Assembly: GCF_001570405.1 (NCBI RefSeq)
Contig: NZ_BBYM01000009.1
Coordinates: forward strand, 1 to 64,000
DNA length: 64,000 nt
Direction: 5' to 3'
Origin: Microtetraspora niveoalba
GTDB taxonomy: Bacteria > Actinomycetota > Actinomycetes > Streptosporangiales > Streptosporangiaceae
Below, piece after piece: positions 1-64,000 of this stretch; within the stretch, counting starts at the first letter, position 1; each line of letters starts with the position of its first letter. The notes under the pieces are model-generated. The model made no database searches. It was not told where the DNA came from and worked only from the letters and a program-made list of their open reading frames with translations. The position numbers and the translations under genes are program-made.

Positions 1-1094
1 AGACTCCCCCGCGCGAACCGCGCCCGCACCGTAGGCAGCCGGGCCAGCTCCACCGCCAGTGCCAGCACCCGCCCCGCACCCGCCACACTCATCCCCGCCG
101 CCGAACGCAGCCAGGATCGGGTCGAGGCGTGACCGTGTCCCTTGGCCTCCCCGGCCGCGTGCACCCGGCCCACCCGTGCCGCGATCGCCGAGGTCAGCCG
201 ATCCCGCGCGTACAGCAGGTCCTCCGCCTCGGCCAGACACACCCTCGCCTCCTCCGGCATCACGGCTACCGCAAGCGCGGAGGCGGCCTGCCGCACCTGA
301 GCGACCAACGGCCACGACACCCCACCAGCATCCGCATCCGCACCGGAGGAAGCACCACTACCACCACCACCAGCGGCGGACGCCTCCCGGTCGGCGGAAT
401 AGCCCTCACAGACGGGAGCATCACGGTCAGGGGAAGCACCACCGCTGGCGGCGGACACGTCACCGCCCACGGAAGCGCCACGGTTGGGGGAAGAGCCGCC
501 ACAAACGGAAGCGTCAGCGTACATGGACGCACCATCACCGGCGGACGCGTCTCGGTCGGGGGAAGAGCCACCAGCGGGAGTGTCACCACCAGCGCCGTCA
601 GCGTCCACGGAAGCACCACCAATGGCGGACGCGTCACGGTCGGCGGGAGAGCCACCACCGGCGGACGCGTCACCGGTTATGGAACTGTCATAGCCGGTGG
701 CTGCCGGGCCTCCCTCCGCGCCAGAGGCCGAGTTCGAGGCAGTCGAGTGTGAAGCCGCAGCGCCGTGAGCGGAAGCGGCCGAAGCGGGACGCGGCTGAGC
801 CGCATTTGAGGGAACCCCGCTATGCGACTCCGGATAGCCGTTTCCGTCTCGCCGGGAGCGGGCGAGTGCCGCAATTGAGGAAAGCGCGTTATTCGGCGCT
901 GGATGACCGGTTTTGTCTACGCGGGGGAGAAAGTCGTCGAAGGTGAATGCGCCGCACCTCTGGGAGGTCTTCGCTGCTTGCGGGGTGCCGAGGGTGGTGA
1001 CGCGGGCCCACCAGTCGGTGTCGCAGGGGCGGGACTCGTCATCGTCGCGCGACTTCTCCGAAAAGAAGTCGGCGGACTCGAAGAGCCGAGTCAT
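1..1094 (-). CDS. DUF222 (13E12 family) protein, probable HNH endonuclease, N-terminal part
   Basis: The reading frame is open from an ATG at 1094, preceded by a GGTCGGAGG ribosome-binding site, to the window edge, so only about 364 residues are visible. Residues from about 265 onward carry the DUF222 signature of the 13E12 repeat family (RQAASALAVAV, then YARDRLTSAIAARVGRVHAAGEAKGHG, then SWLRSAAGMSVAGAGRVL). Family members usually end in an HNH nuclease domain, which would lie outside the window. Residues 138-238 form a Gly/Ser/Ala/Asp-rich linker built from degenerate repeats. The first 60 residues are unusually acidic and unlike the rest. Function in these families is unproven; mobility or DNA repair are suggested. 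Family assignment is firm, nuclease activity is inferred. Confidence 0.85.
   Translation of the reverse strand, partial: MTRLFESADFFSEKSRDDDESRPCDTDWWARVTTLGTPQAAKTSQRCGAFTFDDFLPRVDKTGHPAPNNALSSIAALARSRRDGNGYPESHSGVPSNAAQPRPASAASAHGAAASHSTASNSASGAEGGPAATGYDSSITGDASAGGGSPADRDASAIGGASVDADGAGGDTPAGGSSPDRDASAGDGASMYADASVCGGSSPNRGASVGGDVSAASGGASPDRDAPVCEGYSADREASAAGGGGSGASSGADADAGGVSWPLVAQVRQAASALAVAVMPEEARVCLAEAEDLLYARDRLTSAIAARVGRVHAAGEAKGHGHASTRSWLRSAAGMSVAGAGRVLALAVELARLPTVRARFARGS
380..690 (-). repeat. Degenerate linker repeats inside the DUF222 gene
   Basis: At least five imperfect copies of a motif reading roughly GGSSPDRDASA occur in the coding frame, with DNA cores resembling CGGTCGGGGGAAGAGCCACC near 388, 424, 481, 553 and 637. 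Spacing is irregular (36-84 bp), so this is a decayed or recombining repeat array and not a clean tandem repeat. It makes a flexible, acidic linker between the N-terminus and the DUF222 domain. Confidence 0.7.
703..766. repeat. Copy A of a 64-bp duplicated segment
   Basis: This stretch, inside the DUF222 gene, matches 1811-1874 with a few substitutions and a one-base gap; the longest exact block is GTGAAGCCGCAGCGCCGTG apart from flanking changes. The second copy ends immediately after the cebR stop codon. It suggests that the gap between the two genes holds duplicated DUF222-gene sequence. Confidence 0.7.
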
Positions 1095-1440
1095 GTCCAC
1101 CTCCGACCTTGATTAGAACGCCTGTATGAATAATGTCAGAGATGTCGGCGCTAATCAAGTCGAATTCGTAAAGAATTTCGAGGAGAATATCGATATTATA
1201 TTTCGTGAAATATCGGGCAAATTGGTCGCTCGTATTCGCTCCAAGGGCTTTGCGGCGCGCTATCCCGGCTCTGTCGCCGGGTTCCGGGAACGAGGCGACG
1301 GCCGAGGTCACCTGACCGGGTCCCCTTGGCCCCGTACTGCCGGCCGGGGGCGGAAGACAGCCGCCCTCGTGGTTCGGCCGTGCCGCCCGGCGCGCTCCCG
1401 CACTGATGCCCGGCCTGCCGAAGAGGCTGCTCTTACGATC
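1095..1440. other. Gene-free upstream region of the DUF222 gene
   Basis: Positions 1110-1240 are markedly AT-richer than the rest of the window and probably contain the promoter of the leftward DUF222 gene. I see no convincing coding frame here: open frames on both strands are short-lived or lack typical third-position G/C bias. Positions 1250-1440 return to high GC without a recognisable gene. Confidence 0.5.
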
Positions 1441-1690
1441 CTGACCCGGTGCACGCTCTTGGCCCGGCACGCGCGCCCTGGCGCGGTGTACGTCCCTGGC
1501 ACGCCGGGCTTCGGCGAGCGTACGTCCATGGTCCGGGCATCCCCCCGCCTGGTGTACGTCCCTGGTCCGGTGCATGCTCTTGGCCTGGTGCACGCGTTTG
1601 GCTCGGCGCACGCTCCCGGTCCGGTGTACGTCCCTGGTCCGCGCATGTCCCCCGGTGTACGTCCGTGGCCGGGCGCGTGTCACCGGCCCC
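1441..1690. repeat. Minisatellite-like array with about 18-bp period
   Basis: The core GGTGTACGTCCCTGGTCC and variants (GGTGCATGCTCTTGGCC, GGTGCACGCGTTTGGCT, GGCGCACGCTCCCGGT) recur about ten times in near-18-bp steps, most regularly at 1550-1660. Because the period is a multiple of three, long frames stay open on both strands, but the translations are simple hexapeptide repeats with no homology I recognise. I treat it as non-coding repeat DNA. Confidence 0.65.
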
Positions 1691-1810
1691 GGCAGGCGAC
1701 TTCGGCTGGGCGGCGGGCTCGGACGGGTGGCGGGCTCGGATGGGCGGCGGGCTCGGACGGGGGACCTCGGCTACCGGTCGGCGTCCTGGGAGGCGGGCTC
1801 GTCCGACGGG

Positions 1811-1874
1811 ATCGGGCCTTCCTCCGCACCTGCGGCCGAGTTCGAGGAGTCGAGCGTGAAGCCGCAGCGCCGTG
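1811..1874. repeat. Copy B of a 64-bp duplicated segment
   Basis: Near-copy of 703-766, located directly downstream of the cebR stop codon. Unlike copy A it does not sit in an intact DUF222 reading frame. Confidence 0.7.
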
Positions 1875-1875
1875 G

Positions 1876-2871
1876 TCAGGCTGATTCGCGGATGACGAGC
1901 TCGTTGGGGAGGATCACCGGCTCGGCGGGACCGCCGTGGAAGAGGTCGAGCAGGAGCTTCACCATCGCCGCCGCCTGTTCCGTGAACGGATGCCTGATCG
2001 TGGTGAGCGGGGGCTCGGTGAACTTCGCCGCCTCTATGTCGTCGAAGCCCACGACCGCGACGTCGTCGGGGACCCGCCGGCCCGCCTGACGCAGCGACTG
2101 GAGCGCGCCGACGGCCATCAGGTCGTTGGCCACGAAGACCGCGTCGAGCCCGGGGTCGTCCCGGAGGAGCTGCCGCATGGCCACCGCGCCCGACTCGCGG
2201 GTGAAGTCGCCGACCGCGACGATGGAGCGGCGGTCGGACTCCCGGAGCACGTTGCGGTAGCCGGCCAGCCGGTCCTGGCCGCCGATCATGTCCTGCGGCC
2301 CGGCGATCGTCGCGATGCGCCGCCGTCCCTTGTCCAGCAGGTGGCGCACCGCCTTCTCCGCGCCGCCCACGTTGTCGTTGTCCACGTACGGCAGGGGCAC
2401 GGGCACGGCGGGCCTGCCGTACGAGACGATCGGGACGGACATGCGGCAGATCGCGGCGGGCAGCGGGTCGGCGCCGTGCATCGAGATCAGCATGACGCCG
2501 TCCACGTGGCCGCCCGCGATGTAGCGCTCGATCCGCGCGTGGCTCTTGGGCGAGCCCGCCAGCATGAGGACGACCTGCCGGTCGGCGGCCTCGAGCTCCA
2601 GGCTGGCCGCCCTGATGACCGTGGAGAACATCGGGTCCTCGGAGAAGACCCTGGTCGGCGGCTCGGACACGACCAGGGCGATCGAGTCGGTCCGCTGGGT
2701 GACCAGGCTGCGGGCGGCCGAGTTGGGCACGTATCCCAGTTCGTCGACCGCGCGGAGCACGGCCTCCCTGATCTGCGGCGTCACGGTGGCCTGGCCGTTG
2801 ACGACCCGGGAGACGGTCGCGCGCGACACCCCCGCACGCGCGGCGACCGCCTCCAGAGTGGGTCGTTTCAT
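1876..2871 (-). CDS. cebR: LacI-family repressor, CebR-like
   Basis: This 331-residue regulator starts with a classic LacI helix-turn-helix (TLEAVAARAGVSRATVSRVVNG, residues 4-25) and hinge region, followed by a periplasmic-binding-protein-like sugar-sensing domain ending near residue 325. The ATG overlaps the stop of bglC by 4 bp (ATGA), so it is probably translationally coupled as the last gene of the cellobiose operon. Known CebR proteins repress ceb genes and release DNA when cello-oligosaccharides bind. Palindromes of the GAGAGCGCTCTC type in front of cebE (7567-7578, 7663-7674) suit this regulator. The family is certain; the ligand is inferred from the neighbours. Confidence 0.85.
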   Translation of the reverse strand: MKRPTLEAVAARAGVSRATVSRVVNGQATVTPQIREAVLRAVDELGYVPNSAARSLVTQRTDSIALVVSEPPTRVFSEDPMFSTVIRAASLELEAADRQVVLMLAGSPKSHARIERYIAGGHVDGVMLISMHGADPLPAAICRMSVPIVSYGRPAVPVPLPYVDNDNVGGAEKAVRHLLDKGRRRIATIAGPQDMIGGQDRLAGYRNVLRESDRRSIVAVGDFTRESGAVAMRQLLRDDPGLDAVFVANDLMAVGALQSLRQAGRRVPDDVAVVGFDDIEAAKFTEPPLTTIRHPFTEQAAAMVKLLLDLFHGGPAEPVILPNELVIRESA

Positions 2872-4283
2872 CTGTCCCCCTGAGCGCCGTAGGAGAGGCC
2901 GTTGCGGCTGATGACCTCGCGATACCACAGCGCGCTGTCCTTGGGGATGCGCCGCTGGGTCGCGTAGTCGACGTACACGATGCCGAACCTCTTGTGGTAG
3001 CCGTAGGCCCACTCGAAGTTGTCCAGCAGCGACCATACGAGATAACCGCGTAGATCCGCACCGGCCGACATCGCCGCGTGGGCGGCCCGCAGGTGCGCGT
3101 CCAGGTAGCCGATCCTCTCGGTGTCGCACACCCGTCCGTCCCGGACGACGTCGTCGAAGGCGGCGCCGTTCTCGGTGACCAGCAGGCCCACCTCGGGATA
3201 GTCGCGGGACAGCCTGAGCAGCAGGGACTCCAGGCCCGCCGGGACGATGGGCCAGCCCATCGCCGTCGTCGGCCCGGGCGGCGGGTCGAACCCGATGCCC
3301 TCGCTGCCGGGGAAGGCCCGGGAGGCGGGCGCGCCGGGCGCCGGGGACACGAAGGACGGGTTGTAGTAGTTGATCCCGAGCAGCTCGATCGGCTGATGGA
3401 TGATCTCCAGGTCGCCGTCCTCGATGTGGCCGAGGCCGCCGTGCCGCGCCGCGATGTCCAGCACGTCGCCGGGATAGCGTCCGCGCAGCGCGGGGTCGAG
3501 GAACTGCCGGTTGAGCAGCCCGTCCACGAGGGTTACCGGGGCGCTCGTCCCGTCCTCACCGCCGTCCGGTCCGATCACCGGCGCGAGGTTGAGGACCAGC
3601 GCGATCTCGGCGGCGCCCGCCGTACGCAGGGCGGAGGCGGCCAGCCCGTGCCCGAGCAGCAGGTGGTGCGCGGCCCGGAAGGCGGCGGCCGGGCTCCGCC
3701 GCCCCGGCGCGTGCACGCCGGAGCAGTAGCCGAGGAAGGCCGCCACCCACGGCTCGTTCAGCGTCGTCCAGGTGCGGACCCGGTCGCCGAGCCGAGCGTG
3801 TACGGCTGTCGCGTAGTCGGCGAACCGGTACGCGACGTCCCTGCTCGTCCAGCCGCCCATGTCCTCGAGCGCCTGGGGGAGGTCCCAGTGGTACAGCGTC
3901 GGGTACGGCGTGACGCCGTGCGCGAGGAGCTCGTCCACCAGCCGGTCGTAGAAGTCGAGGCCGAGCGGATTGACCGGGCCGGAGCCGGTGGGCAGCACGC
4001 GCGGCCAGGCGACGGAGAACCGGTAGGCGCGCAGGCCGAGCCCGGCCATGAGCCGCACGTCGTCGGCGTACCGGTGGTAGTGGTCGCAGGCGACGTCCCC
4101 GGTGTGGCCGTCCGCCACCTTGCCGGGCAGGCGGGAGAAGCCGTCCCAGATGGAGCTCCCCCTGCCGTCCTCGTCGCAGGCGCCCTCGATCTGGTACGCC
4201 GCGGTCGCGGCGCCCCAGACGAAGCCGTCCGGGAACACGAGCCGCCCGGGCTCCCCGCCGTTCGCACTGGTCGTGGTGCTCAT
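2868..4283 (-). CDS. bglC: Family 1 beta-glucosidase
   Basis: This 471-residue cytoplasmic enzyme is a full-length GH1 protein. The acid/base motif TLNEP puts the catalytic Glu at 177, and the nucleophile motif VTENG puts the second at 371. The N-terminal FPDGFVWGAATAAYQIEG signature and the C-terminal WSLLDNFEWAYGY aglycone/glucose-site motif are both present, with no signal peptide. It should hydrolyse imported cellobiose or cello-oligosaccharides to glucose. Its start overlaps the stop of cebG by 4 bp and its stop overlaps the cebR start, so the three genes are translated from one message. Substrate preference among beta-glucosides is inferred from the CebE-like binding protein. Confidence 0.92.
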   Translation of the reverse strand: MSTTTSANGGEPGRLVFPDGFVWGAATAAYQIEGACDEDGRGSSIWDGFSRLPGKVADGHTGDVACDHYHRYADDVRLMAGLGLRAYRFSVAWPRVLPTGSGPVNPLGLDFYDRLVDELLAHGVTPYPTLYHWDLPQALEDMGGWTSRDVAYRFADYATAVHARLGDRVRTWTTLNEPWVAAFLGYCSGVHAPGRRSPAAAFRAAHHLLLGHGLAASALRTAGAAEIALVLNLAPVIGPDGGEDGTSAPVTLVDGLLNRQFLDPALRGRYPGDVLDIAARHGGLGHIEDGDLEIIHQPIELLGINYYNPSFVSPAPGAPASRAFPGSEGIGFDPPPGPTTAMGWPIVPAGLESLLLRLSRDYPEVGLLVTENGAAFDDVVRDGRVCDTERIGYLDAHLRAAHAAMSAGADLRGYLVWSLLDNFEWAYGYHKRFGIVYVDYATQRRIPKDSALWYREVISRNGLSYGAQGDR

Positions 4284-5125
4284 CCTTTGACGGCCCCCTG
4301 CATGATTCCTCCGATGATCTGCTTGCCGAGAAGGACGAAGACGAGCACGAGCGGGAGGGTCGCGACCGCCGTCCCGGTCAGCCCGAGTGTGAAGTCGCGG
4401 ACGTACCCGCTGGCGAGCTGGGACAGCGCGACCTGCACCGTCGGGTCGTCGGGCGTGAGGACGACCAGCGGCCAGAAGTAGTCGTTCCAGGCCGTCATGA
4501 AGGTCAGCATCCCGAGCACCGCGGCGGCGGGCCGCGCGGCGGGGACGACGATGTGCCGGAACAGCCGCCAGGTGCCGCACCCGTCGATCCGGCCGGCTTC
4601 GAGCAGCTCGGTCGGCAGCGCGCGGCCGAGGTACTGGGTCATGAAGAAGACGCCGAACGCGTTGACCAGCGCGGGCACGATCACCGCGTACAGCTTCCCC
4701 GTCCACTCCAGCTTGATCATCAGCATGTAGAGGGGGATGATGCCGAGCTGCGTCGGGACCATCATGGTCACCACGGTCAGCAGCAGGAGCGCGCCGCGCC
4801 CCCGGAAGCGCAGCTTCGCGAACGCGAAGCCGGCCAGCGTGGAGAAGAACGTCACCGACACGGTGATCGTGCCCGCCACGACGAACGAGTTGACCAGCGC
4901 GAGCGCGAACGGCGCGGTGTCGAAGACCCGGGACACGTTGGCGAGGAAGTTGCCGCCGGGCAGCAGCGGCGGCGGCATCTCGGCCATCGCCGCGTTGTCG
5001 TGCGAGGCGACGATCACGCTCCAATAGACGGGGAAGGCGGAGAAGAACGCCACCGCCAGCAGCGTGAGATAGGCGAGGGGGTGCTTGGGGCGGGATCTCA
5101 TCCGCGTCTCCCGGTTCCCCAGCAC
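4280..5125 (-). CDS. cebG: Carbohydrate ABC transporter permease, CebG-like
   Basis: This 281-residue integral membrane protein has about six hydrophobic segments and the EAA-loop of MalG-type permeases (ELLEAGRIDGCGTWRLFRHIVVP, about residues 177-199), which docks on the ATPase. It is the second permease of the pair. It starts 15 bp after cebF and ends overlapping bglC. No ATPase gene is in the operon; in actinomycetes CebEFG uses the shared ATPase MsiK encoded elsewhere, and that probably applies here. An internal ATG seven codons in is an alternative start. Confidence 0.88.
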   Translation of the reverse strand: MLGNRETRMRSRPKHPLAYLTLLAVAFFSAFPVYWSVIVASHDNAAMAEMPPPLLPGGNFLANVSRVFDTAPFALALVNSFVVAGTITVSVTFFSTLAGFAFAKLRFRGRGALLLLTVVTMMVPTQLGIIPLYMLMIKLEWTGKLYAVIVPALVNAFGVFFMTQYLGRALPTELLEAGRIDGCGTWRLFRHIVVPAARPAAAVLGMLTFMTAWNDYFWPLVVLTPDDPTVQVALSQLASGYVRDFTLGLTGTAVATLPLVLVFVLLGKQIIGGIMQGAVKG

Positions 5126-5140
5126 GCCGAGCCGGTTCCG

Positions 5141-6124
5141 TCACACATCGAGCCCTCCGCGCATCCTCCGGACCAGCAGGTAGTTGAACCCGACGACCAC
5201 CACCACGAGCAGGAACATCACCCACGCGGCGGCCGAGGCGTAGCCGAACTCGAAGCTCCGGAAGCCCTTCTCGTACAGGTAGAGGGCGAGCGTCTGGAAC
5301 TGGCGGTCGGTGCCGCCCGTGGTCGCCGCGCCGTTGCTCACCTGCGCGCCGAACAGCAGCGGCTCGGCGATGATCTGCATGGAGCCGATCGTCGTGACGA
5401 TGACCGTGAAGATGACGGTCGGGCGGATCATCGGGATCGTGACGCTCCAGAGCTGCCGCGCCGCCGAGGCGCCGTCGATGGTCGCCGCCTCGTAGATCTC
5501 CCGCGGCACGGCCTGCATCGCGGCCAGGTAGATGAGCGCGTTGTAGCCCGTCCAGCGCCACATGATCATGATGGCGATGGCGACGTGGGAGCTGGCCACG
5601 TCGGCCTGCCAGTACACGCGGTCGATCCCGACGAGGTCCAGTAGCGCGTTGACCAGGCCGAAGTCGCGCCCGAAGAGCTGGCTGAAGATGACCACGACGG
5701 CGACGACGCTGGTGACGTTCGGCAGCAGCAGGGTGATGCGGAACAACGTCTGCGCCCGCAGCGGCCGGTTGAGGAGGTGGGCGAGCACCAGCGCGAGCGC
5801 GAGCTGGGGCACCGCGGACAGGACGCCGATCGACAGCGTGTTGAACGCCGCGTTCCAGAAGTAGCCGTCGGAGAACAGCCGCCCGTAGTTGTCCAGGCCC
5901 ACGAACGGGTTGGCGCTGCTCAGCAGGTTCCAGTCGTGGAGCGAGACCCACGCGGTGTAGATCAGCGGGAAGACGCCGAAGGCGGCGAAGAGCAGGAAGA
6001 AGGGGGCGACGTAGGCGTAGGGCGAGACCGTCCGGTCCAGCCGGTGCCGCCACGGGGAGGACGGCGCCGCCGGTCGTGCGCGGGGCGGGCTCTCGGGTTT
6101 CGGCGCCCGATGGGCGACGGGCAT
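5141..6124 (-). CDS. cebF: Carbohydrate ABC transporter permease, CebF-like
   Basis: A 327-residue MalF/UgpA-type permease. A Pro/Arg-rich cytoplasmic N-terminus of about 35 residues precedes the first membrane segment (YAYVAPFFLLFAAFGVFPLIY). The EAA loop reads EIYEAATIDGASAARQLWSVTIP. It forms the membrane channel with the following gene and receives sugar from CebE. It lies 105 bp downstream of cebE in the same direction, with that gap containing no obvious gene. Confidence 0.88.
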   Translation of the reverse strand: MPVAHRAPKPESPPRARPAAPSSPWRHRLDRTVSPYAYVAPFFLLFAAFGVFPLIYTAWVSLHDWNLLSSANPFVGLDNYGRLFSDGYFWNAAFNTLSIGVLSAVPQLALALVLAHLLNRPLRAQTLFRITLLLPNVTSVVAVVVIFSQLFGRDFGLVNALLDLVGIDRVYWQADVASSHVAIAIMIMWRWTGYNALIYLAAMQAVPREIYEAATIDGASAARQLWSVTIPMIRPTVIFTVIVTTIGSMQIIAEPLLFGAQVSNGAATTGGTDRQFQTLALYLYEKGFRSFEFGYASAAAWVMFLLVVVVVGFNYLLVRRMRGGLDV

Positions 6125-6229
6125 CGGGACTCCTTTCGTTCCGTCCGTACGGGTCGGTCCGGGGCCGCTCGGGCGGCCGCCGGGGGTGGAACGTCCCGGG
6201 GGTGTCGCGGACCCCCGGGACGGCCCCCG

Positions 6230-7531
6230 TCACCCGACGTTCTCGACGTCCTTGAGGACCTGGGCCCACGCCTGCTCGGGTGCCTGCTTGCCCTGCTCCA
6301 CCCGGCCGAGGCCGTTGCCGATCGCCGTGCGCACGTCGCCCTCCTTGGGGCCGAGGTGTTGCGGCTTGAGGTTCTTCGCGGCGTCGGAGTAGATCTTGCC
6401 GACGGGCGCGCCGTTGAAGAAGTCCTTGGTGAAGTCCCGGATGTCCGGCTGGTCGTACAGCGCCGGGATCGACGGGAAGTTGCCGATCGCCTTGAAGACG
6501 GCGGCCTGGCTGTCGGCCGAGGTCAGGAAGTCGACCAGCTCGGCCGCCTCCTTCGGGTGCTTGCTCTGCTTGGGCACGGTCAGGTGCGTGCCTCCGGCGT
6601 TGCCCGCGCCGCCCGGAACGGTGGCGATGTCCCACTTGCCGGCCGCGTTCTTGGCCTGGTCCTGGATGTACGCGGTCATCCAGGCGGGGCAGATGATCGT
6701 GGCGAAGGACCCCTTGGCGAAGCCCGTGTTCCACTCGGGCGTCCAGGCGCCGATCTTGGCGCTGAGGCCCTCCTGGATCATCCGGACCGACAGGTCCCAG
6801 GCCCTCTTCACGTCCGGGTTGGTGGCGACGACGACCTTGTCCTGCGCGTCGTACACGCCGACGGGAGCCTGGGCGATGATCGCCCGCATGATCTCGCCGG
6901 GGCTGTCGAAGAACTTCGTGCCCGCGGGGGAGGCGGCGCTGAACTTCTTGCCCGTCTCGATGTACCCGTCCCAGGTGGGCCACAGCGCGGACACCTCGTC
7001 GCGCCCGGTCGGGAGCCCGGCCTTCTTGAACAGGTCGGTGCGATAACACATGGCCAGGCCGCCGATGTCGGTGCCGAGGCCGACGACGGCGCCGTTCGGC
7101 GCGACGCCCTGCTGCCACTTCCAGTCGAGGTAGTCGCCCTGGCGCTTGTCGAGCCCGTACTGACGCAGGTCCTGGAACCGGTCGGGCTGCGCGGTGAACT
7201 GGCTGACGAAGCCGACCTCGATGCCCTCGACGTCGGCGGCGCCCGCCCCGGTGGCGAGGTGCGCCGCGAGGTTGGTGTGGTGGTCGGCGTAGGCGGCCTG
7301 GCGCTCCTCGATCTCGATGTTCGGATGGGTCTTCCTGAACTCCTCGTACAAGGGTTTGAAGCCGAAGTCGCCGAACAGGCCGACGGTGAGCTTGATCTTC
7401 TCGGCGGGCGCGGCGGAGCCGCCGGTCGCGGGGGAGGAGCCGCCACCGCACGCGGTGAGGGCGAACAGCGCGGCGGCGAGCATGGGGGCGAGCGGCCGGG
7501 GGATCCGGCGGCCCGTGCGGGGGATGCCCAC
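6230..7531 (-). CDS. cebE: Extracellular sugar-binding lipoprotein, CebE-like
   Basis: This 433-residue solute-binding protein has an Arg-rich signal peptide and a lipobox (ALTAC, Cys28), so it should be a lipoprotein on the outer face of the membrane. The mature region (TVGLFGDFGFKPLYEEF, then ATGAGAADVEGIEVGFVSQF) resembles the cellobiose/cellotriose-binding protein CebE of Streptomyces. The start is a GTG with a strong GAGGAGG site 4 nt upstream. It heads the operon and faces palindromes matching CebR boxes, which supports cello-oligosaccharide induction. Confidence 0.85.
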   Translation of the reverse strand: MGIPRTGRRIPRPLAPMLAAALFALTACGGGSSPATGGSAAPAEKIKLTVGLFGDFGFKPLYEEFRKTHPNIEIEERQAAYADHHTNLAAHLATGAGAADVEGIEVGFVSQFTAQPDRFQDLRQYGLDKRQGDYLDWKWQQGVAPNGAVVGLGTDIGGLAMCYRTDLFKKAGLPTGRDEVSALWPTWDGYIETGKKFSAASPAGTKFFDSPGEIMRAIIAQAPVGVYDAQDKVVVATNPDVKRAWDLSVRMIQEGLSAKIGAWTPEWNTGFAKGSFATIICPAWMTAYIQDQAKNAAGKWDIATVPGGAGNAGGTHLTVPKQSKHPKEAAELVDFLTSADSQAAVFKAIGNFPSIPALYDQPDIRDFTKDFFNGAPVGKIYSDAAKNLKPQHLGPKEGDVRTAIGNGLGRVEQGKQAPEQAWAQVLKDVENVG

Positions 7532-7566
7532 GAACCCTCCTCGGGTCCTGATTAAACGATCATGAA

Positions 7567-7578
7567 GAGAGCGCTCTC
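7567..7578. promoter_or_regulatory. CebR-like operator upstream of cebE
   Basis: The perfect palindrome GAGAGCGCTCTC lies 36 bp before the cebE start. It keeps the GAGCGCTC core of the CebR consensus TGGGAGCGCTCCCA. Its position fits repression of the ceb operon. Confidence 0.75.
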
Positions 7579-7662
7579 AGACAAGGTTCTGCCGCTTCCA
7601 TGCACGCGTCAAGGGCTGGATCGCTAACGATCTCCGTTATCTGGCCGGGTAGCGAGAGGCGG

Positions 7663-7674
7663 TGAGAGCGCTCC
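7663..7674. promoter_or_regulatory. Second CebR-like half-conserved operator
   Basis: TGAGAGCGCTCC, about 96 bp upstream of the first palindrome, has the same GAGCGCTC core with imperfect arms. Two spaced sites could permit cooperative repression. Lower confidence than the proximal site. Confidence 0.55.
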
Positions 7675-7705
7675 CTCGAATGTTCTCCGGGGTGGGGAAC
7701 AGGGG

Positions 7706-7746
7706 CGGGCGGCCGCCGGAGGGACACCTCCTCCGGCGGCCGCCCG
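7706..7746 (-). terminator. Hairpin terminator after the secreted protein gene
   Basis: A perfect 16-bp inverted repeat (CGGGCGGCCGCCGGAG at 7706-7721 and its complement at 7731-7746) with a 9-nt loop lies just beyond the stop of the leftward gene at 7773. No U-tract follows, as is usual in high-GC actinobacteria. Confidence 0.65.
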
Positions 7747-7772
7747 GATCCCTCATCGAGCCAGAGGGTCGG

Positions 7773-8438
7773 TCAGGACGGCGACTCCGACGGCGTAGGA
7801 GCGGCCGGGGAGCCCGCGCCCCCCTGCCTGCTCGGCCACTGCGGACGGCTGAGGTTCACGATCAGCGCGGCGGGAGAGTTGTTCTCCTTGCCCGGGCTGA
7901 TCACCCAGACGGTGTCGCCGATGGTGATGTCCTTGAGCCCCTTGCGGTCGGCGCAGACGCGGGTCGAGTCGTCGATCGCGTACGTGTGGGCGTAACCGTC
8001 GGTGCTCTTGACCGAGACGGAGTCCTGCTTGATCGCGGTCACCTTCCCGGTCTGCGTGATGACGGTCTGGTAGCCGCCGCCGCGCTTCGGGACGACCAGC
8101 TCGCCGTGGACGGAGCCGAGCGGGCCCTCCATGCCGTGTCCAGGAGGTCCGGCGGGCCCGGTCGGGGACGGCGACGGCTGGGCGAAGGCGGCGACCGTGC
8201 CCACGGCGCCGAGCGGGCCGAGTGTGCCGGCCTGGGCGGAGCTCGGGTACGCGACGGACGCGTGCGCCGAGCCGTGCGCGGCCCCGGCGGGGGAGCTCGC
8301 CTGCGCCCCGGTGGCGGCCGCGCCCGTACCGGCGGCGACCATCAGGGCGGCGGCCCCGAGAAGGAGGCCGCGGCGGAGCCGGCGTCGCGGCGGTGACTCG
8401 GACGGCAGATGGGACGGGCTGAACTCGTGATCGATCAT
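7773..8438 (-). CDS. Secreted protein of unknown function
   Basis: This 221-residue protein begins with a twin-arginine-like Arg cluster (RRRLRRGLLLG) and a hydrophobic signal segment with an Ala-X-Ala site near residue 50. After an Ala/Gly/Ser-rich stretch, residues 130-200 form a compact domain (TGKVTAIKQDSVSVKSTDGYAHTY, then DTVWVISPGK) resembling the DUF5666-like small beta domains of actinobacterial exported proteins. The C-terminus is Pro/Ser-rich. The ATG at 8438 is chosen because the signal peptide begins there. Neighbouring genes give no clear hint of function. Confidence 0.7.
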   Translation of the reverse strand: MIDHEFSPSHLPSESPPRRRLRRGLLLGAAALMVAAGTGAAATGAQASSPAGAAHGSAHASVAYPSSAQAGTLGPLGAVGTVAAFAQPSPSPTGPAGPPGHGMEGPLGSVHGELVVPKRGGGYQTVITQTGKVTAIKQDSVSVKSTDGYAHTYAIDDSTRVCADRKGLKDITIGDTVWVISPGKENNSPAALIVNLSRPQWPSRQGGAGSPAAPTPSESPS

Positions 8439-8614
8439 CGGGATTCCGGGGCGGGCGTTCCCTGACCGGTGTGGGGCGGGGAAGGTCGCCCCTCCCTCCT
8501 TTCGGGTCTCCGCTGCGCTCGGGTTGTCGTTCTCCGGCTGCGCTCGGGCTCGTCCGGCCATGCGATCGTGCGGCACGGACGGGGCGCCCACGGCCCGCGG
8601 TGGTTCGTCGTCGA

Positions 8615-9187
8615 TCATCCGCGGCGGGCGCCTGGCTCCGCTGCTACCCCGCCGAGTACGACCCTGACCGCGTCGCCGGTAAAGCTCTCGTCCAGCGGCA
8701 ACCCGCGGAACACCACGCGCAGCCAGACCGCCCCGGCCAGCAGGTCCATGACCAGCATGGGATCGACGTGCTCGCCGATCTCGCCGCGAGCCCGGGCGCG
8801 CTCGAAGACGGGAGCCTCCCTGGCGTACCGGTCGGCGAAGAAGGCGCGGGTCGCCCCGGCCAGGTCGGGATTGCCGACGGCCGCCCCGAGCGCGGCGACC
8901 GCGATGTCGCAGGCGGGCGGGGTGGTGAGGAGTCGCGCCGTCCCCCCGATCAGAGCCTGGAGGTCGCCGCGCAGGGAGCCGGTGTCCGGCACCTCGAAGT
9001 CGAGCGCCCGCGCCTCGATCAGCGCCGCGCCGAGCAGGGTGGCCTTGGAGGGCCACCACCGGTAGATCGTCGTCTTGTTGACCCCTGACCGTTCGGCCAC
9101 GCCCTCGATCGTCAGGCCCTCGTAGCCCTTCTCGGCCAGCAGTTCCAGGGTCGCGTTGAGAATGTCGTCCTTCTTGCGCGGTGCCAT
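8615..9187 (-). CDS. TetR-family regulator
   Basis: A 190-residue repressor with an N-terminal TetR helix-turn-helix (ILNATLELLAEKGYEGLTIEGVAERSGVNKTTIYRWW, residues 9-44) and a C-terminal ligand domain of the TetR_C_11-like type. It is divergent from an alpha/beta hydrolase gene, and the 112-bp gap holds two related inverted repeats that are probable autoregulatory operators. It likely controls the hydrolase and itself; the ligand is unknown. Confidence 0.85.
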   Translation of the reverse strand: MAPRKKDDILNATLELLAEKGYEGLTIEGVAERSGVNKTTIYRWWPSKATLLGAALIEARALDFEVPDTGSLRGDLQALIGGTARLLTTPPACDIAVAALGAAVGNPDLAGATRAFFADRYAREAPVFERARARGEIGEHVDPMLVMDLLAGAVWLRVVFRGLPLDESFTGDAVRVVLGGVAAEPGARRG

Positions 9188-9209
9188 ACCCGTCACCCTA
9201 TCGCCATCG

Positions 9210-9227
9210 CAACGCACCGTTGCGTTG
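9210..9227. promoter_or_regulatory. TetR operator 1
   Basis: CAACGCACCGTTGCGTTG is an inverted repeat with 7-bp arms (CAACGCA/TGCGTTG) separated by 4 bp, just upstream of the tetR start. It shares its half-site with the second palindrome. Confidence 0.7.
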
Positions 9228-9246
9228 TGATTTGATGGGGCTTGCG

Positions 9247-9260
9247 ACGCAACGTTGCGT
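9247..9260. promoter_or_regulatory. TetR operator 2
   Basis: ACGCAACGTTGCGT is a perfect 14-bp palindrome sharing GCAACG/CGTTGC elements with operator 1. It lies 40 bp before the hydrolase start and would cover its promoter. Confidence 0.7.
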
Positions 9261-9299
9261 TGTGTTTCTCGCTCGCTCTTGTGACCAGGAGGTCGTGTC

Positions 9300-10004
9300 A
9301 TGGCGGATCTGCCCGTCGTCCTCGTCCACGGGATCCGGGTCTCCGGGTCGATGTGGTCACCCGTGAGATCGCTGCTGCGGAGCCCGTCCGCCGCGCCCGA
9401 CCTGCCCGGCCACGGCTCCCGGCGCGGCCTGCCGTTCGACATGGACGCGGCCTGCGACGTGGTCGCGGAATGCGTGGCCGAGCTGGGCGGGCGGGCGCTC
9501 GTCGCCGGGCTGTCCCTCGGCGGCTACGTCGCCATCGCGACCGCCGCCCGGCACCCCTCGATGGTGGCCGGGCTGGTCGCGATGGGATGCACCGCCCGCC
9601 CCTCGGCCGCCTTCGTCCACGGCTACCGGCTGGTCGGCCGGCTCGCCGCCGCCGGCCCGCGCGTGGCCGACCGCGTCAGCGCGTACATGCTCCGCCGCTC
9701 CCTGCCCGGGCCCGCGGGGGAGGCGATGGTCGCGGGCGGCGTATCGTGCGAGGTCGTCCCGTCGGTGGTCGACGCCGTGACGTCCGAGGACCCGGTGGCG
9801 TCCCTGGCGGCCTATCCGGGGAGGGTGTGGCTGGTCAACGGGGAACGCGACCACTTCCGGGTGAACGAACGCGACTTCCTGCGGGCCTGCCGGAACGGCA
9901 GCCTCATCCGGATCTCGGGGCGCGGCCACCTGACCGTGCTCGCCGCCCCCGACCGGATGGCCGCGTTCCTCGACCGGGCGGCCGACGCCGTACGCGCCGG
10001 TTAG
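9300..10004 (+). CDS. Alpha/beta-fold hydrolase
   Basis: This 234-residue cytoplasmic protein has the family oxyanion motif LVHGIRVSG near residue 8, the nucleophile elbow GLSLGG (Ser72), an acid candidate in the NGERDHF segment and the catalytic His in GRGHLTV near the C-terminus. It is thus an intact esterase/hydrolase of the RutD/haloperoxidase-like group; the substrate cannot be deduced. It is divergent from a TetR gene with shared operators, so expression is probably ligand-induced. Confidence 0.85.
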   Translation: MADLPVVLVHGIRVSGSMWSPVRSLLRSPSAAPDLPGHGSRRGLPFDMDAACDVVAECVAELGGRALVAGLSLGGYVAIATAARHPSMVAGLVAMGCTARPSAAFVHGYRLVGRLAAAGPRVADRVSAYMLRRSLPGPAGEAMVAGGVSCEVVPSVVDAVTSEDPVASLAAYPGRVWLVNGERDHFRVNERDFLRACRNGSLIRISGRGHLTVLAAPDRMAAFLDRAADAVRAG

Positions 10005-10013
10005 CCGCCGGGC

Positions 10014-10565
10014 CTAGACCGGCTTCCATTCGTGGCGCTGGAGGAACGCCCGGTCGCCGGTGGCGTACTCCAGCATCGCGCGGCGCACCTCGGCGAGGTC
10101 GGACGTCACGGTGCCGCGCATCTCCCCGCCCTCCTTGAACTCCAGCTCGTAGCCGGGGGACACCTGCATGAAGTGCTGTCCGAAGCAGACGAGCGCGACG
10201 AACGGGTTCTGCGGCGACAACGTCTCCAGCACATCGGAGATCAGCCGCAGATCCGGGTCCGTCACGGTCATCCCGTCGCCGGTGTGCATCTGCATCTGGG
10301 GATACACGCCGCGCGGATCGAGGTTGAGCACGAGGTCGCGCTGGGGGTCGTAGCAGACCAGACCGTGCTGCCGGGCGAGCGCGAAGACGCCGTTGGAGAT
10401 CTCGTCCATCCGCTCCGGAGGGAAGTCGTCCATCCGCTCACCGGGGAAGAGCGCGGCGAACGCGTCGGTGAAGTCGTCGTCCGGCTCCGGTGGGCCCTCG
10501 AGGAAACGCTCACGGGCCTGTTCACGTGAAACAGGTCCCGATTCGCGCCATACCGCCAGCTTCAT
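10014..10565 (-). CDS. Hypothetical protein, 183 residues
   Basis: A soluble protein without signal peptide or membrane segment. It is acidic near residues 25-50 (PPEPDDDFTDAFAALF) and has a conserved-looking core (HGLVCYDPQRDLVLNLDP). I do not recognise a characterised family. It begins 2 bp after the stop of the receiver-domain gene, so the two are almost certainly co-transcribed, and its output could be linked to that regulator. Confidence 0.7.
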   Translation of the reverse strand: MKLAVWRESGPVSREQARERFLEGPPEPDDDFTDAFAALFPGERMDDFPPERMDEISNGVFALARQHGLVCYDPQRDLVLNLDPRGVYPQMQMHTGDGMTVTDPDLRLISDVLETLSPQNPFVALVCFGQHFMQVSPGYELEFKEGGEMRGTVTSDLAEVRRAMLEYATGDRAFLQRHEWKPV

Positions 10566-10567
10566 AC

Positions 10568-10960
10568 CTACGACGATAGGGCGTTCCCGTCGGCGAGCTC
10601 GCGGACGACGTCGATCAGCTCCGCCGGGTCGAACGGCTTGGTCAGGTAGGCGTCCACCCCGATGCCGAGGCCCCGCCGCTTGTCGTCCTCCTGGGCGCGG
10701 GCCGTGATGAGCACGACCTTGATGTGGCTGGTGCTCCGATCGGTACGCAACCGGGTGGCGGTCTCCCACCCGTCCAGGCGCGGCATCATCACGTCCAGGG
10801 TGATGATGTCGGGATCCACCTCGTGGACGCGGTCGAGGCAGTCCTGCCCGTCGTACGCCGTCTCGACCTCGAACCCCTCCAGGGTCAGGTTGACCGCGAT
10901 GAGCTGCCTGATGACCTCGTCGTCGTCCACCACGAGTACACGGCCCAGAACGTCGTTCAC
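10568..10960 (-). CDS. Single-domain response regulator (CheY-like)
   Basis: About 130 residues make a single receiver domain: acidic pocket VVDDDE, phospho-acceptor Asp in IITLDVMMP, Thr/Ala switch LITARAQ and Lys in YLTKPF. No output domain follows. The GTG at 10960 gives a normal receiver start; a second GTG at 10993 would add eleven residues. No kinase gene is adjacent, so it must receive its phosphate from elsewhere. It is paired with the hypothetical gene at 10014-10565. Confidence 0.85.
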   Translation of the reverse strand: MNDVLGRVLVVDDDEVIRQLIAVNLTLEGFEVETAYDGQDCLDRVHEVDPDIITLDVMMPRLDGWETATRLRTDRSTSHIKVVLITARAQEDDKRRGLGIGVDAYLTKPFDPAELIDVVRELADGNALSS

Positions 10961-11080
10961 GGGCGCAAAGCTAACCCCTCTCCGGGGGTTCACGCGTGGA
11001 TTTCCCCGGATCGTCGCAAAGACGGCCCAGATCGTTGTGCGCGAGCACTCTCTCGAACTGGTAGCCTTATCTCTCGTTGA

Positions 11081-11155
11081 GCCCCCTTAGCTCAGGGGAT
11101 AGAGCACCGGCCTCCGGAGCCGGGAGCGCAAGTTCGAATCTTGCAGGGGGCACCA
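11081..11155 (+). tRNA. tRNA-Arg (CCG anticodon)
   Basis: A complete cloverleaf: acceptor stem GCCCCCT/AGGGGGC, D-stem GCTC/GAGC, anticodon stem CCGGC/GCCGG around loop CTCCGGA giving anticodon CCG, and T-arm GCAAG-TTCGAAT-CTTGC. The CCA end is encoded. It would read CGG codons. Confidence 0.95.
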
Positions 11156-11160
11156 CAACG

Positions 11161-11195
11161 AGACCAGCCACATGCCATGTGAGCTGGTCTTTTTT
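11161..11195 (+). terminator. Terminator after tRNA-Arg
   Basis: AGACCAGC pairs with GCTGGTCT, extended inward by CACATG/CATGTG, and is followed by a run of T residues to 11195. This is a canonical intrinsic terminator six bases after the tRNA. Confidence 0.85.
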
Positions 11196-11355
11196 CATGT
11201 CCCGCGCCTATCGCGACCTTGCCGTCTGGTGACGGTGGTCGACGCCCGCTGACCGCCTCTGCCGCCGGCCGCGGTCGACCGGCACGAACCGCGCCCGTCC
11301 CGCGGAGAGAGCACCTCCGCGGACACAGCGCACGACGACTCCGGGGTGTCAGGAC

Positions 11356-11387
11356 TTGCATCCGGTACCCGGGTACAGGCTTACCGT
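11356..11387 (+). promoter_or_regulatory. MerR-type promoter/operator with 20-bp spacer
   Basis: A -35 element TTGCAT (11356-11361) and a -10-like TACCGT (11382-11387) are separated by 20 bp, the over-long spacing typical of MerR-activated promoters. The spacer contains the perfect palindrome GTACCCGGGTAC (11365-11376). Transcription would begin about at 11394, which is the GTG start of the next gene, implying a leaderless message. Confidence 0.75.
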
Positions 11388-11393
11388 CGGGAT

Positions 11394-11774
11394 GTGACCC
11401 AAGACATCGCCCTTGACCAGGGATGGGCTCCTGCGGCGTGCACCCTGCCCACGGCCGAGCAGCCGCTTCGGGTGGCCGAGTTCGACGCCTTGTTCGCCGA
11501 GGCGGTCCGGGCGGTGCGGCGCCCCGAGCGTGGGCGGCTGCGGCTGGAGCTCGTCTTCAGCCCGGACACCGCCGCGCGGGCCGCCGAGCTGGCGGCGCGG
11601 GAGAACGGCTGCTGCTCGTTCTTCACCTTCACCCTCACCGTCGCCGACGGCGCTCTGGCGCTGGAGGTGGCGGTTCCGCCGCAGTACATCGAAGTGCTGG
11701 ACGCACTGGCCGAGCGGTCGACGCGCGGTGACCTCAACGGCCCGGTCGCCGCGGCGGGACGATGCCAGGCGTGA
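11394..11774 (+). CDS. Small protein with CC motif in a MerR-controlled operon
   Basis: A 126-residue protein of no family I can name. Residues 65-100 (RAAELAARENGCCSFFTFTLTV) contain a vicinal Cys pair that could bind a soft metal. The GTG at 11394 is preferred because it falls six bases after the promoter -10 element; no ribosome-binding site is visible. The gene overlaps the MerR gene by 13 bp. Context suggests a role in metal or thiol stress, but this is inference. Confidence 0.7.
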   Translation: MTQDIALDQGWAPAACTLPTAEQPLRVAEFDALFAEAVRAVRRPERGRLRLELVFSPDTAARAAELAARENGCCSFFTFTLTVADGALALEVAVPPQYIEVLDALAERSTRGDLNGPVAAAGRCQA

Positions 11775-12229
11775 GAAAGGACATCGACGGGCCGTACCTG
11801 CGCAGCGGGCAGGTGGCCGCGCGGGCCGGAGTCAACCCGCAGACCCTGCGCTACTACGAACGCCGCGGGCTGATCGCCGAACCGGCGCGCAGCCCGGGCG
11901 GGCACCGCGCCTACCCGCCCGAGACCGTCACCCTGTTGACGGTGATCAAAGCCGCCCAGCGGCTCGGCTTCACCCTGGAGGAGGTGGCGGAGCTCCTCGA
12001 CACCGGACGGCGCGGCCATCCCACCCCGGACCTGCGCGCCCGCGCCCAAGTCAAGATCGCCGAAGTGGAGGCGAAGATCACCGACCTGACCACCATCCGT
12101 GCGGCACTGGGACAGGTGGTCGACGCCGGCTGCGACAGCCTGACCCACTGCACCTGCCCCGACTGCCCGTTGCCCTTCGCCGACCTGGCCGAAGGCGGCC
12201 GTGCCCCCGACATCCCCCAGGAGGGCTGA
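11762..12229 (+). CDS. MerR-family metal-responsive regulator
   Basis: This 155-residue protein has the MerR winged helix-turn-helix (RSGQVAARAGVNPQTLRYYERRGLI), a dimerisation coiled coil and a C-terminal Cys-rich loop (AGCDSLTHCTCPDCPLPF). The loop resembles the metal-binding region of mercury/zinc-type MerR proteins, with CDSL...CPDCPLP spacing like Gram-positive MerR. It is translationally overlapped with the CC-motif gene and probably activates the promoter at 11356-11387. Which metal it senses cannot be read with certainty; no mercuric reductase or transporter is next to it. Confidence 0.85.
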   Translation: MPGVRKDIDGPYLRSGQVAARAGVNPQTLRYYERRGLIAEPARSPGGHRAYPPETVTLLTVIKAAQRLGFTLEEVAELLDTGRRGHPTPDLRARAQVKIAEVEAKITDLTTIRAALGQVVDAGCDSLTHCTCPDCPLPFADLAEGGRAPDIPQEG

Positions 12230-12273
12230 GCGGAGCGGGCACCCGCTACTGACGAGTGCCGTGTCCGGCCGGG

Positions 12274-13866
12274 TCAGGTGCCGGCGATGGCCTTGTCGGA
12301 CCGCAGGGTCTCGGTGCGGGTCCGAAGCATCGTGCGGAGCGAGGCCGCTTCCGCATCGATCGCGGTGGCGTCGGCTCGGGCGTTGAGCTTGTAGGAATTC
12401 ACGATGCCGTCCAGGAGCGTCGAGGCGGTTCCGCCGGCGAGGAGCTTCTGGAAGAGGGCGCGGTACTGCTCCTCGTAGATCTTCTTGAAGGCGGGTGTCT
12501 TCAGGAACCTCTCCTTCAGCGCGTGGCCCGTGCGCGGCCCGCCGGGCCCGTCGGGCCCCCCGCCGCCGGGCCCCCCGCCGCCGGGCCCCCCACCGTCGGG
12601 ATCGCCGCCGCCGGGGCCGGCCCCGCCCGGCGGTTGGAAGCCTTCGGGCGGTTCGAACCCCTGGGGCGGCTGTCCCTGCTGCCCCGCCCGCCCGTCGGGG
12701 CGCTGTCCGTCCGGTCGTGCGCCTCCCCGGCCGAAGCCCATCCCCACCGTGTCGTTCACGCCCACGGTGGCGTCGCCGCTGAAGGCCAGGTTGAGGTCCC
12801 AGGAGATCACCCGCAACCTCTTCGTGCCCAGGTCGTACCACATGTAGTAGTTGCGGCCGGGCCCGCTCATGTCGTCGAAGTTCACCATGATGTTCTGCAG
12901 CGCCAGGTAGCGGCCGAACGCCTCGACGTCCAGTCGCTCGGCCAGCCCCGAGGCGAACTCCTCGTCGGAGGACTCCTCCACCCACCTGACCAGGTCGATG
13001 AGCGGCTGGAGGTCCCGCTCGCCGCGCTTGTTGATCTGCTTGAAGTCGGCGGTGTACTCGGTCTGGTCCTCGCCCTTGTAGGCGAAGGTGCTGCCGGCCA
13101 GCGACTTGTAGAGGACGCCGTCGCCCAGGCCCGCGGCGTATCCCTCGTCGAGGTACTCGACCAGGAGGCGGGGCGTCGAGGAGCGGCCGTTGACGGTGAA
13201 GGCGCTGTAGGCGAAGCGCTGTGTGGGCTCGCCCGCCGCGCCGACCAGCGCGATGCCCAGCGCCTCGTTGAGCAGCGTCGCCGACCCCATGGCCGCCGGC
13301 CGTACGGCGACCTGGCTGTGGCCCTGGTATCGGCGGCCTTCCACGAACTCGTCGAAGCTGATCAGCCACGGCAGGTTCTCCGGCTCCTCCGCCTTCAGCG
13401 ACGCCCCGAACCTGCCGCCCATCCCGCCCCCGGGACGCTGCCCGTCCGCCGCCTGGCCGCCGCGGCGTCCCATGCGGGATTCGCCCTTCCACGTCAGCCC
13501 CGACAGCGTGGAGTTGCCCTTGAGCCGGACACCGACGCTCGGGATCGTGGTCCCGTCGATGGTCACGTCGGCCTCGACGTACTTCTTCTCACCGTCCTTG
13601 AAGTACTCGTTCAGCATGTCCTGGTACGCCTCGTCCCTGAACGTGACCGTCACCTCGTGCGGGACCGAGGTGTCGAACAGGTCGACCGTCCCGGTCAGGT
13701 TCCGCGTCGCGGTCTCGGCCGAGGCGGTGCGCACGGTGGTCACGTACGGGCGGATCGTCCCGCTGCCGAAGACACCCGCGCAGATCGCGAGGAACGCCGC
13801 GCAGGTCGCGACCAGCTTCCAGTTCTGCCGGAGCCTGACCGGGATCCGGTGCTTGAGATGCGCCAT
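12274..13866 (-). CDS. CotH-family protein (spore-coat kinase fold), membrane anchored
   Basis: A 530-residue protein with one N-terminal membrane segment (KLVATCAAFLAICAGVFG) and an extracytoplasmic CotH domain: VGVRLKGNSTLSG, LLVEYLDEGYAAGLGDGVLYK, and the kinase-like end YMWYDLGTKRLRVISWDLNLAF carrying the metal-binding Asp residues. A Gly/Pro-rich insert near residues 390-450 separates the core from the C-terminus. CotH of Bacillus is a protein kinase; activity here is unproven. It is the last gene of a VTC-DUF4956-CotH set, 6 bp after DUF4956. Confidence 0.85.
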   Translation of the reverse strand: MAHLKHRIPVRLRQNWKLVATCAAFLAICAGVFGSGTIRPYVTTVRTASAETATRNLTGTVDLFDTSVPHEVTVTFRDEAYQDMLNEYFKDGEKKYVEADVTIDGTTIPSVGVRLKGNSTLSGLTWKGESRMGRRGGQAADGQRPGGGMGGRFGASLKAEEPENLPWLISFDEFVEGRRYQGHSQVAVRPAAMGSATLLNEALGIALVGAAGEPTQRFAYSAFTVNGRSSTPRLLVEYLDEGYAAGLGDGVLYKSLAGSTFAYKGEDQTEYTADFKQINKRGERDLQPLIDLVRWVEESSDEEFASGLAERLDVEAFGRYLALQNIMVNFDDMSGPGRNYYMWYDLGTKRLRVISWDLNLAFSGDATVGVNDTVGMGFGRGGARPDGQRPDGRAGQQGQPPQGFEPPEGFQPPGGAGPGGGDPDGGGPGGGGPGGGGPDGPGGPRTGHALKERFLKTPAFKKIYEEQYRALFQKLLAGGTASTLLDGIVNSYKLNARADATAIDAEAASLRTMLRTRTETLRSDKAIAGT

Positions 13867-13872
13867 CGCCGT

Positions 13873-14550
13873 CTACAGGTCGGTCTGGTCGTATCCGGTC
13901 AGCACGGTGACCGACTGGCCGTGGTTGCGCTCGCGCAGGGCGGCGATCAGGCCGGCGGGCTCGCCGCCCTTCTTGATCTTGACCGTGTACATCAGCTCGG
14001 TCAGCGCGCCCGCCCTGATCGACTCCATGCTGACCAGCTCGAACTCGTCCGTGTGCCGGACCAGCACGTCCTGGATGGCGGGCGTGTGGTCCTCGTCGGA
14101 GGGCACCTGCACCTTGACGACCTGCCGCCGGACGTTCAGCGCGAACCAGTTGAACCGGTGCATGACCATGACGATCAGCGAGATCGCCACCGCGGCCACG
14201 ACGGCCAGCAGGTAGAAGCGGGTGCCGACGGCCATGCCGATCCCCATGACCAGGAAGATGAACCCGACGTCCCGGGTCTCCTTGATCGCGTTGCGGAAGC
14301 GCACCACCGACAGCGCGCCGACCAGGGCGAAGGCACGGGCGATGTTCGAGCCGACCACCAGCATGATCAGCGAGATCAGCATGCCGAGGACGACCAGCGT
14401 CTGGACGTACGACTGGCTGTAGGACACGTTGCGGTGCGTCGCCCGGTAGACCCAGCCGATCATGGCGCTGAGCACGAACGACAGGGCCATGGCGATCGCG
14501 ATGTCGGCCACGCTGAAGGTGCCGGACAGGTCCTGGAAGGTGAAGTCCAT
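13873..14550 (-). CDS. DUF4956 membrane protein
   Basis: A 225-residue protein with four membrane helices in the first 135 residues and a cytoplasmic C-terminal domain (VVKVQVPSDEDHTPAIQDVL, then MYTVKIKKGG). The loop GALSVVRFRNAIKETRDVGFIFLVMGIG is the diagnostic DUF4956 motif. It lies between a VTC-domain gene and a cotH gene with gaps of 5 and 6 bp, an arrangement repeated in many bacteria. A role in a membrane complex with its two partners is likely, but its reaction is unknown. Confidence 0.88.
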   Translation of the reverse strand: MDFTFQDLSGTFSVADIAIAMALSFVLSAMIGWVYRATHRNVSYSQSYVQTLVVLGMLISLIMLVVGSNIARAFALVGALSVVRFRNAIKETRDVGFIFLVMGIGMAVGTRFYLLAVVAAVAISLIVMVMHRFNWFALNVRRQVVKVQVPSDEDHTPAIQDVLVRHTDEFELVSMESIRAGALTELMYTVKIKKGGEPAGLIAALRERNHGQSVTVLTGYDQTDL

Positions 14551-14555
14551 GGGGG

Positions 14556-15473
14556 TCAGGCCTCCGAGAGAACGGTCGACCGGTCGAGGTCGAGGTCGAG
14601 GTCGTGGTCGGGAACGTGGAAGATCGAGCGCGGGGCCAGCCCGTAGGCCTCCACGCTCTGGCAGTACTTGGAGACCCGCACCACCTGCATGTCGCGCCTG
14701 GCGGTCAGGTCGGTCAGCCAGTACGGCACCCGCTCGTCGGCCTTGACCTCCACGACGGTCTTCCCGGCGGGGATGATGAGCCGGTTCCCGGCGTCGGCGC
14801 CGAGGTGGAAGTCGCGGTCGCGGCCGCGTACGCGCTGGTCGAAGGTGACGCGCAGGCCGACGTCCGCGTCCCTGCCGATGTACGCGTGGCGCTGGTATCC
14901 GGTGATCGCGGTGGGCCGCAGGTCGAGCCGGAGGACCAGGTCGAGCACCTCTTCGAGGAACGCCCGCTGCGAGGGGTCGTGCTCGACCAGCTCGCGCCGG
15001 TCGCACAGCCGCAGCGCGTCCCGGTAGGGCAGGCGCACCCTGCGCTTCTGGGTGACCCGGTTGACCCGCTGCTTGATCTCGACGAACACCGGCGTGTCCG
15101 CGCCCACGGCGAAGCGGTCGCCGTAGTGCCTGATCCGCAGTTTCCTGCGGAACTTCAGCCCTTCGATCTTCTCCCAGTAGAACCGCAGGTGCCTGGTGTC
15201 GTAGTAGACGCTCCAGATGCCGTACCCGCTCACGCCGTTGTGGCGGTCGGGGTCGAGCCGCCGCTCGATCTCCCGGCGCAGCTCGGCCGCCGCCGCCGTG
15301 TCGACGAGGTACTTGATCTCGTACCGGTTGAAGGCGTGCAGCGTGCTCGGCCCGCGGAGCCGGTGGCCCGCGTCGCCGTCCCCGTCCCCGCCCCTGCCTC
15401 TCTCGACGGACGGCGCCGCCTGGTCGTCGCCCTGAGCTGCGGGGATGGCACGCCTGCGGAATCTTTGCAGCAT
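14556..15473 (-). CDS. VTC-domain protein (polyphosphate polymerase type)
   Basis: A 305-residue soluble protein. Residues 45-285 form the VTC tunnel domain: FNRYEIKYLVD, YDTRHLRFYWEKIEGLKFRRKLRIRHYG, VEIKQRVNRVTQKRRVRLPY, TGYQRHAYIG, and the metal-binding VEVKADERVPYWL. Yeast Vtc4, the model member, makes polyphosphate from ATP on the cytosolic side. The N-terminal 40 residues are low complexity, and the C-terminus has an unusual run of Asp-Leu pairs. It is probably co-transcribed with DUF4956 and CotH and perhaps with the upstream response regulator 127 bp away. Confidence 0.88.
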   Translation of the reverse strand: MLQRFRRRAIPAAQGDDQAAPSVERGRGGDGDGDAGHRLRGPSTLHAFNRYEIKYLVDTAAAAELRREIERRLDPDRHNGVSGYGIWSVYYDTRHLRFYWEKIEGLKFRRKLRIRHYGDRFAVGADTPVFVEIKQRVNRVTQKRRVRLPYRDALRLCDRRELVEHDPSQRAFLEEVLDLVLRLDLRPTAITGYQRHAYIGRDADVGLRVTFDQRVRGRDRDFHLGADAGNRLIIPAGKTVVEVKADERVPYWLTDLTARRDMQVVRVSKYCQSVEAYGLAPRSIFHVPDHDLDLDLDRSTVLSEA

Positions 15474-15600
15474 GTCCCTCCTCCCGGGTCAGAGCACATC
15501 TGACAGGACAAAGCTGGGAATAATGTGTGAACGGTCACCCAACGCGGGCCGAACGGAAGGTGAACGGCGCTTCCTCTCGAAGCGGCGGCCGTCGCCGTCC

Positions 15601-16302
15601 TCAGGACGGCCCCAGCAGGCGATAGCCCACGCCGCGCAAGGTGTGGATCAGCGGCGGCCCGTCCACGTCGATCTTGCGCCGCAGGTAGCTGATGTAGGAC
15701 TCGACGATCCTGCTGTCGCCCTCGAACGCGCAGTCCCACACCCGGTCGAGGATCTGCGCCTTGCTGACCACCCGCTCGGCGTTGAGCATCAGGTACCGGA
15801 GCAGGCCGAACTCGGTCGGCGACAGGTGGATCGCCCGTCCGGCCCGGCGCACGGTGCGCGCCTCCTCGTCCAGCTCCAGATCGGCGTATCGCAGCACCCC
15901 GTCGTGGACCCGCTCCTCCGGCGGCCGGACCCGGCGCAGGATGGCCCGGATGCGCAGCACGACCTCGTCCAGGCTGAACGGCTTGGTGACGTAGTCGTCT
16001 CCGCCCGCGGTCAGCCCGGCGATCCGGTCCGCCACCGCGTCCTTGCCGGTCAGGAAGAGCACCGGCGGGCCGTCGCCGCGCTCGCGCAGCCTGCGGGCGA
16101 TCGTGTACCCGTCGAGGTCCGGCAGCATCACGTCGAGCACGACGATGTCGGGACGCTCCCGCGCCACCGCCTCAAGCGCCCGCGTCCCGTTCGCGACCGT
16201 CCGTACGGCGAAGCTGTCGAGCCGCAGCGCCTCGGACAGCAGCTCGCGGATGCTCGGCTCGTCGTCGACGACCAGCACCTTCGGGGGGACGGCTTCGTTC
16301 AT
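15601..16302 (-). CDS. OmpR-family response regulator
   Basis: A 233-residue regulator with a receiver domain (VVDDEP, phospho-Asp57 in IVVLDVMLPD, Lys in YVTKPF) and an OmpR/PhoB winged helix (LSPTEFGLLRYLMLNAERVVSKAQIL to YLRRKID). No histidine kinase is adjacent, so it is an orphan here. It precedes the VTC-DUF4956-CotH genes in the same direction and may control them, perhaps with phosphate or membrane status as input. Confidence 0.9.
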   Translation of the reverse strand: MNEAVPPKVLVVDDEPSIRELLSEALRLDSFAVRTVANGTRALEAVARERPDIVVLDVMLPDLDGYTIARRLRERGDGPPVLFLTGKDAVADRIAGLTAGGDDYVTKPFSLDEVVLRIRAILRRVRPPEERVHDGVLRYADLELDEEARTVRRAGRAIHLSPTEFGLLRYLMLNAERVVSKAQILDRVWDCAFEGDSRIVESYISYLRRKIDVDGPPLIHTLRGVGYRLLGPS

Positions 16303-16401
16303 GGCCCCGTTTTACGCGCGGTCGGTGAGAACGATCTGAGAGAGCACCTCCCCCGCGGGAAAAACCGGAAAAAGACGTCAGCCGGCGAGTTATCCGGCGA
16401 G

Positions 16402-19400
16402 TCAACCGGCGATGGCGGCTCGGCGGAACAGGTCGGCGGGCATCTCCTCGTCGAGTCGCCAGGTGATGGCCATGGGGCGCTCGCCCTGGTGCTCCACGTA
16501 GCGCGCGGTGCCGTGGAAGACGAACGGCTCGGGATGGCCGTTCTCGTTCTCCTTACGTTCCCTGGTGAACAGCAGGATGTGGCTGCCTTCGCGCTCGTGG
16601 TTCTGGTAGCGCCGGCCCGTGGCCGAGTGCGCGCTGGTGCGGTTCTGCGACTCCCAGTGGAAGAGACCGGGCGTGAGCGCGTAGTCGCGGTACATGGTCT
16701 GCGGGGAGAACTCCTTCTCGTTCTTGTGCAAGGTGACGAACAGCGCGTCGCATCCGGTGGCCGGGCTCCACGCGACGCCTTCCCGCATCGTCGACGGCAG
16801 GGAGCCGCCCAGCGTCGCCCAGCCGATCGCGGCGAGGATCTCTTCGGAGGAGTAGCGGGCGTTGACCGCCAGCGGCACCCGGCCCAGCTCGTCCGTGAGC
16901 GGCCTCGCCACATGGCGGGGGCGTTCGACCGCGTACGCGAGCACCTGGCGGATCTCCTCGCACAGGGCGGACTCGGCGCGGAGCCGGCCGAGCGCGTCGT
17001 CGTAGGAGGGGAAACCTCCGCCGTCGCGCCAGAGGGAGAAGAACAACATCCGGGCGAAGACCTGGTCGGCAGGGGAGCAGTCGGCATAGGCGGGGCCGTC
17101 CTGCCGGAGCAGGCGGCCGTAGGCGTCGGCCCGGCGCCGGTCGTCGACGTGAAGCAGGGCGCGGACCCGGCGGCCGAGCGCCTCTTCCGCCGGAGAGGCG
17201 GCCTGCTGGATCAGACCGGAACGACGCAGCAGGTCGGTCCAATACCGGCGATTGCGGTAGAGGTCGCCGATGTCCCTCCCGCTGGCTTCGAGATAGCCGA
17301 TCAGCGAAGCCTCCGCGTACGACCGGATCTCCTGGGTGAGGGTGGTGACCGTCGCGCCGAGATGAACCTTGAGCTCGGCGAGCAGCCGGTCCTTGGTGAC
17401 CCGGTCCAACACGATCTGGCTGCCCGAAGGCAGCAGCGGGAAATCGTTCTCGACCTGCTTCTCCAAGCGGCCGCGGGCGAACCCGGTGAGCGCCTTGAAG
17501 CGGTTGGCGAAGCGGTACTCCTTGCGGTGCTGGCCGACGAAGTCCAGCACGGTCAGGACGTCCTTGTCCGGGGTGCGCCGGAGCCCGCGGCCGAGCTGCT
17601 GCAGGAAGACGGTCGCGCTCTCGGTCGGCCGCAGCAGGAGCAGGGTGTTGACGTCGGGCACGTCCAGACCCTCGTTGAACAGGTCGACCGCGAACAGGAA
17701 CGTGACCTCTCCGTCCCGCAGTGCCGCGAGGGCCGCCTTCCGTGCCGCGCCGTCGGTCGAGCCGTCCACCGCCAGCGACGGCAGCCCCGCCCGGGTGAAG
17801 AAGTCGGCCATGAAACGCGCGTGCCGTACGGAGACGCAGAAGCCCAGGCCGCGGACCGCGCCCGGATCGCCGACCTTGTCGCGCAGGGCGTTGAAGACCA
17901 GCCGGGCACGTGCGGTGTCGCCGGTGAACACGTTGTCCAGCGCCGCCGTGTCGTAGGAGCCGCGCGACCATTTCACCGACGTGAGGTCGGTCTCGTCGTT
18001 GATCCCGAAGTAGTGGAAGGGGCAGAGGAGGTCCGCGTCCAGGGCGTCCCACAGGCGCAGTTCCGAGGCGATGCGCCGGTCGAAGAACTCGTCCTGCACC
18101 CACGTGCCGTCGGCGCGCTCCGGTGTGGCGGTGAGGCCGAGCAGTTCCTTCGGCTTGAGATGGTCGATGATCTGCCGGTACGTGCGGGCGGCGGCGTGGT
18201 GGAACTCGTCGATGACGACGACGTCGAAGTGGTCCGGCCGGAACGTCCCGATGCCCAGCGACGTGAGCGACTGCACCGACGCGAAGACGTGCTGCCAGTG
18301 CCGGGCCCGTTCCTCGCCGACGTGCAGCTCACCGAAGTCCGGTACGGCGAGCACCTGGCGGTAGGTGCGCAGAGCCTGGACCAGGATCTCCCGGCGATGG
18401 GCGACGAACAGCAGGGAGGGGCGGTGGCCGAGGCGCTGCCGCAGGTTGCGATAGTCGAACGCGGCGACCACGGTCTTGCCGGTCCCGGTGGCGGCGACCA
18501 GCAGGTTGCGGTGCCGGTCGTGGACGGTGCGCTCGACGTCGAGGTCCTCGAGCATCTCCCGCTGGTGCCGGTAGGGGTGGGGGACCAGCGCCGGGATGTC
18601 GAAGATCTTCTCGCCGGCCTTCGACCGGGACAGCGCCTCGTCCAGGCGATCGCCGTCCGTCTCGGGGTCGTAGCGCTCGAACTGGACGCGGTTCCAGTAG
18701 GAGTCGAAGGTGCCCTCGAACTTGTCCAGCAGGCGGGGAGTGGTGACGGACGAGAGCCGCACGTTCCATTCCAGGCCGTCCAGCAGCGCGGCACGCGAGA
18801 GGTTGGAGCTCCCGACGTACGCCGTGTGAAAACCGGTGCGGCGGCGCAGCAGCCACGCCTTGGCGTGCAGACGGGTCGAGTTCTGCTCGTAGGCGATCCG
18901 GACCTCGGCGCCGAAGTCGCGGACCAGGCGATCCAAGGCGCGCCGTTCGGTGGCCCCCATGTAGGTCGTGGTGATGACCCGCAGCGGCACACCCCGGCGG
19001 GACAGGTCCGCCAGCGGTTTCTCCAGGATGCGCAGCCCGGACCACTTGACGAACGCGCACAGGAGGTCCACCTGGTCGGCGCTGGCCAGCTCCGTCGCCA
19101 GTTCGTGGGCGAGGTTCGGGTCCTCGGGGGCGTTGGTGAGCAGGGCCGCCTCCGACAACGAGGTCAGCGGCCGTGCGGGGGAGACCTCGCCGGGGGCGTC
19201 CTTGACGATGGACAGCAGCCTGTTCGGGCCGTCGGCCACGACCTCCGGCTCGGCGGCCAGCTGCCGCAGCATCCTGTTGGCGAGTTCGATCTGCTCTTCG
19301 GGGGTCTTGAGCGTGGCGAAGGCCCGGGCCGCCGTCGCGCCGACGAAGCGGCCGAGCAGGTGGGCGACCTCCTCCTTGTCGATCTGCGAGGTTTCGACGC

Positions 19401-19503
19401 GAAGGCCGGAAGCGCGCCATCGCGACGCGCGTTCGTCGAGCCGGCCGGTGAGCAGCGAGTCGTAGAGACCGAGAACGGGAGCGTCGTCCGGAGCGTTGTC
19501 CAC
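16402..19503 (-). CDS. PLD-nuclease/superfamily 2 helicase with DUF3427 C-terminus
   Basis: A 1033-residue protein in three parts. Residues about 130-270 are a phospholipase-D-like nuclease half with the HxK motif in RLHAKAWLL followed by YVGSSNLSRAAL. Residues about 325-690 are a helicase: Walker A AATGTGKT, Walker B VVIDEFHH, motif III LLGLTATP, motif VI QQLGRGLRRT. The remainder matches DUF3427-type C-termini. Such fusions are known or suspected in DNA repair and phage defence. It stands alone with no restriction or modification partner beside it. The architecture is clear; the biological role is not. Confidence 0.88.
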   Translation of the reverse strand: MDNAPDDAPVLGLYDSLLTGRLDERASRWRASGLRVETSQIDKEEVAHLLGRFVGATAARAFATLKTPEEQIELANRMLRQLAAEPEVVADGPNRLLSIVKDAPGEVSPARPLTSLSEAALLTNAPEDPNLAHELATELASADQVDLLCAFVKWSGLRILEKPLADLSRRGVPLRVITTTYMGATERRALDRLVRDFGAEVRIAYEQNSTRLHAKAWLLRRRTGFHTAYVGSSNLSRAALLDGLEWNVRLSSVTTPRLLDKFEGTFDSYWNRVQFERYDPETDGDRLDEALSRSKAGEKIFDIPALVPHPYRHQREMLEDLDVERTVHDRHRNLLVAATGTGKTVVAAFDYRNLRQRLGHRPSLLFVAHRREILVQALRTYRQVLAVPDFGELHVGEERARHWQHVFASVQSLTSLGIGTFRPDHFDVVVIDEFHHAAARTYRQIIDHLKPKELLGLTATPERADGTWVQDEFFDRRIASELRLWDALDADLLCPFHYFGINDETDLTSVKWSRGSYDTAALDNVFTGDTARARLVFNALRDKVGDPGAVRGLGFCVSVRHARFMADFFTRAGLPSLAVDGSTDGAARKAALAALRDGEVTFLFAVDLFNEGLDVPDVNTLLLLRPTESATVFLQQLGRGLRRTPDKDVLTVLDFVGQHRKEYRFANRFKALTGFARGRLEKQVENDFPLLPSGSQIVLDRVTKDRLLAELKVHLGATVTTLTQEIRSYAEASLIGYLEASGRDIGDLYRNRRYWTDLLRRSGLIQQAASPAEEALGRRVRALLHVDDRRRADAYGRLLRQDGPAYADCSPADQVFARMLFFSLWRDGGGFPSYDDALGRLRAESALCEEIRQVLAYAVERPRHVARPLTDELGRVPLAVNARYSSEEILAAIGWATLGGSLPSTMREGVAWSPATGCDALFVTLHKNEKEFSPQTMYRDYALTPGLFHWESQNRTSAHSATGRRYQNHEREGSHILLFTRERKENENGHPEPFVFHGTARYVEHQGERPMAITWRLDEEMPADLFRRAAIAG

Positions 19504-19602
19504 AGGTAGGCGCCTTCCTGCCCATGCTCATCTCAGGGAGGGGACCTCCTTGATCGCCGATCAGCGTAGCCGTCCCGTCACGCCATATGACGGGAAATCG
19601 TG

Positions 19603-19737
19603 ATGATCCGCCTCCGCCCGGCGTGCGGCGCGGGGCGCTGCCGCCCCGACGGCCCGTCGCCGGCCGATGCGGGCACCGCGATCACGCATCCGGCGAGCAT
19701 CACGCGCTGGTTCGCCGAGGCCCTCGGCGAACCCTGA
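19603..19737 (+). CDS. Possible small protein, 44 residues
   Basis: An open frame from ATG 19603 (or GTG 19600) to TGA 19735-19737, in an otherwise empty gap. Nearly all third codon positions are G or C, as in real genes of this window, and the C-terminus reads THPASITRWFAEALGEP. No ribosome-binding site is obvious and no homologue is recognised; it could be the remnant of a longer gene. Confidence 0.3.
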   Translation: MIRLRPACGAGRCRPDGPSPADAGTAITHPASITRWFAEALGEP

Positions 19738-19747
19738 TCCACTCGGC

Positions 19748-20521
19748 TCACGACCGTACGGCGCACAGCAGGCGGTCGTTCCCGCGCTGCCAGAGCGTGC
19801 CGATCTCGCCGAAGCCCGCGTCGCGGAGGGCGTTCACGTGCTGGGACAGGAGGCCGGACTCCGATCCCTGGTGCGCGATGGCCTCCGCGCTGCGGCGGCG
19901 CGCCTCGCTCGCCTCCGCGAGCGCCGGGTCGGCGAGGACGGCGTCCCACCACTGGCGCCAGTCCTCGGGGCGGGCGTCGCCGAAGACCCTGTGCTCCTCG
20001 TTCTGGTGGACGGCGCGTTCGAGCCGGGCCAGGGTCGGGGTGCTCTCGTCGGAGTCGAGGTGGTCGCCGTTGAGGAGGAGCCCCCCGGGGCGCAGCACGG
20101 TGGCCAGCTCCGCGTACATCACCCGGAGGCGCTCCTCGGGCAGCCAGTGCAGCGCGGTGGTGCTCACGGCGGCGTCGGCCGGGCGGTCCAGGCCGAGCCG
20201 CTCGCTCCACCCCGGGGTGCCGAGGTCGGCGGAGACGAACCGCAGCCCGCTGGTGTGGCCGTAACCCGCCTCGCCCAGCGAAAGCAGCAGCGGGTCGGTG
20301 TCCACCGCGACGACCTTCGCCCACGGGAGCCGGCGCAGCAGGCGGGCCGACAACGAGCCGGGGCCGCAACCGAGGTCGATAACGAGGGGGTCGGGCCGCC
20401 CCACCCCCGCCTCGACCGCGTCGATCAGCGCCCTGAACCGGTCCTCGCGGCCCGGGAGGTATCCCTCCTGCTGCCGGTCCCACCGGTCGATCCACTTGCG
20501 GGCGGTGTCGAACGTCAACAT
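19748..20521 (-). CDS. Class I SAM-dependent methyltransferase
   Basis: A 257-residue methyltransferase with motif I VIDLGCGPGSLSARLL, acidic motif AVDTDP, and the post-motif STTALHWLPEERL typical of small-molecule methyltransferases. ATG 20521 is chosen over one eight codons earlier because AAGGAG lies just in front of it. It is divergent from a CGNR-type regulator with repeated GTAACTGG elements between them. The substrate is unknown. Confidence 0.85.
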   Translation of the reverse strand: MLTFDTARKWIDRWDRQQEGYLPGREDRFRALIDAVEAGVGRPDPLVIDLGCGPGSLSARLLRRLPWAKVVAVDTDPLLLSLGEAGYGHTSGLRFVSADLGTPGWSERLGLDRPADAAVSTTALHWLPEERLRVMYAELATVLRPGGLLLNGDHLDSDESTPTLARLERAVHQNEEHRVFGDARPEDWRQWWDAVLADPALAEASEARRRSAEAIAHQGSESGLLSQHVNALRDAGFGEIGTLWQRGNDRLLCAVRS

Positions 20522-20532
20522 GGCCTCTCCTT

Positions 20533-20562
20533 GTAACTGGCACATATGCTTTTGCCAGTCAC
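20533..20562. promoter_or_regulatory. Inverted GTAACTGG repeat in the methyltransferase/CGNR gap
   Basis: GTAACTGGCA (20533-20542) and TGCCAGTCAC (20553-20562) form a 9/10 inverted repeat; a third half-site GTAACTGGTCA follows at 20580-20590, just before the CGNR gene start. This is a likely operator for the neighbouring regulator. Confidence 0.6.
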
Positions 20563-20591
20563 AACCTAGACTCGAAGGCGTAACTGGTCAA

Positions 20592-21161
20592 GTGAATTTC
20601 AACAGTCACACCGATCTCGTGGTGACGATCGCCGTCGCCCTCGTCAACACGCTGACCGCGGGGGAGGCCCGGGGCCGGCCGTACACGCCCCCCTCCGGAG
20701 AGGAGCGCGCCGCCGCCGTCACCCGGGCCGTCTCGCTCGGCGCCACCCGGCCGTACCAGGTCACCGAGGACCAGGCGGACGAGCTGGCCGGCGTCGCGGA
20801 GTCGCTGAGAGCGGTCTTCGACTCCGTGGCCGAGGGCGACATCGACGCGGCGGCGCACGGCCTCAACCGCCTCCTGGCCGAAACGGACGCGCGGCCGCAC
20901 CTCGACCGGCACGACGGCGAGCCCTGGCACGTGCACTTCCACGGGCGGGGCGGCACTCTGGCCGGCGACTACGCGGCCAGTTGCGCGACCGGCCTCGCCG
21001 TCGTGCTGGGAAGCGAGCTGCGCGACCGGCTGGGCGTGTGCACCGCCCCGCACTGCGACCGCGTCTACGTGGACACCTCGCGCAACGGCACCCGCCGCTT
21101 CTGCTCCACGCCCTGCCAGAACCGGGTCAAGACCGCCGCCTTCCGCGCCCGCAACGCCTGA
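20592..21161 (+). CDS. CGNR zinc-finger (ABATE domain) regulator
   Basis: A 189-residue protein with an N-terminal ABATE domain (TAGEARGRPYTPPSGEERAAAV, then HFHGRGGTLAGDYAASCATGLA) and a C-terminal CGNR-type zinc finger (LGVCTAPHCDRVYVDTSRNGTRRFCSTPCQNRVKTAAFRAR) with four Cys ligands. Such proteins are thought to be stress-linked transcription regulators. The GTG at 20592 is favoured because it immediately follows the operator-like repeats; no strong ribosome-binding site is seen. It probably controls the divergent methyltransferase. Confidence 0.85.
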   Translation: MNFNSHTDLVVTIAVALVNTLTAGEARGRPYTPPSGEERAAAVTRAVSLGATRPYQVTEDQADELAGVAESLRAVFDSVAEGDIDAAAHGLNRLLAETDARPHLDRHDGEPWHVHFHGRGGTLAGDYAASCATGLAVVLGSELRDRLGVCTAPHCDRVYVDTSRNGTRRFCSTPCQNRVKTAAFRARNA

Positions 21162-21241
21162 CCCCGGAACATCCCCGCGGCGTGGTCCGGTCCTAGGCTG
21201 GCCGGGCCGCCGTATCCGGCATCGAGTGGAGAGGGGATGGC

Positions 21242-21766
21242 ATGACCACGGGAGAAGAGACGGAGACGGGGCGGGTCCCGACGGGGGAGCGCGCGGACCT
21301 GCTGCGGACGCTGGCGAAGCATCGGGGCTTCCTGCGGCACACGGTCCGCGACCTGACGGACGAGCAGGCCGCGCGGCGCACCACGGTCAGCGAGCTGTGC
21401 CTGGGCGGCCTGATCAAGCACGTGGCCAGTATGGAGCGCACCTGGGCGCGCTTCATGGTCGGCGGCGTCGAGGCGATGAGGAGCGGGCGGGGCGACTGGG
21501 CCGAGCAGTTCCGCATGGCGGAGGGCGAGACCCTGGCCGGCCTGCTCGACGACTACGAGCGGGCCGCGCGCGCCACCGACGAGCTGGTGGCCACACTGCC
21601 GGATCTGGACGCGTCGCGCGCGCTGCCGGAGACGCCGTGGTTCGAGCCGGGCGAGCGCTGGTCGATGCGCCGGGTCGTGCTGCACGTCATCGCCGAGACC
21701 GCCCAGCACGCCGGTCACGCCGACATCATCAGAGAGGCCCTGGACGGCGCCAGGACGATGGGCTGA
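21242..21766 (+). CDS. DinB-family protein (DUF664)
   Basis: A 174-residue four-helix-bundle protein of the DinB superfamily. Metal-binding His candidates occur in IKHVASMERTW and AETAQHAGHADIIREALDG, the usual DUF664 signature. Family members include mycothiol- and bacillithiol-dependent transferases, so a thiol-linked detoxification role is possible. GAGAGGGG lies before the ATG. It stands alone. Confidence 0.85.
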   Translation: MTTGEETETGRVPTGERADLLRTLAKHRGFLRHTVRDLTDEQAARRTTVSELCLGGLIKHVASMERTWARFMVGGVEAMRSGRGDWAEQFRMAEGETLAGLLDDYERAARATDELVATLPDLDASRALPETPWFEPGERWSMRRVVLHVIAETAQHAGHADIIREALDGARTMG

Positions 21767-21872
21767 CGTCCTGCCGTCTTCAGGGGGAGTCGGCCGCCCT
21801 GCGCACCGCGGCCGGCTCGCACACGGCCAAGCGCCTGCGCCGCGATCGCGCGGCCTTTCCCACGTGGCCGGG

Positions 21873-22679
21873 TCAGGGGCGGGCGGTCACGCCGTTCTCG
21901 AACGTGCGGATGACGGTCGAGGCGACGCTGTGGCGGGGAAGCAGGCCCTTCTCCGCCGCCTCCCACCCCGTGTAGGTGACGGCGTAGAGCATCTGCTGGA
22001 TCCATTCGGCGCTGACCCGCGCATCGAAGACGCCCTCGGCCTGGCCACGCTCGATGAGGCTGATCGCGGTCGGTACGGACAGGTCGGGCTCGAAGCAGGC
22101 GGTGAACTCCTCCAGCACGCGCGGATCGCCGAACAGGAACGCCAGCCGGTCGCCGGCGTTCACCATGGCGGTGATCAGGCGGCGCATGGCGTCCAGTGGC
22201 GGCCCCTGGTCGATCGCCGCGGCGGCGATCGACCGCTCGACCTCCCGGAAGGAGTCCACGACGGTCGCGTTGAGCAGTTCCTGCCGGTCGGGGAAGTAGC
22301 GGTGCAGCGTGCTGCGGCCCACCTGCGCCGCCTCCGCGATGTCGGCCAGCGTGGCGGCGCGGTCGCGGGCGAGGACCGAGGCGGCGGCGCCCAGGATGGC
22401 GCGCCGCGTGCGGCCCCGGGTTCCCGATTCCCGCGCCTCCGGCTTCCGCGTGTCCGGCTTCCGCGTGTCCGGCCCGTGCTCTCCGGACTCACGGGGCTCG
22501 GGCTGCCGGGCCCCCGGCCTCCGGGACTCGCCGGCCCCGGGCACGGGGTCTCCGGGCGTGCCGGTCTCGGCCGTGCCTGACTCGGACGCGCCGGTCTCGG
22601 CCGTGCCTGACTCGGCCGTGCCTGACTCGGACGCGCCTGACTCGGGCGTGCCGGTCTCGGGCTGACGGGTCGCGCTCAC
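21873..22679 (-). CDS. TetR-family regulator with repetitive N-terminal tail
   Basis: A 268-residue protein. Residues from about 88 onward are an ordinary TetR repressor (RAILGAAASVLARDRAATLADIAEAAQVGRSTLHRYF). The first 85 residues are a low-complexity tail of five-residue repeats such as ESGTA and ESGAS, followed by RKPDTRKPEARES, encoded by 15-bp DNA repeats at 22540-22660. It starts at GTG 22679, six bases after a -10-like TAGCAT. It is divergent from a DrrAB-type exporter behind a 20-bp palindrome. A shorter protein from an internal start is possible but no good one is seen. Confidence 0.8.
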   Translation of the reverse strand: MSATRQPETGTPESGASESGTAESGTAETGASESGTAETGTPGDPVPGAGESRRPGARQPEPRESGEHGPDTRKPDTRKPEARESGTRGRTRRAILGAAASVLARDRAATLADIAEAAQVGRSTLHRYFPDRQELLNATVVDSFREVERSIAAAAIDQGPPLDAMRRLITAMVNAGDRLAFLFGDPRVLEEFTACFEPDLSVPTAISLIERGQAEGVFDARVSAEWIQQMLYAVTYTGWEAAEKGLLPRHSVASTVIRTFENGVTARP

Positions 22680-22727
22680 GCCCGAATGCTAACAGTGCTT
22701 TCCATAATGGGATCGTGGCGCTTGTTT

Positions 22728-22747
22728 TTGGGACATTGATGTCCCAA
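22728..22747. promoter_or_regulatory. TetR operator in front of the exporter genes
   Basis: TTGGGACATTGATGTCCCAA has perfect 9-bp arms around TG and ends one base before the first ATG of the ATPase gene. Bound repressor would block that promoter or early transcription directly. Confidence 0.75.
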
Positions 22748-22748
22748 G

Positions 22749-23744
22749 ATGGAGCGCATGAATTCCTTAGCAGTCGTCGCCGAAGGGGTGCGCAAGCACT
22801 ACGGCGGCGCCCCAGCCCTCGACGGGTTCGACCTGGCCGTCCCCGAGGGGACGGTGTGCGGCCTGCTCGGGCCGAACGGCGCCGGCAAGACCACCGCGGT
22901 GCGCGTCCTGACCACGCTGCTGCGCGCCGACGCCGGGCGCGCGGTCGTCGCCGGGTTCGACGTGGCGGCCCGGCCCGCCGAGGTGCGCTACCGCATCGGC
23001 CTGGCCGGGCAGAACGCCGCCGTGGACGAGATCCTCACCGGCCGGGAGAACCTGGAGATGTGGGGCCGCCTCTACCACCTGGACGCCGCCACCGCCCGCC
23101 GCCGCGCCGGGGAGCTGCTGGACCGGTTCGGCCTCGCCGCCGACGCCGAGAAGCGGGTCAAGCACTACTCGGGCGGCATGCGCCGCCGTCTCGACCTCGC
23201 CGCCGCCTTCGTCCTGGCCCCGAGTGTCCTGTTCCTGGACGAGCCCACGACGGGGCTGGACCCGCGCAACCGCGACGAGGTGTGGCAGGCGGTCCGCGAG
23301 CTCGCCGCCTCGGGCAGCACCGTGCTGATGACCACCCAGTACCTGTTCGAGGCCGACCAGCTCGCCCACCAGATCGCGGTCATCGACGCGGGACGGGTGA
23401 TCGCGGACGGCTCACCGGACGAGCTCAAGTCGATGGTCGGCGGCGACCAGATCGATCTCGTCGTCCGCGACGCCGCGGGGCTCGCCGAGGCCGCCCGGGT
23501 CCTGGCCGCGGCGGCGGGCCGCGATCCGGTCGCCGACCCCGGCGCCCGCCGCCTCACCGCTCCCGTACACGACCGGATCGGCGCGCTGACCGAGGTCGTC
23601 CGCGAGCTGGGCGAGCGCGGCATCGCGGTGGAGGACGTCGCGCTGCGCCGCCCCACCCTCGACGAGGTGTTCCTCAGCCTCACCGGCGAGCGGACGGCGC
23701 GGGCCGAGGAAGGCGGGCACGGCGAGGAGGACCGGGCGGCATGA
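22749..23744 (+). CDS. ABC exporter ATPase, DrrA-like
   Basis: A 331-residue nucleotide-binding subunit of the daunorubicin-resistance (DrrA) family: Walker A GPNGAGKTT, signature YSGGMRRRLDLA, Walker B VLFLDEPTTGLD, and the DrrA-type C-terminal extension with LRRPTLDEVFLSLTG. ATG 22749 is used; ATG 22758 is possible. It overlaps the permease start by 4 bp. It should drive export of a hydrophobic compound, under control of the divergent TetR protein. Confidence 0.88.
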   Translation: MERMNSLAVVAEGVRKHYGGAPALDGFDLAVPEGTVCGLLGPNGAGKTTAVRVLTTLLRADAGRAVVAGFDVAARPAEVRYRIGLAGQNAAVDEILTGRENLEMWGRLYHLDAATARRRAGELLDRFGLAADAEKRVKHYSGGMRRRLDLAAAFVLAPSVLFLDEPTTGLDPRNRDEVWQAVRELAASGSTVLMTTQYLFEADQLAHQIAVIDAGRVIADGSPDELKSMVGGDQIDLVVRDAAGLAEAARVLAAAAGRDPVADPGARRLTAPVHDRIGALTEVVRELGERGIAVEDVALRRPTLDEVFLSLTGERTARAEEGGHGEEDRAA

Positions 23745-24568
23745 CGACCCTCATCGCTCCGGTGATCCCCCGATCCCGGCTCCAGCGGCTGCGGTGGACG
23801 TTCGCGGACGGCGGCGTGATCGCCCGCGGCAACCTGATCCACCTCGTGCGCAACCCGTCCGCGATCCTCAACCTGCTGTTGTACCCGGCCGTGATGGTGC
23901 TGCTGTTCGGCTACGTCTTCGGCAGCGCGATGAACGTCGCCGGGGGCGGCGACTACCGCGAGTTCCTGATGCCGGGGATGTTCGCCCAGACGATGACGCT
24001 CGGCGTGATGACCACCATGATCATCGTCACCAACGACGCGGCGCGCGGGGTCACCGACCGGTTCCGCTCGATGCCGATCTCACGGTCGGGGGTGGTGCTC
24101 GGCCGCGCCTGCGCGGACATGGTCAACTCGGTGCTGGAGCTGGCCGTGCTGCTCGGGTGCGGGCTCGCTGTCGGCTGGAGCTGGCACCGGGGCGCCGGGA
24201 ACGCCCTCACCGCCCTGGGGCTGCTGCTGCTCCTGCGCTTCGCGCTCATCTGGGTCGGCATCTATCTCGGGCTGATGCTCACCCCGGAGTCGGCGAGCGC
24301 GGCGTGGATGCCGCTGATGCCGCTCACCATGCTCGCCAACACCTTCGTCTCCCCGGAGCTGATGCCCGGCTGGATGGGGGCGATCTCCGAGTGGAACCCC
24401 CTGTCGGCGACGGTGGCGGCCTGCCGTGAGCTGTTCGGCAACCCGGGGTGGGGCGGCGACTCCTGGGCCGCCGCGCACGCGCTGCCGCTGGCGGTCGCCT
24501 GGCCGGTGGCGCTCACGCTGGTCTTCCTGCCGCTGTCCGCGCGGCGCTACCGGCGGCTCGACCGCTGA
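23741..24568 (+). CDS. ABC-2 type exporter permease, DrrB-like
   Basis: A 275-residue membrane protein with six predicted helices and the ABC-2 motif TNDAARGVTDRFRSMPISR before helix 3. Its start overlaps the ATPase stop (ATGA). Its last 22 bp overlap the 3' end of the convergent DUF2809 gene. With DrrA-like partner it forms a complete two-gene exporter; the substrate is unknown. Confidence 0.88.
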   Translation: MTTLIAPVIPRSRLQRLRWTFADGGVIARGNLIHLVRNPSAILNLLLYPAVMVLLFGYVFGSAMNVAGGGDYREFLMPGMFAQTMTLGVMTTMIIVTNDAARGVTDRFRSMPISRSGVVLGRACADMVNSVLELAVLLGCGLAVGWSWHRGAGNALTALGLLLLLRFALIWVGIYLGLMLTPESASAAWMPLMPLTMLANTFVSPELMPGWMGAISEWNPLSATVAACRELFGNPGWGGDSWAAAHALPLAVAWPVALTLVFLPLSARRYRRLDR

Positions 24569-25035
24569 GCCCGCCGCCCGCCGGACGCGCGAACCGCCCT
24601 GTGGACCGATGTGTAGACCGCTGTGTGGACCGCCCAGCCCGCCCCGGCTCCGACGGCGTACCAGAACAGGTCCGGCGGGTTGAACGAGGTGCCGAGGACC
24701 AGGCGGGCGAGCACGCTGCGCGCCGCGAGATCCGCCGGCACGCCGGTGAGCTGGAAGAACTCCACCGCCCAGCTCGCCGCCAGCGCCACCGAGGCGGCGA
24801 ACGCGGGGCGGGTCCGGGGCGCGGCCACCAGGACCAGCGTGTACAGCAGCAGCGTGTAGAGCGCGTCCCCGCCGTACTTCGCGACCGGCCCGTCCGCCAC
24901 GGCGCGGATCCCGAGCCCGGCGGCGACCGTGAGCAGGGCGGCGATCACCGCGACCGCCCGCCCCCGCCCCGTCCCGCCGGCCTCGGACCGGCGATGCTCG
25001 TGCGTCTCTTCCGCGGCCGGTGCGGGCGGTTCCAT
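24547..25035 (-). CDS. DUF2809 small membrane protein
   Basis: A 162-residue protein with about four membrane segments and DUF2809 hallmarks (KYGGDALYTLLLYTLV, WAVEFFQLTGVPADLAARSVLARLVLGTSFNPPDLFWYAVGAG). The N-terminal 25 residues are charged and cytoplasmic. It starts 18 bp after ptsI, so it may be the distal gene of the PTS operon, and it overlaps the exporter permease tail-to-tail by 22 bp. Function unknown. Confidence 0.75.
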   Translation of the reverse strand: MEPPAPAAEETHEHRRSEAGGTGRGRAVAVIAALLTVAAGLGIRAVADGPVAKYGGDALYTLLLYTLVLVAAPRTRPAFAASVALAASWAVEFFQLTGVPADLAARSVLARLVLGTSFNPPDLFWYAVGAGAGWAVHTAVYTSVHRAVRASGGRRAQRSSRR

Positions 25036-25052
25036 GCGGCACCTCGGGGGAT

Positions 25053-26738
25053 TCAGGCGTCGGGATCCCGCTCCGGGCGGTCGGCCCCGGCGCGGGCGCG
25101 CGCCTCGGCCGGGCCGTCCGCCTCCAGGGCGGCCCGCGCGGCCTCCTCGCACTCGGCCAGGGTACGCGCGGCGAGGGCCTCCCGTACGGCGGGGACGCTC
25201 GGGCCGGACATGGACAGGCTGGTGACGCCCAGCCCGGCCAGCACCGGGGCCAGCAGCGGGTCCGCCGCCGCCTCGCCGCACACGCCGACCGGTTTGCCCG
25301 CCCGCCTGCCCGCCGCCCCGCACTCGGCGACCAGCCGCAGCAGCGCGGGCTGCCACGGGTCGAGCAGGTCGGCAAGCTCGCCGTGCTGCCGGTCGGCCGC
25401 GCAGGTGTACTGGCTCAGGTCGTTGGTGCCGACGCTGAGGAAGTCCAGCTCGGCGAGGAGGCGGGACGCCTGGAGCGCGGCGGCGGGCACCTCCACCATC
25501 GCGCCCACGTGGGCGATGCCCCGGGCCCTGGCCCGGCGGGCGAAGTCCGCCGCCTCGGCCACCGTCGTCACCATCGGCGCCATCACCCACGGGCGCACCC
25601 CGGTCGCCCGCGCCGCGGCGGCGACGGCGTCGAGCTGCGCGTCGAGCACGTCCGGCCGGGCCCGGGCCACCCGCAACCCGCGCACGCCGAGCGCCGGGTT
25701 GGTCTCCTCGGGCAGTCCGAGGAACGGCAGCGGCTTGTCCGTGCCCGCGTCCAGCGTGCGCACCACCACCCGGTCGCCGGGGAGCGCCCGGAAGACCGCC
25801 TCGTACGCGGCGACCTGCTCGTCCATGTCCGGGGCGGTGCGCCGGTCGAGGAAGAGGACCTCGGTGCGGAACAACCCGACGCCCTCCGCGGACACCTCCG
25901 CGTCCAGGTCGGCCGCCGAGCCGATGTTGAGCAGCAGCTTCACCGGATGCCCGTCGGCGGTGCGGCCGGGTCCCGTGCTCGCCCGGAGCCGGCTCCGCCG
26001 CGCGGCCTCCCGCCGCCGGACCTCGGCCGCCTCGGCGTCGCCGACGCCGGTGCGCACCTCGCCGAGCGCGCCGTCGACGGTGACCGGCGTCCCGTCGCGC
26101 AGCTCCCGCGCGCCCCGGCAGGCGACCACGGCGGGCACGCCCCGCGCGCGGGCGAGGATGGCCGTGTGGCTGGTGGGCCCGCCCCTCTCCGTGATCACCG
26201 CGAGCACGGTCGCCGGGTCGAGCGTGACGGTGTCGGCGGGCGAGAGGTCCTCGGCCACGAGGACGTACGGGTGCCCCGGGTCGGGGATCGCGGACATCGG
26301 CACGTCCAGCGCGGCGGCGACGGCGCGGTTCGCGATGTCAGCCAGGTCGGCCGCCCGTTCGGCGAAGTGGCCGCCCGCCGCCAGGAGCGCGTCGCGGTGG
26401 TGGTCGCAGGCGGCGGTGACGGCGTCCAGCGCGTGCATGCCGTCCCGGACGTTCTCCCGCACGGCCTCCTGGAGGAGGGGGTCGGCGGCGATGAGGGACT
26501 GCGCCTCGAGGATCGCCCTGGCCTCGGGCTCGGCGGCCTTCTCCGCGAGCGCCGCGAGGCCGAGGGAGGCGGCCAGCAGCGCGCGTACTGCGGTGTCGGC
26601 CTCCTCTGCGGGGCTCGCCGCGGTCCAGGGGCGGCCGCGCAGGTGGGACGGGTCCTCCATCCGGCACACCGGGCCCGCGGCCAGCCCGGGGCTGACCCCG
26701 AGCCCGCGCAGCGTCGCGCCGGCGGCGCTCTCACTCAT
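25053..26738 (-). CDS. ptsI: PTS enzyme I (phosphoenolpyruvate-protein phosphotransferase)
   Basis: A full-length 561-residue EI. The phosphorylated His191 is in GGPTSHTAILARARGVPAVV; the PEP-binding barrel carries LFRTEVLFLDR, MVEVPAAAL, LSVGTNDLSQYTCAADR and the catalytic VCGEAAADP. It moves phosphate from PEP to HPr. It overlaps the HPr gene by 8 bp. Having general PTS genes inside a sugar-specific operon suggests that the phosphorelay is induced with the substrate. Confidence 0.93.
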   Translation of the reverse strand: MSESAAGATLRGLGVSPGLAAGPVCRMEDPSHLRGRPWTAASPAEEADTAVRALLAASLGLAALAEKAAEPEARAILEAQSLIAADPLLQEAVRENVRDGMHALDAVTAACDHHRDALLAAGGHFAERAADLADIANRAVAAALDVPMSAIPDPGHPYVLVAEDLSPADTVTLDPATVLAVITERGGPTSHTAILARARGVPAVVACRGARELRDGTPVTVDGALGEVRTGVGDAEAAEVRRREAARRSRLRASTGPGRTADGHPVKLLLNIGSAADLDAEVSAEGVGLFRTEVLFLDRRTAPDMDEQVAAYEAVFRALPGDRVVVRTLDAGTDKPLPFLGLPEETNPALGVRGLRVARARPDVLDAQLDAVAAAARATGVRPWVMAPMVTTVAEAADFARRARARGIAHVGAMVEVPAAALQASRLLAELDFLSVGTNDLSQYTCAADRQHGELADLLDPWQPALLRLVAECGAAGRRAGKPVGVCGEAAADPLLAPVLAGLGVTSLSMSGPSVPAVREALAARTLAECEEAARAALEADGPAEARARAGADRPERDPDA

Positions 26739-27015
26739 GGACGTTCTCCTCCGCGTCGAGGTCGCGGGAGAGCAGGGCGGCGAGGGAGTCGAGCGCGGCG
26801 TCCGCGTCCGGGCCGTCGGCGTCGAGGGTGACCTCGGTGCCGTGGACGGCGCCGAGGGCCAGTACGGCGAGGATGCTGTGCGCCGGGACGGGCTTCCCGT
26901 CGCCGACCCGGATGCGGACGGGGGTTCCCTGCCGGGCCGCCGCCTCGACGAAGATCTTGGCCGGCCGGGCGTGCAGACCGGCGCGGGAGGCGATGACCAC
27001 TGTCCTCTCCGGCAT
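26731..27015 (-). CDS. ptsH: HPr phosphocarrier protein
   Basis: A 94-residue HPr. The phospho-His15 motif is RAGLHARPAKIF and the regulatory-site region is VPAHSILAVLALGA. It accepts phosphate from EI and gives it to the IIA protein. It lies between the dehydrogenase and EI genes; a GAAAGG ribosome-binding site precedes the ATG. Confidence 0.92.
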   Translation of the reverse strand: MPERTVVIASRAGLHARPAKIFVEAAARQGTPVRIRVGDGKPVPAHSILAVLALGAVHGTEVTLDADGPDADAALDSLAALLSRDLDAEENVHE

Positions 27016-27051
27016 CGTCGTGGACCTTTCTCTGAGGGTGGGGGTGAGGGG

Positions 27052-28080
27052 TCAGGGTTCGACGGTGACCTTGACGGCGGCGCCGCGGATGACGGTGTCG
27101 ATCCCGTCGAGGACGCCGGAGAGCGGCAGCCGGTGGGTGATCAGGTCGGCGACCGGGACGGAGCCGCTCGCGATCAGCTCCAGCGCCCGCGCGTTGTGGG
27201 CGGGGCTCGACCCGTTCGCGCCGACGATCGTCAGCTCCCGGTAGTGGACGAGGTTGGAGTCGCAGCGGATGATCGGATCGTCCTTGGGCAGGCCGCCGAA
27301 GAAGCTGATCCGCCCCTGCCGCGACGCGACCCGCAGCGCCAGCTCCTGGGCGGCCCCGGACGCCGCGGCGGTGACGACCACATCCACGCCCCGGCCGTCG
27401 GTCAGCTTGAGCACCTCGTCGGCGATGTCCCCGCCCAGGAGGGCCGCGTCCGGCCGCACGCGGTCGGCGGCGAGCGCGAGCCGGTCGGGGTTGAGGTCGG
27501 CGAGGAACACCCGGGCGGCGCCCCTGGCGCGGGCCAGCCGCACGTGCAGGCAGCCGATCGGGCCGGAGCCGATGACGAGCACGTCGTCGCCGTCGCCGAC
27601 CCGGGCCAGCTCCTGGCCGTTGAGCACGCAGGCGAGCGGCTCGGCCACCGACGCCTCGGCGAAGCTCACGCCGTCGGGGACACGGTTGAGACCGCCGACC
27701 GCGAGGACCTTGGCCGGGACGACCATGTACTCGGCGAAGCCGCCGTCGTAGTGGTACCCCATCGACTCCTGGTTCGGGCAGACCGTCATCCGGCCGCGGC
27801 GGCACTCCCCGCAAGTTCCGCAGGGGATCGCGGCGATCACCTGGACGCGGTCGCCGGGCGCCCAGCCGGGCACGTCGGTCTCGACGACCTCGCCGGCGAT
27901 CTCGTGGCCCATCACCCGGGGCGGTCTGATGTGGTGGTGGCCGTGCCTGAGGATCTTCGCGTCCGTGCCGCAGGTGGAGCAGGCGCGTACCCGGATCTTG
28001 ACCTCGCCCGGCCCGGCGGCCGGCTCGGGCGCGTCCTCGATCCGGATGTCGCCGGGCGCGTGGAATCGGGCGACCTTCAC
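27052..28080 (-). CDS. Zinc-dependent polyol (or polyol-phosphate) dehydrogenase
   Basis: A 342-residue medium-chain dehydrogenase. Catalytic zinc ligands are in ACSTCGTDAK and MGHEIAGEV; the structural zinc site is CGTCGECRRGRMTVC; the NAD-binding loop is VIGSGPIGCLHVRLA. The GTG start overlaps the IIA stop (GTGA). In a PTS operon it most likely oxidises the imported sugar-alcohol phosphate to a ketose phosphate, as galactitol-1-phosphate dehydrogenase does. The exact substrate is inferred. Confidence 0.85.
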   Translation of the reverse strand: MKVARFHAPGDIRIEDAPEPAAGPGEVKIRVRACSTCGTDAKILRHGHHHIRPPRVMGHEIAGEVVETDVPGWAPGDRVQVIAAIPCGTCGECRRGRMTVCPNQESMGYHYDGGFAEYMVVPAKVLAVGGLNRVPDGVSFAEASVAEPLACVLNGQELARVGDGDDVLVIGSGPIGCLHVRLARARGAARVFLADLNPDRLALAADRVRPDAALLGGDIADEVLKLTDGRGVDVVVTAAASGAAQELALRVASRQGRISFFGGLPKDDPIIRCDSNLVHYRELTIVGANGSSPAHNARALELIASGSVPVADLITHRLPLSGVLDGIDTVIRGAAVKVTVEP

Positions 28081-28544
28081 GTGATCTCCTCTTCGGTGGG
28101 TTGTCCGTCGGGTCGCAGCAGGTGGACGACCTCCTCGACCCGGGTCGCCTGCCGCAGGGCGTGTACGCGGTCCGGGTCGAGCAGGATCTCGGCCAGCTCG
28201 GCGAGCAGCCGTACGTGCCCGTCGCCCCGCGCGGCGATGCCGACGCAGACGGTGACCCGCTCGCCGTCCCAGTCGACGCCGCCGGGGAAGCGCAGGACGC
28301 AGATCGCGTCGTGGTGGACCGCGTCCTTGGCGGCGAGGGTGCCGTGCGGGATGGCCACCCCCTCGCCCACGTAGGTGGAGATCGAGCGCTCCCGCTCGAT
28401 CATGCTCTCGACGTACGGCTCCCCGGCCGCGCCGACGGCGACGAGGGCCCGGCCGCACTGGCGGATCGCGTCGTCGCGGTCCGCCGCCGAGGCGTCGAGC
28501 AGTACGGCGCGCGGGTCGAGAGGGAGCGGCGCCGGGTCAGCCAT
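28077..28544 (-). CDS. PTS IIA component, fructose/mannitol type
   Basis: A 155-residue EIIA of the PTS_EIIA_2 fold with the phospho-His67 motif GVAIPHGTLAAKDAVHHDAI and conserved EREREISTYVGE-like segment (RERSISTYVGEGV). It carries phosphate from HPr to the IIB protein. It overlaps the IIB gene by 8 bp and the dehydrogenase gene by 4 bp. Confidence 0.92.
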   Translation of the reverse strand: MADPAPLPLDPRAVLLDASAADRDDAIRQCGRALVAVGAAGEPYVESMIERERSISTYVGEGVAIPHGTLAAKDAVHHDAICVLRFPGGVDWDGERVTVCVGIAARGDGHVRLLAELAEILLDPDRVHALRQATRVEEVVHLLRPDGQPTEEEIT

Positions 28545-28845
28545 GCACGGTCCCGCCGTTCTTGATGGCGGTGACGAGCGTGGTGACCGCCGGGTCCCCG
28601 ATGAAGATCGTGATGGGGACGAGGACGGTGCCCGGCGCGGTCTTTCTGGCCCGGTCGGCGAGCCCGGAGTGGCAGACCACCACGTCGGCGTCGGCGGGGA
28701 TCGAGTTGACCGGGGTGTGCTCGACCTCGATCCCGAGGCCCTTGAGTTGCTTGCGGAGCTGGCTCGCCAGCATCACGCTGCTGCCCATCCCCGCGTCGCA
28801 GGCGACGACGATCTTGCGGATGTCGGTGCTCTGGATGTCGGCCAT
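28537..28845 (-). CDS. PTS IIB component, mannitol type
   Basis: A 102-residue IIB domain encoded as a separate gene. The phospho-Cys16 loop CDAGMGSSVMLASQLRK is diagnostic of mannitol-type IIB. It lies 4 bp after IIC. In MtlA of enteric bacteria the same domains are fused into one protein; here they are split. Confidence 0.9.
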   Translation of the reverse strand: MADIQSTDIRKIVVACDAGMGSSVMLASQLRKQLKGLGIEVEHTPVNSIPADADVVVCHSGLADRARKTAPGTVLVPITIFIGDPAVTTLVTAIKNGGTVHG

Positions 28846-28849
28846 GTCG

Positions 28850-29956
28850 TCATGCCTCCTGGGGGGCGGGGGTGGTCTCGGGCTCGGAGGTGGGGGCCGG
28901 GGTCTCCTCGCCGGTCTTCCGGCCGAAACCGAGCAGCGCGGCGGCGACGGCGAAGGAGATCCCGGCCGCGACGACGATGCCCGCGAGCACGCCGAACCAG
29001 CCGCCCTTGGGCGTCACCGCGAGGTAGGCGAAGATGCTGCCGGGCGACGGGGTGGCCACCAGGCCGGCGCCGGTGACGATGAAGGTGAAGACTCCGGCCG
29101 CGCCGCCGGCGATGACCGCGAGGATCAGCCGCGGCTTCATCAGCACGTACGGGAAGTAGATCTCGTGGATGCCGCCGAAGAACTGGATGATCATCGCGGC
29201 GGGGGTGGACGGCCGCAGCGAGCGCGGCCCGAAGAACAGGTACGCGAGGAGCAGCCCGAGACCGGGACCCGGGTTGGACTCCAGCATGAACAGGATCGAC
29301 TTGCCGTCCCTGACCGCCTCCGCCACGCCGAGCGGCCCGAGGACGCCGTGGTTGATGGCGTTGTTGAGGAACAGCACCTTGGCGGGCTCGATGAGGATCG
29401 AGGCGAGCGGCAGCAGGTTCGCGTTCACCAGCCACTCGACCGCGTCGCCCGCCGCCTCGGTGACCACCTGGACGATCGGCCCGATGCCCCACATGCCGAG
29501 CAGGGCCATCCCCGCGCCCGCGATGCCGGCGGTGAAGTTGTCCACCAGCATCTCGAAACCGGCGCGGGTGCGCTGCTGGACGACGCCGTCCACCAGCTTG
29601 ATCACGAAGGCGGCCAGCGGGCCGATGATCATCGCGCCGAGGAACATGGGGATGTCGGCGCCGACGACGACGCCCATGGTGGCCACCGCGCCGACGACCG
29701 CGCCGCGCTGGCCGTGGACCATCCTGCCCCCGGTGTAGCCGATGAGCACCGGCAGCAGGACCTTGATGATCGGATCGACGAGCTTGGCGAAGTCCTCGTT
29801 GGGCAGCCATCCGACGGGGATGAACAGCGCGGTGATCAGGCCCCAGGCGATGAACGCGCCGATGTTCGGCATGATCATCGCGGCCAGGTGGCCTCCGACG
29901 CGTTGGATGGTGGCCTTCAACCCGGTTCCGTAGACCGCGGGGGTGTATTCGGTCAT
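28850..29956 (-). CDS. PTS IIC membrane component, mannitol type
   Basis: A 368-residue permease with about eight hydrophobic segments. MtlA-type signatures are MIMPNIGAFIAWGLITALFIP, NNAINHGVLGPLG and FFGGIHEIYFPYVLMKP. The C-terminal tail is Pro/Thr/Glu-rich. It transports and presents a polyol for phosphorylation by IIB. AAGGAG precedes the ATG at 29956. Confidence 0.92.
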   Translation of the reverse strand: MTEYTPAVYGTGLKATIQRVGGHLAAMIMPNIGAFIAWGLITALFIPVGWLPNEDFAKLVDPIIKVLLPVLIGYTGGRMVHGQRGAVVGAVATMGVVVGADIPMFLGAMIIGPLAAFVIKLVDGVVQQRTRAGFEMLVDNFTAGIAGAGMALLGMWGIGPIVQVVTEAAGDAVEWLVNANLLPLASILIEPAKVLFLNNAINHGVLGPLGVAEAVRDGKSILFMLESNPGPGLGLLLAYLFFGPRSLRPSTPAAMIIQFFGGIHEIYFPYVLMKPRLILAVIAGGAAGVFTFIVTGAGLVATPSPGSIFAYLAVTPKGGWFGVLAGIVVAAGISFAVAAALLGFGRKTGEETPAPTSEPETTPAPQEA

Positions 29957-30006
29957 TGGGGGTGCTCCTTCCGATGGGGGGTGAAGGTGCCGCGTGCGGG
30001 CCGGCC

Positions 30007-30948
30007 TCAGTGCCCCGGCCGCAGCGGTCGTCTCGGGTCGGGCGGGCCGACGCGTACGAGATCGCGCCGGATGTCCGCGGGGCCGGGCATGCGGCTGCCC
30101 GGCATCGCGACGGCGGCCGTCCCCCAGGCCAGCGCCTCGACCAGCGCCCGCTCGCCCCGCGCCCCCGCCGCGAGGAAGCCGGCCAGCATGGCGTCGCCCG
30201 CGCCGACCGTGCTGCGGGGCTCGGCCACCGGGCACTCGCCGTGCCAGATCCGGCCGTCCTGCAGGAGGAGCGCCCCGTCCGCTCCGATGCTGGCCAGGAC
30301 CGTGCCGGCGCCCATCGCGCGCAGCTTCTCCGCCGCGTCGATCGCGTCGCCGAGGCGGCCGATGGCGGTGCCGGTCGCCTCGGCGAGCTCCTCCCGGTTC
30401 GGCTTGACGAGGGCCGGGCCGGCCGCGGCGGCGGCGGGCAGCGCCGGTCCGCTCGTGTCGACGGCCACGTTGATGCCGGCGCCCGCGAACCTGCGGCACA
30501 ACCCGGCGTAGACACCCGCGGGCAGGCCCGGGGGCAGGCTGCCGGACGTGACCACCCAGTCCGCGTCGTGCGCCGCGCCGAGGACCGCCTCGGCCACCGT
30601 CTCCAGCTCGGCCGCGGACAGCGGCGTGCCCGGCTCGTTCACCTTCGTGCTGGTGCCGTCGGGTTCGGCGAGCGTCACGTTGGACCGGGTCGTGCCCGCG
30701 ATCGGGACCGTGACCATGTCGATGCCCTCGGCCGACAGCAGGTCCACGAGCCGGCGCCCCTCGTGCCCGCCGTACGGGACGACCGCGCGGGACCTGATCC
30801 GGTTGGCGAGCAGGGCGCGGGACACGTTGACGCCCTTGCCGCCGGGGTCGAGCCGCGCGGTCGCCGCCCGGATGACGGCCCCCCGCGCGAGCGCCGCGAT
30901 CTCGATCGTGCGGTCCAGGCTGGGGTTGAGGGTCAGCGTAAGGATCAC
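30007..30948 (-). CDS. PfkB-family hexose-phosphate kinase (1-phosphofructokinase/tagatose-6-P kinase type)
   Basis: A 313-residue kinase of the FruK/LacC branch: LTLNPSLDRTIEI at the N-terminus, substrate motif LDPGGKGVNVSRAL, and PfkB signature 2 STVGAGDAMLAGF with the catalytic Asp. It should phosphorylate a ketose phosphate to a bisphosphate. The GTG start overlaps the DeoR stop (GTGA). Together with the zinc dehydrogenase it hints at a route through a ketose phosphate that is not simply fructose-6-phosphate. Confidence 0.88.
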   Translation of the reverse strand: MILTLTLNPSLDRTIEIAALARGAVIRAATARLDPGGKGVNVSRALLANRIRSRAVVPYGGHEGRRLVDLLSAEGIDMVTVPIAGTTRSNVTLAEPDGTSTKVNEPGTPLSAAELETVAEAVLGAAHDADWVVTSGSLPPGLPAGVYAGLCRRFAGAGINVAVDTSGPALPAAAAAGPALVKPNREELAEATGTAIGRLGDAIDAAEKLRAMGAGTVLASIGADGALLLQDGRIWHGECPVAEPRSTVGAGDAMLAGFLAAGARGERALVEALAWGTAAVAMPGSRMPGPADIRRDLVRVGPPDPRRPLRPGH

Positions 30949-31706
30949 GCGCGCACCACCTCGGGCCCGGCGGCGGAGATCTCGGCGGCCAGCGCCGGAT
31001 CGAGTCCGTCGTCGCTGATCACCATGTCGATGTCGGACAGCGTGGCGAACCGGGTGAGGTAGACCCCGGAGAACTTCGTGTGGTCGGCCAGCAGCACGCT
31101 GCGCTCCGCCGCGCCGATCATGGCCCGCTTGATCGCAGCCTCGGCCGGGTCGGGCGTGGTCAGGCCCCTGGCGACCGAGCAGCCGTTCGCGCCCATGAAC
31201 GCCACGTCCACGTGCAGGTCGGCGAGCGGGCGCAGCGCCCAGTCGTCCACCGTGGCGAGCGTACGGCCGCGCACCCGGCCACCGAGCATGATCACACTGA
31301 GGTTGGCCCGGGTCGCGAGCATCGTCGCGAGCGGCGGCGAGTTGACGATGACGGTCAGCTCGCGGTCGGCGGGGAGCGCCCGCGCCAGGCGGCCGGTCGT
31401 CGAGCCCGCATCGACGATCACCGCGCCGTCGTCGGGAAGCTCGGCGAGCGCGGCCTTGGCGATGCGCTCCTTCTCCTCGGTCATCACCTCGTCCCTGGCG
31501 GCGAGCGCCGGCTCGAAGCCCAGGCGCTCGACCGGGATGGCGCCGCCGTGCACGCGTCGCAGCACGCCGGCCCGTTCCAGGACGGTCAGGTCGCGGCGGA
31601 TGGTCTCGGTGGTGACGGCGAACTCCTCCGCCAGCGTCACCACGTCCACCCGGCCGATGGACCGCGCACGGCGCAGGATCTCCTGCTGCCGCTCCTCGGC
31701 GTACAT
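30945..31706 (-). CDS. DeoR-family regulator of the PTS operon
   Basis: A 253-residue DeoR repressor: helix-turn-helix VTLAEEFAVTTETIRRDLTVLERAGVLRRVHGGA and a sugar-phosphate-sensing domain (VIVDAGSTTGRLA, FMGANGCSVARGLTTPDPAEAAIKRAM). It is the first gene of the operon, so it is autoregulated. A pair of GTTTCG repeats upstream is the best operator candidate. The inducer is probably a phosphorylated pathway intermediate. Confidence 0.9.
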   Translation of the reverse strand: MYAEERQQEILRRARSIGRVDVVTLAEEFAVTTETIRRDLTVLERAGVLRRVHGGAIPVERLGFEPALAARDEVMTEEKERIAKAALAELPDDGAVIVDAGSTTGRLARALPADRELTVIVNSPPLATMLATRANLSVIMLGGRVRGRTLATVDDWALRPLADLHVDVAFMGANGCSVARGLTTPDPAEAAIKRAMIGAAERSVLLADHTKFSGVYLTRFATLSDIDMVISDDGLDPALAAEISAAGPEVVRA

Positions 31707-31723
31707 GATGTTGATTCACCGCC

Positions 31724-31740
31724 GTTTCGATGTTGTTTCG
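31724..31740. promoter_or_regulatory. Candidate DeoR operator
   Basis: GTTTCGATGTTGTTTCG contains two direct GTTTCG elements 11 bp apart, about one helical turn, 18 bp before the deoR start in an AT-rich stretch. DeoR proteins commonly bind such spaced direct repeats. Confidence 0.5.
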
Positions 31741-31877
31741 TCTGTATTTATCCCTCCAAGATGTGGAAGTCAATGGGGTTGGGGGGAAATCGCCTCACAC
31801 GAGTCCGCGTTGCGCCGACCGGGTGACACCCGGGAAAACCGGACGAACACCACATCGCCTCGCTAGACTTGCCGCCC

Positions 31878-32384
31878 ATGATCACGCCCGGTGCGCCGCC
31901 CGTGCCGCCCGCCGAGCAGGCGCCCTCCGACCCGCCCGTGCCGCCCGCCGCCGCGCTCTCCGGCGGGGGCCGCGCGGTACGGCTCGTCGCGGCGGCCCTG
32001 TGCGCGGCGCTTCTCGTCGTCGGCACGTTCTGGGGAGACGACGACGCCTTCCCGTTCGGCCCGTTCCGGATGTACTCCACCAGCACCCCGCCCAACGGGA
32101 ACATCCACGTGATGGTCCTCAAGGCGCGGATGCCCGACGGGAGCTGGCGCGAGGTCCCCCTCGAATCGGTCGTGGTCGGGGTGAACCGCGCCGAGGTCGA
32201 GGGCCGGATCCCGAGCTTCCAGGCGCAGCCGGAGCTGGTCGGCCGGCTGGTCGAGGCGCACGACAAGCTCCGGCCCGCCGAGCCCCGCTGGACCGGCGCC
32301 CGCCTGGTCATGCGATATCTCAAGCTGCGCGAGCGCAGGTTCGTCGGAACCGAGGAGAAGGTGGTGGCCGAGTGGCTGCGCTAG
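31878..32384 (+). CDS. Membrane-anchored protein paired with HTTM protein
   Basis: A 168-residue protein with a Pro-rich cytoplasmic N-terminus, one membrane segment (LVAAALCAALLVVGTFW) and an extracytoplasmic domain beginning FPFGPFRMYST. The FGPFRMYS motif is typical of the small partners of HTTM proteins. Its end overlaps the HTTM gene start by 13 bp. Function is unknown; the pairing suggests a shared membrane reaction. Confidence 0.7.
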   Translation: MITPGAPPVPPAEQAPSDPPVPPAAALSGGGRAVRLVAAALCAALLVVGTFWGDDDAFPFGPFRMYSTSTPPNGNIHVMVLKARMPDGSWREVPLESVVVGVNRAEVEGRIPSFQAQPELVGRLVEAHDKLRPAEPRWTGARLVMRYLKLRERRFVGTEEKVVAEWLR

Positions 32385-33337
32385 CCCACGTCACGACCCG
32401 CTGGTTCTTCGGCCCGGTGCCCCTGGCGCGGGTGGCGGTCTTCCGGATCGCCGCGTACCTGTTCATCCCGCTCGACCTGCTGCTGCTGCGGCCGCTCGGC
32501 TCGCACCACGCGTCGGCGACCGCGCTCTACCGGCCGCTGATCGTCGCCGACCTGCTGCACCTGCCGCGGCCGACCCCCGGCCTCATCGCGGCGGTCACCT
32601 GGACGCTGGTCCCGCTCGCGGTCGTCGCCGCCGCCCTCGCGCCGTCCGGCCGGTGGCAGCGGACGCTCGGCGCCGCGATCTTCCTGCTGTACTTCGAGCA
32701 GCTCGTCATCAGCTTCTCCTTCGGGAAGGTCGACCACGACCGCATCGCGTACGTGGTGGCCCTCGCCGTGCTGCCGACCGTGGCGGGGGCGCGGCTGCGG
32801 GAACGCGGCCACGCCGAGTCGGCCGCGTGGGCGCTGCGCTGCGTCCAGATCGCCGTCATCGCGACGTACTTCCTGTCGGCCTTCGCCAAGCTGCGGTTCG
32901 GCGGCGTCGAGTGGGTGAACAGCGCGACGCTGGTGCGCGCGGTGATGCGCCGCGGCACCGGGTTCGGCCGGCTGCTGCTCGACTATCCGTGGCTCCTGCA
33001 CTGGTCCCAGTGGGGGATCATGCTGATGGAGCTGCTCTCGCCCGTGGTCCTGTTCCTGCGCGGCCGATGGCAGCGGCTCGCGGTCGGCGGGCTCGCCGGG
33101 TTCCACGTGGCCGTCTACGCCACCATCTCGATCATGTTCTGGCCGCACGTGTTGTGCCTGCTGCTCGCCTTCCTGCCCACGGAGCGGCTGGTGCGCTCAG
33201 CCGCCGCGCCGGTCGGCGGGCAGGACGCACATGGGGGTGCCGCCGGGGAGCCGGTGCCGGTTGGCGGCGATCAGCCGGTAGAGGCCGTGGGCGGCCCAGC
33301 GGAAGGGCGGGACGCGCAGGAGCAGCCCCAGCGGTGA
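32372..33337 (+). CDS. HTTM-domain membrane protein (vitamin K gamma-carboxylase-like)
   Basis: A 321-residue protein with many membrane segments and an HTTM fold (ARVAVFRIAAYLFIPLDLLL, ISFSFGKVDHDRIAYVVALAVLP, YFLSAFAKLRFGG..W). It resembles the membrane half of vitamin K-dependent gamma-carboxylases but lacks the lumenal domain. GTG 32372 has GAAGG upstream. Its last 45 residues are low complexity and overlap the opposite-strand DCC gene by 141 bp. Confidence 0.78.
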   Translation: MAALAHVTTRWFFGPVPLARVAVFRIAAYLFIPLDLLLLRPLGSHHASATALYRPLIVADLLHLPRPTPGLIAAVTWTLVPLAVVAAALAPSGRWQRTLGAAIFLLYFEQLVISFSFGKVDHDRIAYVVALAVLPTVAGARLRERGHAESAAWALRCVQIAVIATYFLSAFAKLRFGGVEWVNSATLVRAVMRRGTGFGRLLLDYPWLLHWSQWGIMLMELLSPVVLFLRGRWQRLAVGGLAGFHVAVYATISIMFWPHVLCLLLAFLPTERLVRSAAAPVGGQDAHGGAAGEPVPVGGDQPVEAVGGPAEGRDAQEQPQR

Positions 33338-33580
33338 CCAGGGCAGGCCCGCCGCGAGCAGGATCTTGGCGACCGCCTGCGCCCCGCCGAAGACGCGGCC
33401 CCGCGTGTCCACCCAGAGCAGCTCGTACTCGGCGCGCTCAGGGGTGGTGCCCAGCGCGGCGAGGTCGGTGAACTGCCAGGCCGCGACGTCGGCGGGGACG
33501 TCCATCCGCCGCTCGATGAAACCGGCGGCCGTGGTGCAGAAACCGCAGTCCCCGTCATAGATGATTAACGATCTCTCCAC
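33197..33580 (-). CDS. DCC-family thiol-disulfide oxidoreductase (DUF393)
   Basis: A 127-residue protein with the DCC motif IIYDGDCGFC (Cys12, Cys15) in a thioredoxin-like CxxC context, then YELLWVDTRGRVFGGAQAVAKIL and PPFRWAAHGLYRLIAANRHRL. DCC genes often accompany HTTM genes and may reduce or isomerise thiols for them. It converges on, and overlaps, the HTTM gene. Confidence 0.85.
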   Translation of the reverse strand: MERSLIIYDGDCGFCTTAAGFIERRMDVPADVAAWQFTDLAALGTTPERAEYELLWVDTRGRVFGGAQAVAKILLAAGLPWSPLGLLLRVPPFRWAAHGLYRLIAANRHRLPGGTPMCVLPADRRGG

Positions 33581-33690
33581 GGTTCCCCATCATGCCGCAG
33601 CGGGAGCGAGGGGCGCGCGGCCGGGCCCGTCCCCGCCTGGTCCACAGTGGAGGGAAGGGCACACGCGCCGAGTGGACCCGGAGGTTCTCG

Positions 33691-35514
33691 ATGACGACGA
33701 CCCCGATCGCCGACTACGCGATGCTCTCCGACCGGCACTCCGCGGCGCTGGTGTCCAAGGACGGCGCCGTCGACTGGTTGTGCCTGCCGCGCTTCGACAG
33801 TCCCTCGGTGTTCGCCGCGATGCTCGACGACGACGCCGGGTCGTGGTCGATCCGCCCGGTCGGGCAGTACCGGGTCTCGCGGCACTACATGGACGCCACG
33901 CTGGTGCTCCAGACGACCTTCGAGACCGCGAGCGGCGCGCTGGTCCTCACCGACGCGCTGGCTACTGGGGGAGACCCGGACCCGCACCGGCTCGGCGCCG
34001 CCGCCCCGCACACGCTGCTGCGCTCGGTCACCTGCGTACGCGGCTCGGCCGAGGTGGAGATCCGCTTCCGGCCGAGGCCCGAGTACGGCCTGGTCACGCC
34101 GCTGCTCTCCCGGGTGGACGGCGGGATCAGGGCGCGCGGCGGCTCCGGCCGGATCGTCCTGTCGTCCCCGGTGGATCTGGAGATCGCCCGGGAGGAGGCC
34201 GCGGCCACGGTCACGCTGGGGGGCGGCGAGGTGCTGCGCTTCGCCCTGTGCTGGGCGGCGCTGGACCAGCCCGAGCCCGGGTTCCGCTCCCCTGAGAAGA
34301 TCGCGGCCGACCTGGAGGCGACCCTGACCTCGTGGCGGGCCTGGTCGAGGGCGCACCAGGCGTACGAGGGGCCGTACCTCGGCCTGGTGCGGCACTCCGG
34401 GCGGGTCCTGCAGGGCCTGAGCTACCAGCCGACGGGCGCGATCGTCGCGGCGGCCACGGCCGCGCTGCCGGAGGCGGCGGGCGGGAAGCGCAACTGGGAC
34501 TACCGGTACGCCTGGATCCGGGACGCGAGCTTCACCATGGACGCGCTGTGGGTGGCGGCCTGCCCCGACGAGGCCGAGGAGTTCTTCTCGTTCATGACGA
34601 CGGCCGCGGCGACGTACGAGCCGGAGCGGGCGCTGCAGATCATGTTCGGCGTGGGCGGCGAGCGCGATCTCACCGAGCGGGAGCTGCCGCACCTGCGCGG
34701 CTGGCGGGACAGTTGGCCGGTCCGCACGGGGAACGGCGCCTGGCGCCAGCCGCAGATCGACGTCTACGGCGCCCTGCTCGGCGCGGCCTCCCGGCTCGCC
34801 GACCAGCTCCCGTGGGCCGACCCGGACGAACGGGCCTTCCTGGCCGCGCTGGCCGACGCCGCCGCCCGCCAGTGGAGCCGCCCCGACCACGGGATCTGGG
34901 AGATCCGCGGCGACCCCCGCCACTACGTGTACTCGAAGGTGATGTGCTGGGTGGCGCTGGACCGGGCGATCGCGCTCGCCGACCGGCTGGACGCGGCCGA
35001 CCGCGTGCCGCGCTGGCGCCGGGCCAGGGACGAGATCCGCCGGGCGGTGCTCCGCGACGGGTGGAACGAGGAGGCGGGCGCCTTCACCCAGGCGTTCGGC
35101 TCGCCGGACCTGGACGCGTCCGTGCTGATGATGCCGATCGTCGGGTTCCTGCCCGCCGACGACCCGCGGATGCTGGCGACCGTCGACGCGGTCGTCGAGC
35201 GGCTCACCGGGGAGAACGGCCTCGTGTACCGGTACCGCGCCGACGACGGCCTGGAGGGCGGGGAGGGCGCGTTCGTGCTCTGCACGTTCTGGCTGGCGCA
35301 GACGCTCGCGCTGGCGGGCCGCGTGGAGCGGGCGTGCGAGGTGTTCGAGAACGCCGTCTCCTACGTCAACGACGTCGGCCTGCTCGCGGAGGAGATCGAT
35401 CCGGCCACCGGCGAGCACCTGGGCAACTTCCCCCAGGCGTTCAGCCACATCGGCCTGGTCAACGCGGCCTGGGCGATCGACGGCGGCCTGGCCGACGGCC
35501 AGATCCTGTGCTGA
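33691..35514 (+). CDS. Glycoside hydrolase family 15 protein (glucoamylase/trehalase type)
   Basis: A 607-residue cytoplasmic enzyme. It begins PIADYAMLSDRHSAALVSKDGAVDWLCLPRFDSPSVFAAML, the normal N-terminal beta-domain of bacterial GH15 proteins. The (alpha/alpha)6 barrel contains KRNWDYRYAWIRDASFTMDAL with an acidic catalytic site, and the second catalytic Glu lies in the ending region LLAEEIDPATGEHLGNFPQAFSHIGLVNAA. GGAGG is 7 nt before ATG 33691. Actinobacterial homologues include trehalases as well as glucoamylases, so substrate is open. Confidence 0.88.
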   Translation: MTTTPIADYAMLSDRHSAALVSKDGAVDWLCLPRFDSPSVFAAMLDDDAGSWSIRPVGQYRVSRHYMDATLVLQTTFETASGALVLTDALATGGDPDPHRLGAAAPHTLLRSVTCVRGSAEVEIRFRPRPEYGLVTPLLSRVDGGIRARGGSGRIVLSSPVDLEIAREEAAATVTLGGGEVLRFALCWAALDQPEPGFRSPEKIAADLEATLTSWRAWSRAHQAYEGPYLGLVRHSGRVLQGLSYQPTGAIVAAATAALPEAAGGKRNWDYRYAWIRDASFTMDALWVAACPDEAEEFFSFMTTAAATYEPERALQIMFGVGGERDLTERELPHLRGWRDSWPVRTGNGAWRQPQIDVYGALLGAASRLADQLPWADPDERAFLAALADAAARQWSRPDHGIWEIRGDPRHYVYSKVMCWVALDRAIALADRLDAADRVPRWRRARDEIRRAVLRDGWNEEAGAFTQAFGSPDLDASVLMMPIVGFLPADDPRMLATVDAVVERLTGENGLVYRYRADDGLEGGEGAFVLCTFWLAQTLALAGRVERACEVFENAVSYVNDVGLLAEEIDPATGEHLGNFPQAFSHIGLVNAAWAIDGGLADGQILC

Positions 35515-35537
35515 CGCCCGGCCGGTCGGGGGCGGCG

Positions 35538-36248
35538 TCAGGCGAGGCACCGCAGGGCGGCCGCGATCTCGGGATCGAGCGGGTGGCCGTCCGGCAGCCT
35601 GCCGACCGTGGCCTCGACGAACTCCGCGTACGGCACGCGCGCGGAGCGGTCACCGACCCGGACGTCCACGTGGTCGCCGGAGCGCTCGGCCCGCGCCCCG
35701 GACCCCTGCTCGCCGAGCACGAACAGCCCGACCCGGACCCGCCACAGCGTGCGCGCCCCGGCCTCCTTCTCGGAGACCGGGGCGCCGACGTCGTCGCCGT
35801 GTGTGGCGTACTCGGAGTCGTAGTGGAAGGTCTGCAGGCCCACCGGGTACGGCCCGGCGGAGGTGGTGAGCGTCGCGTCGCGGCCGAGCGCCCGCATCCG
35901 CTCGCGCGTCTCGGCGTTCTTGTCGCGCCACTCGGCGAGCACATCGCCGACCGGCAGGTCGCGGCGCCGCCGTACGCACCATTCGTTGAAGCCGTTGTAG
36001 CCCCCGCCGACGCCTTCCCGTTCCAGCGCGGCGAAGAGCCGGTCGAGGTCCCCGTCCAGGCAGGCATGGTTGTACAGCTCCTCCCCGGCGAGGTGGCCGA
36101 GGACGTCGCGTACGGACCAGCCCGCGCACCGGGACGGCCTGTGCCATCCCTCGTCGTCGAGCGAGGAGAAGAAGCGGTCCAGCCGGGCGGCCTCGGTGTC
36201 GAAGATGTCGAACGGGTCGAGATCCCGGAGCGGGTCGGTGGTGGTCAT
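35538..36248 (-). CDS. Maleylpyruvate isomerase-type mycothiol-dependent enzyme
   Basis: A 236-residue DinB-fold protein with the MDMPI N-terminal domain (WHRPSRCAGWSVRDVLGHLAGEELYNHACL) carrying the metal-binding His residues, and a C-terminal domain ending in the family-type tail. Such enzymes use mycothiol as cofactor for isomerisation or detoxification. ATG 36248 is preferred over a start 12 codons upstream. It converges on the GH15 gene with a 23-bp gap. Confidence 0.82.
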   Translation of the reverse strand: MTTTDPLRDLDPFDIFDTEAARLDRFFSSLDDEGWHRPSRCAGWSVRDVLGHLAGEELYNHACLDGDLDRLFAALEREGVGGGYNGFNEWCVRRRRDLPVGDVLAEWRDKNAETRERMRALGRDATLTTSAGPYPVGLQTFHYDSEYATHGDDVGAPVSEKEAGARTLWRVRVGLFVLGEQGSGARAERSGDHVDVRVGDRSARVPYAEFVEATVGRLPDGHPLDPEIAAALRCLA

Positions 36249-36404
36249 GGGACACGACCTACCCGCCGGCCCGCCGGGTCTCACTGCCGTCGCCCCGGCG
36301 CCGAGGCGCCCTCCCGTGCCCGCGTACCCGGCGGAAGGTCGGTTGACGACCGGTGGTTTTCCGGGTGGGGCCGTACGGGCGGGCGCCTTCGGCGGTCGGA
36401 TCGG

Positions 36405-36869
36405 TCAGCGGTGGGCGTGGGTCTCGGTGCCGAACCGCGGCGTGTGCCGCTTCGCGGCGGTCATGCCGGTCGACATGTTGGCGAGGCCCAGCAGCAGGAT
36501 GATCGCGCCGACGACCACGTTGCTGATGATGACTCCGGGACGGTTGTTCGGGCCGCTGACCACCCACGGAGAGATGATCGTCCACACCCCGACGACGGGG
36601 GCGACCCAGGCCAGACCGTAGGTCCGGCCGTACGCGGAGCTGTAGCCCAGCGCCAGGAGCGCGACCAGGATCCCCGTGATCAGGTTGTTGACCGTGATGT
36701 CGGTGAGGGTCCTGAAGCCGACGATCCATGGCGACACCGCCAGGTATATGCCGGCGAGCAGCGTGAGCCCGTCCGTCAGCTGGGCCGTCGGATTCGCGGC
36801 GGCTGCCTCGTATCGGGCGCGCATCTGCATGATGTCAGGATGCTGCCCGATGTCCGTACTGTGCGACAT
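36405..36869 (-). CDS. SPW-repeat membrane protein
   Basis: A 154-residue protein with four hydrophobic segments arranged as two SPW repeats (LAGIYLAVSPWIVGF and VVGVWTIISPWVVSG). ATG 36869 has GGAGGGG upstream. SPW proteins are small actinobacterial membrane proteins of unknown function often associated with stress genes, as here. Confidence 0.88.
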   Translation of the reverse strand: MSHSTDIGQHPDIMQMRARYEAAAANPTAQLTDGLTLLAGIYLAVSPWIVGFRTLTDITVNNLITGILVALLALGYSSAYGRTYGLAWVAPVVGVWTIISPWVVSGPNNRPGVIISNVVVGAIILLLGLANMSTGMTAAKRHTPRFGTETHAHR

Positions 36870-37305
36870 GTTGCGCACCCCCTCCGGGGATGAGACGAAC
36901 ACCTTCCATTCTAAGTCCGCTACTTCCCCCGAATTCCGATTTATGCATTTAAGTCCGGATGGATTCCAGCGGATTTCCAGCGAGGTCGATGGTGTTTCTG
37001 AGGTGTTTGTGACCGCAGGGTCCTCCGGGGTGACGCCGGGGCGCGGGAAGGGCGCGGCGTGTCCCCTGTGTTTCAGCTAGTTTCAGGCGGCGGGCGCCCG
37101 GCCCGGGACGCCCGTCTCGGCCGGGCGGGACGGGTGATCCGCTGCCCGAACTGGGGGAATGTCCCTTGGTCCCGGGATGGTGTGAATTTTCGTGTGATTT
37201 CCGGGGTAATAGCCGCATCGCGCAGTGTGGCCGACAATTCACGTGCGCGTGGCGCTGCCGTATGGTGGTTGTGGGAGCGCTCCCACAGCTGCTAAGGAGG
37301 CGGAC
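36870..37305. other. Long upstream region of the anti-sigma-type ATPase gene
   Basis: No convincing gene is seen in these 436 bp. Positions 36900-36960 are AT-rich and could hold the SPW gene promoter. A weak stress-type promoter, ATTT (37186-37189) N14 GGGTA (37204-37208), reads rightward toward the ATPase gene. The main feature is the palindrome at 37270-37287. Confidence 0.5.
37270..37287. promoter_or_regulatory. Perfect 18-bp CebR-type palindrome
   Basis: TGTGGGAGCGCTCCCACA is a perfect palindrome containing the exact 14-bp CebR consensus TGGGAGCGCTCCCA. It sits seven bases before the AAGGAGG ribosome-binding site of the ATPase gene, where a bound repressor would block transcription. It matches the consensus better than the sites before cebE in this same window. 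Confidence 0.8.
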
Positions 37306-37800
37306 GTGGTCCTTCCCTTCGTGATGGAGCCGCTGGAAGCGGCGTCGCCGCGCACGGCGGAGTGCCTGCTACCCGCGACGGGCCCCGGCGTCGCCGCCGC
37401 CCGCGCGCTCGTCCGGCGCGAGCTTCCCCTGTGGGGAGCCCGGTCGCTGGTCGACGACTGCGAGCTCATCGTCGGCGAGCTCGCCGCCAACGTCGTACGG
37501 CACGGCGGCTCCGCGTTCACCCTGCGCCTGGCCGGCGACGGCCGCCTGGTCCGCGGCGAGGTCTTCGACCCGGGCGAGGGCGTCCCCCGGCCGCGGGCCT
37601 GCGGCCCCGACGCGACCGGCGGGCGTGGGTTGCTCATCGTCGGCGGCCTCGCCCTCGACTGGGGCGTCAGGCCGGGCCGCTACGGGAAGACGGTGTGGTT
37701 CGTCGTCGGCGACGCCGACCCCGCCCCGGGTCACCCGGTCCTGCGGGACCGTTTCCCGCTGGCCGACCGGACCCGCCCCCGCGCGCTCGGGCTCCCCTGA
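37306..37800 (+). CDS. RsbW-like ATP-binding protein (anti-sigma/regulatory kinase type)
   Basis: A 164-residue HATPase_c_2 protein. The N box is DDCELIVGELAANVVRHGG, the G1 box DPGEGVPRPRAC and the G2 box GGRGLLIVGGLALDWGVR, as in stand-alone regulatory ATPases of actinobacteria. AGGAGG lies 5 nt before GTG 37306. Relatives act as anti-sigma factors or serine kinases in partner switching, or pair with XRE/DUF397 genes. No anti-anti-sigma or sigma gene is adjacent, but the following 11 kb carry stress-type promoters. It lies behind a CebR-type operator. Confidence 0.85.
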   Translation: MVLPFVMEPLEAASPRTAECLLPATGPGVAAARALVRRELPLWGARSLVDDCELIVGELAANVVRHGGSAFTLRLAGDGRLVRGEVFDPGEGVPRPRACGPDATGGRGLLIVGGLALDWGVRPGRYGKTVWFVVGDADPAPGHPVLRDRFPLADRTRPRALGLP

Positions 37801-37871
37801 GCCGGGTCTCCCACGTTTGGGCTCCGCCCGGGGGATAGGAGTGATCTGTGGGTCCCGATCCGCGGGAACCC

Positions 37872-37916
37872 GAGAGGCAGGAGCCCGAGAGGCAGGAGCC
37901 CGAGAGGCAGGAGCCC
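37872..37916 (+). repeat. Tandem 15-bp repeat in the chaB leader
   Basis: Three perfect copies of GAGAGGCAGGAGCCC are followed by a decayed fourth. Each copy contains AGGAG, a ribosome-binding-like element. In the chaB frame the array reads as REAGA repeats and stays open back to a GTG at 37841. Confidence 0.8.
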
Positions 37917-37936
37917 GAGAAAGGAGAGCCGCACGC

Positions 37937-38335
37937 ATGCCAGGTCGCGAGGAACTCCCGTCCACGCTGGAGCGCTCGGCCAAGGACGCGCAGGAGACGT
38001 GGATCAAGGCCCACGACTCCGCCGTCGAGACGTATGGCGAGGGCCAGCGGGCCCACCGGACCGCGTACGCCGCGCTGAAGCACTCGTTCGAGAAGGTGGG
38101 CGACCACTGGGAGAAGAAGGCCAAGCGCGGCCCGTCCGACGCGCAGGCGCGCAAGGGCACGCCCAAGCCGGGGAAGACCGCCGAGGGAGTGGACGCCAAC
38201 GCGTCCAAGCGGCACCTTTACGAGACCGCCGCCCGTCTGGACGTCAAGGGCAGATCCTCGATGTCGAAGGGCGAGCTGGTCGACGCGATCGAGAAGGCCA
38301 ACCGCCGGGCCACCGCGCGGGCCCGGGAACGCTGA
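37937..38335 (+). CDS. ChaB-family protein
   Basis: A 132-residue charged protein with the ChaB domain (LPSTLERSAKDAQETWIKAHDSAVETYG, AYAALKHSFEKVGDHWEKK) and a C-terminal Rho-N/SAP-like helix pair (ASKRHLYETAARLDVKGRSSMSKGELVDAIEKAN). ATG 37937 with GGAG upstream is chosen; an N-extended form from GTG 37841 through the tandem repeat is conceivable. ChaB proteins are often stress associated; function unproven. Confidence 0.85.
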   Translation: MPGREELPSTLERSAKDAQETWIKAHDSAVETYGEGQRAHRTAYAALKHSFEKVGDHWEKKAKRGPSDAQARKGTPKPGKTAEGVDANASKRHLYETAARLDVKGRSSMSKGELVDAIEKANRRATARARER

Positions 38336-38356
38336 CCCGCGCCGGCCCCGGCGCGC

Positions 38357-38390
38357 GGGAGCCCGGGCGGCGCGCTCCGCCCGGGCTCCC
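38357..38390. terminator. Bidirectional hairpin between convergent genes
   Basis: GGGAGCCCGGGCGG and its exact complement form a 14-bp stem with loop CGCGCT, between the chaB stop and the convergent small membrane protein gene. Confidence 0.75.
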
Positions 38391-38405
38391 TCATGGGCGT
38401 GAAGG

Positions 38406-38696
38406 TCACCCCCGCGACTCCGGGCCGACGCCGAGCCGCCGCTGGCGGCGCAGTGCGAGGGCGATGTCGGCGACGACGATGATCGCGACGAAGCCGGCCG
38501 CGCCGAACACCCACCAGACACGGGTCAGCGCACCGGTGAGCGCGACGCCGAAGCACAGCACCAGGAGAAACGCGCCGATCAGGATGTGGATGACGTCGCG
38601 CGGCGTCGCGGGCACGCGGGTGATCCCCTTCTCGGACTCCTGTTCCGGGGTGAAGCGGGGTTCCTTGGGATAGCTGCTGCGGGGTTCCTCGGACAT
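38406..38696 (-). CDS. Small two-helix membrane protein
   Basis: A 96-residue protein with a charged N-terminus (SEEPRSSYPKEPRFTPEQESEKG) and two membrane segments (DVIHILIGAFLLVLCFGVALTGAL and VWWVFGAAGFVAIIVVADIALAL). ATG 38696 begins 9 bp after the hldE stop, so it is probably in the same transcript. I do not recognise a named family with certainty. Confidence 0.7.
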   Translation of the reverse strand: MSEEPRSSYPKEPRFTPEQESEKGITRVPATPRDVIHILIGAFLLVLCFGVALTGALTRVWWVFGAAGFVAIIVVADIALALRRQRRLGVGPESRG

Positions 38697-38705
38697 GCGG
38701 CCCAC

Positions 38706-40124
38706 CTACCCTCGGATCCGGTTGACTATCGCGGTCGTGGAGCGGTCCTGGACGTAGCCGAGCACCCGCACCTCGCCGCCCAGCTCCCTGACCAGCTCCG
38801 CCTCCGGCAGCAGGTCGGGGTGGTAGTCGCCGCCCTTCACGTAGACGTCCGGGCGGACCAGGCGCAGCAGCTCCTCGGGCGTGTCGCCGTCGAAGACCGT
38901 GATGTGGTCGACGCAGCCGAGCGCGGCCAGCACCGCCACCCGGTCCTCGCACGAGTTGATCGGCCGGTCGGGCCCCTTCAGACGGGCCACGCTGTCGTCG
39001 CCGTTGACGGCCACGACCAGCACGTCGCCGAGCCCCGCCGCCTCCTCCAGGCAGGCCACGTGCCCCCGGTGCAGCACGTCGAAGCAGCCGTTGGTGAAGA
39101 CGACCCGCCGGCCGAGCGCCCGCTCCTCGGCGACCAGCTCGGCCAGCCGCGCGGCGGACACCGCGCCGCGCCGCCGCAGGGCGCGGAGCAGGTCGTCCCG
39201 GCAGCAGACCGCCGTGCCGGGGCGGCGCACCACGACCCCGGCCGCGGCCTGCGCGAGGTCGGCGGCGATCTCCTCGCCCGCCCCCGCGGCGAGGGCGAGG
39301 GCGAACGCCGCCGTGAACGTGTCCCCGGCGCCGGTGCTCATCTGGTCGGGCGCCGGCGTCGCCCGGGTCCGGTACGGCTCCCGCCCCCTCCGGTGCAGCA
39401 GCGCGCCCTCGCCGTCGAGGGTCGTGACGACGCGCCGGGCGCCGGTCTCGTCGAGCAGCCGCTGGGAGCGGGCGGTGAGAAACGCGACACGGTCCCCCTC
39501 CTGCTCCGGCTCCCCGAGCAGCCGCAGCACCTCGCGGAAGTTGGGCAGCACGGCGGCGGGGCGGCACTCGCGCCAGGGGCCGACCTCGTGGGCGTCGACC
39601 ACGAGGTCGAGCCGCAGGTCGAGCAGCGCCCGCCGTACGGCCGGGGTGCAGACCCCGGCGCCGTAGTCGCAGACGACGACCACGTCCGCGCCGGGCCCCA
39701 GCTCGCGAATCCGCTCGATGAGCTCGCGTTCCGCGCTTTCGGGGATCGGGGACCTGTCCTCCTCGTCGTAGCGGGCGACGATCTGGCTTCCGGTCACGAC
39801 GCGGCGCTTGACGGCCGTCCGCCGGTTCCGGCAGATCGCCAGGCCGTCCACGCCGTGGCTCATGAGGGACGCGTTGAGTGTGGCGCCCGCCGGGTCCGCG
39901 CCGGTGACGCCCAGCATGTGGACGTGGGCGCCGAGGGCGGCGAGGTTCACCGCGGCGTTCGCCGCGCCGCCGGGCTGGTCGTCGATCGCCTCCAGGGTCA
40001 CGACGGGAACCGGTGCCTCCTGGGCCATCCGGGTGCTGCTTCCCCGGAGCCAGGAGTCGAGCATGACGTCCCCGACCACCACGGCGGTCAGATCACCGAA
40101 TCGGGCCACGATGTCTTCCGTCAT
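38706..40124 (-). CDS. hldE: Bifunctional heptose kinase/nucleotidyltransferase (HldE-like)
   Basis: A 472-residue fusion. Residues 1-310 are a PfkB-type kinase (VVVGDVMLDSWLRGSS, QPGGAANAAVNLAALGA, STGAGDTFTAAFALALAAG). Residues 335-472 are a cytidylyltransferase-fold domain (VVFTNGCFDVLHRGHVACLEEA, VKGGDYHPDLLPE, DRSTTAIVNRI). In Gram-negatives HldE makes ADP-heptose for lipopolysaccharide. Here it faces a family 9 glycosyltransferase across a 129-bp divergent promoter, so a heptose-containing glycan is plausible. A stress-type promoter lies 10 nt before its start. Confidence 0.88.
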   Translation of the reverse strand: MTEDIVARFGDLTAVVVGDVMLDSWLRGSSTRMAQEAPVPVVTLEAIDDQPGGAANAAVNLAALGAHVHMLGVTGADPAGATLNASLMSHGVDGLAICRNRRTAVKRRVVTGSQIVARYDEEDRSPIPESAERELIERIRELGPGADVVVVCDYGAGVCTPAVRRALLDLRLDLVVDAHEVGPWRECRPAAVLPNFREVLRLLGEPEQEGDRVAFLTARSQRLLDETGARRVVTTLDGEGALLHRRGREPYRTRATPAPDQMSTGAGDTFTAAFALALAAGAGEEIAADLAQAAAGVVVRRPGTAVCCRDDLLRALRRRGAVSAARLAELVAEERALGRRVVFTNGCFDVLHRGHVACLEEAAGLGDVLVVAVNGDDSVARLKGPDRPINSCEDRVAVLAALGCVDHITVFDGDTPEELLRLVRPDVYVKGGDYHPDLLPEAELVRELGGEVRVLGYVQDRSTTAIVNRIRG

Positions 40125-40134
40125 GAGAAGCGGC

Positions 40135-40158
40135 TACCCCGCGAAGTGGAGTGAAAAC
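40135..40158 (-). promoter_or_regulatory. Stress-sigma-type promoter of hldE
   Basis: On the minus strand GTTT (40158-40155), 15 bp, GGGTA (40139-40135), then exactly 10 nt to the ATG at 40124. This matches the actinobacterial SigB/SigF-like consensus GTTT-N14-16-GGGTA. Transcription would start within a few bases of the ATG. Confidence 0.7.
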
Positions 40159-40195
40159 AGCGTGAAACCGGGATAAAACAGGGGAAAGCGGGATG

Positions 40196-40219
40196 GTTTG
40201 TCCCTTTGTGGTCCGGGTA
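40196..40219 (+). promoter_or_regulatory. Stress-sigma-type promoter of the glycosyltransferase gene
   Basis: GTTT (40196-40199), 15 bp, GGGTA (40215-40219). It is divergent from the hldE promoter, so both genes would respond to the same sigma factor. Confidence 0.7.
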
Positions 40220-40230
40220 GCCGCCTCCCC

Positions 40231-40257
40231 GTGTCCCAGCCCGGAATGTCCCCATGA
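40231..40257 (+). CDS. Possible 8-codon leader peptide before the glycosyltransferase gene
   Basis: GTG 40231 begins 11 nt after the GGGTA box and opens an 8-codon frame (VSQPGMSP) whose TGA overlaps the ATG of the glycosyltransferase gene as ATGA. Translation of the leader could deliver ribosomes to that start, which has no clear ribosome-binding site. Purely positional evidence. Confidence 0.3.
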   Translation: MSQPGMSP

Positions 40258-41303
40258 CCAGCCTCCTCGTCGACGGCGTCGACCGGATCGCGGTGCTCCG
40301 GGCCAACGCCCTCGGCGACTTCCTCCTCACGCTGCCCGCCCTGGAGGCGCTGAAGCGGGCCTATCCGGCGGCGCGGCTGACCCTGCTCGGCCGCGACTGG
40401 CACGCCCGGTTCCTGCGCGGCCGTCCCGGACCCGTTGACGACGTCGTCGCGCTGCCGCCGATCTCCGGCGTCTCCGCCCCGCCCGGCGAGGGAGCCGCCC
40501 CCGGCCACGTCTACGACGAGCTGCGCGGACGCTTCGACCTCGCCGTCCAGATGCACGGCGGAGGCCGCAACTCCAACCCGTTCCTGCGGCGGCTGGGCGC
40601 CCGGCTGACCGTGGGACTCCGCACGCCGGACGCCGAGCCGCTCGACCGCTGGGTGCCGTACGTCCACTACCAGCACGAGACGCTCCGCTATCTGGAGGTG
40701 GCCCGGCTGGTCGGCGCGGACGGCTGCTCCCTGGAGCCCCGGGTGGCGGTCACCCGGGCCGACTGGGCCGAGCTGAGCAGGGTGGTCGGCCCGCTGCCGC
40801 GCGGCGTGGTCGCCGTCCACCCGGGCGCGAACGACGCGCGCCGCCGGTGGCCTCCCGAGCGCTTCGCCGCCGTCGCCGACCGGCTCGGCCGTCCCGTCGT
40901 CGTCACCGGCACCGGGCCGGAACGCGGCATCGTCGAACGGGTCGTGCGCGAGATGCGCCGCCCCGCCGTCCCCGTCGTCGGCGAGTTGTCGCTCGGCGGG
41001 CTCGCCGCGCTGTACGCCGCCTGCGACCTGCTGATCGCCAACGACACCGGACCGCGCCACCTGGCCGCCGCCACCGGCACGCCCACCGTCGCCGTCTTCC
41101 TGTGCGGGAACCTGGTCAACGCCGGGCCGCTCTCCCGCAGCCACCACCGGCCGCTGATCTCGTGGACCACCGCCTGCCCCGTCTGCGGCGCCGACGGGAC
41201 CGACCCGTACGGCGAGCCCTGCGGGCACCGCGTTTCATGGGTGGGCGACGTGACCGTGGACGACGTGCTCGACCAGGCCCGCGACCTCCTGGGATGGCGC
41301 TGA
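40254..41303 (+). CDS. Family 9 glycosyltransferase (heptosyltransferase-like)
   Basis: A 349-residue GT-B enzyme of the ADP-heptose:LPS heptosyltransferase family. N-terminal motif IAVLRANALGDFLLTLPALEALKRAYP, nucleotide-binding VAVHPGANDARRRWPPERFAAVADRL, and LIANDTGPRHLAAATGTPTVAVF. Near the C-terminus is a Cys-containing segment (CPVCGADGTDPYGEPCGHR). With HldE opposite, transfer of a heptose to a cell-surface or secreted glycan is likely. It is followed after 1 bp by the topoisomerase gene. Confidence 0.85.
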   Translation: MTSLLVDGVDRIAVLRANALGDFLLTLPALEALKRAYPAARLTLLGRDWHARFLRGRPGPVDDVVALPPISGVSAPPGEGAAPGHVYDELRGRFDLAVQMHGGGRNSNPFLRRLGARLTVGLRTPDAEPLDRWVPYVHYQHETLRYLEVARLVGADGCSLEPRVAVTRADWAELSRVVGPLPRGVVAVHPGANDARRRWPPERFAAVADRLGRPVVVTGTGPERGIVERVVREMRRPAVPVVGELSLGGLAALYAACDLLIANDTGPRHLAAATGTPTVAVFLCGNLVNAGPLSRSHHRPLISWTTACPVCGADGTDPYGEPCGHRVSWVGDVTVDDVLDQARDLLGWR

Positions 41304-41304
41304 G

Positions 41305-42330
41305 GTGGCGGGGGAGACCGACCTCGCGAAGCTGCTGGAGCTCGAACTGCGGACCAGCCATCCCGACGAGCCCGGGATCCGGAGGCGGCGGCGCGGGCGG
41401 GGCTTCCGGTACACCTGGGCCTCCGGCCGTCCGGTGAAGGACGCGGCCGCGCTGCGGCGGATCAGGTCGCTCGCCATCCCGCCCGCGTGGATCGACGTGT
41501 GGATCTGCGCCGACCCCCGCGGGCACATCCAGGCGGTCGGCACCGACTCGGCCGGGCGGCGGCAGTACCGCTACCACGAGGCGTGGCGGGCCCAGCAGGA
41601 CCGGGCCAAGTTCGACCACGTCCTGGAGGTCGCCGAGCGGCTCGCCGCCTTCCGCCGCCGCGTGGCCGAGGACCTGCGCGGCGAGGGGCTGACCCGCGAG
41701 CGGGTCCTCGCCGCGGCGGCCCGGATGCTCGACACGGGCTTCTTCCGGGTCGGCGGCGAGGAGTACACCGACTCCTACGGCCTGGCCACGCTGCGCACCT
41801 CCCACGTCCGATGCGCCGGAGGCCGGGTCCTCTGCGCGTACACCGCCAAGGGCGGCAAGCGGCGCGAGCAGGTGCTGGCCGACGCCGAGGTGTGCGAGGT
41901 GATCCAGTCCCTGCTCGGCCACAAAGGCGAGCTGCTGCGCTACCGCTCCGACGGGGACTGGGTGGACGTGCGCAGCGACGACATCAACGCGTACCTCAAG
42001 GAGGCGTTCGGCACCGACGTCTCCGCCAAGGACTTCCGCACCTGGCACGCCACCGTGCTGGCCGCGGTCGGCCTGTCGGTGTCCCGCCGGGTGCGCGGCA
42101 CCATGGGCAGGCGCCGGGCGGTCTCCCGCGTCATGGCCGAGGTCGCCGAATATCTCGGCAACACCCCCGCCGTGGCCCGCGCGTCGTACGTGGACCCCCG
42201 GCTCATCGAGTTGTACGAGCGGGGGCGGTTCATCCCGCTCGAACGGCTCGGCGCGGACATCGAGGAGGGCGGGCTGGCCACCCACGGCGCGGCGGAGAAG
42301 GCCGTCATCACGCTGCTGCGCGGTGTCTGA
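41305..42330 (+). CDS. DNA topoisomerase IB (poxvirus-like)
   Basis: A 341-residue tyrosine topoisomerase. Features include IRSLAIPPAWIDVWICADPRGHIQAVGTD, DTGFFRVGGEEYTDSYGLATLR, the catalytic-region RTWHATVLAAV and the nucleophile Tyr295 in VARASYVDP. It relaxes supercoils by a 3'-phosphotyrosine intermediate. The GTG start follows the glycosyltransferase stop by 1 bp, so it shares that stress-type transcript. Confidence 0.9.
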   Translation: MAGETDLAKLLELELRTSHPDEPGIRRRRRGRGFRYTWASGRPVKDAAALRRIRSLAIPPAWIDVWICADPRGHIQAVGTDSAGRRQYRYHEAWRAQQDRAKFDHVLEVAERLAAFRRRVAEDLRGEGLTRERVLAAAARMLDTGFFRVGGEEYTDSYGLATLRTSHVRCAGGRVLCAYTAKGGKRREQVLADAEVCEVIQSLLGHKGELLRYRSDGDWVDVRSDDINAYLKEAFGTDVSAKDFRTWHATVLAAVGLSVSRRVRGTMGRRRAVSRVMAEVAEYLGNTPAVARASYVDPRLIELYERGRFIPLERLGADIEEGGLATHGAAEKAVITLLRGV

Positions 42331-42622
42331 TTGCCTCGCTTCGCTCGGCGGGCTCGGGGCGCCCTCAGGCGATGTCTTCCCTCGTCGCTCGGACTGCGTT
42401 TGATTGCCTCGCTCCGCTCGGCGGTTCGGGGCGCCCGAAGTCGGCTCGTGCCCTCGTCACGTCCTCGCTCCTTCGTCGCTGCGGGCGTTCCTCGGTTACT
42501 TCACCGCCGCGCCCCTCACGTTCCTCGGCTCACTCGCTCGTGTTGTCGGGTTTGCCTTCGTCACGCTCCTCGCTCCTTCGTCGCTGCGGGCGTCCCTCGG
42601 TCCAGACACCGCCGCGCCCCTC
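42328..42622. repeat. Two nested pairs of direct repeats in an intergenic gap
   Basis: A 37-bp element (TGATTGCCTCGCTTCGCTCG and following, 42328-42364) recurs at 42401-42436. A second element of about 67 bp (CCTCGTCACGTCCTCGCTCC and following, 42452-42518) recurs at 42555-42622 at roughly 85-90 percent identity. No gene is visible between 42331 and 42741. Confidence 0.75.
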
Positions 42623-42685
42623 GCGTGACGGCCGGCCGCCGTGATGATCGACGAGGGCTCGGGGGGTGATGGCCGCAAACCCTGA

Positions 42686-42709
42686 GTTTCGCGGCGGATT
42701 GGGCGGGCA
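42686..42709 (+). promoter_or_regulatory. Stress-sigma-type promoter of the BON gene
   Basis: GTTT (42686-42689), 15 bp, GGGCA (42705-42709), then a 32-nt leader with a strong GGAGGGGG site before the ATG at 42742. Confidence 0.6.
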
Positions 42710-42741
42710 GGCGCTGGAGAGTCCGATCGGAGGGGGAATCC

Positions 42742-42987
42742 ATGGACGCGCCGCACTATGTCGCGGCCCGCGTGCAACGGGCGCTGGCGGAGGACGAGCG
42801 GACCGTCGAGCTGGGCATCCGGGTCGACGTGCGGGGAAATCAGATCTTTCTCCGGGGCCGGGTCAGCGCTCCGGAGCGCCGGCTCCTGATCGAGGACGTC
42901 GCCCGTGAGGCCGCGCCGGGCCTTTCCGTGCACAACGAGATCACCCTGGTGGAGGTCCGCGAACCGGGAGAGGAGGAGCATCTGTGA
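42742..42987 (+). CDS. BON-domain protein
   Basis: An 81-residue protein consisting of a single BON domain (VAARVQRALAEDERTVELGIRVDVRGNQIFLRGRVSAPERRLLIEDVAREAAPGLSVHNEITL). There is no signal peptide. BON domains bind membranes or lipids and occur in osmotic-stress proteins. It overlaps the phosphoesterase gene by 4 bp. Confidence 0.88.
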   Translation: MDAPHYVAARVQRALAEDERTVELGIRVDVRGNQIFLRGRVSAPERRLLIEDVAREAAPGLSVHNEITLVEVREPGEEEHL

Positions 42988-43706
42988 CGGAGACGCGAAT
43001 CGCGGCCGTGGCGGACATCCACATGGGAGAGGATCTGCGGGGGCACTTCCGCCCCAAACTGCACGGCATCGAGAACCGGGCCGAGGTCCTGCTGGTGGGC
43101 GGCGACCTGACCCGGCACGGGACCGTGGCCGAGGGCAGGGTCGTCGCCGACGAGCTGCGCGACCTGCCGATCCCGGTGATCGCGGTGCTCGGCAACCACG
43201 ACTACCACTCCGACGCGGAGCAGGCGATCACCGCGATCCTGCGCGACGCCGGGGTGACCGTGCTCGACGACGAGGCGACCATCCTCTCCCTGGACGGCAC
43301 GACCCTGGGGGTGGTGGGCGGCAAGGGCTTCGGGGGAGGGTTCGCCGGGAAGTGCGCGAGCGAGTTCGGCGAGCCGGAGACCAAGGCGTTCGTCCGGCAC
43401 ACCCGGCAGATCGCCGACCGCTGGCGGCGGGCGCTGAAGGAGCTGGACACCGACCACCGGATCGTCCTGAGCCACTATTCGCCGGTCAAGGACACCCTGA
43501 TGGGGGAGCCCACCGAGATCTATCCGTTCCTGGGCAGCTACCTGCTCGCCGAGGCGGCCGACGAGGAGGGCGCCGACCTGATCGTCCACGGCCACGCGCA
43601 CCTCGGGACGGAGAAGGGGCTCACGCCGGGCGGGATCCAGGTGCGGAACGTCGCCGTCCCCGTGATCGGCAGCGCGTACACGGTCTACTGCCTCAACGGC
43701 GCGTGA
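42984..43706 (+). CDS. Metallophosphoesterase
   Basis: A 240-residue calcineurin-like phosphoesterase with the full set of metal ligands: AVADIHMGE, LLVGGDLTRHG, VLGNHDYHS, VLSHYSP and VHGHAHLG. The GTG start overlaps the BON stop (GTGA). Substrate is unknown; co-expression with BON suggests a stress role. Confidence 0.88.
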   Translation: MTETRIAAVADIHMGEDLRGHFRPKLHGIENRAEVLLVGGDLTRHGTVAEGRVVADELRDLPIPVIAVLGNHDYHSDAEQAITAILRDAGVTVLDDEATILSLDGTTLGVVGGKGFGGGFAGKCASEFGEPETKAFVRHTRQIADRWRRALKELDTDHRIVLSHYSPVKDTLMGEPTEIYPFLGSYLLAEAADEEGADLIVHGHAHLGTEKGLTPGGIQVRNVAVPVIGSAYTVYCLNGA

Positions 43707-43780
43707 CCCCCGCGGTTCCCCGGTTCCGCGCGATCCCCGCCGCGTTTCCGTACACGGCTTTCGTACGCGTCCCCGGGCAC

Positions 43781-43818
43781 GGGACGGCGGCCGGACTCCC
43801 GCCGGCCGCCGTTGTCCC
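43781..43818. terminator. Bidirectional terminator hairpin
   Basis: CGGCGGCCGG (43785-43794) pairs with CCGGCCGCCG (43802-43811), extended by GGGAC/GTCCC. It separates the phosphoesterase from the convergent GPGG gene. Confidence 0.65.
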
Positions 43819-43831
43819 ATGCTCGCCCCGG

Positions 43832-43981
43832 CTATGGATGGAAGATGCTGACGCCGCCGGGACCGACGAGGAACCCGATGACGATGAGGACGATTCCCCA
43901 GAGGATGTCCCGGCGCGCGAGGATCACATAGATCCCGGAGATGACCAGCACTACGGCGATGATCCAGAGCAAAGTAGCCAT
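43832..43981 (-). CDS. GPGG-motif small transmembrane protein
   Basis: A 49-residue protein from ATG 43981 with GGGGAGG 3 nt upstream. Two hydrophobic segments (LLWIIAVVLVISGIYVILA and WGIVLIVIGFLVG) are separated by the short loop RRDIL, and the chain ends GPGGVSIFHP, the diagnostic motif of this actinobacterial small-protein family. Function is unknown. A stress-type promoter precedes it. Confidence 0.85.
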   Translation of the reverse strand: MATLLWIIAVVLVISGIYVILARRDILWGIVLIVIGFLVGPGGVSIFHP

Positions 43982-43991
43982 GGACCTCCCC

Positions 43992-44015
43992 TGCCCTGGC
44001 GATTGTCTGGATAAC
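43992..44015 (-). promoter_or_regulatory. Stress-sigma-type promoter of the GPGG gene
   Basis: On the minus strand GTTA (44015-44012), 15 bp, GGGCA (43996-43992), then exactly 10 nt to the ATG. The -35 differs from GTTT at one base. Confidence 0.55.
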
Positions 44016-44059
44016 TCCCGGTCTTCGGTGAATTTGCGTCGCCATTTGGAAGGGGTGGC

Positions 44060-44082
44060 GTTTGGTCCGCCCTGTTCGGGCA
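44060..44082 (+). promoter_or_regulatory. Stress-sigma-type promoter of the F420 oxidoreductase gene
   Basis: GTTT (44060-44063), 14 bp, GGGCA (44078-44082), then exactly 10 nt to ATG 44093. Confidence 0.6.
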
Positions 44083-44092
44083 GGTGGCGGCT

Positions 44093-45064
44093 ATGACCAA
44101 GTTCGGATATTTCCTCTCATGCGAGGAACACGACCCGAAGGAACTCGTACGGCAGGCGAAACTCGCCGAGCAGTCCGGATTCGAGGGGCTGTGGATCTCC
44201 GACCACTATCACCCCTGGCTGGACGAGCAGGGGCAGAGCGCGTTCGTCTGGTCGGTCATCGGCGCGCTGTCGCAGGTGACGTCGCTGCCGGTGACGACCG
44301 CCGTGACGTGCCCGATCATCCGCATCCATCCGGCGATCATCGCGCAGGCCGCGGCCACCGCCCAGGTGATGCTCGACGGCCGGTTCCGGCTGGGCGTCGG
44401 CACCGGCGAGAACCTCAACGAGCACATCCTCGGCGACCAGTGGCCACCGGCGTCGGAGCGGCGGCGGATGCTGGAGGAGGCGATCGAGGTCATCCGCGAG
44501 CTGTGGACGGGCAAGCTGGTCAGCTTCCGCGGCGAGTTCTACGACGTGGACACCGCCCGCCTGTACACGCTGCCGGACACGCCGCCGCCGATCTACATCT
44601 CGGGCTTCGGGCCGAAGTCCGTCGAGCTGGCCGGGCGGATCGGCGACGGGTACATCTCCACCGCGCCCACTCCCGACCTGATCCGGGCGTTCCACGCCGC
44701 CGGGGGCGAGGGCAAGCCCAGCGCGGCCGGGGTGAAGGTGTGCTGGTCCGCGGACGCGGCACGGGCCCGCCACAACGCCCACCGGTTGTGGCCGACGAAC
44801 GGGATCCCCGGAGAGGCGTCCCAGTTGCTGCCGCTGCCCCGGCACTTCGAGCAGCTCTCCCAGCTCGTCACCGAGGAGGCGGTGGCCGGCAAGCTCGCCT
44901 GCGGACCCTCGGCCGAGGACCACATCGCGGTCATCCGCGAGTACGTCGAGGCCGGGTACGACGAGATCTACATCCAGCAGATCGGCCCCGAGCAGGACGG
45001 CTTCTTCTCCTTCTACGCCGAAGAGGTCCTGCCCCGCTGCCGGACCGCCCACGCGGTCCGGTGA
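44093..45064 (+). CDS. F420-dependent LLM-class oxidoreductase (TIGR03557/G6PDH-like)
   Basis: A 323-residue luciferase-like TIM barrel. It starts FGYFLSCEEHDPKELVRQAKLAEQSGFEGLWISDHYHPW, the typical entry of F420-dependent glucose-6-phosphate dehydrogenase relatives, with GVGTGENLNEHILGDQWP and YISGFGPKSVELAGRIGDGYIS. Coenzyme F420 is the expected cofactor; the substrate is not certain. ATG 44093 is chosen over GTG 44084 because the promoter places the transcript start close to it. Confidence 0.85.
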   Translation: MTKFGYFLSCEEHDPKELVRQAKLAEQSGFEGLWISDHYHPWLDEQGQSAFVWSVIGALSQVTSLPVTTAVTCPIIRIHPAIIAQAAATAQVMLDGRFRLGVGTGENLNEHILGDQWPPASERRRMLEEAIEVIRELWTGKLVSFRGEFYDVDTARLYTLPDTPPPIYISGFGPKSVELAGRIGDGYISTAPTPDLIRAFHAAGGEGKPSAAGVKVCWSADAARARHNAHRLWPTNGIPGEASQLLPLPRHFEQLSQLVTEEAVAGKLACGPSAEDHIAVIREYVEAGYDEIYIQQIGPEQDGFFSFYAEEVLPRCRTAHAVR

Positions 45065-45080
45065 CGGATGACGCGGGTGC

Positions 45081-45596
45081 TCAGCCGGAGCCGTCCTCGC
45101 CGGTGTCCTTCATCATCCGGCTGTAGGCGAGCTGGAGCCAGTCGGAGGCCGCGACGGCCGTCATCGTCGCCCCCGCCAGCCGGGTCGCGCGCGGGGCGAA
45201 GACCATGCCCGCCGCGTACGCCGTGGCGACCCACTGGGAGAGGCAGAACGGGCAGCTCACCAGCTCGCCGAGGGCGTGGCGCATCCCGGAGCCGCGCACC
45301 TCCTCGTGCAGCTCGGACGGGCCGGCGACTCCGACATACTTTGTAAAGGGCGCGCGCAGGGGGCTCACCACGGGGTCCTTGGCGAGTGTGCGGGACAGGC
45401 GATGGGTGAACATCCCCATCAATCCCAGGTCGAGCAGGCCGATCTTCTCGGGCGCCCGGCGACCGGTCAGCCGGGCGACGGCGGCCACCGCGCCCACGAC
45501 GCACCCGTACACGAGCATGATCCGGCCGTACGACGCCAGTGGGCGGCGGGCCGAGCCTTCGTATGCCTGTGCGATTTCCTTGAGAGTTTCGGTCAT
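45081..45596 (-). CDS. DUF1360 membrane protein
   Basis: A 171-residue protein with three or four hydrophobic segments and the DUF1360 motif ELVSCPFCLSQWVATAYAAG. Homologues are found near stress and sporulation genes in Bacillus (for example YngL-type proteins) and actinobacteria. The ATG lies 10 nt after a GGGTA box. It converges on the F420 oxidoreductase gene with a 16-bp gap. Confidence 0.85.
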   Translation of the reverse strand: MTETLKEIAQAYEGSARRPLASYGRIMLVYGCVVGAVAAVARLTGRRAPEKIGLLDLGLMGMFTHRLSRTLAKDPVVSPLRAPFTKYVGVAGPSELHEEVRGSGMRHALGELVSCPFCLSQWVATAYAAGMVFAPRATRLAGATMTAVAASDWLQLAYSRMMKDTGEDGSG

Positions 45597-45606
45597 CGAA
45601 ACCGCC

Positions 45607-45630
45607 TACCCGGGATTGTTTGCGGCGAAC
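45607..45630 (-). promoter_or_regulatory. Stress-sigma-type promoter of DUF1360 gene
   Basis: On the minus strand GTTC (45630-45627), 15 bp, GGGTA (45611-45607), exactly 10 nt to the ATG. It is interlocked with the divergent promoter at 45618-45641. Confidence 0.65.
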
Positions 45631-45641
45631 TCGCAGGGGCA
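45618..45641 (+). promoter_or_regulatory. Stress-sigma-type promoter of the nucleotidyltransferase-like gene
   Basis: GTTT (45618-45621), 15 bp, GGGCA (45637-45641), exactly 10 nt to GTG 45652. It physically overlaps the opposing DUF1360 promoter. Confidence 0.6.
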
Positions 45642-45651
45642 GACGAGGTGA

Positions 45652-46248
45652 GTGGGCAGTCACACTCACGCGGTCACCGACGCCATCCTCGACACCCTCA
45701 AGCGCGCGGGCGCGGGCCTGCGCGACGCGGGGGTGCGCTTCGCGCTGGCCGGCGGCTGCGCCGGATACGCCAGGGGGGCCGCGCCCTCCCTGCACGACGT
45801 CGACTTCGCGCTCGTCGAGGAAGACGTCGGCCTCGCGCTCAAGACCCTGGAGGACCTGGGGTTCCGCACCGTCAGGCCCCCGGAGGACTGGCTGGTCAAG
45901 GCGTACGACGAGAGCGGCGTGCTGGTGGATCTGATCTTCTCGCTGGCCAACCGGCCGGTGACCGAGGAGATGATCGCCCGCGCCGACCTGATCAACGTCG
46001 CGGCGCTCAACCTGAAGGTCCTGGAGGCGACCGACCTCGTGATCTCGTGGATCATGCCGATGTCGGAGCACAGTTGCGACTACGGGGCGATGTTGCCGAT
46101 GGTCCGGGCGATGCGCGAGCAGGTCGACTGGGACCGGGTGGCCGCGGTCGCCGCGCCGTCGCCGTACGCGTCGACGTTCGTGACGCTGCTCGAACGGCTG
46201 GACGTCATCCGCCCGGTCACGCCCTCGGCGGGCGAGCCCTGGCCCTGA
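45652..46248 (+). CDS. Nucleotidyltransferase-like protein
   Basis: A 198-residue protein. Residues 25-75 (GVRFALAGGCAGYARGAAPSLHDVDFALVEEDVGLALKTL) show a nucleotidyltransferase-fold GG..Y..G and HDVDF pair of acidic residues, and VLVDLIF supplies a possible third Asp. Such folds occur in AbiEii/MNT-type toxins and in housekeeping transferases. There is no partner antitoxin gene. Expression is probably from the stress-type promoter upstream. Confidence 0.65.
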   Translation: MGSHTHAVTDAILDTLKRAGAGLRDAGVRFALAGGCAGYARGAAPSLHDVDFALVEEDVGLALKTLEDLGFRTVRPPEDWLVKAYDESGVLVDLIFSLANRPVTEEMIARADLINVAALNLKVLEATDLVISWIMPMSEHSCDYGAMLPMVRAMREQVDWDRVAAVAAPSPYASTFVTLLERLDVIRPVTPSAGEPWP

Positions 46249-46298
46249 ACTCCCTTTGGCTTTTCGTCGATGTGGCCTTTGCTTGAGAGTCTTTACCC

Positions 46299-47630
46299 AT
46301 GGTTCACATCGACACAGGAGGCTCCCCGAGAGCCGGCCGGGCGTCCGCCGCGGTCGCGCTCTGCCTCGCGCTCGTCGCGGGGTGCGGCACCTTATCCGGC
46401 CGGCCCGGCGCGGACGGCGATCCGCCCGAGGCCACGGGGCCGCATCGCGTGACCGCCGCCCCAGAGACCCCGGCGGACGCCGGTGACGGCACGGCGGACA
46501 GTCCGGAAACCGCCGCGCAGCGACGGGTGGCGCTGCGCCAGGCGTGGCAGGTGACGCAGGTGGACGAGGACCCGCGACACTACGCCCTCGCCTCCGACGG
46601 CACCCGCGTCATCGCCCTCCGGCGGGAGATCGGCGAGGCCTCGGACGCGGACATCAGCGGGTACGACGGCGCCGACGGGAAGAAGCTGTGGACCCGGCGC
46701 CTCCAGTGGGTGGGGAGCAACACGCCGGTGGCGGCTGGCCAGACCGTCGTCATCCCGTCCGGGGGAGACTCGACCGCCGACGTCAAGGACCCGATGGAGT
46801 ACGTCGCCCTCGACTCGGCCACCGGGGCCGAGCGGTGGCGGGTCAAGGTCACGCAGCGGGCGCTGATGCGCGACAACCTCAGCCTGCCCGGCCCGCCGGC
46901 CGGCGCCGTGCTCGACGGCGTCTTCTACTACAGCGACGGCCCCAAGCTCGTCGGAGTCGACCTGGTCACCGGCAAGGTCAAGTACCGGCGTACCAGCAAG
47001 ACGCACCTGGCCGTCGCCGGGCCGGTCGTGGCGGGCGACCGGATCGCCGTCATCGTCAAACCCAACCCGTTCACGCACAACAAAGGCGTCCAGGGCAACG
47101 TGCGCGGCCTCGCGATCCTCGGCAAGGACCTCGCCCCCGTCCACCAGCTCGACTTCCCCAAGTTCGCCGAGGTCGACGAGATCGTGACGAGCGGGGACAT
47201 CGTCGTCGCGGCGCAGAGCGGCGGGAGCTCGGCGCGGGTGTGGGGCATCGACGCCGGCGCCGGCAAGGCGCTCTGGGACTGGCCGCTCCCCGACAAGCAG
47301 CACGTCGGCCTGCCGGTCGGCGGGGTGTTGCCGCTGGTCGACGAGAGCGTCAACCACAAGCCCCAGTTCGTCGGACACGACATCCTCACCGGGAAGAAGC
47401 TCTGGACCCTCGCGCCCAGGCAGTCCGAGGAGGCCGTCGACGGCGACCGGGCGATGGGCGTCGCCGACGGCACGCTGTTCGGCCTCGGCCACGGCGTCGA
47501 GATCGTGGACACCGCGACCGGTAAGGCGATCTTCGGGCAGCAGTTCACGCCGCGCGGCGGGGGCCTGGTCGTCGCGGCCGCCGGCCGGATCGTGATCTAC
47601 AACCACGACGGTCTCATGGGGTTCGACTGA
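46299..47630 (+). CDS. PQQ-like beta-propeller lipoprotein
   Basis: A 443-residue secreted lipoprotein: signal segment AAVALCLALVAGC supplies the lipobox Cys, then a Thr/Ala/Pro-rich spacer to residue 75, then several propeller blades with the PQQ-type motif (YDGADGKKLWTRRL, LDSATGAERWRVKV, VDLVTGKVKYRR, GIDAGAGKALWDWPL, HDILTGKKLWTLA). Likely a scaffold or binding protein on the cell surface. No ligand is evident. Confidence 0.85.
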   Translation: MVHIDTGGSPRAGRASAAVALCLALVAGCGTLSGRPGADGDPPEATGPHRVTAAPETPADAGDGTADSPETAAQRRVALRQAWQVTQVDEDPRHYALASDGTRVIALRREIGEASDADISGYDGADGKKLWTRRLQWVGSNTPVAAGQTVVIPSGGDSTADVKDPMEYVALDSATGAERWRVKVTQRALMRDNLSLPGPPAGAVLDGVFYYSDGPKLVGVDLVTGKVKYRRTSKTHLAVAGPVVAGDRIAVIVKPNPFTHNKGVQGNVRGLAILGKDLAPVHQLDFPKFAEVDEIVTSGDIVVAAQSGGSSARVWGIDAGAGKALWDWPLPDKQHVGLPVGGVLPLVDESVNHKPQFVGHDILTGKKLWTLAPRQSEEAVDGDRAMGVADGTLFGLGHGVEIVDTATGKAIFGQQFTPRGGGLVVAAAGRIVIYNHDGLMGFD

Positions 47631-47643
47631 CCCGTCCGCGCAC

Positions 47644-47678
47644 GACGAGGGCCGTGCCTTCGCGGCACGGCCCTCGTC
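47644..47678. terminator. Bidirectional terminator hairpin
   Basis: GACGAGGGCCGTGCC and its exact complement form a 15-bp stem with a 5-nt TTCGC loop, between the convergent lipoprotein and PRC-barrel genes. Confidence 0.85.
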
Positions 47679-47696
47679 TCCGTCCTCACCTGGGGA

Positions 47697-48053
47697 TCAG
47701 GGCGCGTAGGGGAAGCGCCCGTAGTAGTCGCCGAGCCGGTCGCGGTACGTCGACTCCTTGTACGCCGTCTCGTCGAACTCGGGGGCGTTCTTGATCTCCT
47801 GCTTCGTCCTGCTGACGAAGACCCGCTTCTCCTGGGGGTCGATCAAAGTGATCACGCCCGCCGGCAGCATGACCTTCTTACCGAAGATCCACGGGCCGGT
47901 GTCGACTACCACGTAGCTGTCGCCGACCTCGTAGGTGGCGTCGTCCACGGATCCGATCTTTCCGTCCGTGGCCTCGACGTCGTAACCCGCGACGTCGAGG
48001 TCCTGCCCGGTGCTGTCCAGGCTGTCCCGGTACGTCCAGAGATCCGGTGTCAT
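47697..48053 (-). CDS. PRC-barrel domain protein
   Basis: A 118-residue protein with an N-terminal PRC barrel (DVAGYDVEATDGKIGSVDDATYEVGDSYVVVDTGPWIFGKKVMLPAGVI) followed by a charged C-terminus ending GRFPYAP. AAAGGAG lies 8 nt before the ATG. Homologues are common in actinobacterial stress regulons. A GTTT-N14-GGGTA promoter lies 30 nt upstream. Confidence 0.88.
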   Translation of the reverse strand: MTPDLWTYRDSLDSTGQDLDVAGYDVEATDGKIGSVDDATYEVGDSYVVVDTGPWIFGKKVMLPAGVITLIDPQEKRVFVSRTKQEIKNAPEFDETAYKESTYRDRLGDYYGRFPYAP

Positions 48054-48083
48054 GTGTTCGTCTCCTTTCGTCGCACGTCCGAC

Positions 48084-48106
48084 TACCCGATGAGACGGCC
48101 TGAAAC
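48084..48106 (-). promoter_or_regulatory. Stress-sigma-type promoter of the PRC-barrel gene
   Basis: On the minus strand GTTT (48106-48103), 14 bp, GGGTA (48088-48084), followed by a 30-nt leader with a ribosome-binding site. Confidence 0.7.
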
Positions 48107-48201
48107 GTCCCCGCCTCGCGTCCGCCGGGCCTTCCGGGGTCCGTTACCTCCGGCCGGGGTGGACGAAGTACCTCAAACCTTCGCTACTCTTATGGAGTCG
48201 G

Positions 48202-48278
48202 GCGCCGCTAGCTCAGTTGGTTAGAGCAGCTGACTCTTAATCAGCGGGTCCGGGGTTCGAGTCCCTGGCGGCGCACCA
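48202..48278 (+). tRNA. tRNA-Lys (CTT anticodon)
   Basis: Complete cloverleaf: acceptor GCGCCGC/GCGGCGC, D-stem GCTC/GAGC, anticodon stem GCTGA/TCAGC around CTCTTAA with anticodon CTT, T-loop TTCGAGT, and an encoded CCA. tRNA 3' ends are frequent integration sites; accessory-looking DNA follows. Confidence 0.95.
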
Positions 48279-48285
48279 GCGAGAG

Positions 48286-48316
48286 ACCTCAGGTCAGTAC
48301 CATTGACCTGGGGTTT
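48286..48316 (+). terminator. Terminator after tRNA-Lys
   Basis: ACCTCAGGTCA pairs with TGACCTGGGGT (one G-T pair) and is followed by TTTTT. Confidence 0.8.
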
Positions 48317-48368
48317 TTCCATTCGGCGACCGTCTCAGCGGTGCCCCGCAACCGCCGTTGATCACGTT

Positions 48369-48420
48369 GGTTGCTCGTTGGTTGCTCGTCTGTCGTGATC
48401 TTGACTTCGTCCTGATCAAT
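48369..48420. repeat. Left copy of 52-bp direct repeat
   Basis: Begins GGTTGCTCGTTGGTTGCTCG and ends TGATCAAT. It matches 52294-52345 at 44 of 52 positions without gaps and contains an internal GGTTGCTCG duplication. The pair encloses about 3.9 kb of accessory-looking genes. Confidence 0.8.
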
Positions 48421-48605
48421 AAATCATTCGCGGGTTCCCTGTTGCGTATCGCCCGAGGACGTTTGTCCGGGCAGGTGCAGGGCCGGGGATCGAGCTACCA
48501 TCGGCGGCCGTGTCCGGTCGCGGGCGTGGTGGCCCGCGACAGAACCCATGGCCTGGCCGACGGTCCGAGTGACGGGACTGATCCACATTCGAATAGGCTG
48601 AATGA

Positions 48606-49250
48606 TCAGCGTTTTGGTGGCGTGGGGGCTTTCTCGGCCCAGTCGTTCAGGCCCGTGGTGAGGGCCTCTTCGAGCTTCTCTTGTCCGACGGCCTGCGCAA
48701 GATCGGCGAGGCAGTAACAGCTGCTCAGATTCGTCGCGATGGTGCAGATACAGATGCCCATGATGCGGAGCGCGTGGGCAGACGACTCCACGATCTCCTC
48801 GCCCGGGATCCGGATCTTCTTGGCGTACTCTCGAAGGATTTCGAAGAGGACACGCCCGGCCCGATCTGTGGGCGACGGACTGACGAGAATGTCGGCTACG
48901 AATTCGTGTGCGTGATCCTTCGCTTCGAGGAGACGGCGCGCTGCTTGTGCCAACGGGAGACAGTCTGAGTTCTGGCTGTACTCCACCTCGTCCCAGAGGT
49001 CCGCGCCGAGCAGGTCGACCCCCTGCTTGACCACAGCCGCCGCCCAGCCGTCCGTGCATGTAGCTGCGGCGGTTGCGATGACGGTCTTTTCGGCGGTGCT
49101 GAGCGGCGGCGCGGCATGACTGGTCGATGTTCGGCTTCCGCGTCTGCCATACGAGGGCATGCGGCCTCGATGGTCGCCGCAAGGAGATCTTCTACGGCGC
49201 CTACAAGGTTTTCCGGTGCGCGTCTCCGTGGAACCGCAGATCTTGGCCAT
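48606..49250 (-). CDS. Hypothetical protein with N-terminal Cys/His cluster
   Basis: A 214-residue protein. The N-terminus (KICGSTETRTGKPCRRRRRSPCGDHRG) resembles the short zinc-binding C-x(n)-G-x-PC...C..H segments found in mobile-element and phage proteins. The rest is helical with scattered Cys residues (MGICICTIATNLSSCYCLADL). No ribosome-binding site is visible at ATG 49250. Third-position G/C bias is weaker than in flanking genes. I cannot assign a function. Confidence 0.55.
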   Translation of the reverse strand: MAKICGSTETRTGKPCRRRRRSPCGDHRGRMPSYGRRGSRTSTSHAAPPLSTAEKTVIATAAATCTDGWAAAVVKQGVDLLGADLWDEVEYSQNSDCLPLAQAARRLLEAKDHAHEFVADILVSPSPTDRAGRVLFEILREYAKKIRIPGEEIVESSAHALRIMGICICTIATNLSSCYCLADLAQAVGQEKLEEALTTGLNDWAEKAPTPPKR

Positions 49251-49458
49251 GAAACGACCATCCGATAGTCACTGATGATCCGGATACTGTCCAGATGGTC
49301 ATTCTTCCTGGGCGAATAGGTGGCAGGAGAAACCCTTGCATATTTCGACTCGTATGCGCAGGCCCACCTGTCCATGGCCTGCAGCTACTCGGAATCGCCA
49401 ATTGAGGGCGCTTCGGCCCTCGGGCGAGGTAGGACCGAATCAGGGAAAGCGCACACGA

Positions 49459-49938
49459 TCACTCGCGAACCCACGTGGTCAGCTTGAATTCAACGGCGGG
49501 AATTGAGTATATGCCGATACAGTTAATCTTCGTGATGGTCGCTCGGGCCACGCGTCCAGTAGAGGTGACCGCGCACAGTGATGCCCCCGGCTCGAAACCC
49601 ACCTCTTCAGGGTTCGCTTGCTTGTCGATCCGAAGGGTACCCAGTGACGCCCCCGACGCCGCCGCTGCGCAATGCTCTGGACCAGCGTCCTCGCCTTTTC
49701 GTAAAAGACCGACGGATGCCCCCTGCGTAGCGATCAGCTGAGCATCCGAGCAGGTCTCGTACATCATGTCGATGGCGTCTCGCTGGCTGCTGCTGAGCGC
49801 ATTTCCGTTGCCCACTCGTCGAGTGATCGGCTTTTCTCCTCCGCCGGGATTTCCGTCGAAGTCAACGGCGATGTATGGGTCACGCGAGGTGCTGTCGTGG
49901 GCTGTCCGAATGGCGAGTGGGGTATCGGAGTGCTTAAT
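49459..49938 (-). pseudogene. Start-less remnant of a secreted or kinase-associated protein
   Basis: The frame encodes a coherent domain (PLAIRTAHDSTSRDPYIAVDFDGN, SSSQRDAIDMMYETCSDAQLIATQ, then LCAVTSTGRVARATITKI ending FKLTTWVRE) similar to C-terminal domains of actinobacterial exported proteins. It continues upstream of the first usable start (GTG 49815) but no ATG, GTG or TTG occurs before an in-frame stop near 50247. The 5' part, including any signal peptide, appears lost. A truncated gene is the simplest reading; translation from GTG 49815 (118 residues) remains possible. Confidence 0.5.
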
Positions 49939-49964
49939 GTGATACTTGCCTGGATCTTCCGGAA

Positions 49965-50150
49965 GTGCCGAGTCCGCTGGTGTTGAGGAACCATGCGGAG
50001 AGCTTTCCGTGGGTGCGAGATCTGGTGTGGGCGGACTGTCCGATGGAGAGGATTGACGGCCATCGCGTGACCCTTCGTGATGGAAAGCTCGCGATCGAGA
50101 GAGAAGAAGCGATGGCCGTGAAAACCGCGGGTGACCAGGTCCGTTCGTGA
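49965..50150 (+). CDS. Possible small protein or gene fragment, 61 residues
   Basis: GTG 49965 to 50150 encodes a plausible globular sequence (NHAESFPWVRDLVWADCPMERIDGHRVTLRDGKLAIER). It begins where the opposite-strand remnant loses its 5' end, so it may be a fragment joined by recombination. No family is recognised. Confidence 0.3.
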   Translation: MPSPLVLRNHAESFPWVRDLVWADCPMERIDGHRVTLRDGKLAIEREEAMAVKTAGDQVRS

Positions 50151-50194
50151 TCAGCTCCTGGAGTTTCCGCGTTGGTGTGTCATGATCGGATGCG

Positions 50195-51148
50195 ATGAGC
50201 AGTGGAGGGGACTCCGATCCCGTTCTGGGTGAGGCTCGCCGGCACCACCTGAATCAGGTGAACGGTGTGCTTCGTCGCCCTGGCATGTACGGCAGAGATG
50301 AGATGGCGGAACGGCTTCTGCTGGAGGCGATGGCCGCCGTGGACGGGAACTTGACGCGGTGGTGGACGGAGTGCGATCGACTACGCGAACGCGACGCATT
50401 CGCCGCGACGGGCGTCATGGGGGCCTACAGCACCATCCTTCCCGCCGACGCCTTACGTGATGCCACGGCCTCCATCTACGCCGAGATCGCTCATCGTCTC
50501 GGCTGGCTGGAGCTGGATCGGTCGTTGTCGGCGGCGGAGTTTCAGCAGTTGAGCGCCGACATCGGTGAGTGGGTGACGCAGGACCGCACGCTGTCCGAGG
50601 TCATTGAGATGTTCGGGCCGCCGTCGCTGTGGATCGGCGGAACCAACGAGTTCTTCTCCAAGACCCTTGCCTACGTCACCGCCGATCGCGACGACGACTT
50701 GATTTGCCTTCACCTGTGGAATGCCTTCGCGAACACCCCACCCGAGGCCGGTTTGCGGGGCGTCCACCCCGAACCAGTGGTGCTCGCCGTACGTCATCGG
50801 CGAGGCCCTTTTCCTGGTGCCTTCTCGTTCACTCCCGAGGGACTGCGCCGCAGCCCCAGCGCCGACCAGCGCAGTCCGCTCAGGCCAGCCGTCTGGATCT
50901 TCCATGGTGACCAATCCCGATACGCCTCCGGCGTGTTCGACACCCTGGACGCCGGACTCGCCTGGGCAGCCGAGCATCAGGTGACCGGGATCCTGGCCGA
51001 GTATCCTCACGGCGGCGCCTACGACGTCGCAGTCAGCGAAGGTCGCTTCACCCCCTCGAAAGCGCATCACGGCACCGCCGGTCACGTCGCGAGCTTCAGC
51101 CGGGGGTTACGTCATGTCCACCTGACCGGCGGCTGTCCAGACCAATAG
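50195..51148 (+). CDS. DUF7710-domain protein, immunity-like
   Basis: A 317-residue soluble protein. The C-terminal 85 residues (VWIFHGDQSRYASGVFDTLDAGLAWAAEHQVTGILAEYPHGGAYDVAVSEGRFTP) fit the DUF7710 type that is common in polymorphic-toxin immunity and accessory proteins of actinobacteria. The N-terminal part (NQVNGVLRRPGMYGRDEMAERLLLEAMAAVDG, then RTLSEVIEMFGPPSLWIGGTNEFFSKTLAYV) is of unknown fold. No toxin gene is beside it, so it may be an orphan immunity gene in the island. Confidence 0.6.
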   Translation: MSSGGDSDPVLGEARRHHLNQVNGVLRRPGMYGRDEMAERLLLEAMAAVDGNLTRWWTECDRLRERDAFAATGVMGAYSTILPADALRDATASIYAEIAHRLGWLELDRSLSAAEFQQLSADIGEWVTQDRTLSEVIEMFGPPSLWIGGTNEFFSKTLAYVTADRDDDLICLHLWNAFANTPPEAGLRGVHPEPVVLAVRHRRGPFPGAFSFTPEGLRRSPSADQRSPLRPAVWIFHGDQSRYASGVFDTLDAGLAWAAEHQVTGILAEYPHGGAYDVAVSEGRFTPSKAHHGTAGHVASFSRGLRHVHLTGGCPDQ

Positions 51149-51214
51149 ACGTCCGCTCATGCCGCGGACCGCGCGTCTGCCGGTTGCGAACCGGCACATT
51201 GCTCAACACAACAG

Positions 51215-52226
51215 GTGCTCGGCCTGCGGATGTCCAGCCTGCTGCTACGAGCGTCGCCCGGCGGGGCCGGCCGGGCGACGGGCGTGGCCGAGGTGGTGGC
51301 CTGGCTCGGGGCGATGCAAGCGCAAGACCTGGCCAGCGGTCTGTGGTCGTTCGGCGCGCGGCTGCCCGGATACACCGCCGCCGACGTCACCGCCGCGCTG
51401 GAGCGGCGTGAGGCGCTGCGCACGTGGCCGATGCGTGGCACCATCCATTTCGTCCCGTCCCGCGACGCCCGCTGGATGCTCGAATTGATGGAGGTGCTGG
51501 GCGCGGCCCTGGCCGGCGGCGGGCGGCTGAGCCGGTCGGAATGCCTGGCCGTGCTGGCCGCCAAGGGCATCGACACCAATGGTCAGCGCGGCTACCACTT
51601 GCTGTGGTACGCCAGCCAGCGGGGCCTGCTGTGCGTCGCCCCCAACATCGGCAACGAGCAGAGCTTCGTGCTGCTCGACGAGTGGGTGCCCGACCCGCGC
51701 CGGCCAGAGCGCGACGAGGCGCTGGGCACCGTCGCCCTGCGTTACTTCCGCGGCCGCGGGCCGACCACTCGGCACGACTTCGCGGGCTGGACCGGCCTGA
51801 CCGCGGCCGACGCCAAACGCGGCATCGCCGTGGCCGCGACGCGCTGGCCCGGGTGGCCGTTCACGGGTGGAGGCGTACCTCGACGCCGCGCTCCTCGACA
51901 CCGCCCCTCTCCCGACTGGCGACGACGAGGCGCTCGTGCTGCCGGGGTTCGACGAATACCTGCTGGGCTACAAGGACCGCTCGCTCATGATCGCCGACGA
52001 GCACAAGGCGGCCATCATCCCCGGTAACAACGGGGTCTTCCAGTCCACCGTGGTACGCGCCGGCCGTGTCGTGGCCGTCTGGAAACGCATCCTCGCGAAG
52101 AGCCGGGTACGGATCGCCGTTCAGCCGCTCGTGCCGCTCCACAGAAGCGACCGGGCGGAGGTTGAGCGGGCGTTCGAGCAGTACGCGAAGTTCGTGGAGC
52201 GCATCCCGGAGGTGCGCTGGCCGTGA
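51215..52226 (+). pseudogene. Winged-helix DNA-binding domain protein (HTH_42/AlkZ-like), frameshifted
   Basis: The first segment (VVAWLGAMQAQDLASGLWSFGARLPGYTAADVTAALERREALRTWPMRGTIHFV) and the second (YLDAALLDTAPLPTGDDEALVLPGFDEYLLGYKDRSLMI) are consecutive halves of one protein but lie in different frames. The break is at the GGG run 51865-51867: removal of one G would restore the frame. Intact homologues are related to the DNA glycosylase AlkZ/YcaQ. The start is also poor: GTG 51215 without an evident ribosome-binding site and a few residues short. A sequencing error is an alternative explanation. Confidence 0.75.
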
Positions 52227-52293
52227 CCCGTCGCGTGTTTCAGCGCCGCTGACCTCGATGCCGACGGAAGAAGGGCGCGTGGTGGGCATGGGC

Positions 52294-52345
52294 GGTTGCT
52301 CGATGGTTGCTCGGCTGTCGTGATCTTGTTCGCGTAATGATCAAT
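52294..52345. repeat. Right copy of 52-bp direct repeat
   Basis: Begins GGTTGCTCGATGGTTGCTCG and ends TGATCAAT; pairs with 48369-48420 (44/52 identical). It directly precedes the gene at 52410. Confidence 0.8.
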
Positions 52346-52409
52346 GCGTATCCGTGATTGTGATCATCTGGGCAGGCGGCAGCGATCTGGATCGATTTAC
52401 CCTGTCGCT

Positions 52410-53030
52410 GTGGGCACCGACATCTACGGCTTCATCGAGGTTCGTCACCCGACCGCCGGTGAGGACTGGTTTGAGGGGGAGCCGTGGGCCATGGCCATGT
52501 CCCTCGACCTGCTTCATGAGGGCAGTGACTACGCGGCGTTCGGCTGTCTCTTCGGCGTCCGTGACTGGCTCGGCTGGGCGCCGATAGCGGCAGAGCGCGG
52601 CCTTCCGGCAGACGCTTCAGAGTCCGTTCGCACCGACTACGAGAATGACGCACGGTTCGATGACGTCATACATGGCTGTACGTGGGTTTCGTGGGCGGAG
52701 CTTCGCGACCTGGACATGTCGGTCCGTCCGGCCGCGCGGGGGATGCTTGAGATCCACCCAAGACCTTGGCTGATCGAGCGGTATCGCATCGATGACCAGT
52801 GGCCCGATGAGGTTGTCGAGCAGTACGGCATACCTCCGCTGGGCGCCTCGCCCGTCGAGGCGCCTGCGGGTCGCTGGGAGGCTGCCGGGGCGGTGCTCGA
52901 GTACGGCCCGGTGACACGACTGGACGTGCTGGGCCCGGGTACCGGCTGGGAACACGTCTTCGAGGTGATGCGGGCGCTGGCACAGCGGTTCGGACCTGAC
53001 GGCGTGCGACTGGTCGCCTGGTTCGACTGA
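52410..53030 (+). CDS. Hypothetical protein, GTDIYGFIEVR type
   Basis: A 206-residue protein from GTG 52410. It begins VGTDIYGFIEVRHP, an N-terminus recurrent in uncharacterised actinobacterial proteins, followed by YAAFGCLFGVRDWLGWAPIAAERGLPADAS and a C-terminal FEVMRALAQRFGPDGVRLVAWFD. No catalytic motif, signal or membrane segment is seen. The frame is open 22 codons further upstream through the direct repeat, but the family start is the GTG. Confidence 0.65.
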   Translation: MGTDIYGFIEVRHPTAGEDWFEGEPWAMAMSLDLLHEGSDYAAFGCLFGVRDWLGWAPIAAERGLPADASESVRTDYENDARFDDVIHGCTWVSWAELRDLDMSVRPAARGMLEIHPRPWLIERYRIDDQWPDEVVEQYGIPPLGASPVEAPAGRWEAAGAVLEYGPVTRLDVLGPGTGWEHVFEVMRALAQRFGPDGVRLVAWFD

Positions 53031-53429
53031 CGGACCACCCGAGGAGGAGAAGGCTCTCCGGCGGAGAGGGAGCAAGGCTGCCGCGTCTTCGGCGGCTTGG
53101 CGGGCGAGCTCGATGCCGACCAGCGTGTTGCGGCGCGGACACCCTGTGATGGCCTGGTCGCGTGTGGGCTGCTCGTCGACGCAGAGCCAGACCGACAGCG
53201 GCAGGAGCTGCCGACCGGAGGTGGACGGTTTCGTCATTGCGTGGTGACCCGAGGCGGTCACCGATCCCCAGCTCCGTTCTTCATGTACGGCGTGCGCGCC
53301 TATCGGGTTCAGCCCGCAGCGCGCCGGCGACCTACTGGCGGGCAAGCGGTCATCGAGCGTGTCAGTCAGATCCGGACAGGGGAGGCCGCCTCCTGCGCAA
53401 CCTCCCCACCGGTAGCCACGACCCCGTCG
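53031..53429. other. Gene-free 399-bp gap
   Basis: Frames on both strands are open for short stretches, but none shows the codon bias or motifs of a gene. No hairpin or tRNA is recognised. It separates the island-like patch from the sigma-factor operon. Confidence 0.5.
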
Positions 53430-54614
53430 TCACCTGATCCCGGAGAGGTTCACCAGCACCTGCTTGCTCCCGCGCCGGTACCAGAACAGCCCGTCCTCCA
53501 GGTGAAGGGTGGGAAAAGGTTCGACGTTCATGCCGATCGTGTGTATCCCCAGCACGCCCGTGCGGCGCGTGGAGATGTCGTGGACCGCTATCGCCGACGT
53601 GCCGTCAGGCCGGTGCCGGCTGATCAGGGTGAAGCGCTCGGAGTAGAGTCGCGTGCCGCCGTTTCCCGGCAGCCTCTGTAGCCCTGTGCCGTCACGCCGC
53701 CAGACCTCGCCCTCGTTGATGCACCACCTGACCCCGCAGTAAGACCACCCCACTCTCCCCGGTGGAGGGACGGCGTCCACGCGCTCGCCGGTACGTACGT
53801 CGATCAGCTGCTCCATGGGGCGATGAACGCGTTCTTTCGCATCGGAGACGCTGTAGGGGCGACCGGCCCAGGGCCACGTGAGGAGTCGGTAGCCCTTCGT
53901 TTCCTTGATCAGCGTAGGCCTGCCGCCCTTCAACGGCACCCGGTAGACACCGCCGTTCGCGGGAGACCACACCGCCATCCCGTCCGCGATGGCCAGCGTG
54001 ATCCCCTCGTAGGTGTTCTGAGGGCCCAGTACGCCGCGGAACGAGGCGATCCGCCGCGGGATGCCGCCCATGACCGGCACTGTCCAGATCTCTGTCATCC
54101 CATCGCGGAAAGCCGACCAGGCCACGGCCCCGTCGCCGAAGACGAGCGGGTCGTTCCCCACGCTCCAGTCCTTGAGCGGCGCGATCCTGGCGAAGGTCCG
54201 CTTGTCGAGGTCGTACGACCAGATCCCGTCGAGGCGGTTCCTGGTGAGGCCGCGGCCCACGACGACCCGATCGTTGACGAACACGTCGGGTGTGAACGTG
54301 CGCCCGCCCGGCGCTTTGACAGGGATCTCGTGTACGGCGTCGGGCCATACGTCTTCGATCGGCGGCAAGTCGGCGCCGGGCCCGGACGGCGTGGGCCGCA
54401 CGGCGGGCGCGGGGGAGGAGGCCCCGCGCACCCCCACGGCGGTCCCCGCCACGACGGTCACGATCGCGGCCGCCACCAGCGCCGGTACCCCCCACCTGCT
54501 CCGGAGCGGATGCCACGGCTGTGGCGCGGGAAGCGCACGAGGCCGCCCGTCGTCGCGCACGGTCTCGGCCTTGGCGGCCATCGCGTCTTTGAGCCGGTCT
54601 TCGATGCTGCTCAT
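53430..54614 (-). CDS. Membrane-anchored beta-propeller protein, likely partner of the sigma factor
   Basis: A 394-residue protein with a short cytoplasmic N-terminus (SIEDRLKDAMAAKAETV), one membrane segment (VPALVAAAIVTVVAGTAVGV) and a large extracellular region of TolB-like propeller repeats (GIWSYDLDKRTFARIAPL, EIWTVPVMGGIPRRIASF, GVYRVPLKGGRPTLIKE). It overlaps the sigma gene by 4 bp. The topology, inside tail plus outside sensor, is that of an anti-sigma factor, although no zinc-binding anti-sigma motif is present. Confidence 0.75.
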   Translation of the reverse strand: MSSIEDRLKDAMAAKAETVRDDGRPRALPAPQPWHPLRSRWGVPALVAAAIVTVVAGTAVGVRGASSPAPAVRPTPSGPGADLPPIEDVWPDAVHEIPVKAPGGRTFTPDVFVNDRVVVGRGLTRNRLDGIWSYDLDKRTFARIAPLKDWSVGNDPLVFGDGAVAWSAFRDGMTEIWTVPVMGGIPRRIASFRGVLGPQNTYEGITLAIADGMAVWSPANGGVYRVPLKGGRPTLIKETKGYRLLTWPWAGRPYSVSDAKERVHRPMEQLIDVRTGERVDAVPPPGRVGWSYCGVRWCINEGEVWRRDGTGLQRLPGNGGTRLYSERFTLISRHRPDGTSAIAVHDISTRRTGVLGIHTIGMNVEPFPTLHLEDGLFWYRRGSKQVLVNLSGIR

Positions 54615-55138
54615 GTCCTGCCTCCCAGTTCCCGCTCGAGCCGGGCCAGTGCTCGGGCGACCGTGGACCGTACAGTGCTCTGCCTGACGCGCGTCATCTG
54701 CGCGATGTCGGCATCGGACAGGTCGACGTAGTACCGCAGCACCAGGACCTCGCGCTGCCGCCTGGGCAGCCGGCCGAGCGCGGCCAGGACCTCCTGCCGC
54801 GACTCTCCGAGCAGCGTCGCCGTCTCCGCCGAATCGACGGGCCGGTCGTCGGCCGGCCCGAGTTTCAGAGATCCCCGGGCCATCACCCCGCGCCTGCGCA
54901 GTACCGAGCGCGCGGCATTGAGTACGCAGGTTCGGATGTACGGCAAGGTGAGCACGTCCGGCGGTCTGCCGTGCAATCTGGCGAAGACGTCCTGCACGAC
55001 GTCCTCGGCGCTCTCCCGGTCGCCGACGAGCAGCACGGCCAGGCGTACCAGCGCGAGCCGGTGCTCGCGGTAGAGGCCCGCGAGTGTCGGCTCGGCTCCG
55101 GGAGGCACGGACACGCGCGGGAGAGTTTCACTGTCCAT
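54611..55138 (-). CDS. SigE-family ECF RNA polymerase sigma factor
   Basis: A 175-residue ECF sigma factor. Region 2 is LYREHRLALVRLAVLLVGDRESAEDVVQDVFARLHG; region 4 is LGRLPRRQREVLVLRYYVDLSDADIAQMTRVRQSTVRSTVARALARLERELG. It directs polymerase to its own promoter set, which is not known. The gene is translationally coupled to the propeller protein that probably controls it. Confidence 0.9.
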   Translation of the reverse strand: MDSETLPRVSVPPGAEPTLAGLYREHRLALVRLAVLLVGDRESAEDVVQDVFARLHGRPPDVLTLPYIRTCVLNAARSVLRRRGVMARGSLKLGPADDRPVDSAETATLLGESRQEVLAALGRLPRRQREVLVLRYYVDLSDADIAQMTRVRQSTVRSTVARALARLERELGGRT

Positions 55139-55386
55139 GCCCTAGCAACGGTTTGCGCTGCCGATCCGCTGCATCACACGGCTTCGGCGTCGGCCGGTTC
55201 TTCGACCGGAACCACCGCCTGCTGCGGTGATCGGCGTCGGTGAGCGGACCGTTCCGCTGTGGTCGTCGGCGCGGGGTGAGTCAGGCAGCCGCGGATGCGG
55301 CGGATCAGCCGTTTTCGTCCCAGTGTGCGGCCGGGCTCTTGACCATGCTGAGCCGGCTCCAATAGCGTCTCTCCCCGCGATACGTT

Positions 55387-55403
55387 GTCTCTCTCAAAGA
55401 GAC
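55387..55403. promoter_or_regulatory. Inverted repeat before the ABC transporter operon
   Basis: GTCTCTCTCAAAGAGAC has 6-bp arms and lies 23 bp before the solute-binding-protein start. It is a candidate site for the IclR regulator encoded downstream; no other operator is evident. Confidence 0.4.
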
Positions 55404-55425
55404 TGTCTGAGGGATGTGAAGGCCC

Positions 55426-56358
55426 GTGAAGAGGGTGCAGGTTGCCGCGGCGACGTTGGTGTCCGCAGTCGCGCTCGTCAGCTGCTCGACGCCCACCGAT
55501 GCCCCTCAGGGTGATCAGGGGAAGAGCGGCGGATCGGCCGTCGAACAAGCCGACACCTTCCCCCAGATCCAGCCGAACCCTGAGGTCGAAGCCCTGCTTC
55601 CCGCGGGGATGAAGCAGTCGAAGAAGATCACGATTGTTCTCTCCGCGGGCGCTCCGCCGACGTCGTTCATCTCTCCCGACGGGAAGACGAGCCTCGGACT
55701 GAACGCCGACATCGGGCGCGCGCTCGCCAGGACGATGGGGGTCGAGCCCACGCTCGTGTCCATCCCGCTCGACGGCATCATCCCCGGACTGCAGTCGAAG
55801 AAGTACGACATGGCCCTGGCCTCCATGTCGCCGAGCCCGGAGCGGCTCCAGGTCCTCGACATGGTCGCCTTCACCAAGGGCGGCTCCGCGATCGCCGTGC
55901 CCAGCGGAAATCCGAAGGGCCTCAGCTCGAAGACGCTCTGCGGCCTCCAGGTGGGCGTCGGCGTCGGATCCTTCCAGGCCACGACCCGGCTGCCGAAGCT
56001 CAGCGAGGAGGAGTGCACGAGCCAGGGCAAGCCGGCCATCAAGGCCGTGGAACTACCCGACCAGAGCCAGGTGCTGCTGGCCCTGTCGAGCGGCCGCATC
56101 GACGCGGTCATGGCCGACGGCCCGGTCCTGGGCTACGCGCAGAAGGCGCAGGAGACCAAGTTCGAGGTGCTGCAGGACGAGTCCAAGCTCACCTCGACCG
56201 GCGGCATGGCCGTCGTCAAGGGCTCCGAACTGACGCCGGCGGTCGTCAAGGCGATGGAGGTCCTCCACGGGCTCCCCGAGTACCGGAAGATCTATGAGAA
56301 GTGGGGGATGGACGGCTATGTCCTCCCGGCCGACGAGCTCGGCCAGCTCAAGGGCTAG
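55426..56358 (+). CDS. Amino-acid-type ABC transporter binding lipoprotein
   Basis: A 310-residue family 3 solute-binding protein with a lipobox (AVALVSC). The ligand fold is [73 protein letters not shown] and [18 protein letters not shown], as in polar amino acid binders. GTG start at 55426. It begins an operon of transporter genes followed by a PLP enzyme. Confidence 0.9.
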
Positions 56359-57273
56359 GTGATCGAACCCATGAGCGCCACCGTAGGGCCCGGTCCGAGG
56401 CCCCGTCGCAACCCCAAGGGAAGCCCATGGCGGTACGTCGTCGTCGCCGTGATGCTCTTCCTGGTGCTCGCGCTGGCCGACGTGGTTCTGACCAACCCGA
56501 ACTTCGGCTGGCCGGTCGTCGGGCAGTACCTCTTCAGCGCCGTCATCCTCGAAGGGCTCCTGCTGACGCTGGAGCTGACCGCGGTCGTGATGGTCGTCGG
56601 ATGTGTGCTGGGCGTGATCCTGGCGGTCATGCGGACGTCCACGAACACGTTCGTCGCGCGGGGCGCGTGGGCCTACATCTGGTTCTTCCGCGGCACGCCC
56701 CTGCTGATCCAGGTCATTTTCTGGTTCAACATCGCGGCCCTCTTCCCGCGGATCACGCTGGGCGTGCCGTTCGGCCCGACACTGCCGGGCATCGACGCCA
56801 ACGCCCTCGTCACGCCGTGGACCGCCGCGGTGCTCGCGCTGTCGCTGAACGAGGCCGCGTACATGGCCGAGATCGTGCGCGGCGGCCTGCTCGGAGTCGA
56901 CCGGGGCCAGTACGAAGCGGCTCAGGCGCTCGGCATGCGGCCGATCAAGGTCTTCGGGATCATCCTGCCGCAGGCCGTGCGCACCATCATCCCGCCCACC
57001 GCCAACCAGTTGGTGACCACGTTCAAGAACACCGCGCTGGTCAGCGTCATCGGCCTGGCGGATCTCCTCCACAGTGCCCAGGTCGTCTACGCGCTGAACT
57101 ACCAGACGATCCCGCTCCTCATCGTCGCGGCCTTCTGGTATCTCCTCCTCACCTCGCTCCTCAGCTACTTCCAGTCGCTGCTGGAACGCAGGTACTCGAA
57201 GGGCTATGTGCCGAGGTCGCGCCCACAGTCCGCGACCGGGACGAGCGACGCCGTCGCGCTCAAGGAGGCCTAG
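56359..57273 (+). CDS. Amino-acid ABC transporter permease
   Basis: A 304-residue His/Glu/Gln/Arg/opine-family permease with about five membrane segments. Signature [48 protein letters not shown], and EAA loop [34 protein letters not shown]. The GTG at 56359 follows the previous stop directly; ATG 56371 is an alternative. It probably works as a homodimer. Confidence 0.9.
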
Positions 57274-58034
57274 TGGAGACTCCCATGATCGTCCTGAGGG
57301 GGATCCGGAAGCGGTTCGACTCCGTGCACGTCCTCAAGGGAGTCGACTATTCCGTGTCCAGGGGATCGGTCAGCTGCCTGATCGGCCCCTCCGGCTCGGG
57401 CAAGTCCACCCTGCTCCGCTGCATCAACGGGTTGCAGCCGGCGGACGAGGGCGAGGTCTGGGTCGACGGCGAGCTGATCGGCCTGCGGATCGACGGGGAC
57501 CACGTGGTCCCGCTGCCGGAGAAGGAGATCGCCGACCAGCGACGCCAGATCGGCATGGTCTTCCAACGCTTCAACCTCTTCCCGCACATGACCGCGCTGG
57601 AGAACGTCATGTCCGGGCCGCTCCGCGTCAACCGCGCGGACAAGGAGCGGACCCGGGACCTGGCCATGGGACTGCTGGACCGGGTGGGCCTCGCCGCGCG
57701 CGCCGATCACTACCCCAACGAGCTGTCGGGCGGGCAGCAGCAACGCGTCGCCATCGCCCGGGCGCTGGCGATGAAGCCCAAGGTCATGCTCTTCGACGAG
57801 CCGACGTCCGCGCTGGACCCCGAGCTCGTGAACGAGGTGCTCTCGGTCATGCGCGACCTCGCCGCCGAGGGGATGACGATGATCGTCGTCACCCATGAGA
57901 TGGGCTTCGCCCGTGACGTCGCCGATCACGTGTGCTTCATGGACGACGGCGTCATCGTCGAGGAAGGCCACCCCGACACCGTGCTCACCGATCCGCGTAC
58001 GGCACGGGCACGAGAATTTCTGAAGCGAGGCTGA
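57273..58034 (+). CDS. Amino-acid ABC transporter ATPase
   Basis: A 253-residue GlnQ-type ATPase: Walker [19 protein letters not shown]-loop [17 protein letters not shown], signature [19 protein letters not shown], Walker [17 protein letters not shown], switch His [21 protein letters not shown] lies 5 nt before GTG 57273; it overlaps the permease stop by 1 nt. Confidence 0.92.
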
Positions 58035-58041
58035 CACAACA

Positions 58042-59226
58042 GTGGACAACCGCATCGACGTCGAGCGGGCACGTGACGAGACCCCGGGATGCCGGGATCT
58101 CGTCCATCTGAACAACGCCGGCTGCTCCCTGCCTCCCAGGGGCGTCGTCGACACGATGACGGACTACCTGCGGGACGAGGCGTCGCTGGGCGGATACGAG
58201 GTCCAGAGGGACCGAGCCGAGCAGATCGAGGCGACCTACACCTCGCTCGCCTCCCTGATCGGCGCGAGGCCGTCGGAGATCGCGCTGGCCGACAACGCGA
58301 CGCGCGCCTGGGACATGGTGTTCTACGGCATGCGGTTCACGCCCGGGGACCGGATTCTCACCTGCCAGTCGGAGTACGGGAGCAACGCGATCGCCTACCT
58401 GCAGCAGGCGAGGCGCTTCGGCGTCGAGACCACGGCCATCGGCAACGATCTCAGCGGGCAGATCGACCTCGACCGGCTGGAGAAGGAACTGGGCGACGAC
58501 CGCGTCAAGCTCGTGTCGATGACGCACATCCCGACACAGGGCGGCCTGATCAACCCGGCGGCGGCGGTCGGCGCGCTGGCCGAGTCCGCCGGGGTGCCGT
58601 TCCTGCTCGACGCCTGCCAGTCCGTCGGGCAACTGAACCTCGATGTCCGCGAACTCAGGTGCGACGTGCTGACCGGAACGGGCCGCAAGTACCTGCGGGG
58701 GCCGCGCGGAACCGGCTTCCTGTACGTACGGGAGGACGCCATGGACACGTTCGAGCCGGCGGTACTGGACAACGGCTCCGCGGTGTGGACGTCACCCACG
58801 GCGTACGAGATGAACCCCGACGCCCGGCGTTACGAGACGTGGGAGAAGAACTACGCGGCGGTCGTCGGCCTGGGAGCGGCCGTAGACTACGCCCTGGCTC
58901 TGGGGATGGACGCGATCGAGACCCGCGTCCTCGCGCTGGGCGACCTGCTGCGGCGGACGCTCGCCGACGTCGAGGGGGTCCGGGTTCACGACCTCGGCCA
59001 GAGCCGGTGCGGGATCGTGTCGTTCACCGTCGACCGCGTCGCGTCCGATGACGTGAGGTGCGCTCTCGCCGACAACGGGGTCAACGTCAGCGTCTCCAAA
59101 TCCACGTCGTCGCAGTGGGACCTGCCGTCACGGGGTCTGACCAGTGTCGTCCGGGCATCGGTGCACTACTACAACACCGAGTCGGAGATCGAACACGTCG
59201 GCTCGCTCGTCGACGGCCTCCGGTGA
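58042..59226 (+). CDS. Class V aminotransferase/cysteine desulfurase-like PLP enzyme
   Basis: A 394-residue fold type I enzyme. Schiff-base Lys216 is in TGTGRKYLRGPRGTGFLYV, the cofactor Asp190 in FLLDACQSVGQLNLDV, and the N-terminal HLNNAGCSLPPRGVVDTM is the typical class V opening. It may act as a desulfurase, C-S lyase or epimerase on the compound brought in by the transporter 8 bp upstream. The exact reaction cannot be deduced. Confidence 0.85.
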   Translation: MDNRIDVERARDETPGCRDLVHLNNAGCSLPPRGVVDTMTDYLRDEASLGGYEVQRDRAEQIEATYTSLASLIGARPSEIALADNATRAWDMVFYGMRFTPGDRILTCQSEYGSNAIAYLQQARRFGVETTAIGNDLSGQIDLDRLEKELGDDRVKLVSMTHIPTQGGLINPAAAVGALAESAGVPFLLDACQSVGQLNLDVRELRCDVLTGTGRKYLRGPRGTGFLYVREDAMDTFEPAVLDNGSAVWTSPTAYEMNPDARRYETWEKNYAAVVGLGAAVDYALALGMDAIETRVLALGDLLRRTLADVEGVRVHDLGQSRCGIVSFTVDRVASDDVRCALADNGVNVSVSKSTSSQWDLPSRGLTSVVRASVHYYNTESEIEHVGSLVDGLR

Positions 59227-59258
59227 TCCAGTCCGGGAGCCCGCGGCGGTGATCGAGA

Positions 59259-60101
59259 ATGGACGCGATGATCCTCGGAGCTGACTCGCGGTTGGAGGAA
59301 GACGTGGTGGAGGGACCTGTCAAGCCCGCGTCATTGCAGGGCGTGGACCGGGTGCTGACCGTGCTTGAGGCCTTCGTGGGACAGGCCGAGTGGCGTGTCT
59401 CCGATCTGGCCAAGCACCTGGGCATGCACAAGGCGGTGACGCACCGGATCGTCCGGTCCCTCGAGGCGCGGCAGTTCCTGGAGCAGGCAGAAGCCCGCGG
59501 TTCGTACTCCCTCGGCCCCGCCGCGGTGGCGCTCGGCCGGGCCGCCGGGCGGCGGGCGCCCCGGACGGCCGCACGCCGGCACCTGATCCGGCTGGCCGAG
59601 CAGACGGGGGAGGTCGTGCTGTTCTACACGCTCCGGGGCCACCGCTACGTCTGCGTCGAGCGGCTGGACATCAACGCGGAGACCGCGGTCACCGTGGAGA
59701 TCGGCGACACCATCGGCCTGAACGCCGGAGCGGGGAAGACCCTGCTGGCGTTCCAGGACGAGCGTTTCATCCAGGAGGTTCTCGCCGCGCCGCAACCGCG
59801 TTACACCGACCGGACGCCGACCGACCCGGCGGTCATCCGCGACATGCTCGACCGGATCAGGGCCGAAGGGGTCTGGGTCAGTGACGGGGAGATCACGCCG
59901 CACACCGTCGGCGTGTCGGCCCCGGTCTGGGACACCGAGGGATCGGTGCGGTACTGCGTCTGCGTGACGGTGCTGGAGCGGGCGGTGGACGATCGGCGGC
60001 TGGCAAGTCTGTCCGCCGCCGTCCAGGACACGGCGACGGCCGTGTCACAGAGCTTGGGATACCGCGAAGGCGGAATCGAAGGGGATCAGAGAACCACATG
60101 A
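59259..60101 (+). CDS. IclR-family regulator
   Basis: A 280-residue regulator with winged helix (GVDRVLTVLEAFVGQAEWRVSDLAKHLGMHKAVTHRIVRSLEARQFLEQ) and IclR effector domain (LAEQTGEVVLFYTLRGHRYVCVERLD, IGDTIGLNAGAGKTLLAF, GVWVSDGEITPHTVGVSAPVWD). It lies inside the operon and overlaps the amidohydrolase gene by 4 bp, so it probably regulates this cluster. Confidence 0.9.
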   Translation: MDAMILGADSRLEEDVVEGPVKPASLQGVDRVLTVLEAFVGQAEWRVSDLAKHLGMHKAVTHRIVRSLEARQFLEQAEARGSYSLGPAAVALGRAAGRRAPRTAARRHLIRLAEQTGEVVLFYTLRGHRYVCVERLDINAETAVTVEIGDTIGLNAGAGKTLLAFQDERFIQEVLAAPQPRYTDRTPTDPAVIRDMLDRIRAEGVWVSDGEITPHTVGVSAPVWDTEGSVRYCVCVTVLERAVDDRRLASLSAAVQDTATAVSQSLGYREGGIEGDQRTT

Positions 60102-61291
60102 GGATCGTGTTCAGGGCGGCCACCGTGATCACGGACGTGCTCGCCGACGAAGCCGTCGACGACGCGACCGTCCTCGTCGAAGACGACAGGATCGCCTGGG
60201 TCGGGCCGACCGCCGACGCGCCGGCCGACGAGGCGGCCGCGGTCGTGGACCTCGGTCGACGCGTCCTGTTCCCCGGACTGATGGACGCGCACGTGCACCT
60301 GGCGTTCGACGCGGGGAACGACCCGGTGGCGAGCATGCTCGCCAGGGACGAGCAGGCGCGGCTCGACGGGATGCGGCTGTCAGCGCGGCAGTTGGTGGAG
60401 AGCGGAGTCACCTTCGCCAGGGACCTCGGCGCGCCGCACGGGCTCTCCGCGCGGATCCGTGACGAGATCCGGCGCGGGACGACACCCGGCCCCCGCCTGA
60501 TGGTCGCCGGCCGGCCGCTGACCCGGCCGAACGGGCACTGCTGGTTCATGGGCAACGAGATCGACGGGCCCGAGCGTGCCCGGGCCGCCGTACAGGAGGA
60601 GGTCGAGGCCGGGGCGGATCTCGTCAAGGTCATGGTCACCGGCGGCCGCATGACCCCTGGCACGGACCCGCTGCGCTTCGAGGTGTCCGAGGCGGCCCTG
60701 GCGGCGATCGTCGACGAGGCGCATCGCCTCGGCGTCACCGTCGCCGCGCACGCCCTGTCCACGGTGGGCGTCCGGGCGGCCGCCGCCGCGGGGGTCGACT
60801 CGATCGAGCACGCGACATTCATCTCCCCCGAGGGCGGGGACGGCTACGACGCGGCCGTCGTCCGCGACCTGGTGAGCGCCGGGGCCGGGGTCTGTCCGAC
60901 GCTGGGGCTCGCCGGAGCGCACGCCCATCCCATCTCCCTCGACATCAGGGGCGGCTGGGTGGCCCAGCTCCATGCCGCGGGGGTGCCGATCCTCGCCGGG
61001 ACCGACTCGGGCATCCCCCGCCACCCGCACGTGGGCGGGGTCGTCGACGGCCTGCGCGGCCTCGTCGCCTCTGGCCTGTCCGTACGGCAGGCGCTGGCGG
61101 CGGCCACGGAGGCCGGGATGCGCGCCGCCGGGCTGGAGAAGGCGGGCGCGGTCAAGCCGGGATACCTGGCCGACCTGATCGCGGTCGACGCCGACCCGCG
61201 GTCCGGCGTCGACGCGCTGCTGGATCCCCCGTTCGTCGTCGTGGGCGGTCGTGTCGTCAAGGACGTCGCTGGCTGCGCCGCCGCCGGGTAA
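60098..61291 (+). CDS. Amidohydrolase (imidazolonepropionase/prolidase-like)
   Basis: A 397-residue metal-dependent amidohydrolase: metal site PGLMDAHVHLAF (His65, His67), bridging-Lys region DLVKVMVTGG, metal His in VAAHALSTVG and IEHATFI, and catalytic Asp in LAGTDSGIPRHPHVGG. It resembles the arginine/lysine carboxypeptidase and Xaa-Pro dipeptidase-like amidohydrolases as well as imidazolonepropionases. With the transporter and PLP enzyme it suggests breakdown of a nitrogen- or sulfur-containing amino acid derivative. Confidence 0.87.
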   Translation: MRIVFRAATVITDVLADEAVDDATVLVEDDRIAWVGPTADAPADEAAAVVDLGRRVLFPGLMDAHVHLAFDAGNDPVASMLARDEQARLDGMRLSARQLVESGVTFARDLGAPHGLSARIRDEIRRGTTPGPRLMVAGRPLTRPNGHCWFMGNEIDGPERARAAVQEEVEAGADLVKVMVTGGRMTPGTDPLRFEVSEAALAAIVDEAHRLGVTVAAHALSTVGVRAAAAAGVDSIEHATFISPEGGDGYDAAVVRDLVSAGAGVCPTLGLAGAHAHPISLDIRGGWVAQLHAAGVPILAGTDSGIPRHPHVGGVVDGLRGLVASGLSVRQALAAATEAGMRAAGLEKAGAVKPGYLADLIAVDADPRSGVDALLDPPFVVVGGRVVKDVAGCAAAG

Positions 61292-61293
61292 GT

Positions 61294-61319
61294 GCCGCCC
61301 GGTCACGACTCCGGGCGGC
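61294..61319 (+). terminator. Terminator of the transporter/amidohydrolase operon
   Basis: GCCGCCCGG and its complement CCGGGCGGC form a 9-bp stem with an 8-nt loop just after the amidohydrolase stop. Confidence 0.65.
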
Positions 61320-61401
61320 GGGCGCCCGGTGAGGGGAGCCGGGCGGGCGCGGGAAGCCGACGGCCGGCACGCGTGAGCGGTGGTCGCAGCCGGGCACCTG
61401 T

Positions 61402-61740
61402 TCAGGGAGATGACGAGGTGCCCGGCGGAGCGGAGGGGGCGTGGGGCCCGCTCGGCAGCGCGGCGCCGGAGGGAAGCAGCGACTCGCAGGCCCTCACCGC
61501 GGCCCCGTACTTGGCGGACAGGGCGTCGACGCGCTCGCCCCTGATGTCGAGGTTGATCAGGCCGTCCTCCGAGACCGCGACGTCGGGGAAGTCGGGCAGG
61601 TCGTGCGCGCGCATGCAGGAGCTGAACGCCTTGCCGCCGTCACCGGACGCGGCGGACGGCGCGGCGGCCCTGAGGACGCCGATGCCCACGCCGAGGACGA
61701 CGACGGCGAGGATCACGTTCCTGGTTTTCGAGCCGGTCAT
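61402..61740 (-). CDS. Secreted or membrane-anchored small protein
   Basis: A 112-residue protein with an N-terminal hydrophobic segment (NVILAVVVLGVGIGVL) and a short outside domain (FSSCMRAHDLPDFPDVAVSEDGLINLDI... AVRACESLLPSG) with two Cys residues that may form a disulfide. This CMR..G/D-PDFPDP-like domain is common next to two-component/ABC export clusters in actinobacteria. It is divergent from the response regulator across an operator-like region. Confidence 0.75.
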   Translation of the reverse strand: MTGSKTRNVILAVVVLGVGIGVLRAAAPSAASGDGGKAFSSCMRAHDLPDFPDVAVSEDGLINLDIRGERVDALSAKYGAAVRACESLLPSGAALPSGPHAPSAPPGTSSSP

Positions 61741-61793
61741 GGTCTTTCTCCGTTTCCGTCGATTTCTGTCGCCGTCACCAGGGAAGCCGAGGA

Positions 61794-61843
61794 GCGGTTA
61801 CAGGACCGGAACGCCGGCGGTTACCCCGCTGTAACCGCCGGCG
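61794..61843. promoter_or_regulatory. GCGGTTAC repeats between the secreted protein and response regulator genes
   Basis: GCGGTTAC occurs at 61794-61801 and 61817-61824 (23-bp step), and its inverse GTAACCGC at 61831-61838. The latter two are part of a perfect 13-bp inverted repeat (61812-61824/61831-61843). The array lies 18-67 bp before the regulator start and is a probable binding site for it; the hairpin might also act in the RNA. Confidence 0.6.
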
Positions 61844-61860
61844 GGCCATCCTGAGGGATC

Positions 61861-62514
61861 ATGCGGGTGCTGATCGTCGAAGATCACGAGGAGCTCGCCC
61901 TGACGGTGGCGGCGGGGCTTCGCCGAGAAGGTATGGCCGTCGACGTGGCGCTGGACGGCCGCTCGGCGCTGGACCGTACGTCGGTCAACGACTACGACGT
62001 CGTCGTCCTCGACCGGGATCTGCCCGGCCTGCACGGTGACGAGGTGTGCGGGACGCTGGTCGAGGCCGGCTATCCGGCGCGCGTGCTGATGCTCACGGCC
62101 GCGGGGTCGATCGACGACAAGGTCACCGGGCTGGGCGTCGGGGCGGACGACTATCTCGCCAAGCCGTTCGCCTTCGCGGAGCTGGTCGCCCGGATCCGCG
62201 CGCTGGCCCGGCGGTCGCGCCAGGTCCTGCCGCCGGTGCTCGTGCACGGCGATCTGCGCCTGGATCCGGCGACGCGGATCGCCACCCGGGACGGGCGGCG
62301 GCTGCCGCTGAGTCCCAAGGAGTTCGCCGTGCTGGAGCTGCTGCTGTCCGCCCGGGGCACTGTGGTCTCCGCCGAGCAGCTCCTGGAGCGGGGATGGGAC
62401 GAGTTCGCCGATCCGTTCAGCCAGACCGTGAAGGTGACGATCAGCCGGTTGCGCCGCAAGCTCGGCGACCCCCCGCTGATCGAGACGGTCGCGCGGGCCG
62501 GGTACCGGATATGA
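61861..62514 (+). CDS. OmpR-family response regulator, CutR-like
   Basis: A 217-residue regulator: acidic pocket IVEDHE, phospho-Asp51 in VVVLDRDLPGLHGDEV, YLAKPFAFAELVARIRALARR, and winged helix LSPKEFAVLELLLSARGTVVSAEQLLERGWDEFADPF. The sequence follows the CutR type of Streptomyces. It overlaps the kinase gene by 4 bp and probably autoregulates through the GCGGTTAC repeats. Confidence 0.9.
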   Translation: MRVLIVEDHEELALTVAAGLRREGMAVDVALDGRSALDRTSVNDYDVVVLDRDLPGLHGDEVCGTLVEAGYPARVLMLTAAGSIDDKVTGLGVGADDYLAKPFAFAELVARIRALARRSRQVLPPVLVHGDLRLDPATRIATRDGRRLPLSPKEFAVLELLLSARGTVVSAEQLLERGWDEFADPFSQTVKVTISRLRRKLGDPPLIETVARAGYRI

Positions 62515-63626
62515 GGTGGACGGTACGGCTGCGCCTGACCCTGCTCTACAGCGGCCTGTTCCTGGCGGCGGCGGTTCTGCTGGCCGCCCTCATCTACTTT
62601 CTCGTCGAGTATTCGCCCTTCCCGGGACGGCCGATCGCGCCCGTCGCACCCGGTGACGGCGGCCCGCCGGTCGGGACGCCCCGGATCGAGGGGCAGCAGG
62701 CGGAGACGCTGCGACGGCTGCTGGTCAACTCCGTGATCGCGCTGGTGGTCATGGCGTTCGCGTCGGCCTTCTTGGGCTGGCTCATGGCGGGGCGGGTGCT
62801 GCGTCCCCTCGGCGACATGACGGCGACGGTACGGCGCATCACCGCCGACCGGCTCGACCGGCGGCTGGCCGCGTCCGGGCCGGACGACGAGCTCAAGGAG
62901 CTGGCCGACACGTTCGACGAGCTGCTTGATCGGCTGGAGGCCGCGTTCTCGGCGCAGCGGCGGTTCGTCGCGAACGCCTCCCACGAGTTGCGCACTCCGC
63001 TGACGCTGCAGCAGGCCATGATCGAGGTCGCACTGGCCGACCCGGAGATCGACGCCGAGTCACTGCGGGCCGTACTGGAACGGCTGCTGGTCGCGGGACA
63101 GCAGCAGGAACGGCTCATCGAGGCGCTGCTCACCCTCGCCCGCAGCCAGCAGGGGACGCATCGCCGGGAGCCTTTCGACCTGGCCGCGATCACGCAGCAG
63201 GCCGTCGGGCAACGCGGAGATCCGGGCCTGCGGGTCGAGTCCGAGCTCCGTCCGGCTCCCGGGGTCGGCGACCGCGATCTGGTCGAGCGCCTGGTCGGGA
63301 ACCTGCTGGACAACGCCGTACGCCACAACGTGCGCGGCGGCTGGATCATGGTGGCGACCGGTGTGACGGCCGGGCGCCCGGCGTTGCGTGTCTCCAACAG
63401 CGGCCCGGTGATCCCTCCCGACCAGGTCGGCACCCTCCTGAAGCCCTTCCAGCGTTTGGAAGGCGGCAGGAGGGCCACCGGTGAGGGAGTGGGGTTGGGG
63501 CTGTCGATCGTCGCCGCGATCGTCGAGGCCCACCACGGCACGCTCGAGGCCCGCGCGCTCGCGGAAGGCGGGCTGGAGGTGACCGTCGTGCTCGGCGTGG
63601 CGGGGAGCGGCCCCCGAACCGGATGA
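62511..63626 (+). CDS. Sensor histidine kinase, CutS-like
   Basis: A 371-residue kinase with two membrane segments (residues 8-32 and 71-95) flanking a short outside loop of about 40 residues, HAMP linker (GRVLRPLGDMTATVRRI), H-box His158 in RRFVANASHELRTPLTLQ, N-box NLLDNAVRHN and G-box GEGVGLGLSIVAAIVEAHHG. It phosphorylates the adjacent regulator. The small sensor loop suggests detection of membrane or secretion stress. Confidence 0.9.
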   Translation: MRWTVRLRLTLLYSGLFLAAAVLLAALIYFLVEYSPFPGRPIAPVAPGDGGPPVGTPRIEGQQAETLRRLLVNSVIALVVMAFASAFLGWLMAGRVLRPLGDMTATVRRITADRLDRRLAASGPDDELKELADTFDELLDRLEAAFSAQRRFVANASHELRTPLTLQQAMIEVALADPEIDAESLRAVLERLLVAGQQQERLIEALLTLARSQQGTHRREPFDLAAITQQAVGQRGDPGLRVESELRPAPGVGDRDLVERLVGNLLDNAVRHNVRGGWIMVATGVTAGRPALRVSNSGPVIPPDQVGTLLKPFQRLEGGRRATGEGVGLGLSIVAAIVEAHHGTLEARALAEGGLEVTVVLGVAGSGPRTG

Positions 63627-63644
63627 TCCCGCCCCCGGCTCGCT

Positions 63645-63670
63645 CCCGCCCCCGGCTCGCCGGGGGCGGG
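63645..63670 (+). terminator. Terminator after the histidine kinase
   Basis: CCCGCCCCCGG pairs with CCGGGGGCGGG around a CTCG loop, 18 bp after the kinase stop. Confidence 0.7.
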
Positions 63671-63779
63671 AAGGTGGTGCCGAGCGGGCCGTGCGGGCTC
63701 ATGACGCCGACGCGCGGTGCCGGCCCCCGCGGGCATCACGAACGCCGACCGGCCCTGCCGCTCCGCCGGTTCAGTACAA

Positions 63780-64000
63780 CTAGGCCGACTCGGTGGGCAG
63801 GCCGGCGTCGACCCAGTCCTCGATGCCTTCCCGGTACTTGCGGACGTTCGTGTAGCCGAGCGCGGTGAGCCGGTCGGCGACCTGACCGCTGTTCGGGCAG
63901 GCCGGATTGGAGCAGTACGTGACGATCGCGGCGTCGCGGTCCGGCAGCAGCTCCGCTGCCCGGGCGTCCGTCTCGGCGGGGGTCAGGGCGAGGGCCCCGG
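63780..64000 (-). CDS. Rhodanese-like domain protein, C-terminal part
   Basis: The last 73 codons of a leftward gene that starts beyond the window. The active-site loop VTYCSNPACPNSGQVADRL contains the catalytic Cys of rhodaneses, followed by LGYTNVRKYREGIEDWVDAGLP, the standard family ending. Likely a sulfur-carrier or single-domain thiosulfate sulfurtransferase. Confidence 0.85.
   Translation of the reverse strand, partial: GALALTPAETDARAAELLPDRDAAIVTYCSNPACPNSGQVADRLTALGYTNVRKYREGIEDWVDAGLPTESA

Follow-up and report, generated by a model that had tools for sequence, protein, structure and literature searches.

What is the meaning of eight closely spaced genes that are each preceded by a two-part box of the same kind, in most cases at one fixed distance from the start codon? 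This question is raised by a window of 64,000 nucleotides, the whole stretch of DNA analysed here, from the actinomycete Microtetraspora niveoalba (NCBI RefSeq GCF_001570405.1, contig NZ_BBYM01000009.1), in which the boxes lie within an island of 8,051 bp. The initial annotation had proposed SigB/SigF-type promoters with very short leaders, forming one coordinately induced stress module. Our analysis favors, with a probability of roughly 0.8, a genuine cluster of SigB/SigF-type promoters that at least one general-stress sigma factor would read, with transcription starting at or near the start codons.

Results

Promoter boxes and their excess over chance

Direct reading of the island confirmed all eight -35/-10 pairs where the initial annotation had placed them (Table 1), as well as a distance from GGGYA to the start codon (d) of exactly 10 nt at hldE, GPGG, F420, DUF1360 and NTase. 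The remaining distances are 30 nt (PRC), 32 nt (BON) and 34 nt (GT9). Measured against the SigB/SigF-type (group 3) consensus (-35 GTTT/GNNT, -10 GGG(T/C)A, spacing 12-17 nt), every promoter agrees in its -10 and spacing, and the base following GGGYA is always G; the -35 is GTTT in six of the eight, GTTA at GPGG and GTTC at DUF1360. Two gene labels proved weak, namely 'PRC-barrel', given to a protein without a match in Pfam (E<=0.01) or NCBIfam, and GPGG, which falls just under the DUF5699 cut-off.

Table 1. Features of the island and its flank (d, distance in nt from GGGYA to the start codon).
Feature	Position	Strand	Description
Small protein, 96 aa	38406..38696	-	ORF list; hydrophobic stretches; predicted to be served by the ninth promoter
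Ninth promoter, within hldE 3' end	38706..38730	-	-35-like GATA 38730-38727; -10 GGGTAG 38711-38706; next ATG 38696, d=10
hldE, bifunctional heptose kinase/adenylyltransferase	38706..40124	-	TIGR02199 above cut-off; NF008454 and TIGR02198 below theirs
hldE promoter	40134..40158	-	-35 GTTT 40158-40155; -10 GGGTAG 40139-40134; ATG 40124, d=10
GT9 promoter	40196..40220	+	-35 GTTT; -10 GGGTAG 40215-40220
Putative leaderless mini-ORF	40231..40257	+	GTG TCC CAG CCC GGA ATG TCC CCA TGA; 11 nt after GGGTA
GT9 glycosyltransferase (heptosyltransferase-like)	40254..41303	+	Pfam PF01075
Top1B, after GT9	41305..42330	+	Pfam PF01028, PF21338
BON promoter	42686..42710	+	-35 GTTT; -10 GGGCAG 42705-42710; ATG 42742, leadered, d=32; GGAGGGGG ahead of start
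BON-domain protein	42742..42987	+	Pfam PF04972
Metallophosphoesterase	42984..43706	+	Pfam PF00149; 4-nt overlap with BON gene
GPGG small membrane protein, 49 aa	43832..43981	-	DUF5699 27.8 bits (cut-off 29)
GPGG promoter	43991..44015	-	-35 GTTA; -10 GGGCAG 43996-43991; ATG 43981, d=10
F420 enzyme promoter	44060..44083	+	-35 GTTT; -10 GGGCAG 44078-44083; ATG 44093, d=10
F420-dependent LLM oxidoreductase	44093..45064	+	TIGR03557 above cut-off
DUF1360 protein	45081..45596	-	PF07098
DUF1360 promoter	45606..45630	-	-35 GTTC; -10 GGGTAG 45611-45606; ATG 45596, d=10
GTTTGCGGCGAAC, 13 bp shared by the divergent DUF1360 and NTase promoters, containing both -35 elements	45618..45630	.	Sequence reading
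NTase promoter	45618..45642	+	-35 GTTT; -10 GGGCAG 45637-45642; GTG 45652, d=10
Nucleotidyltransferase-like protein (NTase)	45652..46248	+	PF14907
118-aa protein ('PRC-barrel' of the initial annotation)	47697..48053	-	ORF list
'PRC-barrel' gene promoter	48083..48106	-	-35 GTTT; -10 GGGTAG 48088-48083; ATG 48053, leadered, d=30

The motif GTT[TCA]-N14/15-GGG[TC]A occurs eight times in the island; the remaining 56 kb of the window contain a single match, and 20 stretches of the rest of the genome, 400 kb in total, contain 15. At this background rate eight sites carry a Poisson P of 1.3e-9. In 300 dinucleotide shuffles of the island, the motif averaged 0.28 matches, with a maximum of four. No distance peak was seen among the background boxes (0/20 at d=9-14). 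The exact form GTTTN{14,15}GGGYAG matches 27 times in the 8.47-Mb genome, against eight times for the reversed pattern, with six of the 27 inside the island; of the 21 outside, some are surely chance. Motif sites elsewhere in the genome precede Dps-like, hemerythrin, GlpD-like and further genes.

Conservation of the distance rule

For comparison across eight genomes we tabulated 51 sites having GGGYA with a -35 of GTT, GATG or GTAA at 14 or 15 nt and a protein identity of at least 40%, start codons being assigned from the first plausible ATG/GTG together with protein alignment. At hldE, GPGG, F420, DUF1360 and NTase, GGG(T/C)A is followed by a start codon at 10-12 nt in all 36 tabulated sites, the window's five included. 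The start is direct in 33; in the other three, where the protein alignment begins inside the gene, it is an in-frame codon 10 or 12 nt from the box. The distance is 10 nt in 27 sites, 11 nt in six and 12 nt in three, counts which overstate the number of events because related sequences are not independent. Conservation of the promoters at orthologous genes extends beyond neutral drift.

Taken gene by gene, d is 10-11 nt in 8/8 genomes for GPGG, 10-11 nt in 8/8 tabulated genomes for NTase (one through an in-frame start), 10-12 nt in 7/7 tabulated genomes for DUF1360, and 10-11 nt in the five of five genomes with a GTT -35 for F420, where L141 has a -35 of ATTA and d=11. The NTase promoter was not found before a 50%-identical homologue in L144. 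Upstream of hldE, GGGYA stands 10-12 nt ahead of an in-frame start in 15 of the 18 genomes read (window counted), some with an off-consensus -35, and this geometry is absent from L133, L135 and L136. Among public contigs, where 79 of 80 hldE loci passed our filters, GGGYA precedes a possible start by 9-13 nt in seven of the 17 actinobacterial loci, two of them with a merely GNNT-like -35 (GCTT at 15 in L033, GTGT at 16 in L042); the other ten actinobacterial loci and all 62 from other phyla lack GGGYA at that distance. The longer spacing is likewise shared, BON having d=31-32 in L142, L143 and L128 (12 in L141, 10 in L134; L129, L131 and L144 lack a matching promoter) and PRC d=29-31 in L142, L143, L129 and L134 (L128 and L141 gave no clear match).

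Shine-Dalgarno-like tetramers (AGGA, GGAG, GAGG) are found in seven of the 36 box-to-start gaps, versus 5/5 PRC leaders and 4/5 long BON leaders. They are absent from hldE (8/8), F420 (5/5) and DUF1360 (7/7), and present at GPGG (4/8) and NTase (3/8), the window genome being among the positives for both, where they would matter if transcription started further upstream. The start codon is ATG in five of the six short-distance genes and GTG in NTase.

A wider histogram covered seven genomes and used 140 of the 150 matches listed out of 305 in all (reversed control, 124), leaving out three G017 rows (d=7, 8, 9) and seven listed G000 rows. Among the matches listed, 40 of the 140 motif-to-ATG distances fell at 10-12 nt against 13.5 under a flat spread, and GGGTA boxes gave 23/63 (P=9e-9). 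The peak recurs in other families and another order, but not in every genome: G018 has 1/21 at 10-12 nt among the matches listed, and the reversed control is at least as frequent as the motif-plus-ATG pattern in G007, G010 and G014. In G019, from another order and perhaps a mycobacterium, 11 of 12 fetched sites, the 12 being preselected by distance, are followed by long open frames at d=10-13, among them F420-enzyme-like and NDH-like genes (10-11 nt).

A stop-codon promoter, a putative mini-ORF and a shared divergent box

Four features of the island are new. One is the ninth promoter, whose -10 hexamer contains the TAG stop codon of hldE. Its -35 is off consensus; ATA is one of 99 Ile codons and TAG one of ten stops in ten island genes. 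The pattern GCG ATA GTS ... GGG TAG is present in seven genomes, window counted, and the box is retained in L141, where the hldE frame stops earlier. The promoter was not found in eight islands lacking the small gene; in one of these, L137, GGG TAG stands by itself. L131 and L134, which gave a 45-50% match to the small protein, did not show it either. For that protein, whose ATG start was chosen in this analysis, there was no Pfam match.

The next concerns GT9, which in the three genus members having the locus is joined by ATGA to a putative leaderless mini-ORF opening, like NTase, with GTG; in the window its TGA overlaps the GT9 ATG at 40254. The GTG at 40231 was rejected as the start of GT9 itself, being out of frame and opening the mini-ORF instead. 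Both other Microtetraspora genomes having GT9 retain the promoter, and in these the mini-ORF (21 codons in L142, 16 in L143) keeps its first three codons and CCA TGA end identical, with length differences that are multiples of 3. Outside the genus, GT9 itself starts directly after the box, at 12 nt in G079, 11 nt in G006 and 13 nt in G078. G075 and G044 have GTTT-N15-GGGTAA 118 and ~97 nt before the start, without a start codon at 10-12 nt; G070 and G068 have no box with a -35, and L132, L138, L139 and L140 none at 10-12 nt. A scan of four loci (L183, L184, L177, L179) with gmhA-like genes and C21 GT9 paralogues gave no convincing promoter of the 10-12 or ~30 nt form, two matches with GATC or GGTG as -35 being discarded as apparent coding DNA.

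The third is the predicted divergent promoter pair of DUF1360 and NTase sharing 13 bp, and the fourth a gene-bound choice of T or C in the -10 (see below). The shared stretch is identical in L142, L128 and L129, and has a variant form in L143, L130 and L141.

Candidate sigma factors

A profile search of the genome revealed two SigB/F/G-type sigma genes above the TIGR02980 cut-off and five further full-length matches below it. Both proteins above the cut-off contain Sigma70_r2/r3/r4, and one of the two genes directly follows an RsbW-like ATPase gene. A scan of seven loci of ~3.7 kb showed no box directly before a sigma gene; one precedes an NDH-like gene located after the C17 sigma gene.

Discussion

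The consensus matches that of mapped S. coelicolor SigB-homologue promoters (PMC8346170) and, with the conservation across genera and the presence of SigB/F/G-type sigma genes, supports the promoter class proposed by the initial annotation. Its leader length of 2-5 nt needs correction. In Table 2 of PMC8346170, with the start site taken to be the final letter printed, transcription begins 8-10 nt after GGGYAN in 13/13 GGGYA promoters (median 9), and 3 to 11 nt (median 9) in all 24 promoters listed. A distance of 10 nt therefore points to a leaderless mRNA or a leader of about 0-2 nt, and the geometry of d=10-12 allows leaders of 0-2 nt, up to 3-4 at d=12; the offset used comes from Streptomyces, where the median of 9 would correspond to a leader of 1 nt at d=10. 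Thus the start codon falls where transcription is expected at all 36 sites, and the notion of very short leaders as part of the design gains support from their conservation across genera.

We propose that the island promoters are read by at least one general-stress sigma factor, which RsbW-like partners probably keep in check, and that RNA polymerase carrying such a sigma would initiate 8-10 nt past GGGYAN. The start codons of hldE, GPGG, F420, DUF1360, NTase and the small gene that follows hldE would be placed at this initiation point; the mRNA would therefore begin at or within ~2 bases of ATG/GTG and be translated without a Shine-Dalgarno site. GT9 would be reached through the leaderless 8-codon mini-ORF and ATGA coupling. 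The BON and 'PRC' genes would instead have ~20-nt leaders with a Shine-Dalgarno site.

Two alternatives would deny the boxes a promoter function. Chance or compositional matching finds some footing in the frequency of GGGCA in 71% G+C DNA and in the reversed-pattern control, which predicts ~8 of the 27 exact genome-wide matches; for the island it is ruled out by the density relative to background stretches, the shuffles and the cross-genus conservation, and its probability is negligible. An operator for a DNA-binding regulator could likewise show as a conserved bipartite motif with constant spacing to the gene, yet the motif is directional and non-palindromic, fits a known sigma consensus and has start codons sitting where a transcript would begin, so that this reading is very improbable. 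The housekeeping sigma usually initiates 6-7 nt after the -10 hexamer, and initiation 5-8 nt past the present boxes would give true leaders of 2-5 nt, in keeping with the Shine-Dalgarno-like tetramers ahead of GPGG and NTase in the window. A working Shine-Dalgarno site would not fit in such a leader, however, the 9-nt gap of hldE holds a single purine at its third base, and the mapped starts of all 13 GGGYA promoters of S. coelicolor lie 8-10 nt after GGGYAN; we consider this version unlikely.

A further alternative accepts the promoters and divides them. SigB-family sigmas may share the boxes unequally, such that the GGGTAG genes (hldE, GT9, DUF1360, PRC) and the GGGCAG genes (BON, GPGG, F420, NTase) form partly separate regulons. 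The fourth -10 base is gene-specific across genera, being C in 8/8 GPGG, 8/8 NTase, 7/7 BON and 5/5 F420 sites and T in 7/7 DUF1360, 5/5 PRC, 3/3 GT9 and 7/8 hldE sites; the genome offers several candidate sigmas, the nine S. coelicolor homologues cross-recognise promoters (PMC8346170), and the GGGCAT -10 of dpsA has been likened to SigH targets (PMC3184153). Against this, the T/C choice could merely tune strength, and the S. coelicolor groups described in PMC8346170 are separated only by the -35, conserved GTTT in SigF/H/N targets versus looser GNNT in SigB/L/M, a mark by which the GTTT-rich island as a whole resembles the SigF/H/N group. We place divided regulons at a little under even odds. 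One coordinately induced stress module, as first envisaged, is a plausible hypothesis; several sigma paralogues could read the boxes, and the -10 subtype varies from gene to gene in a conserved manner.

Beyond the preferred reading of a SigB/SigF-type promoter cluster, a broader and tentative idea, which we think has the odds somewhat against it, is that actinomycete SigB/SigF sigmas have a near-fixed initiation offset which is used as a design rule. Genes would mostly take two forms: in one, the start codon lies 10-12 nt past GGGYA, where the transcript begins; in the other, it comes ~20 nt later and is preceded by a Shine-Dalgarno site. The regulon would be biased to leaderless mRNA, linking stress transcription with leaderless translation, and new leaderless genes and mini-ORFs would arise by ATG/GTG at that spot, even with a -10 containing the stop codon of the preceding gene. 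If true, members of the stress regulon could be recognised in many actinomycete genomes by a start codon at 10-12 nt from GGGYA, and their gene starts corrected; the island would be a ready test bed for stress favoring leaderless translation. It would also suggest that Gram-positive actinomycetes make ADP-heptose sugars (HldE with GT9) as a stress product, a role for which our literature search found no study beyond the salt data for Frankia, in which a heptosyltransferase and a SigF-domain sigma are reported to increase (PMC5563000).

Taken together, the island is an unusually dense and well-conserved case of already known promoter and mRNA types, in an arrangement kept across related genera. 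The -10 is that of the mycobacterial SigF regulon (GGWWT-N16-17-GGGTAY; PMC7693655, PMC6448022). Leaders under 9 nt are reported for 22.2% of mRNAs in S. avermitilis (PMC8780764) and leaders <=5 nt for 24% in M. smegmatis (PMC6448022). With such leaderless mRNAs the island would share, as predicted here, a start codon at or beside the transcript start and, the tetramers at GPGG and NTase aside, the lack of a Shine-Dalgarno site; their main reported -10 is TANNNT or ANNNT, whereas here the geometry is tied to a stress-sigma promoter. In S. coelicolor, sspA is SigF-dependent and its transcription start coincides with its translation start, as predicted for the island, but it is a single sporulation gene with GTGT-N16-GGTTAC (PMC4282423). 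The regulons of the S. coelicolor SigB homologues have in common with the island a GTTT/GNNT-like -35 and a GGG(T/C)A -10, their sixth -10 base being G, T, C or A and their spacers N12-15 (PMC8346170). Unlike those regulons as described there, the island, whose sigma dependence is putative, gathers nine promoters within ~10 kb, most of them joined directly to the start codon at a distance that is kept across genera.

Results

Density and conservation of the island promoters

The promoters of the island form a genuine cluster of the SigB/SigF type, conserved and leaderless in geometry. All eight boxes placed by the initial annotation ahead of hldE and the GT9, BON, GPGG, F420, DUF1360, NTase and PRC genes were found at their positions, with N14 or N15 spacers, and the distance from GGGYA to the start codon (hereafter d), claimed to be fixed at 10 nt for five of these genes, was indeed 10 nt in all five when read from the sequence. 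In a genome of 8.47 Mb, GTT[TCA]-N14/15-GGG[TC]A has eight matches in the 8,051-bp island, one in the remaining 56 kb of the window (G000:C9:1-64000) and 15 in 400 kb (20 stretches) sampled elsewhere in the genome; that background frequency predicts 0.30 motifs for the island (P=1.3e-9 for eight). Randomisation had been proposed as a check that could overturn the claim, and 300 dinucleotide shuffles of the island yielded a mean of 0.28 motifs (maximum four) against the eight observed. The exact form GTTTN{14,15}GGGYAG gave 27 genome matches versus 8 with the reversed control, six of the 27 being in the island. The background stretches contain 20 boxes that have a -35-like element, and none of these has a plausible start at 9-14 nt.

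The hldE of the window and the Microtetraspora fusca hldE share 92% identity. Most of the island gene set is found together in six other genomes (G002, G003, G075, G070, G044 and G045); the G045 stretch has no GT9 or F420 orthologue, and no match to Top1B was found in G003 or G044. Only part of the set is present together in G062 and G068. Ahead of orthologous genes, both promoter elements and d are conserved while the spacers have diverged, and across genera each gene keeps its own fourth -10 base. For hldE, GPGG, F420, DUF1360 and NTase we tabulated 36 sites in eight genomes including the window: 33 have d=10-12 directly, and the remaining three, at which the protein alignment begins internally, have an in-frame start 10 or 12 nt away. 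Overall, d is 10 at 27 sites, 11 at six and 12 at three. GGGYA lies 10-12 nt ahead of an in-frame hldE start in 15 of the 18 genomes read.

Two genes carry longer gaps. For PRC, d is 29-31 nt at all five tabulated sites, with no clear promoter match in loci L128 or L141; for BON, it is 31-32 nt in four genomes, 12 in G044 and 10 in G062; the G070 leader is longer, and loci L129, L131 and L144 show no promoter that matches. Thus, the same gene can take either form across genera. Shine-Dalgarno-like tetramers occur in 7/36 short gaps, 5/5 PRC leaders and 4/5 long BON leaders. The BON gene also shares 4 nt (GTGA) with a metallophosphoesterase gene, which suggests coupled translation.

The divergent DUF1360 and NTase promoters have GTTTGCGGCGAAC in common, which contains the -35 element of both, so that two polymerases, judging from this layout, can hardly bind together. 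The arrangement is conserved in six relatives, with the 13 bp identical in three.

A stop-codon promoter and a mini-ORF

A ninth promoter, at the hldE 3' end, precedes a small protein gene. Its ATA is one of 99 Ile codons, and its TAG one of ten stops, in ten island genes. Seven genomes, that of the window among them, share the pattern, and in G044 the box persists though the hldE frame ends earlier. It is absent from eight islands without the small gene and also from two with a weak small-protein match.

The putative mini-ORF before GT9 varies in length (window, 8 codons; M. fusca, 21; G003, 16); in all three its ends are constant (GTG TCC CAG, CCA TGA), its stop overlaps the GT9 ATG and no Shine-Dalgarno-like tetramer precedes GT9. 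No GT9 match was found in G001, leaving three Microtetraspora genomes for this comparison. The GT9 frames of G079 and G006 start directly, at 12 and 11 nt, respectively.

Features of the island and of related loci
Feature	Location	Strand	Details
HATPase_c_2 protein (RsbW/SpoIIAB-like, PF13581)	window 37225-37800	+	close to island
Small protein gene	window, ATG at 38696	-	9 nt after GGG TAG of ninth promoter
Ninth promoter	hldE 3' end	-	GCG ATA GTC AAC CGG ATC CGA GGG TAG
Putative mini-ORF	before GT9		opened by GTG at 11 nt
BON/metallophosphoesterase overlap	window 42984-42987		
Box before NDH-like oxidoreductase	L109 (G000:C17) 2698-2730		13-nt spacer; ATG at 10 nt
GT2 gene, second heptose-type locus	L180 (G000:C13) from 7705		leaderless-type promoter, d=11
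gmhA-like gene (below family cut-off)	G000:C21:54093-58701		flanked by two weak GT9 matches
Second dense promoter group, other genes	L186 (G019:C1) 6825-12769		four boxes within ~6 kb; fifth at 12769 (GTG at 11 nt), back to back with box at 12765
F420-enzyme-like gene near hldE	L043 (Kibdelosporangium persicum) 13731		GATT-GGGTA 10 nt before ATG

The short distance in other genomes

In a distance histogram of 140 motif-to-ATG matches from seven genomes, taken from the 150 rows listed, 40 fall at 10-12 nt, against 13.5 for an even distribution over 1-31. The peak comprises 23 of the 63 GGGTA matches listed (P=9e-9) and 17 of the 77 GGGCA matches listed (P=0.001); G018 has no such peak (1/21 matches listed). 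Over 21 genomes, the motif-plus-ATG pattern gave 305 matches versus 124 in the reversed control, and was not above it in G007, G010 and G014. G019 (same class, another order) has 14 listed sites with d=9-13, of which 12 were read, a set chosen by distance; plausible open frames start at d=10-13 in 11 of these and one site reads better as leadered (34 nt). Upstream of hldE, GGGYA lies 9-13 nt ahead of a possible start in 7/17 actinobacterial loci and in 0/62 loci from other phyla. The Kibdelosporangium gene's resemblance to the island F420 enzyme was judged by eye.

Wider regulon, sigma factors and heptose loci

Some of the 21 exact genome matches outside the island are due to chance. The plausible sites lie before genes for a Dps-like ferritin, hemerythrin, acyl-CoA dehydrogenase, GlpD-like enzyme, alcohol dehydrogenase, epimerase, Holin-X, DUF4142, a RecQ-like helicase, and a GT2 followed by a GT9 paralogue; in five of the 21 (L008, L009, L012, L020 and L023) a start lies 10-12 nt after GGGYA.

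Family matches in the genome (two SigBFG sigma genes above the cut-off, five further full-length matches below) provide candidate SigB-type readers of the island promoters. The best lies directly 3' of the gene for an RsbW-like ATPase, whose PF13581 match is just short of the cut-off, and the HATPase_c_2 protein near the island is a possible anti-sigma factor. The NDH-like gene of L109 is just 3' of a SigBFG sigma gene; an NDH-like gene in G019 shares its promoter geometry, at d=11.

In the second heptose-type locus, the gene after GT2 is a GT9 that shares 65% identity with the one in the island; the M. fusca GT2 promoter (L181) has d=12. The C21 gmhA-like gene probably supplies heptose phosphate from another part of the genome, and the gmhA-like/C21 GT9 loci scanned showed no SigB-type promoter with d=10-12.

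Discussion

In S. coelicolor, transcription starts have been mapped for promoters that SigB homologues read (PMC8346170). In Table 2 of that paper, with the last printed letter taken, in our own reading, as the start site, transcription from 13 GGGYA promoters begins 8 (five), 9 (four) or 10 (four) nt past the hexamer, and the full set of 24 promoters spans offsets of 3-11 nt. At d=10 the A of ATG is the tenth base past the hexamer; by analogy, island mRNAs with this distance should therefore be leaderless or carry 1-2 extra bases. The 2-5 nt leaders proposed initially presuppose housekeeping geometry and give way to 0-2 nt with the Streptomyces offsets of 8-10 nt in this table (PMC8346170).

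In Frankia under salt, a SigF-domain sigma factor and an ADP-heptose:LPS heptosyltransferase rise (PMC5563000); this fits a stress-sigma reading of the island by analogy and is no proof of it.

Among the papers listed on DUF1360/PRC-barrel, Microtetraspora sigma factors, actinomycete HldE, and leaderless mRNA in connection with SigB/SigF/GGGTA or other alternative sigma factors, we found no title or abstract opening describing this island or a fixed GGGYA-to-start-codon distance. The island merits a transcript map. A mapped leaderless case is the SigF-dependent sspA of S. coelicolor (PMC4282423). The parts of the island are of known kinds; its density, conserved distance, stop-codon promoter and putatively coupled mini-ORF set it apart as a new variant.
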